From NCBI GenBank assembly GCA_018303845.1, contig JAGVXH010000004.1, positions 325,165-369,386 on the forward strand: DNA of 44,222 nucleotides, in the 5' to 3' direction. A program made the position numbers and the translations under genes. Source of the stretch: Candidatus Pacearchaeota archaeon (GTDB lineage: Archaea; Nanobdellota; Nanobdellia; Pacearchaeales; GW2011-AR1). Shown piece after piece: positions 1 to 44,222 of this stretch. Every line of letters begins with the position of its first letter. Positions within the stretch are counted from its first letter, which is position 1. A model generated the notes under the pieces. The model saw only the letters and a program-made list of their open reading frames with translations, ran no database searches and had not been told where the DNA came from.

Positions 1-852
1 CAAATCAATCATCAACTCTCGCCTTCTATCCTCATCTTGAATATCCCTAATTTTCTTTCTCACTTCTTCGATATCCAAAACATATTTCGGTTTAGCAAAA
101 CCACTCTCACCCCTAATCTCTAATCTCTGATTTCTTCTGCCGAGTCCTTTTGTAAACTCCAAAATCCTCTTCCCTAATCTCATCAAAACAAAAAATCCTA
201 ACATAGCCAAAACCAGAATCAACACACCAACTCCCAAAATACGAATAACTCGAGCCCAATCAAAAGATGAACTCTTCGCAGGGCTCTCTTCTTCAATTGC
301 CATCTTCAAACTCTCCCTGGTAAAATCCAAATATTTACTAGCCTCAAAAATCATTCCACGATCAGCCAAATTCTGTGCAACTTCAATGTTCTTTTTGGCA
401 TCACTAGCATAAACACTTTTAGAATTTTCTAAAGCATCCAACTCAAAACCATAATAACCAATTACTTTCCCAAGCGCACCTTCCATATCCGAAACCAAAA
501 TCTTAGTATTCGCCCCAACACTTTCGCCATCTTCTGCTCGAGCCGTCCAAACAATTTCATATTCACCTACTTCCTTAATCGGATTAATAATAAACCCAAC
601 CTTAACACCGCTGTCCTTCAACAACAAAATACTTCTATTCCAGGAGACATTCAATTCTTCTGAATACCCAACAATATTAACTGCACTTTCAATTCCCGCA
701 TTTTCAATTGTCATAATCAAATAAAATTCCTGATTAGGATAAAGCAAAACATCTTCCGCAACATCAACACTTAATCCTGAGACATTCCCAAAACAAAATA
801 GTAATATCAGCCAAGCCACCCAAACCCCCAAATGAAAATTTCTAATTTTCAT
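1..852 (-). CDS. Secreted single-span membrane protein, 3' end outside window (partial)
   Basis: The frame is open for 284 codons from an ATG at 852-850 to the window edge, so the C-terminus is missing. Residues 1-26 look like a signal peptide (hydrophobic WVAWLILLFCF, then GNVSG). Residues 27-120 read as a beta-rich Ig/CARDB-like ectodomain with Asn-X-Ser sites. Residues 140-185 are probably helical. One membrane span lies at about 203-224 (RILGVGVLILVLAMLGFFVL), followed by a basic, charged cytoplasmic tail. The start codon overlaps the stop of the giant gene upstream as ATGA, so the two are probably translated together, and this protein may act with the giant surface protein. I do not recognise a named family; the topology resembles archaeal CARDB-type surface proteins with a short cytoplasmic tail. 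Confidence 0.75.
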   Translation of the reverse strand, partial: MKIRNFHLGVWVAWLILLFCFGNVSGLSVDVAEDVLLYPNQEFYLIMTIENAGIESAVNIVGYSEELNVSWNRSILLLKDSGVKVGFIINPIKEVGEYEIVWTARAEDGESVGANTKILVSDMEGALGKVIGYYGFELDALENSKSVYASDAKKNIEVAQNLADRGMIFEASKYLDFTRESLKMAIEEESPAKSSSFDWARVIRILGVGVLILVLAMLGFFVLMRLGKRILEFTKGLGRRNQRLEIRGESGFAKPKYVLDIEEVRKKIRDIQDEDRRRELMIDL

Positions 853-1915
853 TTAAGCCTCCCCCTCAAGCTATCAATATAAATCTCCGCCATCTTAAAC
901 CGACCCATCTTCAACTTATCCTTCGCGAGCTTCAACTCCAACTCAAAGTCTGTCACATCCTTCCCGCCTTTCTTAATGGCATCAATCTTAGCTTCAAGCT
1001 CATTTAGCATATCGCCATACTTGGCATACTCTTTCAAATCAGCCTCAGACAACTTATGCGGAGAATGCACCAAAGGTCTAAATGCAATAAAGTAAGGCTT
1101 ACCATCATTGTACTTAGGATTTTGCAACATACCAACACCAACCTCTTGCTTCGTCAGTCGAGCCGCATATTCAGGTCCATACTTAGTCGACACTCTCTCA
1201 ATATCAGCCATTCCCTTAGTATGCATCTGAATCTCTGTCGACACATTACCTTTAATTGTATCCTTAAAGTCAGACAATACCTGCGAGCACAAGATAATAC
1301 CAATACCCCACTTCCTAAACTCCCTCGCAGCCTTTTCAATTGCCTTATATCCAGCTCCACTACCACCATAATCCCCAAGTAGCCTATGAACCTCATCAAA
1401 TACCAACAACACTTTCAAATGACTAGACTCTTCCCAATTCTGCTTAAAGATAGTCCCAATTACATTAGCAACAGCCTGGTCAAATTCTTCGACAGTCAAC
1501 TTCGCCATAGAGAAAGTCGTAATCTCGCCAGGGTTCAAAAATTTCTGGATATCAATCACTGCCTTAGGGTCTCTAAACTCATAAATCATACCAGGAAAAG
1601 ACCGAGCGTCATCAGGCTTCATCCCAAACTTCTTATAATTAGCCAAGAACTTATCATCTTTACAAGGTCTCACAAAACCAGTCCATTGTGCCGTAGGGTC
1701 AAACACAACAACAGATAACTTATTCTTTAAAGCCTCTTCAACAAATACCTGTGCCGAAACAGACTTGCCAGAACCAGTAGAACCCGCAACAATCATGTGC
1801 GTACTTAAATCGTCAAAACTAAACATAGCCGGGATATCAGTCTCAGCAACTTTTCCCAACCAAACCTTACCAGTAGGCAAATTCTTCACATTAGCCTTCA
1901 AATACCTCTGCTTTC
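849..1915 (-). other. HerA/DUF87-type ATPase domain of the giant protein
   Basis: This part codes for about residues 8094-8448. The Walker A motif GSTGSGKS is at 1761-1784 (residues 8138-8145). The Walker B motif LLVFDEVHRLL follows, with Asp8267 and Glu8268 at 1392-1397. Further conserved-looking stretches are VVFDPTAQWTGF, REFRKWGIGIILCSQ and GVGMLQNPKY. The tail (ELEAKIDAIKKG onward) is helical and probably coiled. HerA/FtsK-superfamily ATPases are hexameric motors that usually move DNA, but this membrane-linked subfamily at the end of large archaeal surface proteins has, to my knowledge, no proven substrate. The domain must sit in the cytoplasm, which puts the protein's only crossing point just before it. 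Confidence 0.85.
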
Positions 1916-4900
1916 CAGCCTGCCATTTCAAGATACCAAGAATCCAATAAATAACCTTAAGCCTAGCAGCCGTAACAATCGGTTGTCTAACAACAAACGA
2001 ATCAACCGAAGTCGCAGTTCTATTCTCGTAAGTCGCAACAACCTCAATCAAATACTGACCCAAAGGCAAACCGTCCTGAGTTCCATTAACAAATTCATTT
2101 TCAAAATCAAACACACGAATAAACGACAAACTATTCTCTAAAGCCAACTCCTCTTCATTCCACAAAATAACCTCTTCCTGAATTGTCTTAACCTTATATG
2201 TCAAATGAACATCAAACTGTTTTCTAAATCCAACATTATATAACGATACGTGAAACTTCAACTTATCTTTCGGAGCAATAGCCTTAGTAATCGCCTCAAC
2301 CTTAACATCCATCAAGGCATTCTCGTCGGCAACAAGAAGCGTAATTGGAATTTTCTTCTCAACCCCATCCATCGTAACAAAAATATTACCATTATAAATT
2401 CCCATTTGCGTAGTCTGAAGTGTAAATAATTTCAATTGAATAGAAGCAGTAGATTGACCAGGTACAACAATTTCACTAGACTCCAACTGAACAAATTCCC
2501 AAACAGGACCCTCTACCCTAAACTTCGCAGTAGAAACCGCATTCTTATTATTGCTAACCCAGACCGAATACATCTTACTTTCCCCAGGTGCTAAAACAGC
2601 TTCGATTAAATCTGTCTTTACTTCAAATCCAGGAGGAGCAGTCCCCCCGCCACCTCCACCACCTCCTCCGCCCCCGCCACCTCCACCACCGCTTGATGGC
2701 GTAGTCGGAGTAGTCTCGCCCCCAGTCTCATTAGTAGGCGCAACATCTTTCTCTTTCTGAACAATAGCATAAGCCCCACTATAACCAGAAGCATTAACAT
2801 AGACCTCATCTCCCGTCAAAGAAACAAACTTATCCGAAATCTCATACCAAGTTGAATTACAATATCTGGCGGCGAAAACCCAGTTCGGACATTTGTAAAC
2901 TGAAATCAAATTCTTGTCAGTATAAGCATAGTCAGAAAAATCTAAAGTCAACTCACTTCTATTGCCAAGCAAAATACTTTGAACTGCTAGTCCAGTCAAA
3001 ACAAAATCAACATCTCGCGTAATTCCACTAGGTGGCATATTCAAAACAGGCACGACATCAAATCGAATTGGGTTAAACATGCTTCTATCAACGACAGCAT
3101 CTTTTAGCAAAATACTGTGATTGAAAACATCAAACTTCGCGTCATAAGTCCTATTCCGAAGCTCAAAGTAGTAAACCCCATTACTAGAAACATCAACACT
3201 CTTAATCAAATTCTCAAGTTCCACACTAGAACCACCACGATACATATTAATTTCAGCAGGATGCGTCACCGAATCAGCATCCATAAAAGTCCCCTGCCAA
3301 ATAATCATATTCGAATAAACATCAAACCAAGCCGAGTCATTCATATAATTACCAACGCTGTCATTCGCATGCACAACTAAATCATAATCTCCAATATCAG
3401 TCAACCCCAAAATATCGCCAACAAAAGTCCCATTAACATTAGTCAAAATAACAGAAGCTACCGTACCATTAGGGCCCAAGACATCAACCCAAACCAAATC
3501 AACTGCAACATTATCACTCACATTCAAATTTAGGCGAGCGTCCCCTCCAACTAAAACAGCATCAATATCATAAGACTCTAAAACGGGAGGACTAATATCC
3601 AAGTAAACAATTGCTCCAGGTTCCGTATCACTAGAAGTTGTATCCACCGTAGAATAAAACGCTTCAATCTTCAAATTATGCGCAACAGCGTCAGCCACAT
3701 CAGGCAAAATACAACTAAGTCCCCATCGTCCCTCGCCAAGCAAACCATATCCAGTCACGTTACAAGCCTCGTCTCCAACCCAAGCATTAAAACTCAAATT
3801 CTCATTTAATACAAGTCCGCCATAAGTCACATTTACCTGAATATCAATACTGTCATTATACAAAGCATCCACAACACCACCAGTCAAAGGACTTAAAATA
3901 TTCACTCTAAACTCCGTAACACTTAAGCTCGAAGTTACATTCCCTTCAACGGGACTAGCACTTGAATTTCCAATTCTAGCCGTCACATTATAAACTCCGC
4001 CAACATTTGGAGCAGTATAATTAACTCTCAAAGAATATGTCTCCCCAACACCAACCACAAAATTCCCAATAGTTCCAACATAATTAATGACACTACCACT
4101 TTCATTTTCAACCCTACTACCAAGAAGCAAAGCAACGTTACCCAAATTCACAACATCAACAAAGCCCAAATTCCCAGTGCTCTCTGTTCCAACCCTAGCC
4201 TGTGGAAGAACGTTTGGGCTATAAGACCAACTCATATCCGTAGGAACATTAACCAAAACATCAACGTCATCTTCCCCGCTGCTCAAACTAGAATTCGCTC
4301 GAACAACAAAGTCATAACTTCCAGGACTAGTCCCAGTCGGCACATAAACATTAACATCAATAATAGTCTGAAACCCAGCATCAAGTCTACTAACTCTTAT
4401 AGGAACAAACGAAACACTAACATTAGAACAACTCGTCCCGACACAAGTTAAATCAACATTTCTAACAGCATCATTACCAATTGACATCAGAGTCAAATTA
4501 AACCTACTAGAATTCCCATGAGAAATAGTTTTCAAAACAGAACTTTCAACCAAATCAAAAACCGGATTCGATTCAACATCAACCTGAATCAAGCTCTCTA
4601 AATATCCAATAGAATAATCAGGATTAGTCCAATTCACATAAGGTCGAACAAAATAAGTTCCAGGTGTAGTCCCAGCAGCAACGACAATACTCGCAGAATT
4701 AATAGTTCTACTTCCTTCAACCAAATCACCATAGTCCAAACTTCCAGGCAAAACACTCCATCCAGCAGGCAAAATAAATCCAACTGTTGTGGAATAAGCC
4801 CCACCATCTCCAGTATTATCAACCGTGAAATTAACATCAAAAGAATCCCCACTGTAATAACTAATCGAATCAAAAGACTTACTAAGAACACTCGGAGTCA

Positions 4901-7900
4901 AATTCAAAGTCGTCGTCCCAATCGAGCTCAGTCTTAAAGTGGCATTAGAAAGCAAGCCCTTATTATCAACAGCCCACATAACAATATCATAATCCCCAAT
5001 CAAAGTCCCGAAATAATTCACACTATAAATGTCCCCATTCTTATTCAAATTAAATCCAGTTGTAGTGCCATTGGGCATCGAAATATTTACCCAAGCATTA
5101 GCAACAAACGCATTATCAGTAATCGTTGCATTAATTACAGCAGCCTCACGATTCACATCAGTAATATTTGGAACAACCCTAGGATTACTAATAATCGGAC
5201 CAATGTCTTTAACGTCCATTATGATACGTGTAGTATAACTAGTAGGAACCGTAGACAAATTTTCAACCGTAACATCCAAATCATAAAGTCCTTCGGTCTG
5301 GTCAGGAGAAATGGTATAACCAATCAAAAGTTGCCCAACAGTTTGCTTAGCAACCGCAAAGCTCGAAGGAATAAATGTCAAGGCCGTTCCCATTCCAGCT
5401 CCACTAACTCCAAAAGTTAAATTAACATTTCCAGTATTATTTATATTAATAATCAAATTCCCAGTAGTGCCGGGAGGGACAATCTGAGTTATGGAAGCAG
5501 GGAACCGATTCCAGGCCATATCAATAGGAACGCTAGTATTAATTCCAATATTATCACTACCGCCATTGCTAGAAGTCGCGTTAATTACGGCAGAATAAAT
5601 ACCAGGATCAGTTCCTATGGGGACGGAAACAATCGTATTAATAGGAAGTATACCACCAGCACTGAGAATAGTCTGAATCCCAGAAGCAGGATTAAACGAA
5701 AGCCAGGACTCTAGTAAATTCCCACTTTGATAAAAGTAAGCAATCCCAGTCAAGAACGTATTCCCTATAGACTCAACCTGAAAATTCCCGACAACATTAG
5801 ATTGCCCATGACTAACAACACCACTCATGTTCGCCCCAGCAACATTCAAAATCGGATTAGATTCAACAACAACATCCGTCCTATTTTGCCTAGAGTTATT
5901 ACTATAATCCGAATTCATCCAAGTCGCATTAACCAAAACATCCTTAGAGCCAGGCGAAGCACCGTTGGGCAAATCAATAACAAACTCATTCTCACAAAAG
6001 CTACCTGGAGCAATATCCGAACAATTAAAAACAGGAGTCCCAGAAGTCCAAGCACCAACATATTCCGGAACGATTTTCAATTGCACATTTCTCATAGTAG
6101 CATTCCCACTATTATTTAAAGTTAAAGTCACATTGAAAGAATAAGCCTGACCATAAACCAACCCAGAAACAATCACATTTTGAGGATTAGAATTAACATT
6201 ACCAAAAGTCCAACCTCGAACAACAAAACTTCCACCATAAAGATTAACAGTATTTCCGCTAGTATCATTAACATAAATCATAACATCATGCCATCCGGAA
6301 TAACGCCCGCTATAATTAACTTCATACAAATTCCCACCACTCCAATTTAGATAAACAAAATCGGTATACCCAGACGAATTAACAACCGCCCAAACCTTAT
6401 CTATTTCGACATTATCAACAGCGTCAATTCCAATCGTCACATTTTCAAAATTAGCTTCAATCGACAGACTAGATAAATTAGGATTAACTAGGATAGGGGA
6501 GATAGTATCTGCAACCAAAATTTCGAGTCTAACAGTTCGCACAGGAGGGTAAAAATAACTATTACTCAAATTGACATCCACAACGTAATTCCCAATATCT
6601 TGGTTCACCAAAACATCATAATAGACAATCAATTCATAACTCATCCCAGGATCTAAACTTAAACTTGCATTAGAATAACTAATCATCAAACTACCATTTC
6701 CGCTTTGTGCCACATCTAAAACAATAGGAATCTCCCCATCATTCGTAACATTAATTCGACCAAACTCACCGGACTCATTTACATTAACCGTCCCACTAAT
6801 CAGGATGGGATCAATACTCCACTCCTTATTCGTAATCTTAATCTGCGTACTATTAGAAACACTATCCATAGTCCCGTCAGCATTTGTCCAGTTAGAGTTC
6901 AAAGAAACAAAATAAGTTCCCGCAGGCGTAGCCGGCAAAGCAGTCAATCTAAAAATCTTAGAACAACTTCCGCTAACATTAATCTCATCAACCTTCCCAC
7001 AATTCTGATTCAAGACATCACTAACAAAATTAGCGTTAGGCATAATAATAGAACTTACCAAATTATAAGCACCACCTTCTCCTAAATTATCAAAACTAAC
7101 ATTCAAGTCATAACTAGAATTATCAAAATAACTAACATCTGAGAGCTCAATAAAATCAGGCTCACCTCTAACATCCCCGTCAGTCTTTCCAATAATCCGA
7201 TAATCAAGCGTCCACGAAAATAAATTATTATTAGAAGTATCTTTAGCAAACGCGTATACCGACCGGTCACCAACTAAAACATGAGTGTGATTATACTGAT
7301 AAATATCCTGACCAACTGGAGTCATAACTTCACATCCACCAAATCCACCAGCAAATTCCATAACATCCCCAGCATCATCACAAACCCAAACATTCGAAAG
7401 CCCAATATTATCCGTCACATTAACAGTGAAGGTAACAACTTCATTATTCACATCAGCAATTCCAACAGTCGACGGCGTGTCAACTCTAAAATCATGAACA
7501 ACAGGGCGAACATCATCTAAAACGCTAAAGCTCATTGTAGTGTTCTGCTGAATAGGGCTAGAACCAGTTTCGGCATCAACTACAAAGTTGCCCGAATGAA
7601 TCGTAGGAAATTTATTCAAAGGAACATCATAATTAATAACTAAAACTCTAGCACTCTGTTTCGGAGCAACAACAAAATCTTCAAAGCTTAACATATCAAA
7701 AATTCCAGCATGTGCACTCATATTAAAAACAAGAGGGACATTCCCAGTATTATTCAAAGTAATATTAGAATGCCATCCAGTTCGGTTAACATAAACAGTC
7801 CTCTGCACAACATTACTAATATCCCTCGACCAAGTCTTATTCGTAGGGACAATAACTTCAATAGTCAGATTATCCCAGCAATAATCAAAATAACAAGAAG

Positions 7901-10900
7901 TCCCACTAGCATTAACAAATATTACACCATAATAAACACCAGGGTCATATCCAATAGGAACATCAACTCTGACCTCAACATTTTGAACTCCACCAGGAAT
8001 CATCGAAAAATCATCCACATCATAACTCACACCAAAGTCCGAACAAACAACGCCACCAGAACAATTCGCAACAATATTATCCAAATTATCATTACCCAAA
8101 GACTCAACTGTATAGGAAACTAAATTAAAATTATTATGCAAAACAGTTGTACTAATTTGACTCTCAAGCAAATGCAAAATCGCATTACTAGTAACAGTCA
8201 CCGTCGTATTGTCCGCCCTAAATGAATAACTTAGATCAGGATTTGTCCAACTGCAATTAATCAAAACATCATACGCGCCAGGTGCTTCCTTTTCAGGCGT
8301 AGTCACATTGAAAACTCTTACGCAACTTCCACCGCTTCCAATATCTCCGCAAGAGTAAGGAAACACTTCGCTAACAACCCAACCGCTAGGTAGCCCAATT
8401 TCCATTCCAGAAGAATAAGCCGTAGCTCGTCCAATATTTGAACAAGTCACATTCATCCTAAAACTAGAATTAGTCGTCTGCGAAATGTCCTCAACAAAAA
8501 CAACCCCAGGAAGCATCAGCGTAGAAACTTCAGTCAAGGCAATCGCCTCAAAATCCATAAGAGAACTCGTGCCTAAATTTCCAGAAGTATCATTAACATT
8601 AAAAGTCACATTATAAAATCCACCCAAGTCAGGACTATAACTCACATTGTAAATCCGCCCATAAAGCAAAGGGTATCCTTCATCAATCAAATACCTTTCA
8701 ACGACAATCTCATTTAAGCCCAAATTAAACACAGACAAATCTGGCTTAACAATTTCAACCCAAGCCACACTAACATTAACTTCATCACTAACATTCATGC
8801 TCATCGCCAAATTCTGATGCGTCTCCAAAACAGTCGGAACAATGTCAACTTCTCTCAAAATAGGCGCCCTTGTATCAAGCACCCGAATCAACGCATTACT
8901 TTCAGCGACACTTTCATTGTAAAACAAAACCGAATCATCCGAAATTAGACATCTCATCAAATAACTATTCAATTCAAAAGGATTCCAAATTAAACTCGTT
9001 TCGCCATTAACATTCGTACTATTCGTTCCAATTAAACTATCATTATAATAAAATCCAATATTATAATCTTCAATTCCACTCGTCAAATTCGAATCATTGA
9101 CAATACATCTAAGTATTCTAGAATCTCCATAAATATAATCTCCCGCGACAGGTTCAACCAAACTAACATCCGAGTAACCATAAATAACGCTATCCACAAC
9201 ATCAGAATCCGAATCAAACCAAGTCCGACTAACATTAACAAACAAGGCATCGCCTCCCAATTTATAATTCAAAGGAATTTGCCAAGGAATAGAACTAGCC
9301 CAAGAAGATGTCGCACTAATTACATCTCCAACATTATTTGTCCAATTAACTAATGGTGCAGCTCCGAATTGATTGTTATTCTCATCTCTAACAATCCAAT
9401 TCAAGTTCAAAACATCTCCCTTGTGATAAACTCCGTCCACAGGCGAGCTCAAAACCAAATTCAATTTACCACGAACGATAATCGGAACATAAACAACATC
9501 GGCTGGGTTATACGCAACTTTCGTAGCGCCAACCTCAATAGAATAGTTCCCAGGGTTAAGTGTCTGAACCGGATTCCAAATAATTGTACAATAACCATTA
9601 GCATCAGACTGACAAGTTAAATCTCCTTCGGGTGTAAGCACATGAGCAGTCGCGTCCGCAATCGGGCCAATCGCAGACTCACTCAAACGAATAGTAAAAT
9701 TAACAGCAGCAATGCCCTCACTATCCCGGCGATAAATCTCATATTCATCAACATACAACTCCATCACATTCAACTTCGCCTCAATCTCAATCAAAGAACT
9801 TCTCTCTAAAATCACAGCGTCATAATAAAGCGTCCCATTATTTTTAATCCTACAATCAATATCAAAGAATCCAGGCTCTTCGTACAAACTGTCCCACATC
9901 CAATTCGCGATACCATTTGCATTAGTCGCAACACTCGCCTCTAAGGTATCTTCTTTGTAAAACTCAACAATATAATTTTCAATAGGCAAAGTAGTATTAT
10001 AATCACGAACAGTACAATTAATATTTAACTTCTCTCCCTTTAAATGTGTCTCACTAGGAACAGAAATATTATCAACGCGACTCCAGCCATAAGTGTAAAG
10101 ATTAACTAAATCCAAATCATTATCATAATAAGAACCACTAGCTTCAGCTTTAATATTTCCAAACCCAAGCGTCCGATTAAAAGGCACATCATAAATTCCA
10201 GATTGCGTCGCAACAATTGTCGCATTAGTTTCATTTGTCCAATTCACAGCATAGATATTAGTCGGAGGAACAGAACAATAATCAGAAACAACCGAAGCAA
10301 CAGCAACGTCATCAGTTCTATGCACAGCCGCATTGTTCAATGGACTACTAATCGTCAAATTAAGTCTATCCCAAATCGTAACATTGCTTTCATCATTATC
10401 AATAATCGTATCATAATAAAATCCACTCGACGATTCAATCGAAACATTAACGTCATGCACACCAACATCATAAGAACAAACTGGATTAAACACAAAACTA
10501 CAAATTCCAGCACCATCAGAAAGACTCCATCCAACTTTAACATCATCAACCCACCAAGAGCAATTATACCCAATCAAATTAGTTGTATTAACATCTCGAA
10601 CATTAGCCTGATACTCTCTAGTGTTCCCTCGATAAACAATACCAGGCAAACTTACAATTTCAACAACACTTCCTCCAAAAATCCTAATCCCAATCAAATC
10701 GGTCCCATTATCATAATACAATTTCCCAGCAGATAAATTAACATTAAAGTCTCCAATCCCATGACTAATCGGAATATTCCAAGTCACATTCTGCAAGTCA
10801 CCTAAATTATTCGAAGTCTGAATAACTTCCCAATCATAATAATCTCCATTCAAAACTAATCCATTTTCATCTCTCATATCCGATTCAAAATCCGCTTCGT

Positions 10901-13900
10901 CTCCTCGATAAAACTTAGTATAATTAGCAGGCAATGTAATATTAGGGAACAAAACACCACGAATAATCAACGAATCAAAAGCAGACCCATTCCAATAATA
11001 AATCTTACTCACATTAACATAAGCCGAATAATTTCCAGGCAACTTATCCCCAGCAGAATTAAATGTCCAATTCAAATAACCAAGCCCATCTCCTGTCCCA
11101 AAACTATTCACATCATCAACATCAAACCTAAAATTAACACTACCAACCGCCAGCCCATTCTCATCGACTACAGAACCAATTAAAACAGATTCATGAGGGT
11201 TATAAGAATCACTTCGATAAATATTATACTCGCTCAAAGAAAGTTCTGGAACAAGAGAACCATAAACATCACTACTAGAATTTACAATAGACAAAATATA
11301 ATCATGATAATAAACAACATCTCGGGCATTGGCATAAACAGTATAAGGTCCAACACCAAGAGAGTCTGAAGGGTTCCATGTGCCAAAATAATTTCCATTC
11401 ACACCACTTAAATCCTCATTAACAAAACCAACACCATTAACATAAAACGAAACATTAGCATTATTAATATCGCCACCTAAATCATCGACGACCGAAGCAT
11501 TAACATCCAAAGTCAAACCATGTCCCATATCAAATCGTCTATCAACATTAGCCTCCGAGTTCACATCATCAATTAATAATCTACCATAGACATCAACGTT
11601 TGCATTCCCACCAGAATAATTAATAGAGTAAATAGAATGTGCTGTAATATTAACATGATAAGTCCCAACACTGGCAGAGTCAATAGGATTCCAATCAAAC
11701 ACAGCAACACCACTGTTATTAGTCGTAGCAACTCCTACAATAGAATTATTAACAAGGAAGTAAACAGTCGCATTAGGCTTAACCCCACCTTCGTCACTTA
11801 TCGTAGCAACAAACCGAGCAGTTTCATTATATTCCCAATTCCCTCCTCTGTCAACCGCAGCACTCGAAGTCAAGCCAGTAACATTCAAAATTCCAGCAAC
11901 ATCAAAATAAATTCTAGGCAATTCAGTAGATTTATAAAAAGTTTGCGAAACACTAGAAATCAAACCCCAATGTCCCTCAGGGTCGCTACCAATAATGTCA
12001 TACTCACCTTCCCAAAGCCCCGAACCAGCATTGTAAGAAGTCGTCGGAAACGAATGACTAGCGTCATGCTTCGTAATATCATTAACAGTCGTAGCAATTC
12101 CAATTACATTTCCAATTTCATCCGTAACATTATACTTAATCGAAATAATATCGCTAGTAGTAAAGTCACTATTATTCGAAGGCTCAACCGAAATCATTTG
12201 AAGACATCCCATCACATCAATTGTTTGCATTCCCCATGAACCCGAAAAATTCCCACTACCATGGAAAGGTTCCAACTCCAAAGCCTCAGCGTCCCAGTCA
12301 TAACTTCCAACATCAAGCGTGTCCATAGGATTAACGACACAATCATAATATCCATCTCCATTATCAACCGCAACACAATCTCCAGCCGAGCTATGGAATA
12401 AAACAGTCGCACCCGAAGCTGGATTAGGCAAAATCAAATCATCTTCTAAATAAATCCTCAAAGTCAAATTATCAGGCGATGAACAAGTAGACCTATAAAC
12501 ATCTTCACCATTCGCCGGACTCGATGGCTGAATAAAAGATCTGTCCCAAACAACAAACTGTTTAGTAATATTAACAGCCCCATGCCAAAACCCACCAGAA
12601 GCATAATCAAGCCCACTCGTAACAAGAACAGTCGCATTAATCAAATCTCCAGCTACATTATCCAAAGGACTCCAATCTCCAATTTTCAAACTCGCATTCT
12701 CATTAGTATATCCACCACTCGGTTCACTATAATTATTCTTATTCACAACGTTACCCAAATTATCAATAACAACTAAACTCCCATCACTATAATCAACTGC
12801 AGGCTGTCTTCCAGTCGAACCGCAAGGGATTGTAGTAGGAGCAAAATTATCAACACAGGTTCCCGCAGGTTCCCAGCCAATATCAGCAATCGCAAGCAAA
12901 TAACCATAGACAGAATAACTCTTAGTCTTGGAGAACACGCCCTCATAATTACCAATCCCACTAAATGTAACCCCAGGAGAAATACTAGTCCCCGCACCAT
13001 TCGTTGTAGCATCGTGGTCCCCAATTTCCAAGATAGAATAATCAACTCCTTCCGTCAAAACATTTCCATTAGAATCATTTACGATATAAGTTACTCCAAC
13101 AAGAGGCCCACCTTCAGGCCCACCCACATAATTATCAATATAATTTCCAACAGGAGTCCAATTGGCAATAGAAGCCGATGATGAGATAATTCCCTTAATA
13201 GAAAAATCTTCAGAAACAAAATGATAGCCCTCATAATCGATTTTACTCAAATTAATAATCAAAAAGTCGTCATTCGCAGTCAACGGGTTATCATCGGGAA
13301 TATTGTAAGAACCATTAAAACTATTCCCAATCAAAACTCCTCGCCAATAAACATCAATACTACTTCCCGGAACAGGCGTTTGAGTTTCATCTCGAACATT
13401 CATAACACTCCAATTAAGAAGAGAGGGAGAAGTCCCGCCACTAACTCGAGTCAAGGGACCAGGTACAATAGGCGTCAAAACAATATCGGCAAATAAGCCA
13501 GCAATTAAAGTAACATTAATAAAACTGTTAGAAACACTAGCGTTATAATACAAACTCGCATTATCTCGAATCCTACATCTAACCTCATGAGTTCCAGAAT
13601 CAAACATAGTATTATTCCAAGTATAATTAAATATTCCAAGTCCGTTAGTAGTCCCGTTAACAATGCTTAACCCATCAGCCAAAAATTCGACAGGATAGTT
13701 AAAAATTCCTCCACCAAAACTATCTGTAACATTACAGCTAATATCAAGAGTCCCACGGAAATATTCAGTCTTGTTAATGGGAAACGTCATGTTAACTTTT
13801 GAATAACCCCAAATTTCAAAACCAGTAGTTATTGCAGCCGAATCATAATAACTTAAATTAGTAGAGGCATTCAAAATATGCGGACCCAAGCTATAATTAG

Positions 13901-16900
13901 TCGGAATCTTCCAGTTAGTCTTTTCGCCAATTGCAATTTCAAACGAATCAACATCCCAATAAATAGAAGCGCCAGAATCCGCACAATCATAACTAACCGT
14001 TGAATTTAATGTAACATTATCATCCTTATGAAAAATCTTGTTAACAGGATAATCAATATTAATCCCGAGTGCACCCCGCACAACAACATTATACTGAGGA
14101 GACTCATCTGGTTTATACTCAAAACTTCCAGTGTAATTCCCAATCCAATCATGCTCGCCAACTTCCGTTAAACAATTAGGGTCCCAATCATAAGAAACAT
14201 TTCCATCAACATTAGTCAACCCAGTATTCACCTTATTCCAATCCGAATTATAATAAACCATAAAATCCATATTCTCATTTCCAATATACACCGACCTATC
14301 CAAATCTTCAAGTCGAACACCAAGCGTAGTGGTATTCGTGCCGACTCTGGACACAACAGAATTATCTCCAATTAAATGAATAACTCGGGACTCATCTTCC
14401 TCAATTGTCCCATTTACCAAAATCCCAAGTTGGTCCGTAGTATTCACTTCATTGAAACTATCATTTAATTGGAATTTGTAAAAATAAAGCCCAATGTCAT
14501 CGGAAGTATAATCATCGACCGTAAGTTCACAAAGATAAGGAGCAGTCGAAGTCATAATTTTTCTCTTAACCCAAACTCCAGTCGTGTTAACCCAAAGCGT
14601 GCAGCTAACATCATCAACCTCAGCATCACTAATGTTTACAGCATAGTCAAACGATTCACCCCATCCTCCATAAAGCGGGAAACTAACCAATCCGACCGCT
14701 ACAGGATCTTGATTGTTCAAGAAGAAGACGTCCTTATAGTAGGTCGAATTGGTATTATAGCTCACCGCGCTAGAATTTATTCGAACACTATAAGTTCCCT
14801 CATCAACAACCGAAGAATCCCATCCGCAACTATAATTTCCATCTCCTTCATTATTCACGCCTAAGCAAGCATATGAATTATTAAGCGAATCCAAAACTTC
14901 CATAGTCAAACTCCCACTCGTAACAAAATCCCCACACTCACTTCGCAAATTCCCACGAAGCAAAACATTATCAGACACATTAAAATTGACAACAGGACCA
15001 GTCAACAAATCCGCAAGCCAACCAGTAACACTAAAAGACCGAACGCTAGAATTCTTGCTCTGATAAGAGAAGTCACTAAAACTTCCACCAACCCAATTAT
15101 GACCCCCAACAGCATAAGAACAATTAGGCGAGATAGAGTGTCTCAAATTCCCACTACTGTCCGTCACATTTGAATAACTAAAAACATCGTCATAAATCTT
15201 CCCGTTCACTCCACTTTCAACATAAACACTTCTATCGCTATCTCGAACACGAACTCCCAAAACTCCAGAATCCAAATTCCTATCCAGCACCAAGTCATGC
15301 CCTTCCAAATATTCAATTGTCACATTATCCTTTTCAATAGTATAACTTCTCCCACTAGTTTGTGCCATGCCTCGATGATAATCTGTCACATTCAATTTCC
15401 AATATCTCGTTCCAACTAAGCTTTTATTATGAACATTGCAAATCATCGGACCAGTAGCATGTTCAGTTGTAACAGAACAATTAGCAGAATTCACATAAAA
15501 ATTCTTTACAAAATATCCCCCGCTAGAAGGAGTATAATTCTGAACAATAAGTTTTTCCCAACTAACATTATTTTGGCTTTCCCAAAGAGTAATCGTCATC
15601 AATTCCCAATCTGGCTCTCTCGCCTGAAAGTTAAAAGTAAATGTTTCACCCCAACCAGCACTTAATGGCGTAACAGATTCAAACCTCAAGCCAGGTGCCT
15701 GCGAAACACTAAAGTTATCCAAACCAATATTCGTGAATCCACTAAAGTCAAAACCTTCAACACTAATATTCCAATTCCCAGATTCTGTAAGGAACGCAGA
15801 AGACATATTAAACTCATAAATGCATCCACCAACAAATGGCTGCACGCAACTCATCAACTGCCCATTAAGCGGAGTCCAAGTCGGAGCAGTCACAGTCAAC
15901 CTAGCGCCACCAATATTGCCATCGGGGTCACTAACATTTGCCCGAATCATAACAGTCTCTCCAAATAAAAACTGCGTCTCCAAAGTTCCATTCAAATAAG
16001 TGTTAACCCAATTCACACTCGGAGTCGGGTTGATATAACTAAACGAAGTCTGATTAGTATTATTGAAAAAATAATTTTTACTAGTCAACAAATTTACAAC
16101 ATAAGTTCCATTCGGCACCCAAGCCCCAATAATATCTCCAATATAATTTCCTCCGACAACACTTCTAGACCTATTCAAAAAACTAGTCTGCGTCCCATTG
16201 GGATAATTAATTCTAAGCTCAACATCAGCATCGCTAACACCAGCAAAACAATCATAAACATTACCCGAAGCTCGAACAACTTCATCGAAATGCACATTTA
16301 CAGTTTTATTCAAATTCAAAGTAACGTTCAAATAATCCCTAACAATAACATTAAACACATCGCTCTCATCGTCAGCATAATCACTATCACTAATATTAGC
16401 CTTCCAATTTCGAACACCTACATCTACCGAACAATTCGTAACCCAAGTCACGCCGGAATTCCCAGAACCATCTGTCACATCGCTTCCCAAATTTCTCCAA
16501 GAATTATTATAATATCCCCAAAAATCAACAACCTCTCCACTCAAATAAAGATTCCTATCAACATCAAAAAGCCTAGTCTCAAGCAACATACTCTGACTCC
16601 TATTAACATCAGAATTATTCCCAGATAAATAGTCAATTCTAACATCATCTTTCAAGACATTAACGAAGTCACTAATATTATCAAGTCCCAAATTCAAATC
16701 ATCAGCTCTAAACTGATAATATCCAACCCCAATATAAGAAGGCAACCAACTTCTACTAAACAAAATCTCATCCCCAGCACAAGGACAATTCATATCAGTC
16801 TGATTCTGCAAAACCCAACTAGCATTATCACTAGAAAACCAAAGCGTTACATTAACATTCTCAGGATTAGGGTCACTCAACTGAACACTAAAATTCCAAG

Positions 16901-19900
16901 CCTCACCCCATCCCCCATCATCTTCAAACAAAGAACCAATACTAGTCAAAACAGGAGCAACCGTTAAAACCTCAAACTCGTCCAAGAACAAATCACTATC
17001 ACTATAATAATATTGTTTCGAACTATTAATCCGCACATCATAATAACTCAAATCCAAATCAAATGGAACCACATAATCACAATTATAAAATCCATTCCCC
17101 TCATCAACAACATCCCCAACCGCACAAACATTTGTAGCAACACCCAAGCTAGAAATTATCTCAACATTATTACTAACTCCAACAACATTCTCCCCAGCGT
17201 CCCCTGTAACATTCCACCTAAAATTAACACTATCCCCAAACCTATACTTCTGTGTTCCATTAGGAATCTGTAAAGAACTAGTCATCTCTCCCACCAAAGT
17301 TAGCAAAGCATTAGAAGAATTAAAATCATTATAATTCAAGTCTCCAAAAACCCCACCACTAAAATTCTGAGGACCAACAGTATAATTAGAATCAGGATTA
17401 AAATTGTAAGAGCAAACATTTCCGGTAGTCAACCCAGAATGCCCACCATCCATATTCACTCCATTAGTTGTAACCCAAATCGAACAAGCAGTCGCTTCAC
17501 TCACAACCCGACCATTATCACTATCACTAATGCTAACCTCCAAAGAAGCAGAAGCGCTCCCATTCCTATCCAAACTAATTCCAGCTCCAGCACTTGCAAC
17601 ACTAAAACTATCATCCTTCAAAACAGAAACAGCAGTTGAAATATTCCCAATTCCCAAATTCAAATCATCAGCCCTAAACTGAAAATAACTCATCCCAATA
17701 TAACTCGTCAACCAACCCTCACCTCGAGCAAACCTAATATCAGAATTAGCACAAGGACAAGCCAACTCACTAGAATTCTGCAAAACCCAACTAGCATTAT
17801 CACTAGAAAACCATAGCGTTACATTAACATTTTCAGGATTAGGGTCACTCAATTGAACACTAAAATTCCAAGCCTCACCCCAACCTCCATCATCTTCAAA
17901 CACAGAACCAATACTAGTCAAAACAGGAGCAACCGTTAAAACCTCAAACTCGTCCAAGAACAAATCACTATCGCTATAATAATATTGTTTAGAACTATTA
18001 ATCCGCACATCATAATCATCCAAAACCAAATCAAATGGAACCACATAATCACAATTATAAAATCCATTCCCTTCATCAACAACATCCCCAACCGCACAAA
18101 CATTTGTAGCAACACCCAAGCTAGAAATTATCTCAACATTATTACTAACCCCAACAACATTCTCCCCAGCGTCCCCACTAACATTCCACCTAAAATTAAC
18201 ACTATCCCCAAACCTATACTTCTGTGTTCCATTAGGAATCTGTAAAGAACTAGTCATCTCTCCCACCAAAGTCAAATTCTCAATACTGGAATTAAAATCA
18301 TTGTATCCGACATCCCCAAACGAACCGCCTTTCCAATTCTGAATCCCCACAGAATAACTAGAATCAGGATTAAAATTGTAAGAGCAAACATTTCCAGTCG
18401 TAACGCCGTCAACTCTTGAAGCATAATTAATCCCATTAGTCGTAACCCAACTAGCGCAATTCGTAGAATCCGCAACAGCTAAACCATTGTCAACATCACT
18501 AATCGTAGTCTCAAGCAAAACCGAAGCACTCCCATTCCTATCTAAAACCGCGCCCATTCCAGCACTCGCAACAACCGAAACGTCATCCCGTAAAACACTA
18601 ACGGCCGTTGAAACATTATCTAGTCCAGAAACATAATCATCTGCCCTAAACAAAAAGTAAGAAGTCCCAACATAACTCTCATCCCAACTATTATCCCGCA
18701 CAAATCCAGCCCCAACATTAACACAAGGGCAAACCAAATCACTAGAATTCTGCAAAACCCAACTAGCATTATCACTAGAAAACCAAAGCGTTACATTAAC
18801 ATTTTGACTATCAGGTTCAGTTAGCTCAATCGAAAAATTCCAAGCCTCCCCCCATCCGCCATCTCCATCAAACGCATAACTCGCATCAGAAAGAACAGGA
18901 ATACTATTCAAAACAGAAAACCTATCCAAAAACAAATCACTAGAATCATAATAATACAATTCACTCCCATTAATCCTAACATCATAATTTCCGAAAACAA
19001 CCCCAGTCGGAATAACATAAGAACAATTGTACCAACCATTCCCCTCGTCATTAACAACTCCAAATCCACAAGCGCTAATTACTCCACCAATCGAATCCAC
19101 AATCTCAACAGACAAATCATCCAAACCACTAACCATTTCCCCAGCATCCCCACTAACATTCCATCTAAAAGAAACAGAATCCCCAACATAATATTCTTGC
19201 GAACCACTAGGTAAACTCAATGCAGAATTCATCTTACCAATCAAAGTCAAATTAAAAACACTAGAGTTCAAATTATTATAATCGCTATCCCCAAACGAAC
19301 CGCTTTCCCAACTCTGAATTCCAACAGAATAACTAGAATTAGGGGCAAAGTTATAAGCACAATTCCCAGAGCTAGTCACTCCATCAACTCGTGGAGCATA
19401 AGCAATGCCATTGGTCGTAACCCAACTAGCACAACTAGTCCCATCACTAACAAATCCGAAAGCATCACTATCGTTAATTAAAACTTCTAAAGAATAAGTC
19501 GCACTCCCATTTCTATCAATTGTAACCCCATCCCCCTGAACAAGAGAAACCAAAACATCATCTTTCAAAACAGGAGCCAAAGCAGAAATGTTACTCAAGC
19601 CCAAATGATAATCATTCGCCTTAAACAAAAAGTAAGAATTCCCAATATAATTAGTCAACCAACTCCGTCCAAACTTAACTTCACTATTTACACATGGGCA
19701 ACTTATATTAGTCGTATTCTGCAAAACCCAACTAGAATTATCCGTAGAGAAATACAGCGATACATTAACATCGCCAACATTAGAATCACTTAAGCTAGCA
19801 GAAAAATTCCAATCCTCACCCCATCCACCATCATCTTCAAAAACGCTAGAAGCACTAGCCAAATCTGGAACATCTGTAATAACTTCAAATTGATTAAAGA

Positions 19901-22900
19901 ACAAATCACTAGAATCGTAATAGTTAGTCTCACTAGCATTAACCCGAACATCGTAAAATTCTGAAGACAAAGAAAGCGGAACAACATAAGAACAACTATA
20001 CACTCCAAGTCCTTCGTTTATCACGTCCCCAAAATTACAAACAGTCAAAGCACTTCCAGCACCATCAATAATTTCAACACTAAAATCATTCGCGGAAGAA
20101 ATAACCTCCCCAGCATCCCCACTAACATTCCATCTAAACAATACACTTTCGGTAGCCTGATAACTCTGCGTCCCGCTAGGCAAAATCAAAGAACTAGACA
20201 AACTTCCAACAACGTCCAAAGTTCCGACACTAGAATTTGAATCCTTGTAAATAGAATCCCCACTCGCCCCAAAAACCCAATTCTGAATTCCAACATCATA
20301 ATTATTATCTGGGTCAAAATTATACGAACAAATATCCCCTTCACTTATGTTCCCCATTCCAGCACCATAACTAACTCCATCTGTACTAACCCAGAGCAAA
20401 CAAGAAACTCCACTGCTAGCTCCAACACCACGGTCACTATCTGTTATACTAACTTGATGCAAAGAAGAAAGACTCCCAGCTCTTCCAACACTTGCTCCGT
20501 CACCAATCAAAATTCCAACTGAAATATCATCTTTATCTACAATTTCATTAGAACTAGCATTATCTTCTCTAGCTCGATTATTAACTCTAAATTGATAATA
20601 TCCAGTTCCAATATAACTTTCATTCCATCCTTGAACTCTCTCAAAAAGAACAGGGGCGTCAACACAAGGACAAGCAACATTTTCCGAGCTCTGAAAATTC
20701 CAACTCAAATTATCGCTAGAGAAATATAAGTCAATTCCAGTAGAACCTAAATTCAAATCATTCAAACTAGCAGAAAAATTCCAAGCCTCACCCCAACCTC
20801 CATCTTGAACATAAGAAGAAATGGCATTAGAAATCCGAGTTTCATCAAGTGAAATAATACGAGTCCCAGTAGAGCCAATTTTGCCGACTTCATCAACAAC
20901 ACTAACATTATAATAATAAACTTCATCAGGTAAACCAGTCCAATTAATATTTCTTTCACCAGCAACTAAAGTAGTAGAGTTAACCAACCCAGAAGAGTCA
21001 TACAGTCTAAAAGTAATATTAGCCTCATTTGCCTCAGCTACTGTAATGTCGACATAAACAAAATCTCGATAAAATTCTAACCCGTCCCCCGCGGTCCCGA
21101 CATCAAAGTCCACCACAGGGTCCAAATTATCAAGAGTAATCTTCCGGGTAGAACTAGATCCAATCTTTCCAACCCTATCAACAACACTCATATTGTAATA
21201 ATACTCTCCGTCCCCAAGCCCAAGCCAATTAGCATTCCGACTTCCATCCGTATAAGTTGTAGAATTAACAAGCCCCCCAGAATCATACAAATTAAAACTA
21301 ATATTAATTTCGTTAATTTCAGTCACAACAGCATCAACATAAACAGAGGTCCCAGTAATATAAGAATTATTTTCAGAAGTCCCAGTATCAAAGTCCACCA
21401 CAGGAACAATATTATCCAAAGTCAAAGTTCTAGTAGCAGTAGAAGCCGATAGCGAAACCTTGTCAACAACACTAACATTATAATAATAAACATCATCCCC
21501 AAGCCCAACCCAATTAATTGAACGAGTCCCATCGCTAAATGTAGTAGAATTAACAAGCCCCCCAGAATCATACAAATTAAAACTAACATTAGCAAAATTA
21601 GTTTCAGTTATAACTACATCAGCATAAATACTAGAATTAGAAGAATAAGACAAATCAGCCAAAGTCCCAGCATCAAAATCAATAACTGGACCTACATTAT
21701 CTAAAGTAATAGCCCGAGTGGCAGTAGATGCACTCTGATAAGCCTTGTCATTAACAGTCACATTATAGTAATATTCCCCATCGGCCAATCCAACCCAACT
21801 AATTTCCCTAGTAGAACCAGTAAAGTTTGTACTATTAACCAATCCAGAAGAATTATACAAATCAAAAACTATCTCTTGCAAATTTATCTCAACAACACTT
21901 GTATTTACATAAATAGAATTTCCAGTTATGTAAGAATTATTATTTTCAGTAGCTGGGATATAGTCAACAGTCGGAACCTCCTGATCTAAAGTAATCAGCC
22001 GAGTTTCCGAATTTCCAAAATTCCCACCCAAATCAAAAACAGTCACGTTGTAATAATATTCTCCAGCTCCAAGCCCAACCCAATTAATGCTCCGGGTAGA
22101 ATCGCTATAAGTTGTCTGTCGAACAATCCCAGAATTATTATGTAGATAAAAAGTAATATTTTTGAAATTAACCTCATTAACATTCGTATTCACATAAATA
22201 GAATTGCCACTCACATAAGCACCATCATCTTCAGTCGCAATAATAAGATTGACCACGGGGTCAACTTCATCAACGGTTAAAACAAATTCACTAGTATTGT
22301 ACTCATTCCCAACAGAATCTTCAACAGTATAAAACCAATAAAAAACATCAGCATAAGGCAAGGTGTAAATTAGCCCAATAGTTGCAGATGCAATCCCAGT
22401 TAAAGATGTAAACTGACTATAAATTAAATCTCTAGTAGAATTCAAAATATTCAAAGTAGCTCCTCCAAGTTCAACGCCATCACTTACCGATGCCGTAAAA
22501 TTGTGTGACCTCGTATTAAATTGAGACTGATTGGCAGGGTCAATCAAATTCCCACTAGGTGTTGAAACATCAATTTCTATACTTCTAGTAGCAGAGGCTG
22601 AAAATCTATTAACCTTGTCATAAACACTAATATTATAATAATATGTCCCAGAAGTTAAGCCCGGCCAATTAACATTCCGAGTCGAATCACTAAATGAATC
22701 ACGCCTCACGAATCCATTAGAGTCATATAAATTAAAACTAATATTCTTAAAATTATTTTCAGTCACAATTGCATCAACATATATCCAATTATTTCCACTA
22801 ACAACACCATCTCCTAAGGTTCCGCTATCGAAATCAACAATTGGTGCAGTTAAATCAATTGCAAATGTCCTGTTAGCAACGCCAAAACTATCATATGATA

Positions 22901-25900
22901 AACTATCATTGCATCCAATATTCCAATCATAAGCTCCTTCCGAAGAAACGGTCTTCGTAAAATTTCCATTATTCTTAGCCGCAACTACAGTAAAGTTAAC
23001 ATCATCATTATCAAAATAATTCCCCTGATTAACACAAAAAGTAGTTGCCCAATCAGGGTCGTTATCATATCCAATACTGCATCTAATCCAATGAGTTCCA
23101 ATGACATTATCTACCTGAAATGACCGAGTCAAATTGTAATTTGCAGCGCTAGGAGCAGTGCCAGAATAAATAGTCTTCCATCCAGTTCCATTGTAATAAA
23201 AAACATAAACTTCATTGGTTGTTCCATAAGGATCAATATAACAAGTGATATCCAAATACTGGCCAACCGCAGCTTTAGTCGCAGAAAGCCACATACTATG
23301 AATAGATTCATCGGCACTAGTCCCTTGTGTAGTGCAACTATTCCAAGTATTGTCCCCTTCAGCAGAAGCAGGTTTTCTTGAACAATCAAATCCCCAAGTA
23401 TCAACACAAGTCCGAACAGTTGAATTTCCAACCCTAAAAGAAAAATCGATTTGGTCTCGCGCCCAAGTCCCACCAAAATCCCCCCATAATGAACAAGACC
23501 TAACTCCATCAGGATCCGTAGCACTAAAATTAAAAAAAACATCAGTAGCAACATCATAATAAGTATCATTAGCAATCAAGTCCAGAACAACAATTGGTCC
23601 CTTGGTGGAAATTAAAAATGAGACCTTAGCATGAGCCAAATTCCCATAGGTATCATTAGCATAAAAATTCAAATCATGAGCTCCGTCAGAAGCATTAAAT
23701 GTAGTCGCAGCCCCACAAGTTATTGTCCGATTCACGCCATCATCCAAATTCCACCAACAAGAATGAGTTCCAATATAATCAGTTACGGTATGAGTCAAGG
23801 GAATGCTTGTATTAATCCCATAAGGTTTAGCCAATGGACTAATAATGGTAATAACTGGACCCTGCGTATCCAAATTTATCTCTCGAGTGAGATTAGTCCC
23901 AAAATTATCTACCAAATCGTAAGACGTTACATTATAATAATACTTCTCAGAACCAAGTCCAGTCCAATTAATACTTCGAGTCGCATCAGTATAAGTTGTC
24001 TCATTAATCAAAGTCCCTCCAGCATTATACAATCTAAAAGTTGCATTTTTAAAATTCGTCTCTGTAATATTAACCGCAACGTAAACCCAATTTTTACTCA
24101 CATTAGATCCATTAGCTAAGGTAGCACCAACATAAGTCACAACAGGATTTGTCGCATCACATTCCACCGAAACACCAGAAACCAATTTAGATGTGGTATC
24201 AGGGATGGCATTATCATTTATGGCCGATATATTTTGGAAATCAACTGCAGAATTACTAGTCAAACACTGCCAATCATAATACCAAGAATTCAAAGCACCA
24301 TGAGTAAAGGGATTACTAACTCCCTCAATTATACCAGTAGCATTCACAACATTATACAAAGAATCTACAATATTGACAGAAAACCTAGCGTAATCATTCG
24401 TTCCGATTAATGTCGCATTGACAGTCTCATTCGAAAAAGTAGGTCCAAGCGAAATTGTATAATTAACAGACAAATAAACATAATCAAGAACAACTGGTTC
24501 AGGAGTTGCAGTATCACCATTTCGGATATATAGCCAAGTACCATTTTCCAATTGCGCAATCGTCAAAGCACTGCAATTAAGAGAATTCCTAGTCTCAGAA
24601 ATATCTTCTGGAGCAGGATTAGTTTCACAAATTGTCGCTCCATCTCTAGTGTCAGTAAGTTTAATATTCCATGTCCCAGATAATGTCGCCGAAGAATCGT
24701 AGTATAAAATTGCCGAGTTAATTAATGTCACTCCAGCAATTGTCTGAAAGGGGGCATCTATAATCGCATTCTTTATCAAAGAGTAGCTAGTACCAGCATC
24801 AGCCGTAATTGCTGACAAACATGTAGCGTCCACAAGATCATTAACATAACAAGCCGTCACAACTAAACCAGTCACCGGATCCACAATATAATCAAATTCA
24901 ACAGAACCGCCAACAATTTTCAAATCAAAAACATCTTCTTCTCCGATAAGCTCACTCAAAAAAACCTTGTTCTCTCCCTCAACCAAATCAACAAAACGCG
25001 CAACAACAAGACTCCCATCTTTAGCATAAACTTCAATTTCAGGATTTCCACTGACAACTCTAGGATAAAGTGTAATATCCCTACTATTATCCAGAGGAAT
25101 CTCAAACGTAACCCGAACAAATTCCCCATCTCCAATCGCCTCACTCCAAACCTCATCTAAAGTCTTAACCTTTTCATAAATATCCGAAACAAAATTCCGA
25201 CTAGAATCCAAATGCTCAGCTTTCGTAATATAAATTATCTCATAAGTCTGGCTAGATAAGTGCAAAACATTCCACTCAACATAATCAATAAATCCATCCC
25301 CATCCAAATCCGAAACATTAGAGTCAACATAACTCCTATTTTCAACCCAGTAAACCCTTATCCTATTAATATCATCAACAGGCACAACATCATCAAGTTC
25401 AGAATATGCCAAAACATCACTGTATAGAAACTCATCATCAGCAGAAACAATAACACGTTTCCCACTCACAGTTCCAACCTCAGTCTTAGTAGGCCCAGGC
25501 GTATAATACTCAACCGCAACTTCAGTTTCATTATCAACAACAAATTCGCTCAAATCAACCTCTTTAGAATTATCAAGCTTCTTAACTTTCTCCTTAAACG
25601 CTTCTTCCCTCACAACTTGTCCCGTAATCCTAAACCCAGTCAACCATTTCCAAAACTTCGTAACAATACCTTCTCTTTTAGAAACATCCAAAGCAACCTC
25701 TCCAGTTAATCCCCGAATAATCTCCTCCGGTCCAGCATCCCGCACAATCTCATCATATTGCACAATCTCATCCACTACTTCATCAATCTCATCCCCAATT
25801 AAGACAGAAATATTTTCGCTCTTCAGTGGCAGAGAAACGCTAGCAGTTCCATTCTCAAACTCCGAAACATTAACTTTTCGCACCCATCTAACTGGTTTTC

Positions 25901-26195
25901 CAACAATAATCTTCGCCCTAACAAATTCTCCAAACTCAAGACTAACATTCTGAATCAAACTCTCATTCAAAATCTCCGTAATATTCTCAACCAAACTCTC
26001 ATTCAACACCTCCGTAACATTCTGAATCAAACTCTCATTCAAAATCTCCGTAACATTCTGAATCAAACTCTCATTCAAAATCTCCGTAACATTCTCTTCT
26101 ATTGTAACATTTTCGAGGATACTTACGTTCTGAATAGTTTCACTAATGTCTTCAGTTAAATTATCATCCGAAACTTTGAGCTCAGAAACAACCAC
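849..26195 (-). CDS. Giant multi-repeat surface protein with C-terminal HerA/DUF87-type ATPase
   Basis: A single open frame of 8,448 codons (roughly 0.9 MDa). From the N-terminus: acidic glycosite repeats (residues 37-84); an 'LTGFRITGQVV' motif near 184; a Ca-binding-like DLDGDGFID stretch near 300, in a domain I recall from DPANN surface proteins; Ig-like repeats of about 94 residues; five 'GGWGE(A/D)WNFS' units of about 324 residues; more Ig-like domains with 'Y(R/H)(R/K)GD' starts; CARDB/NEW3-like arrays; a 16-Gly linker (7836-7851); two more beta domains; a short hydrophobic stretch (8081-8089); then the ATPase. Asn-X-Ser/Thr sites are very frequent, which fits an exported glycoprotein. 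The frame begins at a GTG with no signal peptide because the true N-terminus lies in another frame upstream (26485). The likely role is surface attachment coupled to a cytoplasmic motor, by inference. The next gene overlaps as ATGA. Confidence 0.85.
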   Translation of the reverse strand: MVVSELKVSDDNLTEDISETIQNVSILENVTIEENVTEILNESLIQNVTEILNESLIQNVTEVLNESLVENITEILNESLIQNVSLEFGEFVRAKIIVGKPVRWVRKVNVSEFENGTASVSLPLKSENISVLIGDEIDEVVDEIVQYDEIVRDAGPEEIIRGLTGEVALDVSKREGIVTKFWKWLTGFRITGQVVREEAFKEKVKKLDNSKEVDLSEFVVDNETEVAVEYYTPGPTKTEVGTVSGKRVIVSADDEFLYSDVLAYSELDDVVPVDDINRIRVYWVENRSYVDSNVSDLDGDGFIDYVEWNVLHLSSQTYEIIYITKAEHLDSSRNFVSDIYEKVKTLDEVWSEAIGDGEFVRVTFEIPLDNSRDITLYPRVVSGNPEIEVYAKDGSLVVARFVDLVEGENKVFLSELIGEEDVFDLKIVGGSVEFDYIVDPVTGLVVTACYVNDLVDATCLSAITADAGTSYSLIKNAIIDAPFQTIAGVTLINSAILYYDSSATLSGTWNIKLTDTRDGATICETNPAPEDISETRNSLNCSALTIAQLENGTWLYIRNGDTATPEPVVLDYVYLSVNYTISLGPTFSNETVNATLIGTNDYARFSVNIVDSLYNVVNATGIIEGVSNPFTHGALNSWYYDWQCLTSNSAVDFQNISAINDNAIPDTTSKLVSGVSVECDATNPVVTYVGATLANGSNVSKNWVYVAVNITETNFKNATFRLYNAGGTLINETTYTDATRSINWTGLGSEKYYYNVTSYDLVDNFGTNLTREINLDTQGPVITIISPLAKPYGINTSIPLTHTVTDYIGTHSCWWNLDDGVNRTITCGAATTFNASDGAHDLNFYANDTYGNLAHAKVSFLISTKGPIVVLDLIANDTYYDVATDVFFNFSATDPDGVRSCSLWGDFGGTWARDQIDFSFRVGNSTVRTCVDTWGFDCSRKPASAEGDNTWNSCTTQGTSADESIHSMWLSATKAAVGQYLDITCYIDPYGTTNEVYVFYYNGTGWKTIYSGTAPSAANYNLTRSFQVDNVIGTHWIRCSIGYDNDPDWATTFCVNQGNYFDNDDVNFTVVAAKNNGNFTKTVSSEGAYDWNIGCNDSLSYDSFGVANRTFAIDLTAPIVDFDSGTLGDGVVSGNNWIYVDAIVTENNFKNISFNLYDSNGFVRRDSFSDSTRNVNWPGLTSGTYYYNISVYDKVNRFSASATRSIEIDVSTPSGNLIDPANQSQFNTRSHNFTASVSDGVELGGATLNILNSTRDLIYSQFTSLTGIASATIGLIYTLPYADVFYWFYTVEDSVGNEYNTSEFVLTVDEVDPVVNLIIATEDDGAYVSGNSIYVNTNVNEVNFKNITFYLHNNSGIVRQTTYSDSTRSINWVGLGAGEYYYNVTVFDLGGNFGNSETRLITLDQEVPTVDYIPATENNNSYITGNSIYVNTSVVEINLQEIVFDLYNSSGLVNSTNFTGSTREISWVGLADGEYYYNVTVNDKAYQSASTATRAITLDNVGPVIDFDAGTLADLSYSSNSSIYADVVITETNFANVSFNLYDSGGLVNSTTFSDGTRSINWVGLGDDVYYYNVSVVDKVSLSASTATRTLTLDNIVPVVDFDTGTSENNSYITGTSVYVDAVVTEINEINISFNLYDSGGLVNSTTYTDGSRNANWLGLGDGEYYYNMSVVDRVGKIGSSSTRKITLDNLDPVVDFDVGTAGDGLEFYRDFVYVDITVAEANEANITFRLYDSSGLVNSTTLVAGERNINWTGLPDEVYYYNVSVVDEVGKIGSTGTRIISLDETRISNAISSYVQDGGWGEAWNFSASLNDLNLGSTGIDLYFSSDNLSWNFQSSENVACPCVDAPVLFERVQGWNESYIGTGYYQFRVNNRAREDNASSNEIVDKDDISVGILIGDGASVGRAGSLSSLHQVSITDSDRGVGASSGVSCLLWVSTDGVSYGAGMGNISEGDICSYNFDPDNNYDVGIQNWVFGASGDSIYKDSNSSVGTLDVVGSLSSSLILPSGTQSYQATESVLFRWNVSGDAGEVISSANDFSVEIIDGAGSALTVCNFGDVINEGLGVYSCSYVVPLSLSSEFYDVRVNASETNYYDSSDLFFNQFEVITDVPDLASASSVFEDDGGWGEDWNFSASLSDSNVGDVNVSLYFSTDNSSWVLQNTTNISCPCVNSEVKFGRSWLTNYIGNSYFLFKANDYHLGLSNISALAPVLKDDVLVSLVQGDGVTIDRNGSATYSLEVLINDSDAFGFVSDGTSCASWVTTNGIAYAPRVDGVTSSGNCAYNFAPNSSYSVGIQSWESGSFGDSDYNNLNSSVFNLTLIGKMNSALSLPSGSQEYYVGDSVSFRWNVSGDAGEMVSGLDDLSVEIVDSIGGVISACGFGVVNDEGNGWYNCSYVIPTGVVFGNYDVRINGSELYYYDSSDLFLDRFSVLNSIPVLSDASYAFDGDGGWGEAWNFSIELTEPDSQNVNVTLWFSSDNASWVLQNSSDLVCPCVNVGAGFVRDNSWDESYVGTSYFLFRADDYVSGLDNVSTAVSVLRDDVSVVASAGMGAVLDRNGSASVLLETTISDVDNGLAVADSTNCASWVTTNGINYASRVDGVTTGNVCSYNFNPDSSYSVGIQNWKGGSFGDVGYNDFNSSIENLTLVGEMTSSLQIPNGTQKYRFGDSVNFRWNVSGDAGENVVGVSNNVEIISSLGVATNVCAVGDVVDEGNGFYNCDYVVPFDLVLDDYDVRINSSKQYYYSDSDLFLDEFEVLTVAPVLTSIGSVFEDDGGWGEAWNFSVQLSDPNPENVNVTLWFSSDNASWVLQNSSELACPCANSDIRFARGEGWLTSYIGMSYFQFRADDLNLGIGNISTAVSVLKDDSFSVASAGAGISLDRNGSASASLEVSISDSDNGRVVSEATACSIWVTTNGVNMDGGHSGLTTGNVCSYNFNPDSNYTVGPQNFSGGVFGDLNYNDFNSSNALLTLVGEMTSSLQIPNGTQKYRFGDSVNFRWNVTGDAGENVVGVSNNVEIISSLGVATNVCAVGDVVDEGNGFYNCDYVVPFDLDLSYYDVRINSSKQYYYSDSDLFLDEFEVLTVAPVLTSIGSLFEDDGGWGEAWNFSVQLSDPNPENVNVTLWFSSDNASWVLQNQTDMNCPCAGDEILFSRSWLPSYIGVGYYQFRADDLNLGLDNISDFVNVLKDDVRIDYLSGNNSDVNRSQSMLLETRLFDVDRNLYLSGEVVDFWGYYNNSWRNLGSDVTDGSGNSGVTWVTNCSVDVGVRNWKANISDSDYADDESDVFNVIVRDYLNVTLNLNKTVNVHFDEVVRASGNVYDCFAGVSDADVELRINYPNGTQTSFLNRSRSVVGGNYIGDIIGAWVPNGTYVVNLLTSKNYFFNNTNQTSFSYINPTPSVNWVNTYLNGTLETQFLFGETVMIRANVSDPDGNIGGARLTVTAPTWTPLNGQLMSCVQPFVGGCIYEFNMSSAFLTESGNWNISVEGFDFSGFTNIGLDNFSVSQAPGLRFESVTPLSAGWGETFTFNFQAREPDWELMTITLWESQNNVSWEKLIVQNYTPSSGGYFVKNFYVNSANCSVTTEHATGPMICNVHNKSLVGTRYWKLNVTDYHRGMAQTSGRSYTIEKDNVTIEYLEGHDLVLDRNLDSGVLGVRVRDSDRSVYVESGVNGKIYDDVFSYSNVTDSSGNLRHSISPNCSYAVGGHNWVGGSFSDFSYQSKNSSVRSFSVTGWLADLLTGPVVNFNVSDNVLLRGNLRSECGDFVTSGSLTMEVLDSLNNSYACLGVNNEGDGNYSCGWDSSVVDEGTYSVRINSSAVSYNTNSTYYKDVFFLNNQDPVAVGLVSFPLYGGWGESFDYAVNISDAEVDDVSCTLWVNTTGVWVKRKIMTSTAPYLCELTVDDYTSDDIGLYFYKFQLNDSFNEVNTTDQLGILVNGTIEEDESRVIHLIGDNSVVSRVGTNTTTLGVRLEDLDRSVYIGNENMDFMVYYNSDWNKVNTGLTNVDGNVSYDWDPNCLTEVGEHDWIGNYTGSFEYKPDESPQYNVVVRGALGINIDYPVNKIFHKDDNVTLNSTVSYDCADSGASIYWDVDSFEIAIGEKTNWKIPTNYSLGPHILNASTNLSYYDSAAITTGFEIWGYSKVNMTFPINKTEYFRGTLDISCNVTDSFGGGIFNYPVEFLADGLSIVNGTTNGLGIFNYTWNNTMFDSGTHEVRCRIRDNASLYYNASVSNSFINVTLIAGLFADIVLTPIVPGPLTRVSGGTSPSLLNWSVMNVRDETQTPVPGSSIDVYWRGVLIGNSFNGSYNIPDDNPLTANDDFLIINLSKIDYEGYHFVSEDFSIKGIISSSASIANWTPVGNYIDNYVGGPEGGPLVGVTYIVNDSNGNVLTEGVDYSILEIGDHDATTNGAGTSISPGVTFSGIGNYEGVFSKTKSYSVYGYLLAIADIGWEPAGTCVDNFAPTTIPCGSTGRQPAVDYSDGSLVVIDNLGNVVNKNNYSEPSGGYTNENASLKIGDWSPLDNVAGDLINATVLVTSGLDYASGGFWHGAVNITKQFVVWDRSFIQPSSPANGEDVYRSTCSSPDNLTLRIYLEDDLILPNPASGATVLFHSSAGDCVAVDNGDGYYDCVVNPMDTLDVGSYDWDAEALELEPFHGSGNFSGSWGMQTIDVMGCLQMISVEPSNNSDFTTSDIISIKYNVTDEIGNVIGIATTVNDITKHDASHSFPTTSYNAGSGLWEGEYDIIGSDPEGHWGLISSVSQTFYKSTELPRIYFDVAGILNVTGLTSSAAVDRGGNWEYNETARFVATISDEGGVKPNATVYFLVNNSIVGVATTNNSGVAVFDWNPIDSASVGTYHVNITAHSIYSINYSGGNANVDVYGRLLIDDVNSEANVDRRFDMGHGLTLDVNASVVDDLGGDINNANVSFYVNGVGFVNEDLSGVNGNYFGTWNPSDSLGVGPYTVYANARDVVYYHDYILSIVNSSSDVYGSLVPELSLSEYNIYRSDSYNPHESVLIGSVVDENGLAVGSVNFRFDVDDVNSFGTGDGLGYLNWTFNSAGDKLPGNYSAYVNVSKIYYWNGSAFDSLIIRGVLFPNITLPANYTKFYRGDEADFESDMRDENGLVLNGDYYDWEVIQTSNNLGDLQNVTWNIPISHGIGDFNVNLSAGKLYYDNGTDLIGIRIFGGSVVEIVSLPGIVYRGNTREYQANVRDVNTTNLIGYNCSWWVDDVKVGWSLSDGAGICSFVFNPVCSYDVGVHDVNVSIESSSGFYYDTIIDNDESNVTIWDRLNLTISSPLNNAAVHRTDDVAVASVVSDYCSVPPTNIYAVNWTNETNATIVATQSGIYDVPFNRTLGFGNIKAEASGSYYDNDLDLVNLYTYGWSRVDNISVPSETHLKGEKLNINCTVRDYNTTLPIENYIVEFYKEDTLEASVATNANGIANWMWDSLYEEPGFFDIDCRIKNNGTLYYDAVILERSSLIEIEAKLNVMELYVDEYEIYRRDSEGIAAVNFTIRLSESAIGPIADATAHVLTPEGDLTCQSDANGYCTIIWNPVQTLNPGNYSIEVGATKVAYNPADVVYVPIIVRGKLNLVLSSPVDGVYHKGDVLNLNWIVRDENNNQFGAAPLVNWTNNVGDVISATSSWASSIPWQIPLNYKLGGDALFVNVSRTWFDSDSDVVDSVIYGYSDVSLVEPVAGDYIYGDSRILRCIVNDSNLTSGIEDYNIGFYYNDSLIGTNSTNVNGETSLIWNPFELNSYLMRCLISDDSVLFYNESVAESNALIRVLDTRAPILREVDIVPTVLETHQNLAMSMNVSDEVNVSVAWVEIVKPDLSVFNLGLNEIVVERYLIDEGYPLLYGRIYNVSYSPDLGGFYNVTFNVNDTSGNLGTSSLMDFEAIALTEVSTLMLPGVVFVEDISQTTNSSFRMNVTCSNIGRATAYSSGMEIGLPSGWVVSEVFPYSCGDIGSGGSCVRVFNVTTPEKEAPGAYDVLINCSWTNPDLSYSFRADNTTVTVTSNAILHLLESQISTTVLHNNFNLVSYTVESLGNDNLDNIVANCSGGVVCSDFGVSYDVDDFSMIPGGVQNVEVRVDVPIGYDPGVYYGVIFVNASGTSCYFDYCWDNLTIEVIVPTNKTWSRDISNVVQRTVYVNRTGWHSNITLNNTGNVPLVFNMSAHAGIFDMLSFEDFVVAPKQSARVLVINYDVPLNKFPTIHSGNFVVDAETGSSPIQQNTTMSFSVLDDVRPVVHDFRVDTPSTVGIADVNNEVVTFTVNVTDNIGLSNVWVCDDAGDVMEFAGGFGGCEVMTPVGQDIYQYNHTHVLVGDRSVYAFAKDTSNNNLFSWTLDYRIIGKTDGDVRGEPDFIELSDVSYFDNSSYDLNVSFDNLGEGGAYNLVSSIIMPNANFVSDVLNQNCGKVDEINVSGSCSKIFRLTALPATPAGTYFVSLNSNWTNADGTMDSVSNSTQIKITNKEWSIDPILISGTVNVNESGEFGRINVTNDGEIPIVLDVAQSGNGSLMISYSNASLSLDPGMSYELIVYYDVLVNQDIGNYVVDVNLSNSYFYPPVRTVRLEILVADTISPILVNPNLSSLSIEANFENVTIGIDAVDNVEIDKVWAVVNSSGYTDFVYLNWSGGNLYEVNYSGRYSGWHDVMIYVNDTSGNTVNLYGGSFVVRGWTFGNVNSNPQNVIVSGLVYGQAYSFNVTLTLNNSGNATMRNVQLKIVPEYVGAWTSGTPVFNCSDIAPGSFCENEFVIDLPNGASPGSKDVLVNATWMNSDYSNNSRQNRTDVVVESNPILNVAGANMSGVVSHGQSNVVGNFQVESIGNTFLTGIAYFYQSGNLLESWLSFNPASGIQTILSAGGILPINTIVSVPIGTDPGIYSAVINATSSNGGSDNIGINTSVPIDMAWNRFPASITQIVPPGTTGNLIININNTGNVNLTFGVSGAGMGTALTFIPSSFAVAKQTVGQLLIGYTISPDQTEGLYDLDVTVENLSTVPTSYTTRIIMDVKDIGPIISNPRVVPNITDVNREAAVINATITDNAFVANAWVNISMPNGTTTGFNLNKNGDIYSVNYFGTLIGDYDIVMWAVDNKGLLSNATLRLSSIGTTTLNLTPSVLSKSFDSISYYSGDSFDVNFTVDNTGDGGAYSTTVGFILPAGWSVLPGSLDYGDLVEGSRTINSASIVVAAGTTPGTYFVRPYVNWTNPDYSIGYLESLIQVDVESNPVFDLVESSVLKTISHGNSSRFNLTLMSIGNDAVRNVDLTCVGTSCSNVSVSFVPIRVSRLDAGFQTIIDVNVYVPTGTSPGSYDFVVRANSSLSSGEDDVDVLVNVPTDMSWSYSPNVLPQARVGTESTGNLGFVDVVNLGNVALLLGSRVENESGSVINYVGTIGNFVVGVGETYSLRVNYTAPNVGGVYNVTARIGNSSASPVEGNVTSSLSVTEFRVNILSPLTGGVVDALYNDSIDIQVNVTYGGLVLNENLSFNAWVGDEACNVTGYGLLGEGRWGLSCILPDVADAVAHNLKIEAFYSTVDTTSSDTEPGAIVYLDISPPVLESYDIDAVLVGGDARLNLNVSDNVAVDLVWVDVLGPNGTVASVILTNVNGTFVGDILGLTDIGDYDLVVHANDSVGNYMNDSAWFDVYSNMIIWQGTFMDADSVTHPAEINMYRGGSSVELENLIKSVDVSSNGVYYFELRNRTYDAKFDVFNHSILLKDAVVDRSMFNPIRFDVVPVLNMPPSGITRDVDFVLTGLAVQSILLGNRSELTLDFSDYAYTDKNLISVYKCPNWVFAARYCNSTWYEISDKFVSLTGDEVYVNASGYSGAYAIVQKEKDVAPTNETGGETTPTTPSSGGGGGGGGGGGGGGGGTAPPGFEVKTDLIEAVLAPGESKMYSVWVSNNKNAVSTAKFRVEGPVWEFVQLESSEIVVPGQSTASIQLKLFTLQTTQMGIYNGNIFVTMDGVEKKIPITLLVADENALMDVKVEAITKAIAPKDKLKFHVSLYNVGFRKQFDVHLTYKVKTIQEEVILWNEEELALENSLSFIRVFDFENEFVNGTQDGLPLGQYLIEVVATYENRTATSVDSFVVRQPIVTAARLKVIYWILGILKWQAGKQRYLKANVKNLPTGKVWLGKVAETDIPAMFSFDDLSTHMIVAGSTGSGKSVSAQVFVEEALKNKLSVVVFDPTAQWTGFVRPCKDDKFLANYKKFGMKPDDARSFPGMIYEFRDPKAVIDIQKFLNPGEITTFSMAKLTVEEFDQAVANVIGTIFKQNWEESSHLKVLLVFDEVHRLLGDYGGSGAGYKAIEKAAREFRKWGIGIILCSQVLSDFKDTIKGNVSTEIQMHTKGMADIERVSTKYGPEYAARLTKQEVGVGMLQNPKYNDGKPYFIAFRPLVHSPHKLSEADLKEYAKYGDMLNELEAKIDAIKKGGKDVTDFELELKLAKDKLKMGRFKMAEIYIDSLRGRLK
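2643..2690 (-). repeat. 16-glycine linker in the giant protein
   Basis: Sixteen consecutive GGN codons (residues 7836-7851) are flanked by Thr/Pro/Ser on both sides. The codons vary (GGT, GGA, GGC, GGG), so this is not a simple mononucleotide slip. It separates the repeat-built ectodomain from the two beta domains next to the membrane and probably acts as a flexible hinge. Confidence 0.95.
15670..20830 (-). repeat. Five tandem units of about 324 residues (GGWGEAWNFS units)
   Basis: The marker gcctcacccc (+ strand, part of the GGWGEAW codons), with small variations, lies at 20785, 19813, 18844, 17872 and 16900, giving periods of 972, 969, 972 and 972 bp. Each of the first four units contains an Ig-like part starting at GGWGEAWNFS, a SCPC-type Cys pair, a central domain with C-x-WV(T/S)T(N/D)G, and a third domain with F-x-WNVSGDAGE and YYY/SDLF. 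The fifth unit has diverged in its second half. Two more distant relatives of the first domain begin near 15650 and 14660. Confidence 0.9.
16790..18270 (-). repeat. Almost identical 0.5-kb blocks inside neighbouring 972-bp units
   Basis: About 16795-17300 and about 17767-18270 match with only scattered single-base differences, for example over acaggagcaaccgttaaaac at 16951 and its copy 972 bp away. Many differences are silent. Flanking parts of the two units are much less alike. This points to recent duplication or gene conversion within the gene. It is also a region where short-read assembly could collapse or mis-join units. Confidence 0.85.
20845..22265 (-). repeat. Five tandem Ig-like repeats of about 94 residues in the giant protein
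   Basis: The unit repeats every 283-286 bp. Each has the pattern PVVDFD-x-GT, a short variable loop, S-x-YV(D/N)-x-V(V/T)E-x-N, F-x-LY(D/N)S-x-G-LVNST, R-x-(I/A)NW-x-GL-x-(D/E)-x-YYYNV, then a DNA stretch for ITLDN at the join. Related single copies lie further upstream in the coding direction (about 22.6-22.9 kb and 23.9-24.2 kb). The regular WxGL and YYYN positions are typical of an Ig-like beta sandwich. Probably a stalk or binding module of the adhesin. Confidence 0.9.
25944..26087 (-). repeat. 36-bp tandem repeat coding an acidic glycosite repeat
   Basis: Four consecutive 36-bp units start at 25944, 25980, 26016 and 26052, and a partial fifth follows. Each codes for 12 residues of the type NVTEILNESLIQ, with two Asn-X-Ser/Thr sites per unit. 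The second unit has diverged (NVTEVLNESLVE/NITEI type) while the others are almost identical in DNA. It lies just inside the mature N-terminus of the giant protein and would form a charged, probably glycosylated, outer tip. Confidence 0.95.
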
Positions 26196-26485
26196 AACCT
26201 CCTCACTAACAACCTCCTCACTAACAACCTCCTCACTAACAACCTCCTCACTAACAACCTCCTCACTAACAACCTCCTCACTAACAACCTCCCCTCCTCA
26301 CTAACAACCTCCTCACTAACAACCTCCTCAACAACTTTCCCAGTAAACCCAATCTTCTCCATCCAATACGACCAAGAAAAAACCTTTTCCCAAAAACTTT
26401 TTTCAGGATTAATATTTTCTTCAATAGCAAGTCCAGAAACAAATCCACTCAACAAAAACAAAATAATAAAAATCTCAAACTTCAT
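26156..26485 (-). CDS. Signal-peptide N-terminus of the giant protein, split off by a frameshift
   Basis: Starting at ATG 26485-26483 (MKFEIFIILFLLSGFVSG), this frame codes for a clear signal peptide, then a short acidic segment with 'IGFTGKVV', a partner of the 'LTGFRITGQVV' motif in the main frame. A GGGGG run sits about 10 nt upstream of this ATG, which favours it over the ATG at 26509. VVSEE repeats begin at about residue 55. At 26286-26305 one repeat unit is 20 bp instead of 15, which moves the reading frame. Beyond that point this frame reads basic RLLVR repeats to a stop at 26156, while the acidic VVSEE register continues in the giant frame. The simplest view is that this and the 8,448-codon frame are one gene of about 8,550 codons. 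The break is either a sequencing/assembly error or real slippage. Confidence 0.75.
   Translation of the reverse strand: MKFEIFIILFLLSGFVSGLAIEENINPEKSFWEKVFSWSYWMEKIGFTGKVVEEVVSEEVVSEEGRLLVRRLLVRRLLVRRLLVRRLLVRRLLVRRLWLFLSSKFRMII
26196..26330 (-). repeat. 15-bp tandem repeat (VVSEE) with a frame-breaking unit
   Basis: The + strand unit is aacctcctcactaac. Six perfect copies run 26196-26285, an aberrant 20-bp copy follows at 26286-26305, then one perfect copy (26306-26320) and a partial copy (26321-26330). On the minus strand the unit codes for Val-Val-Ser-Glu-Glu. The aberrant copy equals two units with 10 bp (minus-strand TTGTTAGTGA) removed, which is what slipped pairing or repeat mis-assembly would leave. 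A change by whole units keeps the frame; this 10-bp loss does not. Confidence 0.95.
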
Positions 26486-26693
26486 CCAATTTTTACCCCC
26501 ATTAAGCAAAATGAAAAAGCCTCATAATATCCACCCAAGACTTCGGCAGGGACAGAGATTTTCGCTGTCACATGCGTCGCTAAAACAAGCTTTATCATAC
26601 ATAAAATTGACAACCAATAGATAAATACTCAGACGCGAATATATTCATCTCTAATTAACATGCGAGTCCATTTCAAATTCCCAAATAATATCC
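26486..26693 (-). promoter_or_regulatory. Intergenic region with probable promoter of the giant gene
   Basis: This 208-bp gap separates the end of the receptor chain from the giant gene and is the only sizeable gap between about 40.1 kb and the left edge. On the minus strand there are two TATA-like stretches (TATTTATCT near 26619-26627 and TTTTATGTA near 26599-26607), either of which would give a leader of roughly 90-115 nt. Within that leader a short hairpin is possible (gacag at 26551-26555 with ctgtc at 26565-26569). No gene was found here. Which TATA-like stretch is used, if any, cannot be told from sequence alone. Confidence 0.35.
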
Positions 26694-28697
26694 TCATAAC
26701 GTAATGCCCCTTAGCCCAAACAACATCCCCAAGAAAACGCCAACGGCAACCAAAAATGCCAAAACAGCAACAGCAAGTGCTTTCGCTCCATCTTTAGAAA
26801 ACAAACCTTTAATATTAGCATTAAGTCCAATTGCAGCCATGGCAATACTCCACAAAATATCAAGTATCAATTTGAAACTATTATCGAATATCTCTAGCGC
26901 AGGAACAAAACTAAAAGTCAAGCCAGCAATTAGAAAAGCCCATAGATACCACGGAACATAAAACTTCCCTCGAATAAAACTTCCAAACATTGGAACCAAG
27001 ACCAATAAAGCAACATATCGCACAGCCTTGACAGAAAGCGCCAAACTCATCAATCCGCCCAAATCACCAAAAGTCGCAGGAAGATTCCCAATCGCCATCT
27101 TGACAAAACCAGTAAACTGCAAGAGAGAACCAGCCATTATACTATATTCAACGCCAGTCAACGCCAAGAATTTCCCAAGCAATGGAAGAAGAATAAATAA
27201 ACCAAATAATGCAGCAATAAAAACCGGAATCAAACTTTTCGAAATATCATCAGGTTCAGCGTCAACAGCTCGAGAAGAAACGGCGATAGCAGAGGCCCCA
27301 CAAACAGCAGAGCCAATGGCAACCAAATATGAAACCTTATCTTTAAGCCCAAATAAAGTAGAAAATAAAAACACTGCAATCAAATAACTAATTAGTACGG
27401 CAGAAATAATAAAAATAAAAGTAGGGTCAACCAAAACAAATTCCTTAAACTTCAAATTGACAGCCCCGTAAAAAACAACACCAATAGGAAGAAGTAACAG
27501 TGGCATAATATTAAAACCAGGGATAAAAGAATTATCAAATTTAACAAAAGATCCCAAGACTATTCCAATTACCAAAGCGACAAACAACGGATCCATGAGA
27601 GAAGAATCAGAAATATTTTTCAACAGAATGGCCAATATCCCAACAATAACAGCCAGCCCGATACCTCTCCATCCATTTCTAATGTCTCTTAACCAATTCA
27701 CCTGTCTATCTTTCTTAATCTTAGCTTTAACGCCACTCCCCCAGAAGATAATTTTTTGCGACAAGAAAATAAAGAATATCATAATAGCAGAAAGCGCAAC
27801 TAAGATAACTAAAGCCAGTTTTAAAAGTTCACTTCTTAAGAAATTAAAAGTTTCCATTTCACTAATTTCATAAATAAAACACCATTTCATCTCGGGCATA
27901 TAAACATAACTTCCCAAAACCATTACCTTGTTGTAGTTCAAATATCTCTCAATATTCCCATATATTTTTCCAGATGATTCATTGACAGCATGAGCGACAC
28001 ACAAATTAGATTGCAGTGTATCAATTTTCTCCTCAAGAACACCTCCCGAGTGTGACCTTAAAGGACTTACTAAAATAGAATTTTGATTAATAATATAGGT
28101 TTCCCCACTAACACCAAGCCCATTTCTATCAATAGTTATTTTATTAAAATCCTCCAAAGACATACTCGCAGCAAACAAACCTAAAAGCTCACCAGTTTTT
28201 TCATCAAAGATAGGATTGACTATACCCAGAGTATTTTTCTCGATGCCATATGTCGGATTATAAAATAAATCGATGAGAGTGTTGTTTTTCCCTTTTTTAT
28301 AAAATGAAAGGTTCGAATAATCAAACCCAACCAATTCCTCAGTCGTAGAAGCAATAACTTTCCCCTCGTCGTCCCACAAGTCAACCTCTAAAAAAATATC
28401 CTCATTCACAAATCTATCTAATTTATTTTGAACTTTTTCTCTTAATTCAACATCTCCAGGGGACTTAAGCAATTCAGCATATTCTGGTTCAAAGGCGAGT
28501 ATCTTTATTTTTTCTTCTTGTTCTTTAAGATAAGTAATGACATGGCTGGCTCTAGAATGCGAGATGGTTTCAATATAATTTTCAGATTGGTCAACCAAAA
28601 TACTTTGTGAACTTAAATAATAAAAATAAATTCCCCCAAAAGAACCAACAACCATAAAAGAAACAAACAATAAAAAAACTACAATTATAGGTTTCAT
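26694..28697 (-). CDS. CACHE sensor domain fused to UPF0324 (YeiH-type) transporter
   Basis: 667 residues. A first span (4-27) leads into an extracytoplasmic double-CACHE-like domain (about 30-285) with TYIINQNSILVSP and a Cys pair (Cys233, and Cys273 in KWCFIYE). A second span (291-313) and a basic linker follow. From about 343 to the end is a multi-span region matching the UPF0324/Cons_hypoth698 family of putative anion exporters: MDPLFVALVIGIVLGS, the signature IGSAVCGASAIAVSS (461-475) and a late AMAAIGLNANIKGLF. Full-length UPF0324 proteins are about 340 residues, so the transporter part looks complete. No kinase or other output domain is present. The start overlaps the previous stop by ATGA; it is the last gene of the chain. 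I infer ligand-gated export; the substrate is unknown. Confidence 0.85.
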   Translation of the reverse strand: MKPIIVVFLLFVSFMVVGSFGGIYFYYLSSQSILVDQSENYIETISHSRASHVITYLKEQEEKIKILAFEPEYAELLKSPGDVELREKVQNKLDRFVNEDIFLEVDLWDDEGKVIASTTEELVGFDYSNLSFYKKGKNNTLIDLFYNPTYGIEKNTLGIVNPIFDEKTGELLGLFAASMSLEDFNKITIDRNGLGVSGETYIINQNSILVSPLRSHSGGVLEEKIDTLQSNLCVAHAVNESSGKIYGNIERYLNYNKVMVLGSYVYMPEMKWCFIYEISEMETFNFLRSELLKLALVILVALSAIMIFFIFLSQKIIFWGSGVKAKIKKDRQVNWLRDIRNGWRGIGLAVIVGILAILLKNISDSSLMDPLFVALVIGIVLGSFVKFDNSFIPGFNIMPLLLLPIGVVFYGAVNLKFKEFVLVDPTFIFIISAVLISYLIAVFLFSTLFGLKDKVSYLVAIGSAVCGASAIAVSSRAVDAEPDDISKSLIPVFIAALFGLFILLPLLGKFLALTGVEYSIMAGSLLQFTGFVKMAIGNLPATFGDLGGLMSLALSVKAVRYVALLVLVPMFGSFIRGKFYVPWYLWAFLIAGLTFSFVPALEIFDNSFKLILDILWSIAMAAIGLNANIKGLFSKDGAKALAVAVLAFLVAVGVFLGMLFGLRGITL

Positions 28698-29821
28698 TTT
28701 TTTTGTCCTCCATTGATTAATAAAATCACAAATAACAAGACTACAATTAATAAAACTATTAGAGAAGAAAATATGGCAGATAAAATAAAATCATTTTCTA
28801 TATTCTTCATATCTTTCTTCATGCCACTAGAATGAGAAACGCTTACTAAAACCCAATAATGTTCATCCTCAGGTTTATCTCCAAAAATTTTCCTAGATCC
28901 TTGATAGATTTCAAAAGTGCCAACGGTAGGATAAATGTGTCTAAACGTAAAAACAAAATCTTCAGTCTCGATAAATCTTTTATCAAAACTTCTCAAAACT
29001 TCAAGTCCAACATCAGGATAATCAATATCAATTCTATCTTCTTCCCCAAACATAAAAGAAAATTCCTTGCTCTTATCTCGATGAGCCAAATAATATCCAT
29101 TATTATCAACTAAAAACATAAAGTCCCCATTGCGACTAGCCCTCCTAATGTCTTCTAAAAAATAATCAGCATATATATCAAAAATCAAAAATCCTTTTCT
29201 CTTCCCACCATAATCGAAAACTGGCATACCATATCTAATCACGGGAACGTATTCGGGAACTTCCTCTGTCCCGCGATTTTCCAAAATACTATTTTCGGCA
29301 TTTAAATCTATCCTAGAAATATAAATTTCATCTTTATCTAACATCATTATTTTATTAAAATAAGGCCTGTCACTCTTGTCTTGCAATTTTTCATCTTCAA
29401 CAACAAACAAAGACTTTCCATCATTTTCCACTTTAATGATTTCCATGCCATTTTCATCAATGTATCTCAAGTTATAATATGCGGGGTTAACTTCCATGAA
29501 ATTCATAAAATCTTTAGCCAGTTTTCTTTTGTCCTCTTCATCCCTCATATCCTGACTATTTAGCAAATCATGCAAACTATTTATCTTTCCAATATACAAT
29601 ATATCATTACCTTCTTGCTGCGGAAAATCATTAATATCTAGAAATACGGAGTCGACACTTTGTCCAATGGCGTCGATATTTTCTGCCCAATAATTTTTAC
29701 TAGTCATAATATAAATATTATACGAATTAAAAATTAAATATCCAAACAATAGAACAAGCAGAAAACAAATTATGAGAACCACAACTTCTTTTTTCAAATG
29801 TTTTCTTATAAGTTTTTTCAT
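28694..29821 (-). CDS. Membrane-anchored double-CACHE sensor protein without output domain
   Basis: 375 residues with spans at about 13-33 and 346-369, which leave one large extracytoplasmic domain. The stretches NLRYIDENGMEIIKVE (117-132), LQDKSDRPYF (146-155), EIYISRIDLN (165-174) and VIRYGMPVFD (194-203) are typical of the CACHE domains of bacterial sensor kinases and diguanylate cyclases. The protein ends six residues after its second span, so it cannot signal by itself. Unlike the five other CACHE proteins here it lacks the paired cysteines and belongs to a different CACHE type. It overlaps both neighbours by ATGA, with the CACHE-transporter fusion next, which may be its partner. Confidence 0.85.
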   Translation of the reverse strand: MKKLIRKHLKKEVVVLIICFLLVLLFGYLIFNSYNIYIMTSKNYWAENIDAIGQSVDSVFLDINDFPQQEGNDILYIGKINSLHDLLNSQDMRDEEDKRKLAKDFMNFMEVNPAYYNLRYIDENGMEIIKVENDGKSLFVVEDEKLQDKSDRPYFNKIMMLDKDEIYISRIDLNAENSILENRGTEEVPEYVPVIRYGMPVFDYGGKRKGFLIFDIYADYFLEDIRRASRNGDFMFLVDNNGYYLAHRDKSKEFSFMFGEEDRIDIDYPDVGLEVLRSFDKRFIETEDFVFTFRHIYPTVGTFEIYQGSRKIFGDKPEDEHYWVLVSVSHSSGMKKDMKNIENDFILSAIFSSLIVLLIVVLLFVILLINGGQKK

Positions 29822-30297
29822 TTTTTCAAAATAATGCTCACCGCCAAAAGCACACCAATTAATAGAGTTGCTCCAATAATGATTATCAAATAAATAATAA
29901 TATTATTACTGCCAGCGTTTTTCACATAAAAACTTGAGCTTACTTCTTCGCTAAAAACATCATAATCTTTAACTCTCACATTAATAATATGCAACCCATC
30001 CTTAGCACTCTCGGGAATAACAATAAAATCAATAAATGAAACTTGCGTCTCAATAGCTTTTAGTGCCTTTGCCTGTGAAACTAAATTCCCATCTTGATCT
30101 AAAATTTCATATTCCATTCTCAGGTCTTTTCTTTTGGGATTTTCAGGATATTTGATTTCAACTTCAAAATAAAATCGTTCACCAGCAACGACATCAGTGT
30201 ATTTCTCAGGGACATGAACAACTAAACTTAAGGCAGATACATTGATAAGACTAAATAATACCATAAACATTATTGCAAAACAATATCTGTTTTTCAT
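29818..30297 (-). CDS. Small secreted Ig-like protein with C-terminal anchor
   Basis: 159 residues from ATG 30297, chosen because it overlaps the preceding stop by ATGA; an ATG six codons earlier is less likely. Residues 1-23 form a signal peptide (LFSLINVSA), followed by one beta-sandwich domain with HVPEKYTDVVAGERFYFEV and AKALKAIETQVSFIDF. A span at about 134-156 ends in two lysines. It is a close paralogue of the 160-residue protein at 36694-37176, sharing VHVPEKY, RFYFE, KYPENP/RYPENP and QAKALKA. The family is not named to me. The fold and the repeated place beside binding proteins and receptors suggest an accessory or scaffold subunit. Confidence 0.8.
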   Translation of the reverse strand: MKNRYCFAIMFMVLFSLINVSALSLVVHVPEKYTDVVAGERFYFEVEIKYPENPKRKDLRMEYEILDQDGNLVSQAKALKAIETQVSFIDFIVIPESAKDGLHIINVRVKDYDVFSEEVSSSFYVKNAGSNNIIIYLIIIIGATLLIGVLLAVSIILKK

Positions 30298-31322
30298 TTT
30301 ATCAGTTTCTCCCATAATTCAGCCTTTAATTCAGTTATCTCTTTTTTTTCCTCATAATCAGAAAAATATTCTAGGAATCTTAAAGATGGACCAGAAATTT
30401 TTTCCAAAAAATCTTCGCCGAGTAGTTCCATGGCGTCCTTATTGCAACTATAACTAATCTGATATTCTGCAATAGAAGAGCTAACTTCAGGTCTCAAGAT
30501 ATAATTAATAAAAACTTCAGCAGTATATTGATTTGGAGAATTCCTAATGATAACAAAATTATCGACCCATTCCGATCCACCTTCTCTAGGAATAATATAT
30601 TTTATATTTTTATTCTCAATCATAGCTTGCCTGGCAGCTCCATCATAAGTATGCACTGCCCATAATTCTTCGGAGATTAAAAGATCTTGAATTTCTTCTA
30701 TACTCATATAGCCAACAAGCAAAGGCTTCTGGAGTAAAGCAAATTTTTCTATATCTTTAATCTGTGAAATAGTTTGAGGAACTAATGGTAATCCAATATA
30801 TCTTGCAGTCATTCCTATCACTTCGTCAGGATTATTTAAAACAGCTATTTTCCCCTTATTTCTATAGTCCCAAAGAACATCCCAGCTATCTGTATCTTCG
30901 GAAATATATTTAGTATTTATAGCCAGCCCAGTAGTACCCCAAAAATAGGGAACCGCGTAATCTTTAAATTTCTCTTTGACACATTTCGCATCTATATATT
31001 TTAGATTCGGAATATTTGATTTATCTATTTTTTCTATAAGTCCTGAATTAATCATATCTCCAATTATAACATCACTAGCAACAACTAAATCATATTTCCC
31101 CAAATTCTCTCCCAAAAGCACTTCTTCATCCTTATATGTATACAAATTAACTTTAACTCCAAATTCTTTTTCAAAATCCGCAATTGTATTTTCTCCAAAA
31201 TAATCTTCCCAATTGTAAACATTCAATTCACTAGAAAGAACATGGCTATTCTTAAAGAAAAAGAATGAAGTCGCCAGAATGAAAACGATTGCAATCCCAA
31301 CTCCGAATAAAACTTTTTTCAT
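30294..31322 (-). CDS. PotD-like polyamine-type binding protein with N-terminal anchor
   Basis: 342 residues. An N-terminal hydrophobic segment (5-23) has no lipobox Cys and no clear cleavage site, so it probably anchors the protein. The body matches the spermidine/putrescine-binding PotD/SpuD family: LNVYNWEDYF (33-42), KYDLVVASD (76-84), IPNLK, VPYFWGTTGLAINTKY (124-139), GKIAVLNNP and YIIPREGGSEWVDNFVI (242-258). Cys114 and Cys293 are also present in the paralogue at 40257-41309 and may pair. No ABC permease or ATPase is encoded nearby. The family usually binds polyamines, but the ligand here cannot be read from sequence. It overlaps both neighbours by ATGA. It may present ligand to the CACHE receptors rather than to a transporter. 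Confidence 0.9.
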   Translation of the reverse strand: MKKVLFGVGIAIVFILATSFFFFKNSHVLSSELNVYNWEDYFGENTIADFEKEFGVKVNLYTYKDEEVLLGENLGKYDLVVASDVIIGDMINSGLIEKIDKSNIPNLKYIDAKCVKEKFKDYAVPYFWGTTGLAINTKYISEDTDSWDVLWDYRNKGKIAVLNNPDEVIGMTARYIGLPLVPQTISQIKDIEKFALLQKPLLVGYMSIEEIQDLLISEELWAVHTYDGAARQAMIENKNIKYIIPREGGSEWVDNFVIIRNSPNQYTAEVFINYILRPEVSSSIAEYQISYSCNKDAMELLGEDFLEKISGPSLRFLEYFSDYEEKKEITELKAELWEKLIK

Positions 31323-31831
31323 ACATTCAATTTCTTTCGCAATTTAACTTTACTTTTTTCTGCTTTGTGTCCTGCGATTAAAAAACTAATAACTAAAAAA
31401 TAAAAAGTCATTGTGGTAAAAACTAAAGAAAAAATATTAAATATATTTAAAAAAATATTAAAATAAATTCTAGTAATTTCTATAATTAATATAGCAGAAG
31501 TTCCAAAAATAATTAGGGTCCAAAAAATATTTTTATTAATTTTATTCCAAGTCAAGATACTTTGAATTAATGTTCCTATAAGCGTCAAGCCAGCAAAAAT
31601 CGCGCTTATATTATAGATTGGCCCAGTATAAATTCCAAAATAAGCAGAATAGCCATCACTTAAGGCATAAATGCTTCCTAATAATAAAACAATTATCCAT
31701 CCTAAAATCCCCTTTTTTTCTTCTTTTTGTCGAGTAAAATATTCACTCAATAAAGTTCCAAGCAAAACTATCACTAAAATAATAGAAACAAAATAACCAG
31801 TCAAGGGGAAAAGTGCACTTAAACTATCCAT
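31319..31831 (-). CDS. Multi-span membrane protein of unknown function (5 spans)
   Basis: 170 residues, almost all hydrophobic, with about five spans (roughly 12-29, 45-62, 72-91, 102-121, 131-153) and a basic tail (KAEKSKVKLRKK). No motif I recognise. It is very AT-rich compared with the rest of the window. It overlaps the preceding small membrane protein by 8 bp and the PotD-like gene by ATGA. With the 88-residue neighbour and the multi-span tail of the 634-residue CACHE protein it may build the membrane core of the same complex. Confidence 0.75.
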   Translation of the reverse strand: MDSLSALFPLTGYFVSIILVIVLLGTLLSEYFTRQKEEKKGILGWIIVLLLGSIYALSDGYSAYFGIYTGPIYNISAIFAGLTLIGTLIQSILTWNKINKNIFWTLIIFGTSAILIIEITRIYFNIFLNIFNIFSLVFTTMTFYFLVISFLIAGHKAEKSKVKLRKKLNV

Positions 31832-32090
31832 TCAAATTCACCTTTGCAATATTTAAATAAATCCAAACCAGAATGGAAAAAATTGATAACTCAAGAATTA
31901 TCCATGTCCAAGTTAGAAAAATTCCGAGGATAAAAAGCGTTGTATAAAAAATTAAGATAACTCCTAGTATTAAGAATGGAAAAAAATCAAGAATGGTATT
32001 ATTTTTAATCATACTAAAACTACCTATCCAAATTATGACAAGCGCAAAAAATAAAAAAATCATAGAAACGATTGTAAGGCTATAATCCAT
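31824..32090 (-). CDS. Small three-span membrane protein of unknown function
   Basis: 88 residues from ATG 32090, chosen over a TTG at 32111 because GGGAGG sits 7 nt upstream of it. Three hydrophobic segments fill the protein (about 4-23, 34-55, 58-81). There is no recognisable family or conserved motif. The start lies 11 bp inside the end of the CACHE gene upstream, and the end overlaps the next membrane protein by 8 bp, so translation is probably coupled on both sides. Confidence 0.7.
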   Translation of the reverse strand: MDYSLTIVSMIFLFFALVIIWIGSFSMIKNNTILDFFPFLILGVILIFYTTLFILGIFLTWTWIILELSIFSILVWIYLNIAKVNLNG

Positions 32091-33984
32091 CTTTAATCCT
32101 CCCAAAACCAATTAATAAAAGTAAATAACCAAGAAACCCAAAAGAAACAATTGGAAGCCAAATAAATGGGTTTAAAGTAGACCCTATAGAAACTTGATAT
32201 TCCTGAAAGGGAATTTCAATTAGTCTTTCTAGCGCAATAAAAATACCTCCAAAAAAAACGAATACTCCAGCCCTTTCATTTTTTATTTTCAAAGAATAAA
32301 CTGCTAGTAAAAATCCCATAATAAAAATCATCAAATCAGGAATGTCGTCAAAAAACTTTGCATTTTGCCAACCTCGAAAAAAAGAAGTAACAATGAAAAA
32401 ATAAGAAATAGCAAAGATAGAACTCATTAGAATAAGCCAAAACAAATTCATGCGACTAATATGGCTTTTCCTCAAAAAATCTGGAAGCCTCCATGCCATT
32501 TTCTCTCTTTTTGAAATTAGCACATATTTCTTGTCAATTAAAAATCCTCCTCCCAAAATTCCCAAAATAAGAGCTATCCAAAACCAAATTTTAGATTTAA
32601 TCATATTAACTAAATCCTCCCTAAGCGGAACATTAATAATTTCTTCAACATTAACTTCTGATAATAAACACCAATTGATTTTACCAATAGGGAAGTCTAA
32701 ACCTAAAACTTCATCTCCTTTAAAATCCAAAAAGCGTGAAATATTTTCATGTTCTAAAATTTGATATTCCGAGATGTCCATGTCCATCTCTTTAGCATCC
32801 TCGAAATCGCCCAGACACTCCTCGGTACCTTCTGTAAAAATTCCTTGTGTTAGAACGCCAACATCCCTAGATGCCAATTTGGTTATCAGTAAAAACTCTT
32901 CGTTAATTAAATAAACATCTTCATTCTCCACCCCATAAATACCCTCTTCCAAAATATCATTAATCTTTCCAGTATTTTTAATTATCATAAGAGTCCCAGT
33001 AAATTTATCTTCATGATAAACTTTTGACATAATAGCAATCTGTAGATCTTTGCTTCCGATATGTCCAACGAATGGACCATAAAAACCAATTTCGCCTTTA
33101 CCCAAATTTTGGCCTTTCAAATATGCCGAGTTTAAACCTGATCTAGCAACTTCAACATTCATTCCAATTCCTTCCATAGAAATAGCCATGTAGATAATAT
33201 TCCCATCAGGAGAAAGAAATAAAACATTATGATAATCCCTCAGCCTATTAAAATCATAAAAATATTTTTCTAATTCTTTTGAAACATTTTGCACAACATT
33301 ATAATCTTCAACATATGTAGTGACCAAAGAAACCAATTCAATTCCGTCCGCAGTTTTAGTAGACAATTTACGAAATTCTCCATATTTCTCACGAATAACT
33401 CCGTCAGAATCCTCCCATAAATAAAAGCCGCTAGCACTTCCTTCTCTGTCCAAATCATCAAATATTTTTCCTAATCCAGAAAACCTTCGTCCAAGCGCTT
33501 CTATATCCGCCCCAATTATTTCAGGATTCACGTGAAGATAAAGTTCTTTATTCTCAAAATTCTGTAAAGCAGAATATCCTTTCCTACCAACCTGCTGAAC
33601 CGCAATTAGTTCGAGTTCCTTATTCTCCTTTATATCATTTATACTCATTTCGGGATGAGCCTTCATATAATTCTCAACTTCTTTAGCAACAACATCAATT
33701 TTACCAGAAACATCCAAAACAGCGGACTCTTTGCTCTCTCCAATGTTCTTATTAAAAATTTCATTAACATTATATGAATTTGCTAGAAAAAGAGAATCTT
33801 GTTCTATCTCGTAAAAAAAATCATCTAATCTCTCTCCTTTGTACAAAAGGCTACTACTCAGATAATCATCAATACTTTCTTCAAAATTCTCTTTCCTGTC
33901 TTCTGCTTCAACAACTAAAGAAATAACTATTAAAATCAAAAGGAAACTAAAAAAAACTATCCAAAAAAGATTCCGTAACTTCAT
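32080..33984 (-). CDS. Tandem-CACHE receptor with multi-span C-terminal membrane region
   Basis: 634 residues. After an N-terminal span (5-25) come two CACHE units. The first (about 30-232) has HPEMSINDIKEN (110-121), VGRKGYSAL, a WEDSDGVIREKY stretch (190-200) and TADGIELVSLVTTY. The second (about 240-445) has LFLSPDGNIIY, VYLINEEFLLI, Cys390 and Cys439 (the latter in INWCLLSE). Then come a span at 466-483, a basic loop and four more spans (about 513-533, 550-565, 573-588, 606-627). Comparable CACHE units in methanogens and bacteria sit on kinases or chemoreceptors; here the C-terminus is purely membrane. It is a paralogue of the 497-residue protein upstream, plus the extra membrane part. 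Confidence 0.85.
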   Translation of the reverse strand: MKLRNLFWIVFFSFLLILIVISLVVEAEDRKENFEESIDDYLSSSLLYKGERLDDFFYEIEQDSLFLANSYNVNEIFNKNIGESKESAVLDVSGKIDVVAKEVENYMKAHPEMSINDIKENKELELIAVQQVGRKGYSALQNFENKELYLHVNPEIIGADIEALGRRFSGLGKIFDDLDREGSASGFYLWEDSDGVIREKYGEFRKLSTKTADGIELVSLVTTYVEDYNVVQNVSKELEKYFYDFNRLRDYHNVLFLSPDGNIIYMAISMEGIGMNVEVARSGLNSAYLKGQNLGKGEIGFYGPFVGHIGSKDLQIAIMSKVYHEDKFTGTLMIIKNTGKINDILEEGIYGVENEDVYLINEEFLLITKLASRDVGVLTQGIFTEGTEECLGDFEDAKEMDMDISEYQILEHENISRFLDFKGDEVLGLDFPIGKINWCLLSEVNVEEIINVPLREDLVNMIKSKIWFWIALILGILGGGFLIDKKYVLISKREKMAWRLPDFLRKSHISRMNLFWLILMSSIFAISYFFIVTSFFRGWQNAKFFDDIPDLMIFIMGFLLAVYSLKIKNERAGVFVFFGGIFIALERLIEIPFQEYQVSIGSTLNPFIWLPIVSFGFLGYLLLLIGFGRIKDGL

Positions 33985-35474
33985 TTTTTTACGCCCTTCC
34001 TTTCTATTTTATATAAATTATCTAAAATAAATGCAACTAATATTCCAACAAAAAAAACACTCAAAATAATAATAGCCAAAACTATATTTATGCGGTTAAC
34101 ATCTTCTTCAAAATCACTCTTACTCATCTCGGTAATTACGCACCAGCCAGATCCAAGAATGTAAGAGTGTGCCCCCAAAACTTCTTCTCCAGCATAATTA
34201 AGTCCATCGCCAAATTTAGAGACCTTATCGACACGTTCTCCCTTTAGCGAAGCATAATAATTATCATAATCTCTAAAACAACTTTCTATTCTTTCAGAAG
34301 TAATAGCATAATGAATTTGCCCACTTTTTTCAATCACATCAGTTTTTAATGAAGTAACATGGTCTCTATATTGATTAACAACATAAACTTCTCCCTTTTC
34401 TCCCAGTCCAACATCGCTCGTAATCAAGTCAGAAATTTTATCGCTACTCAATTCTAGGGCAAGAACCCCAATAAGTTTATTTTTTCCGCTTACGACATCT
34501 GTATCTACAACGGGCACAGTAATAAAAAGGCTTAACTCTTCGCTCTCACTATATCTTCCAAAATAACCAATTTCAATTTCTAAATTATCTCTAGCCTCTC
34601 GAAACATATTAGCTAATAAACTTGCATTATAGCGCCCATCTTGGAGATTGGTCCCTAGTTCATCATGCCTCTCAGCAGTCCAAACAACATCTCCCTCAGG
34701 ACTAATCAAAATCAAATCTGAATAACCTTTAAATTTTTGGAATGATCTAAATTCTATATCTAAATTTTCAGCCAAAATCATCGTATCTCCAAATTCATCC
34801 AAATAAGTATTTGCATTAGAGGTAAGCCCAATTCCGTCCGCAGTTCTTTCTTCCACTATAGCAAAATGAGTATATTTTTTTCTAATAACTCCATCTGTAT
34901 CTTCCCAATCATAAAATCCATATGAAGGTTCACCATTTATGGTTCCATTAAAAATCCTATAAATATCAGGATAATCATTAACCCAGGTTTCATTCGTAAG
35001 TCCAATAAATTGAGGGAATGGATGCAAGACAATAGTTTGATTTCTATAATCACTAAAAACAGTATATCCAGTTTTCCCAACGGGTCTTAGCGCAATTCGT
35101 CTAAATTCTTCACTCTCTTGCAGGTCTTTAAGAGTCATGTCGGGATGGGCGGCAATATAATCTCCAACATCATTAGCAGTTTCCTCAGAAATTTCCTTTA
35201 TCTTTTTAGAAATAATTCCAGCATCTTGAGCCAACTTACTGCCAAAGGCCCTTTTTACATCCTTAGACTCTGCTAAAAATTCTGCATCATTTTTACGATT
35301 TTCTAAAAAATCCGCAACCCTTTCAGACTTGGAGTCAGCAACATTAATTAGTTGTTTATACGCTTGATCCTTAAAAAAATTATCTTCTACGGAAACATTA
35401 TAAATCACAAAAGCAATTCCAGTAAAGATTAAAAGAATAATGCTAGTCCAAAAAAATAAACTAAAAATTCTCAT
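33981..35474 (-). CDS. Tandem-CACHE receptor protein without output domain
   Basis: 497 residues with spans at 5-25 and about 462-485; everything between is extracytoplasmic. The first CACHE unit has HPDMTLKDLQES (110-121), RPVGKTGYTVF (130-140), WEDTDGVIRKKY (190-201) and TADGIGLTSNANTYLDEF. The second has YSDLILISPEGDVVWT (251-266), ELGTNLQDGRY, LIGVLALEL and GEVYVVNQ, a layout typical of chemoreceptor dCACHE domains, with Cys399 and Cys445 (GSGWCVITE). The protein stops 12 residues after the second span (basic YKIERKGVKK), with no HAMP, kinase or methyl-accepting region. It overlaps the LivJ-type binding protein gene and the 634-residue receptor gene by ATGA. Confidence 0.88.
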   Translation of the reverse strand: MRIFSLFFWTSIILLIFTGIAFVIYNVSVEDNFFKDQAYKQLINVADSKSERVADFLENRKNDAEFLAESKDVKRAFGSKLAQDAGIISKKIKEISEETANDVGDYIAAHPDMTLKDLQESEEFRRIALRPVGKTGYTVFSDYRNQTIVLHPFPQFIGLTNETWVNDYPDIYRIFNGTINGEPSYGFYDWEDTDGVIRKKYTHFAIVEERTADGIGLTSNANTYLDEFGDTMILAENLDIEFRSFQKFKGYSDLILISPEGDVVWTAERHDELGTNLQDGRYNASLLANMFREARDNLEIEIGYFGRYSESEELSLFITVPVVDTDVVSGKNKLIGVLALELSSDKISDLITSDVGLGEKGEVYVVNQYRDHVTSLKTDVIEKSGQIHYAITSERIESCFRDYDNYYASLKGERVDKVSKFGDGLNYAGEEVLGAHSYILGSGWCVITEMSKSDFEEDVNRINIVLAIIILSVFFVGILVAFILDNLYKIERKGVKK

Positions 35475-36697
35475 CTACTCCTCCCCCCCAATTCAAACGT
35501 CTCGAAAACTCCGTTCTTGCTAAGCCGAGAATAGTAAACCCCATCCAAACCCTGATGATCTCTCTCTCCATATCCAAGTTTCGTCCCAACCCCAATATCA
35601 AAATCATGCATAGACTCCAAAGCGTCAACAAACCTTTCCCTAGTTAATTCGGTTCCAGCAATTCTTAACGCTTCAACTAAAACTTTCGCATTGACAAAAC
35701 CCTCAAGTGCAACATAATTAGGCTCGTCACCGGGATAATATTTTTTAGACAAATCAATATACTCCCTGACACTAGGAAATTCTTTAGAGAAAGGAGACGG
35801 AACAACTTGCGTAACAATTATCTTTTCATATTCCGATTCATTAATGCCTTGAGACTGTATGAGTTCATCAGCAAAAGCCTCTGAACCAACAAATGAGACA
35901 GTATGAAAATATGGTTTAAATCCTTCATTATTAGAAATCTTAACAAACTTTGCTAGAGGGCTATACGTCCCAACCATCACGACAGCCTGAGCTTCACTTT
36001 CCCTAATAGTTTTCGCAGCACCGCTTATGTCCATACCCCCCCTTTCATATGTAGCACTGGCAACAGGGTCCAGCCCTCTCCTAGTAAGTGCCAATTTTGT
36101 TCCAGTCAAAACAGTCTGACCAAAGGCATCGTTCTGATAAAAAACAGCAATTTTACTAAAGCCAAGTTCGTCAACAAAATAACTAATTGCGGCTTCAGTT
36201 TCGCTATAATAAGAATCTCTGACATTGAAAATATACGGCCTAATCGGACTTCTCAAAGTCTCAGCTCCAGTAAAAAGACCTAGTAAGGGAACTTCCGCGA
36301 CATCAACAATATCAATTATCCTAACAGAAGTAGGAGTTCCGACATAATCAAACAAAGCAAAAACCCCATCCTCTCCGATTAGTTTCTGTGTATTTTCAAC
36401 AGTCTTTTCAGGATCATACTCATCATCATAAGCAATCAGTCTAATCTTCCTCCCATTCACTCCACCATTTTCATTAACTTCATTAATATAAGCCAAAGAA
36501 CCTCGCACGGTCTGGCTTCCAAGAAAACTCGCATATCCCCCAAGTGCAGACGAAGAGCCAATAAGAATTTCATCATCGCTTACCCCGGGAGCTTCAGCGA
36601 CTACCTTCTTCTCACGACTTCCAATATACCAAAAAACGCCAGAGAATAAAGAAAGCAACAATATCCCAGTTATAATAAAAATAACAGTTTTTTTCAT
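35471..36697 (-). CDS. LivJ-type (type 1 periplasmic) ligand-binding protein, membrane anchored
   Basis: 408 residues. The N-terminal hydrophobic segment (4-26) has no lipobox Cys and probably anchors the protein. From residue 40 the body matches the branched-chain amino acid/amide-type binding family (Peripla_BP_6): DDEILIGSSSALGGYASFLG, NENGGVNGRKIRLIAYDD, EKTVENTQKLI, KIAVFYQNDAFGQ, and late YVALEGFVNAKVLVEALRIAG. Length and motif order are normal for the family, so it is probably functional. No LivH/M/G/F transporter genes accompany it. It overlaps a small Ig-like protein gene upstream and a tandem-CACHE receptor gene downstream by ATGA, so it may hand ligand to that receptor. The ligand is unknown. 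Confidence 0.9.
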   Translation of the reverse strand: MKKTVIFIITGILLLSLFSGVFWYIGSREKKVVAEAPGVSDDEILIGSSSALGGYASFLGSQTVRGSLAYINEVNENGGVNGRKIRLIAYDDEYDPEKTVENTQKLIGEDGVFALFDYVGTPTSVRIIDIVDVAEVPLLGLFTGAETLRSPIRPYIFNVRDSYYSETEAAISYFVDELGFSKIAVFYQNDAFGQTVLTGTKLALTRRGLDPVASATYERGGMDISGAAKTIRESEAQAVVMVGTYSPLAKFVKISNNEGFKPYFHTVSFVGSEAFADELIQSQGINESEYEKIIVTQVVPSPFSKEFPSVREYIDLSKKYYPGDEPNYVALEGFVNAKVLVEALRIAGTELTRERFVDALESMHDFDIGVGTKLGYGERDHQGLDGVYYSRLSKNGVFETFELGGRSR

Positions 36698-37176
36698 TTT
36701 ACCCCCCTAAACAAAATCACAATAATCGCAATCATCAAAAAGAAAACAGCCAGAGCAAGAAGATAGATATAAGTGAAAAGCATATCAACTCTATTCTTAG
36801 TAACATAAAAACTAGAACCAACTTTCTCGCTTAAATCCCCATAGTCTTTAACATAAACATTAATTTCATATTTTCCATAATCCATTTTTTCAGGCAGGAC
36901 AACAAAATCAAGAAATGATGCTTGCGTTTCAACAGCCTTTAGCGCCTTAGCCTGTGTAACAACTTCTCCTCCGTCATCAACAACCTCATACTCCAATCTC
37001 AAATCAACTCGAGTAGGGTTCTCAGGATACCTAATAGCCAGTTCAAAATAAAAGCGGTCTCCAGCATTGACCTCATTATATTTTTCCGGGACATGCACCG
37101 TGGCGCTTAAAGCAGAAACATTAATCAGACTAAATATCGCAAAAAGAGCCATAATTAATAAAATTTCAATTTTCAT
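36694..37176 (-). CDS. Small secreted Ig-like protein with C-terminal anchor (paralogue)
   Basis: 160 residues. It has a signal peptide (1-23, IFSLINVSA), one beta domain (ATVHVPEKYNEVNAG, RFYFELAIRYPENP, QAKALKAVETQASFLDF) and a span at about 133-155. It is a clear paralogue of the protein at 29818-30297, matching over nearly its whole length. The start lies 11 bp inside the end of the preceding gene and the end overlaps the LivJ-type gene by ATGA. The two paralogues flank the binding-protein/receptor block, which suggests a duplicated module. Family name not known to me. Confidence 0.8.
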   Translation of the reverse strand: MKIEILLIMALFAIFSLINVSALSATVHVPEKYNEVNAGDRFYFELAIRYPENPTRVDLRLEYEVVDDGGEVVTQAKALKAVETQASFLDFVVLPEKMDYGKYEINVYVKDYGDLSEKVGSSFYVTKNRVDMLFTYIYLLALAVFFLMIAIIVILFRGVK

Positions 37177-37666
37177 TGCACCTCCTATTTAAAAAATAAA
37201 CTACAATCAAAGTGAGCGCAACCAGAGCAATTCCACCTAAGACCCGAAATAAAAACTGTTTATCATAGCCAAGAACTTCAAAATCTCCTCTAAATTCATC
37301 ACGAACATCAACATTGTAAACGGTCTGAAAAATAAAATAATATTTCCCAGGAGGCAAATTTAATCCTCTAAAGTGTTTGCTTTGAATTTCTTCAACTTCA
37401 ACTTCAACACTTCCTTCTTCTCGATAAAGTTCTAAACCATCTTCACTATAAATAGTATACAATAAATCAACTGTAGTGGGGACTCTTCCAAAATTTTCAT
37501 AAATAGCAATTGTGGTCAAATCATCAGAATATGTTATGGAAGCATCTTCAATACTAAATCTAATATCAAAAAGTTTTTCAGGAACACTCTCGGTAATAGT
37601 ATTAGCCGCGCAAACAAAAGATATAATTATAACCCCTAATATTAACAAAATTAAATTATTTTTCAT
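37166..37666 (-). CDS. Small secreted Ig/CARDB-like protein with C-terminal anchor
   Basis: 166 residues. It has a signal peptide (1-20, ending near VCA), a beta domain of about 110 residues (DIRFSIEDASITYSDDLTTI, LPPGKYYFIFQTVY) and a span at about 139-159. It has the same layout as the 160- and 159-residue paralogues, but the sequence is different enough that common origin is only likely. It lies between a CACHE receptor gene (ATGA overlap) and the 160-residue gene (11-bp overlap). Confidence 0.75.
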   Translation of the reverse strand: MKNNLILLILGVIIISFVCAANTITESVPEKLFDIRFSIEDASITYSDDLTTIAIYENFGRVPTTVDLLYTIYSEDGLELYREEGSVEVEVEEIQSKHFRGLNLPPGKYYFIFQTVYNVDVRDEFRGDFEVLGYDKQFLFRVLGGIALVALTLIVVYFLNRRCNEN

Positions 37667-38970
37667 TTACCCTTTCTGCCTCCAATTTTTTTATTAAAAT
37701 AAAATCCAAGTCCAAACAAAGCTAAATTAAACAAAATAATAAAATAAACATCCAGCTTTATCTTCCCCTTTTTCGGCAAATCAAAAACTTCTTTCGAACC
37801 AACTTCCGATATCAAACACCAATTAGACTTATCAATATAAGCATAAGTCCCAATCACCTCATCTCCATTAGCCCCATAAGTATGACTAATTATTTCTGAA
37901 AAATCCAAGGCAGAATTTTTCTTTGCAAAACATTTTTCACCATTAGCATTAAAAATAGTTTTCACCATCTCGCCCTCACCATCCAAGGAACTGATTAAAA
38001 CGCCTTCACTATTAATTAAGTAAGACTTCCCAGAATTCCCAATATCGCCTTTTTCCATTACAATATCGTTAAGAAAATCCATCTCACTAAACAATATAGC
38101 TACATCATTATTTTGAGTTAAAGTAGCGAAAGCCAAAACCATATCAAATCCATCTACGCTTTCCCTCATGTAAGGGCCATAAATAACACTCGCTTTCTCA
38201 TTTTTAACCAAAGAATAAATTTTCCCAGAATCACTTTGTAAATTAGAAGCAAATTCGAGTCCCCTTCCCATTTCAATTCCAGAACTATAAACAACAAATC
38301 CTTCACTGTCAATCAAAACCAAGTCCTCATATCCACCCATTTCCTTAAATCTTTCTAAAAATACCGACCTCTTATCAATAATTCTAAACTCATCCTCATA
38401 AATAATATAACCAATCCCCAGACTGGCCCCATCTCCACTTTTCACTCCAATATCCTTAACATAAGAGTTCCCCCCAGCAGAAACCTCGCTAAAACTCTTC
38501 CCAACGTTGCCGTCCAAATAATCAAGCACAACTATGCCAGAATCAGAGTTTACGAGCAAAGTCCTACTTCTTTTCCCCATGTTTTGAGAAACTATTTTTC
38601 TAAAATCCGCATCGTCCCGCAATTCTTCCAAGGTCATATCCGGATATTTATTTATAAAAATCTTAATCTGTCCAGAAATGCTTTCCAGTTTTAGCCTCAT
38701 ATTATCCTCTACAACTTCACCATAACCAGCCCTCACACTAAGCAATTCGTTAACCTCATTAGTCTCAGCAACAAATTCAACGTCAGCCATCCTTTCTAAA
38801 AAATAATCATTAATCCGCTCTCCTTTTATCTGAACACTGCTAACCAATTGTCTTTCAACCTGAGAATTAAAATCCTTATCCTCAAAATAAAAAAGACTTC
38901 CAATCTGAGCAACCGAAACAACAAAAAGCATAATAACTAAGGATAATAAAAAAGCAACTTTTAACTGCAT
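37663..38970 (-). CDS. Diverged tandem-CACHE receptor protein without output domain
   Basis: 435 residues from ATG 38970. That start lies 10 bp inside the preceding gene and begins a normal signal-anchor; an ATG at 39000 would add ten polar residues. Spans are at about 5-24 and 407-425. The first CACHE unit is degenerate: PDMTLEELRDDADFRKIVSQ is kept (110-129), but the following GKTGY-type strand reads GKRSRTLLV. The second has YEDLVLIDSEGFVVYSS, SYLINSEGVLISS, Cys347 and Cys385 (SNWCLISE). It ends ten residues after the second span. A relative of the 497- and 634-residue receptors, with a shorter spacing between the two cysteines. Confidence 0.85.
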   Translation of the reverse strand: MQLKVAFLLSLVIMLFVVSVAQIGSLFYFEDKDFNSQVERQLVSSVQIKGERINDYFLERMADVEFVAETNEVNELLSVRAGYGEVVEDNMRLKLESISGQIKIFINKYPDMTLEELRDDADFRKIVSQNMGKRSRTLLVNSDSGIVVLDYLDGNVGKSFSEVSAGGNSYVKDIGVKSGDGASLGIGYIIYEDEFRIIDKRSVFLERFKEMGGYEDLVLIDSEGFVVYSSGIEMGRGLEFASNLQSDSGKIYSLVKNEKASVIYGPYMRESVDGFDMVLAFATLTQNNDVAILFSEMDFLNDIVMEKGDIGNSGKSYLINSEGVLISSLDGEGEMVKTIFNANGEKCFAKKNSALDFSEIISHTYGANGDEVIGTYAYIDKSNWCLISEVGSKEVFDLPKKGKIKLDVYFIILFNLALFGLGFYFNKKIGGRKGK

Positions 38971-39854
38971 TCCAATTCCTCCTTTTCCACCAAGACACAC
39001 CAGCCAGTTCTTAAGATATAGTCATGCGCACCGAAAACTTTCTCCCCAGAATATCCATCATAAATCCCACTCTTTCCAATCAAATTAACCTTCTGCCCAC
39101 TTCTCTCGAAATAATAATTCTGATAATTCTTAAAACAGTCCTTCACCATCACAGTCTCAACCTTCACAATCTGCCTACCATCTTCACCGATAAGCTCACT
39201 GATTGGAGTTGCATCTTTATTTACCAGATAAATCTTACCGCCCTCAAGTCCAACATCGCTAACAACTCTTCCCTCAATTTCCTTATTATCAATTTGTAAC
39301 GCCACAATCCCCAACATATCCATTTTCCCCATAACGCTCTCGGATTCAACCAAAACAGGGCTAGTCACAAAAACCGAAAGCTTTTCGCCCTCATTAAAAT
39401 ATCCAGGATCAAAAATTCCCACACCAAAATCATTTTGCACTTTATCGAAAACCCTTCCCAGCTCAGAATCAATACCACCCAAATTGGTCCCAATAATGCC
39501 CTTATTAGAAGAACTCCACAAAACAGAACCATCAATATCAATCAAAATCAAGTCCAAATAACCGTTAACTTTTCTAAACGATTCCAGTTCCTTAGCCAGT
39601 TCAGAGTCAACAGCCCCAGCCTCAAAAGAACTAGTTACCTTATCTAGCCCAACCAAAAACTCCAAATCAACCTTCCTTTCATCCAAAAAAGTGCCAATCC
39701 TTTCCGCCTTAGAAGAAGCTACAGAAGCCAGATGTTTTTCTACCTGAACCTCAAGCGCCCCATTTCCACTCAAATTAGAAAAAATTACAAATCCAACCCA
39801 ACTTAACAAAAAAATTCCAATTATTCCCCATGCAGACAATTGTTTTTTATTCAT
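38961..39854 (-). CDS. Short single-unit CACHE protein lacking the second membrane span
   Basis: 297 residues from ATG 39854, chosen because it begins the signal-anchor (MNKKQLSAWGIIG...) and lies one base after the preceding stop; the longer frame to 39980 would overlap the regulator gene. After the N-terminal span (9-26) and a helical segment comes one CACHE unit like the second unit of the 497-residue receptor: YLDLILIDIDGSVLWSS, GTNLGG, MLGIVALQI, KIYLVNKDATPIS, Cys240 and Cys286 (RTGWCVLVE). The frame ends 10 residues after that motif, where its relatives have a second span. It may be held only by its N-terminus, with the sensor domain free outside. Confidence 0.83.
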   Translation of the reverse strand: MNKKQLSAWGIIGIFLLSWVGFVIFSNLSGNGALEVQVEKHLASVASSKAERIGTFLDERKVDLEFLVGLDKVTSSFEAGAVDSELAKELESFRKVNGYLDLILIDIDGSVLWSSSNKGIIGTNLGGIDSELGRVFDKVQNDFGVGIFDPGYFNEGEKLSVFVTSPVLVESESVMGKMDMLGIVALQIDNKEIEGRVVSDVGLEGGKIYLVNKDATPISELIGEDGRQIVKVETVMVKDCFKNYQNYYFERSGQKVNLIGKSGIYDGYSGEKVFGAHDYILRTGWCVLVEKEELECS

Positions 39855-39855
39855 C

Positions 39856-40047
39856 TTATTGAACTTCAGCCGAATAAATTTTAGCCATTCCAATTTTCCG
39901 AAAGCCAACTTTCTCTGCTCCCTCAAGCCGAGCAAGCAAAATCCGAACGACCGATCTAGGCAGGCGAGACATTGAAACAATTTCCGTAATTGTTCTGCCA
40001 GTGTTTCCAGAGCTTTTAACTATCTCGAAAACTTTCTCATCTTCCAT
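39856..40047 (-). CDS. Small winged-helix DNA-binding regulator
   Basis: 63 residues from ATG 40047, chosen because a strong GGAGGTGG lies 8 nt upstream; in-frame ATGs at 40065, 40077 and 40104 are possible but lack this. The pattern EDEKVFEIVKSSGNTGRTITEIVSMS, SRLPRSVVRILLARLEGAEKV and a final hairpin RKIGMAKIYSA is a typical archaeal winged helix (helix-turn-helix plus wing). It is the first gene of the 14-gene chain and its stop lies one base before the next start. It is the only protein of the chain predicted to act in the cytoplasm, so a local regulator of this operon is the natural reading. No ligand domain is present. Confidence 0.8.
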   Translation of the reverse strand: MEDEKVFEIVKSSGNTGRTITEIVSMSRLPRSVVRILLARLEGAEKVGFRKIGMAKIYSAEVQ

Positions 40048-40055
40048 CTGATTAA

Positions 40056-40063
40056 CCACCTCC
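40056..40063 (-). promoter_or_regulatory. Strong Shine-Dalgarno site that sets the regulator start
   Basis: Minus-strand GGAGGTGG, 8 nt before ATG 40047. It is one of the clearest such sites in the window and decides the start among four in-frame ATGs. Confidence 0.7.
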
Positions 40064-40102
40064 ATTTTAATTGCCATTGTAACCAATGTTAAAAACAACA
40101 GC

Positions 40103-40175
40103 ACATTCGAAATTAACTAATATATTATCCACAAAATCATGTCTACATTCGATAAACTTAACACCAAACTTAACA
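40103..40175. promoter_or_regulatory. Candidate operator repeats around the receptor operon promoter
   Basis: The octamer acattcga occurs at 40103-40110 and 40145-40152, one on each side of the TATA-like box. The decamer aaacttaaca occurs twice in direct order at 40154-40163 and 40166-40175, 12 bp apart. These could be binding sites for the winged-helix regulator, but repeats this short can occur by chance in AT-rich DNA. Confidence 0.3.
40117..40129 (-). promoter_or_regulatory. Probable TATA box of the 14-gene receptor operon
   Basis: The minus-strand GATAATATATTAG stretch would place transcription start near 40097, giving a leader of about 50 nt that contains the Shine-Dalgarno site. The gap 40048-40256 holds no gene. 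Confidence 0.5.
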
Positions 40176-40256
40176 ATATGATAATAAAACAGGCGAAAAA
40201 CAAACAAGCATTATCAAAAATAAACTACTTATATCATAAAATATCCGAAAACTTCA

Positions 40257-41309
40257 TTAATTTTTACCCGAAATGAGCTTCTCCCACAGCTCTTTTTCTA
40301 ATTCTGCAACCTCTTCACTTGTCTCATAATCGGAAAAATATTCTAAAAATTTTAAGGACTGTGGAGAAACTTCTTCCATAAATTCATCCCCCAATAAATC
40401 CATTGCCTTGGCATTACAACTATAAGATATCTGATATTCTGCAATTTTTGCGCTTACTTCTGTGTCTAAAATATAATTAATAAAAACTTCAGCGGTATAT
40501 TTCTTTTTAGAACTTTTTAAAATCACAAAGTTTTCAATCCACTCAGAACCGCCCTCTCTGGGAATAATATATTTAATATTGGGATTTTCAAGTGTAGCCA
40601 TTTTCGCAGCACCATCATACATTTGCGCAGCCCATAACTCTTCAGAAATCAAATCATCTCGCATATCCAAATATTCAAAATAACCTTTAACTAGGGGTTT
40701 CTGTATCAAGAGAAATTTTTCAACTTTCTTAAAATCTGAAACACTCTGAGGAATTACGGGTAAACCAATATATCTTGAGGCCATAGCAACAACTTCTTCA
40801 GGATTATTCAAAAGACCAATCTTCCCGGCATATTTTTCATCCCATAAAACGCCCCAACTATCTGTATCCTCAGGAACATATTTGGTATTTATCGCAAGCC
40901 CAGTAGTCCCCCAAAGATAAGGTGCCAGATATTTTTCAAAACCCTCCATAACACATTTTTCATCAACATTCTTCAAATTAGGAATATTTCTTTTATCTAA
41001 GGGAGCTAGCAAATCCCGCTCAACCATTTCTTTTATTATCGGGTCACCAGCTACTACCAAATCATATTTATTAGGATTCTTCTCCAGTTCAGCCAAAACA
41101 ACAGATTCATCCTCAAAATATACCTCATTCACCTTAACCCCAAACTCTGCCTCAAAATCTTCCAAAACTCCTTCTGCCAAATAATCTTCCCAATTATATA
41201 AAGTCAGTTCATCTGCAAGTTCTTGTTCTGGCTTGAAAACAAAAAACATCCCCCCTAAAATCCCAATCATCAATATTAATATACCAGAATAAATCAACAT
41301 TTTTTTCAT
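40257..41309 (-). CDS. Second PotD-like binding protein with N-terminal anchor
   Basis: 350 residues from ATG 41309 (an upstream TTG at 41330 gives no better start). The hydrophobic N-terminus (4-25) lacks a lipobox Cys, so it is probably an anchor. PotD/SpuD family motifs: LTLYNWEDYL, KYDLVVAGDP, IPNLKNVDEKC, APYLWGTTGLAINTKY, GKIGLLNNPEEVV and YIIPREGGSEWIENFVI. It is very similar to the PotD-like protein at 30294-31322, including both cysteines. It stands alone, about 210 bp upstream of the receptor chain and on the same strand, again with no transporter genes. The two may be alternative ligand-capture subunits of one system, or supply a transporter encoded elsewhere. Confidence 0.9.
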   Translation of the reverse strand: MKKMLIYSGILILMIGILGGMFFVFKPEQELADELTLYNWEDYLAEGVLEDFEAEFGVKVNEVYFEDESVVLAELEKNPNKYDLVVAGDPIIKEMVERDLLAPLDKRNIPNLKNVDEKCVMEGFEKYLAPYLWGTTGLAINTKYVPEDTDSWGVLWDEKYAGKIGLLNNPEEVVAMASRYIGLPVIPQSVSDFKKVEKFLLIQKPLVKGYFEYLDMRDDLISEELWAAQMYDGAAKMATLENPNIKYIIPREGGSEWIENFVILKSSKKKYTAEVFINYILDTEVSAKIAEYQISYSCNAKAMDLLGDEFMEEVSPQSLKFLEYFSDYETSEEVAELEKELWEKLISGKN

Positions 41310-41332
41310 ATATATATACCATGAACGCAAGA

Positions 41333-41345
41333 ATTTAATAGTAAA
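41333..41345 (-). promoter_or_regulatory. Possible TATA box for the second PotD-like gene
   Basis: The minus-strand TTTACTATTAAAT would start transcription close to ATG 41309, giving a leaderless or nearly leaderless message. A TATATATATA run at 41310-41319 touches the start codon and is too close to serve for that ATG. Confidence 0.35.
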
Positions 41346-41360
41346 TCACGAATGTGTTCG

Positions 41361-41678
41361 TTAGACGCAATCCTCGCTCTTTCTTAGCCGAACTTCCAAA
41401 ACTTTTCCATCATATGAATGGCGCGGCAACATCGGAATAACCTTGCACGGCAAAGAAACCTCTCCACTAAAAGAACTGCTTTCCCATTCCTTCTCAAAAA
41501 AGTCCTTATTCCTTTTCTCTTTCTCAAATTTCCGGCTGATATCAACTTTCAAAGAATCCTCATGAACTTCTAATTCAATATCCTTCTCACTAATTCCAGA
41601 AATTTTTACCCTCACAAGAACTTCATCTCCTTCTTCTATAACACTCATAGTAGGCAATCCAAAATTCATTTCTTCCAT
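41361..41678 (-). CDS. Hsp20/alpha-crystallin-like small chaperone
   Basis: 105 residues, about the size of a bare alpha-crystallin domain. The pattern VLVRVKISGISEKDIELEVHEDSLKVDISR is the typical Hsp20 beta-sandwich start, followed by a charged loop (FEKEKRNKDFF), FSGEVSLPCKVIP and a final strand KVLEVRLRK. There is no C-terminal IxI oligomer motif, so assembly may be limited. The start at 41678 has GGAG about 5 nt upstream and lies 13 bp inside the preceding gene, which couples the two. Typical role: holding unfolded proteins. Confidence 0.8.
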   Translation of the reverse strand: MEEMNFGLPTMSVIEEGDEVLVRVKISGISEKDIELEVHEDSLKVDISRKFEKEKRNKDFFEKEWESSSFSGEVSLPCKVIPMLPRHSYDGKVLEVRLRKSEDCV

Positions 41679-42103
41679 CGCGTCTCCTGTATTTTTTTGA
41701 TATTCTTCATCTCTGCTCGTTTCATCGCAGAAGTCGGCTTCAACCTCTCGAGGAAATTAATTTCAGAACCAGCCACGAAAATATCTCCCCTCAAATGTTT
41801 AGGTCGTCCACGCAACCTTTTCAAAACATTTCTCACCTCATCATTATCTCCAACCAAAATTCCATTAGTCACATGTGCCTCATCCTTACCAATCAACCAA
41901 GAAACAGTAGACCATCTTCCATTCGCTCGCTTCCCAGCCAATCTTTCAACGTGGCATTCCCCCTCAACATCATGATTACGAAACATCACAAAATCCGACT
42001 TATCCCTGATATCAACACGATAAAATCTTCCCTTCCCGCTAGCCCCAGTCTTCTTTCGAACCCAGCATTCAGGTGGCGAAACAGTATGTCTAGTCTGAGT
42101 CAT
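41666..42103 (-). CDS. Conserved-looking basic hypothetical protein
   Basis: 145 residues, basic, no signal peptide or membrane span, so cytoplasmic. Notable stretches are GKGRFYRVDIRDKSDFVMFR, ERLAGKRANGRWSTVSWLIGKD, a basic LKRLRGRPKHLRGDIF and a Lys/Arg-rich C-terminus. It reads as a compact alpha/beta domain with a basic helix, perhaps nucleic-acid binding, but I cannot assign a family. It overlaps the Hsp20-like gene by 13 bp and follows the small Cys-rich frame by 35 bp. Confidence 0.75.
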   Translation of the reverse strand: MTQTRHTVSPPECWVRKKTGASGKGRFYRVDIRDKSDFVMFRNHDVEGECHVERLAGKRANGRWSTVSWLIGKDEAHVTNGILVGDNDEVRNVLKRLRGRPKHLRGDIFVAGSEINFLERLKPTSAMKRAEMKNIKKIQETRWKK

Positions 42104-42138
42104 ATTTTCCTACTTCGCCTGTGTCAATTTTATTTTTT

Positions 42139-42276
42139 TTAGTCGCGCTTCTTTGTTTTCCGTTTACCATTTTTCCCGTGATTACAATCCTTTCCAAAAC
42201 ACCCACATCCAGAAACAATTCCCTCTCCTCCACATTTCAATTCTTCTGGCTCTTTACATAATTCATTTTTTTTCAT
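42139..42276 (-). CDS. Small Cys-rich, probably metal-binding protein (start uncertain)
   Basis: 45 residues from ATG 42276. Cysteines are at 7, 15, 24, 26 and 31, with His33 (C-x7-C-x8-C-x-C-x4-C-x-H), then a Lys/Arg tail (GKNGKRKTKKRD). This looks like a zinc-binding knot. The frame stays open upstream to 42369 with further Cys residues (PWLCGAAHF just before the ATG), a GGAGGTGG at 42314-42321 and a TTG at 42297, so the true protein may be longer or the gene may be a fragment. Overlooked easily because of its size. Confidence 0.45.
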   Translation of the reverse strand: MKKNELCKEPEELKCGGEGIVSGCGCFGKDCNHGKNGKRKTKKRD

Positions 42277-42457
42277 AAAATGAGCAGCGCCGCACAACCA
42301 TGGTTGAACAACGCCACCTCCGAAAATAACAATGTAATTATTACTATAACAATTTCGATTTCGACAATATCATCAAAATAGAAAAATATCAAGGCAAATA
42401 TTAACATTAGATAAAATAACATTCATAGCCTCGTTAATAAAATCAACTCATCAAAAG
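42277..42457. other. Divergent intergenic region
   Basis: This stretch lies between the minus-strand Cys-rich frame and the plus-strand promoter. Its left part is the open upstream extension of the Cys-rich frame (to 42369). The rest is AT-rich with no gene found. A minus-strand promoter for the Cys-rich/hypothetical/Hsp20 set is expected here, but no single TATA-like site stands out. Confidence 0.4.
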
Positions 42458-42467
42458 TTTTATATAA
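42458..42467 (+). promoter_or_regulatory. TATA box for the DUF2157 gene pair, leaderless start
   Basis: ttttatataa-type sequence centred about 25 bp before ATG 42488, the distance at which archaeal transcription normally begins. The message would therefore begin at or next to the start codon. Confidence 0.65.
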
Positions 42468-42487
42468 TAGTCGACCTAATAATAAAG

Positions 42488-43924
42488 ATGAGTAAAAAGA
42501 GTGAAGTTTCATTCGTAGAAGTCGTGAGCATAATCGGAGCAATTCTAATCTTCTGCGGCGTCTTATGGAACATCGCCGACAACTGGCACAATTTCCCCTC
42601 TTTTCTAAAAATTGCAATCCTAGCAATCGGAACTTCTGCTTCTTTAATAATCGGAACAAACCTAAAGCAAAAAGATTACGAAAAAACAGGACGAGCAATC
42701 GTGCTCTTAGGCGGACTCCTCTACATCGCCAGCGTTTTTCTAATAGCGCAAATATTCTTCACAAGTTCGTCGCTACAAGGAACGGCGTGGTTGTTTCTAA
42801 TTTCGTTAATAGGAATAGTCGCAATATCATATCTTCTACAATCAAAAGAAAACATCTTCGCAAGTTTCATAACATTTTTGTTATGGTTCACAATACAATT
42901 TTTCGCCTTCACGAAAGTATATGATCACCTTTTAGGTGGATTATTTTCAGGAGGACTCTTGGCATTTGGATTCTTAGTAATCGGAATAACATTTTACGCC
43001 CTAGCCTTAATTCACAAAAATAACAACCATGAATTCGCCAGCCTCTACAAATTATGGAGCGTCTTCTACTTCCTAGCAATAGCCTACATACTAAGTTTCC
43101 AATCTCTAATATCAATTTTATGGGAAGAAACAATCCATCTAGACGCATTCACCTACTTCATCCTAACACTAGCAGTCATCTCACTATCGTCCCTAATCTA
43201 CGCAATCTCAACAGCCACAGCAAAAGGCAACATAACAAAAAAAGAAATCATCGGATTCCTAATAACAGTCCTAGCATTCACAACGCTAATAGCAATAACT
43301 GCAATAACAACAAACTCAGTCGGAACTTGCTACGAAAAAAATTGCTATGATTTCACAACAAAAGAAGAATGCACAAACAATATCAAAGAATGCGTTTGGC
43401 ACGAAGACAACTATTGCTCAGAAACAGAGTGCTACAAGATACAATCCGAGTCAATATGTAACGAAAAACAAAATTGCAAATGGAACAACGAAAACGAGTT
43501 CCAATTATGCGAATATAATTACAAGTACGAAGAAAAAACCGACGTGTGCAATGTCTATAACAACAACAAAGAATCATGCAAGGCAAACGAAAACGAATGC
43601 AACTGGAACACCTACATCAGCAACAGCAGAGACCTTCCCTTCTCGGCCTGGGCAATCTGGATAATAATCAACATAGTCTTCATCCTCTTCATCTTAACAA
43701 TAATCGGCTATGGACAACTTCAAAAAAACAGCCATATCATAAACCTAGGAATTGGATTCTTTATCCTAGACATCTTCACACGATACATCGGTTTCATTAT
43801 AGACTTCTATGACTACACAGGACTCTCCCTAACATTTATTATCGGAGGAATCTTGCTTCTAATTGGTTCATGGATGGGGACAAAGTGGAGAGCAAAACTA
43901 ATAAATGAAAAAAAGAAAAAATAA
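42488..43924 (+). CDS. DUF2157-type multi-span membrane protein with a Cys-rich external loop
   Basis: 478 residues. The N-terminal part (about 10-120: VVSIIGAILIFCGVLWNIADNWHNFP, TNLKQKDYEKTGRAIVLLGGLLY) matches DUF2157 membrane proteins, followed by further spans to about 275 and three more from about 388 to 462. Between them, residues 281-371 form a soluble loop with 12 cysteines and three C-x(5-6)-C-x-W units (295-304, 324-332, 364-373), not a usual part of DUF2157. The gene overlaps a GDYXXLXY-type gene by 20 bp, the usual partner of DUF2157. Codon use is C/A-ending, opposite to the minus-strand genes. Function unknown; the pair is membrane-bound. Confidence 0.8.
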   Translation: MSKKSEVSFVEVVSIIGAILIFCGVLWNIADNWHNFPSFLKIAILAIGTSASLIIGTNLKQKDYEKTGRAIVLLGGLLYIASVFLIAQIFFTSSSLQGTAWLFLISLIGIVAISYLLQSKENIFASFITFLLWFTIQFFAFTKVYDHLLGGLFSGGLLAFGFLVIGITFYALALIHKNNNHEFASLYKLWSVFYFLAIAYILSFQSLISILWEETIHLDAFTYFILTLAVISLSSLIYAISTATAKGNITKKEIIGFLITVLAFTTLIAITAITTNSVGTCYEKNCYDFTTKEECTNNIKECVWHEDNYCSETECYKIQSESICNEKQNCKWNNENEFQLCEYNYKYEEKTDVCNVYNNNKESCKANENECNWNTYISNSRDLPFSAWAIWIIINIVFILFILTIIGYGQLQKNSHIINLGIGFFILDIFTRYIGFIIDFYDYTGLSLTFIIGGILLLIGSWMGTKWRAKLINEKKKK

Positions 43925-44222
43925 CGAAACAAAAAGACTCTACATTACTTTAGCAATTGTTTTAGGAATTCTAGCAATATTCATCCTCTACTCTGCAGTC
44001 CCCTACATGTTCGGAAAAGAAATAATCCTACAAACAAAACCAATAGACCCATTCCATCCACTTCTCGGGCAATACATGAACGTCGGCTACGAAATAAGCG
44101 AGATAGAAAACAGCGACCTCGATGTAACTCAAGGAGACATGGTTTACATATCATTAAAAAAAGACAGCGAAGGAATATCCAGATTTGAATCAATCTCAAA
44201 AAACAAACCAGCTAGCGGAGAC
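43905..44222 (+). CDS. GDYXXLXY-type membrane-anchored protein (partial)
   Basis: 106 codons are visible, open to the window edge. After a basic start (MKKRKNNETKRLY) comes one span (about 13-33), then IILQTKPIDPFHPLLGQYMNVGYEIS, which fits the GDYXXLXY protein family (the defining motif reads GQYMNVGY here, so Asp is replaced by Gln and Leu by Val). Proteins of this family are commonly encoded next to DUF2157 proteins, as here, where the start lies 20 bp inside the upstream gene. Function of the pair is not established. Confidence 0.8.
   Translation, partial: MKKRKNNETKRLYITLAIVLGILAIFILYSAVPYMFGKEIILQTKPIDPFHPLLGQYMNVGYEISEIENSDLDVTQGDMVYISLKKDSEGISRFESISKNKPASGD

Follow-up and report, generated by a model that had tools for sequence, protein, structure and literature searches.

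The 14 open reading frames (ORFs) on the minus strand between positions 40047 and 26694 of the window (the whole 44,222-nt stretch of archaeal DNA analysed here) on balance probably encode the outer and membrane part of a modular split receptor, whose signal would cross the membrane to reach a soluble two-component cassette. Directly established are the gene order, the fusions, the family membership, a kinase cassette beside homologues and the finding of no importer parts.

With the best starts, 12 of the 13 junctions are overlaps of 4, 8, 10 or 11 nt and the remaining one, between the winged-helix (wHTH) gene and g2, is a gap of 1 nt. The 14-gene chain of a preliminary description is borne out by these values, its ‘thirteen of fourteen’ being right for genes and wrong for junctions. 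Elsewhere in the genome, the longest same-strand run of overlapping or abutting genes is four in ~81 kb sampled with longest-ORF starts, a choice that favours overlaps. The genome (1.09 Mb, 10 contigs, 80% complete) falls in a genus of Pacearchaeota/Nanoarchaeota MAGs. The contig ends where the window ends, and the locus is visible upstream to that point.

Features of the locus, with positions in the window.
Feature	Position	Strand	Basis or remark
g0, second PotD-type solute-binding protein	40257..41309	-	upstream of wHTH
g1, small winged-helix protein, 63 aa from listed start	39856..40047	-	below Pfam cut-off
g2, N-anchored dCache protein, 297 aa, without C-terminal TM	38961..39854	-	Pfam, hydropathy
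g3, two-TM dCache receptor, 435 aa, 11-aa tail after last TM	37663..38970	-	
g4, anchored Ig-like protein, 166 aa	37166..37666	-	
g5, anchored Ig-like protein, family also seen beside HK-REC-DUF835	36694..37176	-	
g6, LivJ-type solute-binding protein, 408 aa, N-anchored	35471..36697	-	Peripla_BP_6
g7, two-TM dCache receptor, 497 aa	33981..35474	-	
g8 N-part, dCache receptor, residues ~1-490	32500..33984	-	
tA, C-terminal 4-helix membrane domain of g8	32080..32499	-	
tB (g9), 3-helix membrane protein, 88 aa	31824..32090	-	
tC (g10), 5-helix membrane protein, 170 aa	31319..31831	-	
g11, PotD-type (polyamine-class) solute-binding protein, N-anchored	30294..31322	-	SBP_bac_8
g12, anchored Ig-like protein, last of core quartet	29818..30297	-	
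g13, two-TM dCache / HK_sensor_dom_bact receptor, 375 aa, 7-aa tail	28694..29821	-	
g14, dCache receptor fused to UPF0324/YeiH-type multi-span protein, 667 aa	26694..28697	-	

Pfam and hydropathy agree with the earlier parts list of six dCache proteins, one LivJ-type and one PotD-type binding protein, a wHTH protein and three anchored Ig-like proteins; that list had overlooked the tA domain of g8 and the second PotD-type protein g0. The Pfam matches of g2, g3, g8 and g13 fall under the dCache_1 cut-off, yet have E-values of 1e-8 to 1e-10; g13 also matches PF21623 (6e-22), and the dCache assignment of g14 is by homology. LivJ-type g6 matches Peripla_BP_6 at 3e-61 in Pfam and PDB entry 4kv7 at 1e-51. 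The PotD-type protein g11 has an SBP_bac_8 match at 1e-17 in Pfam, its PotD class being found by PDB as well. Cytoplasmic tails in the two-TM CACHE proteins are only 7-15 aa long, and Pfam finds no output domain in any CACHE receptor. Upstream, g0 sits 152-209 nt from the wHTH gene (the distance varies with the choice of wHTH start) and seems to belong to the locus; wHTH and PotD genes are likewise adjacent in L077.

Relatives of g1 (47-60% identity, with the TITxxV and GMAKxY motifs in common) stand first in surface clusters of similar kind, two of them in G006 and one each in G023, L072 and L082, and a g1-type wHTH lies inside a kinase cluster in G030. Orthologues of g2 occur in L077 and L079 (58-60%) and are followed by those of g3 (35-43%), with one gene between them in L077. 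Further orthologues are those of g4 in L079 (48%), its domain occurring also in large surface proteins, of g7 in G023 (45%) and of g13 in L068, L070, L074 and L077. Six binding-protein types (PotD, LivJ, ABC_sub_bind, NMT1, Peripla_BP_4 and SBP_bac_3) swap between clusters.

The conserved core of the operon is a quartet of translationally coupled modules, tA-tB-tC-Ig. Residues ~490-634 of g8 form a separate membrane domain, tA, that has its own gene in L086-L089. The gene-order search in relatives proposed earlier found the quartet's order retained in 12 clusters besides the window, of which one (L073) ends before Ig; L075/L105, L082/L103 and L085/L108 are each one record and were counted once. 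The core genes mostly overlap by 4-20 nt, and their hosts are Nanoarchaeota-type archaea and Patescibacteria. The claim of a surface sensing complex of co-conserved genes is supported. Neighbours are also joined by fusion: tC to PotD in three genomes (G023, G006 and L072), the N-part of g8 to Ig in G023 (L069:8504-10492), and the N-part of g8 to tA in the window's own genome.

AlphaFold models of tA (pLDDT 90, four membrane helices) and tC (pLDDT 87) have no PDB fold match at E<0.001 in Foldseek, and comparison of both with PDB sequences gave nothing significant. Partial alignments of tC with rhodopsin/GPCR-like folds (E 0.25-0.45) and of tA with V-ATPase-like folds (E about 0.1) were dismissed. 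None of the three was placed in a known family, tB by a single-sequence Pfam search. PF07695, the 7TM domain of 7TMR-DISM receptors, is matched at E <= 1 by 5 of 27 tA/tC members (best 8e-4), the match of g10, the one with a listed score, being below cut-off. By hhalign, no homology was detected between tA and tC, between tA and tB, or between either tA or tC and the contig-5 membrane proteins.

The tC::PotD fusion, a total of 12 helices (4 + 3 + 5) and binding proteins without an ABC importer would suit a binding-protein-dependent transporter in which PotD sits on tC, tA-tB-tC is a TRAP/TTT-like permease, the CACHE proteins are regulators and UPF0324 is a second carrier. As in TRAP/TTT systems, a binding protein is combined with small multi-span membrane proteins. 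This arrangement is nonetheless improbable: in L074, L080 and L086-L089 no binding protein is recognised with the quartet, and in contrast to TRAP/TTT the binding protein is both dispensable and changes type between clusters. Moreover, tC has no invariant residue, no conserved pattern of buried charges is seen in the alignments of tA, tB and tC, and no permease homologue of tA or tC was found in Pfam or PDB, nor any sequence or fold match to TRAP/TTT (for tB, by single-sequence Pfam only). We tentatively suggest, short of an even chance, that the quartet is a previously undescribed membrane receptor core which accepts interchangeable CACHE and orphan binding proteins to read the surroundings or partner cells. 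It would be common to Nanoarchaeota and Patescibacteria, ultra-small archaea and bacteria respectively, the Ig tree having more than one switch between the two domains of life. No literature on the gene cluster or on DPANN split receptors was found in open-licence PMC.

As to the outputs such sensors might feed, the ABC permease domain BPD_transp_1 was not found in the genome (80% complete), the same search being positive in 14 of 14 controls, and no importer-type ABC ATPase was recognised, the ATPases resembling exporter types, ABCE1 and UvrA. Among the 816 ORFs of the fetched neighbourhoods, ABC ATPase matches are only exporter-like or ABCE/F-like. The MCPsignal domain was not found in the genome by a search positive in 7 of 14 controls. 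Readings in which the locus is fed by an ABC transporter or an MCP were rejected on these grounds.

PotD-type proteins that serve a membrane receptor rather than a transporter are known from NspS-MbaA of Vibrio cholerae and Sinorhizobium (PMC8079147, PMC9993111). Similarly, no cognate ABC transporter was found for the window's PotD-type proteins in the 80% complete genome. However, the NspS-MbaA receptor carries GGDEF/EAL in the same chain, whereas the window's receptors have no output domain and probably act through a soluble kinase encoded separately. The operon also differs in combining several types of solute-binding protein (SBP) with CACHE proteins, and its relatives show PotD in fusion with a new membrane protein.

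Candidate output genes lie on contig 5 of the window's genome, unlinked to the operon, as an HK-REC-DUF835-Ig cassette. It is found in compact form in G000, G007, G023, G030 (twice) and G072, with a DUF835-Ig pair in G008, and its anchored Ig-like protein belongs to the same family as those of the operon. The cassette directly adjoins g7 and g8 homologues in G023; in G072 the gene for its soluble PAS-kinase is overlapped by that of a CACHE protein without output. The cassette kinases of G000, G023 and G072 are soluble. Similar to two-component systems, a HisKA-HATPase kinase is present and, in G023, linked to the g7/g8 homologues. The earlier claim that the complex is self-contained and lacks an output is therefore not supported: partners beside homologous clusters are kinases (G023, G072) and not ABC components, and a check of the genome for unlinked partners yielded the contig-5 cassette, with neither chemoreceptor nor ABC importer found.

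DUF835 is a response-regulator output domain in archaea (PMC5847659), where two-component systems that pair soluble PAS/GAF kinases with REC/DUF835 outputs resemble this cassette in its soluble PAS-rich kinase, CheY-like receiver and DUF835. Here, unlike there, REC and DUF835 each form a protein of their own, in a cassette of fixed make-up that includes an anchored Ig-like protein, and sensing is left to distinct membrane proteins. The same source reports finished Nanoarchaeota genomes without two-component systems and dCache in archaeal kinases almost confined to Methanomicrobia (PMC5847659). The sensor domain family is that of dCache histidine kinases and chemoreceptors, and a class relative has a dCache-HAMP-HK (L100), but all six window proteins lack the cytoplasmic half and no MCP was found in the genome.

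HisKA is more frequent among genomes that match the Ig protein strongly (6/11 versus 23/175; Fisher p = 0.002, with a bit-score cut picked post hoc and phylogeny ignored). The receiver is intact in G023 and L075; that of the window's own genome lacks 36 residues including the phospho-Asp region, possibly through assembly error, and the DUF835 matches there are under the Pfam cut-off. No clear kinase is present in several genomes that harbour the core or the Ig protein (G006, G110, G058, G002 and those of L070, L078, L083 and L087), their HATPase matches being absent, weak or in gyrase-B-sized frames, so the kinase is not a universal reader.

In the split receptor, the extracytoplasmic dCache domains and the tethered orphan PotD-type and LivJ-type proteins would recognise small molecules of putative classes, then dock on a predicted assembly of tA, tB, tC and an anchored Ig-like protein. 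The signal would pass sideways within the membrane, because the receptors have no cytoplasmic output, and its most likely reader is the soluble cassette of PAS-histidine kinase, receiver and DUF835 (KaiC-like), here on contig 5. We infer that signal flows from receptor to kinase; a functional tie of the operon to the contig-5 kinases is suggested by the shared Ig family and by adjacency in relatives. Soluble kinases and receptors almost devoid of cytoplasmic parts can be read as complementary halves. A 1.1-Mb genome would spend at least 14 genes on a receptor with interchangeable ligand binders. If so, cells with little import could still sense many solutes, three unnamed membrane families would gain a testable role, and trade of sensory hardware between DPANN archaea and CPR bacteria is suggested.

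CACHE and SBP domains are known to bind small molecules and are not adhesins, which argues against a surface capture or adhesion platform whose CACHE, SBP and Ig parts bind host or environmental molecules while tA-tC-Ig anchors and organises large surface proteins. Surface-type proteins of 984-1937 aa do often adjoin the core (L080, L081, L083, L089), an 8448-aa surface-type ORF neighbours the operon in the window, and the core occurs in genomes without kinases. Such a platform is nevertheless unlikely, given the association of the Ig family with HK-REC-DUF835 cassettes and given that a CACHE akin to g14 is fused to HAMP-HisKA-HATPase in a class relative (G210).

The CACHE-UPF0324 fusion itself had been put forward as a possible output. 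Encoded by one unbroken ORF and clearly matching UPF0324 (PF03601, 5e-36), g14 could be a sensor-gated anion exporter for which the other genes are ligand-presenting accessories, and one report links a YeiH protein to sulfite resistance in Salmonella (PMC12880088). We regard this role as very improbable and prefer the split receptor, since no other genome of the 378-genome class sample shows the fusion, and UPF0324 was seen in only one other, there without a CACHE part. At the position of g14, the CACHE protein stands alone in L086, L087, L089 and L090.

The 14-gene chain of the preliminary description was confirmed as 14 ORFs, all on the minus strand, running from 40047 to 26694, and its tight packing is borne out by 13 junctions comprising 12 overlaps of 4–11 nt and one 1-nt gap. 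Pfam and hydropathy analyses recovered the same parts: one small winged-helix regulator, six dCache proteins, LivJ-type and PotD-type solute-binding proteins (SBPs), three anchored Ig-like proteins and two multi-span proteins. Two elements were absent from that description, a second PotD-type protein encoded on the same strand upstream of the regulator (g0) and a separable 4-helix membrane domain, named tA, formed by the last ~145 residues of the dCache receptor g8.

An Ig-family profile (A1) picked out 23 loci across MAGs of archaea and bacteria, and the search for the same gene order in relatives revealed a recurrent core, tA-tB-tC-Ig, kept in loci L070-L074, L080 (twice), L081 and L086-L089, with L073 stopping short of Ig. 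The core genes mostly overlap by 4–20 nt, and a CACHE protein related to the N-terminal part of g14 comes after the core in L086, L087, L089 and L090. In relatives, tA is either a gene of its own or, like the end of g8, follows a CACHE domain in one chain. L071, L072 and L073 have PotD joined behind tC, and in genome G023 a g8-type CACHE is fused to an Ig protein. These natural fusions (tC-PotD, CACHE-tA and CACHE-Ig) suggest that the parts would meet in one complex. Structure prediction gave confident models for tC (pLDDT 87) and tA (pLDDT 90), neither matched the PDB at E<0.001, and Pfam gave weak 7TMR-DISM hints and nothing more. The core membrane proteins are best read as undescribed, as far as the searched libraries reach.

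Locations of the features discussed
Feature	Location	Description
tB	g9	multi-span protein, 3 helices
tC	g10	multi-span protein, 5 helices
CACHE-Ig fusion	L069:8504-10492	G023
Tandem [CACHE-tA]-tB-tC-Ig copies	L080:1147-15105	Shapirobacteria; two copies between 984-aa and 1531-aa surface-type proteins
Receiver gene	L022:3849-4100	source genome, contig 5
Two membrane proteins	L022:313-1381	source genome, contig 5; 235 and 123 aa, after DUF835 genes
Second sensory island	L024:4727-11689	source genome, contig 4; 1097-aa dCache-type kinase, two hemerythrin-like, output-less CACHE-HAMP-like, KaiC-like ATPase, DUF835-like
G411 arrangement	L098:473-3560	two small membrane proteins, then CACHE-HAMP protein and 133-aa protein
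Patescibacterial Ig protein	L084:9935-10432	
Woesearchaeal Ig protein	L082:10001-10504	
Surface-type ORF	window 849-26195 (-)	8448 aa
15-bp tandem repeat	window 26194-26330	~9 copies, one unit irregular
Likely signal peptide ORF	window 26509-26156	

The SBP type is swappable from cluster to cluster: besides PotD, those of relatives include ABC_sub_bind (L069, L070), NMT1 (L077), and Peripla_BP_4 with SBP_bac_3 (L079), and no ABC-importer gene was recognised in 816 ORFs from the fetched neighbourhoods. For the window PotD, the best alignments are to polyamine-binding proteins, and its YNWxDY and WxDN motifs are retained; we infer that its ligand may be a polyamine. By class only, that of LivJ-type g6 would be an amino acid.

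The reported absence of an output does not hold. The G023 cluster starts with a large Ig protein, an Ig protein, a soluble PAS-type kinase, a receiver, a DUF835 protein and an Ig protein, with homologues of receptors g7 and g8 following within 260 nt. The same kinase-receiver-DUF835-Ig cassette occurs in G007, G030 (twice), G072 and on contig 5 of the source genome, while G008 has a DUF835-Ig pair. In G072, an output-less CACHE gene overlaps the cassette kinase gene, and the DUF835-linked Ig proteins of the source genome and G023 cluster at 100/97 in the Ig tree. DUF835 has been described as an archaeal response-regulator output (PMC5847659). The cassette kinases are soluble (G000, G023 and G072), and the operon receptors have next to no cytoplasmic part. 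The simplest account is that receptor operon and cassette would form one system split in two halves. HisKA domains occur more often where the Ig match is strong (6/11 vs 23/175 genomes, p = 0.002), a rough test whose cut-off was set after looking at the data. The two contig-5 membrane proteins have no Pfam match, and hhalign gave no link between them and tA or tC.

Several genomes with core or Ig have no clear kinase, most plainly G110 (88% complete, 5 contigs), so a kinase is not the sole possible reader. Some of these genomes have a divergent Ig type (L086-L090), but not G006 or L070. In the source genome's own receiver gene, a clean 36-residue deletion removes the phospho-Asp region, and the remainder is highly conserved.

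A check of the whole source genome (1.09 Mb, 80% complete; contig 2 ends with the window) found unlinked histidine kinases, a dCache kinase at 72 kb on contig 4 and others at 4–10 kb on contig 5, and neither an MCPsignal chemoreceptor domain nor a BPD_transp_1 importer permease. Its ABC ATPases, typed from size and neighbouring genes, resemble a MacB-type unit with FtsX-like permeases, a half-exporter, ABCE1, UvrA, and SMC/Rad50-like partial matches. Contig 4 carries a second sensory island, its genes named by eye and BLAST and only some by Pfam. The G411 arrangement echoes this island, and its 133-aa protein resembles, by eye, the hemerythrin-like protein of contig 4.

The CACHE-UPF0324 fusion, g14, is intact and had been offered as a possible output. 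Among 378 genomes of the class (the source included), UPF0324 occurs in one other, without CACHE, and the fusion in no other; it looks like local variation, not the system output. The gene chain itself stands, and the earlier interpretation of it holds in part. The most plausible reading of the locus is a receptor at the cell surface that is modular and split; it would work as an orphan-binding-protein receptor of the NspS-MbaA style that feeds a two-component system. The receptor belongs to no described receptor family, because the output by which such families are defined is missing from its chains.

The MAGs behind loci L074, L076, L080 and L084 carry the labels Patescibacteria, Moraniibacteriota and Shapirobacteria (CPR), and the core is complete in L074 and L080. 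Penicillin-binding transpeptidases are present in all four genomes, and the L084 stretch also encodes PBP2-like and MraY proteins. The CPR label changes at least 2 times on well-supported branches of the Ig tree, whose bootstrap is not fully settled. Since the Ig proteins of L084 and L082 pair at 98/94 and peptidoglycan genes lie near the bacterial copy, this protein probably moved between domains.

Beside the operon, a frameshift at the 15-bp tandem repeat splits a likely signal peptide from the 8448-aa frame, and is either a phase-variable switch or an assembly error. The last ~335 residues of this ORF form a HerA/DUF87-like ATPase domain (Pfam 5e-12); the protein apparently couples a very large, repeat-rich outer portion to a P-loop motor.
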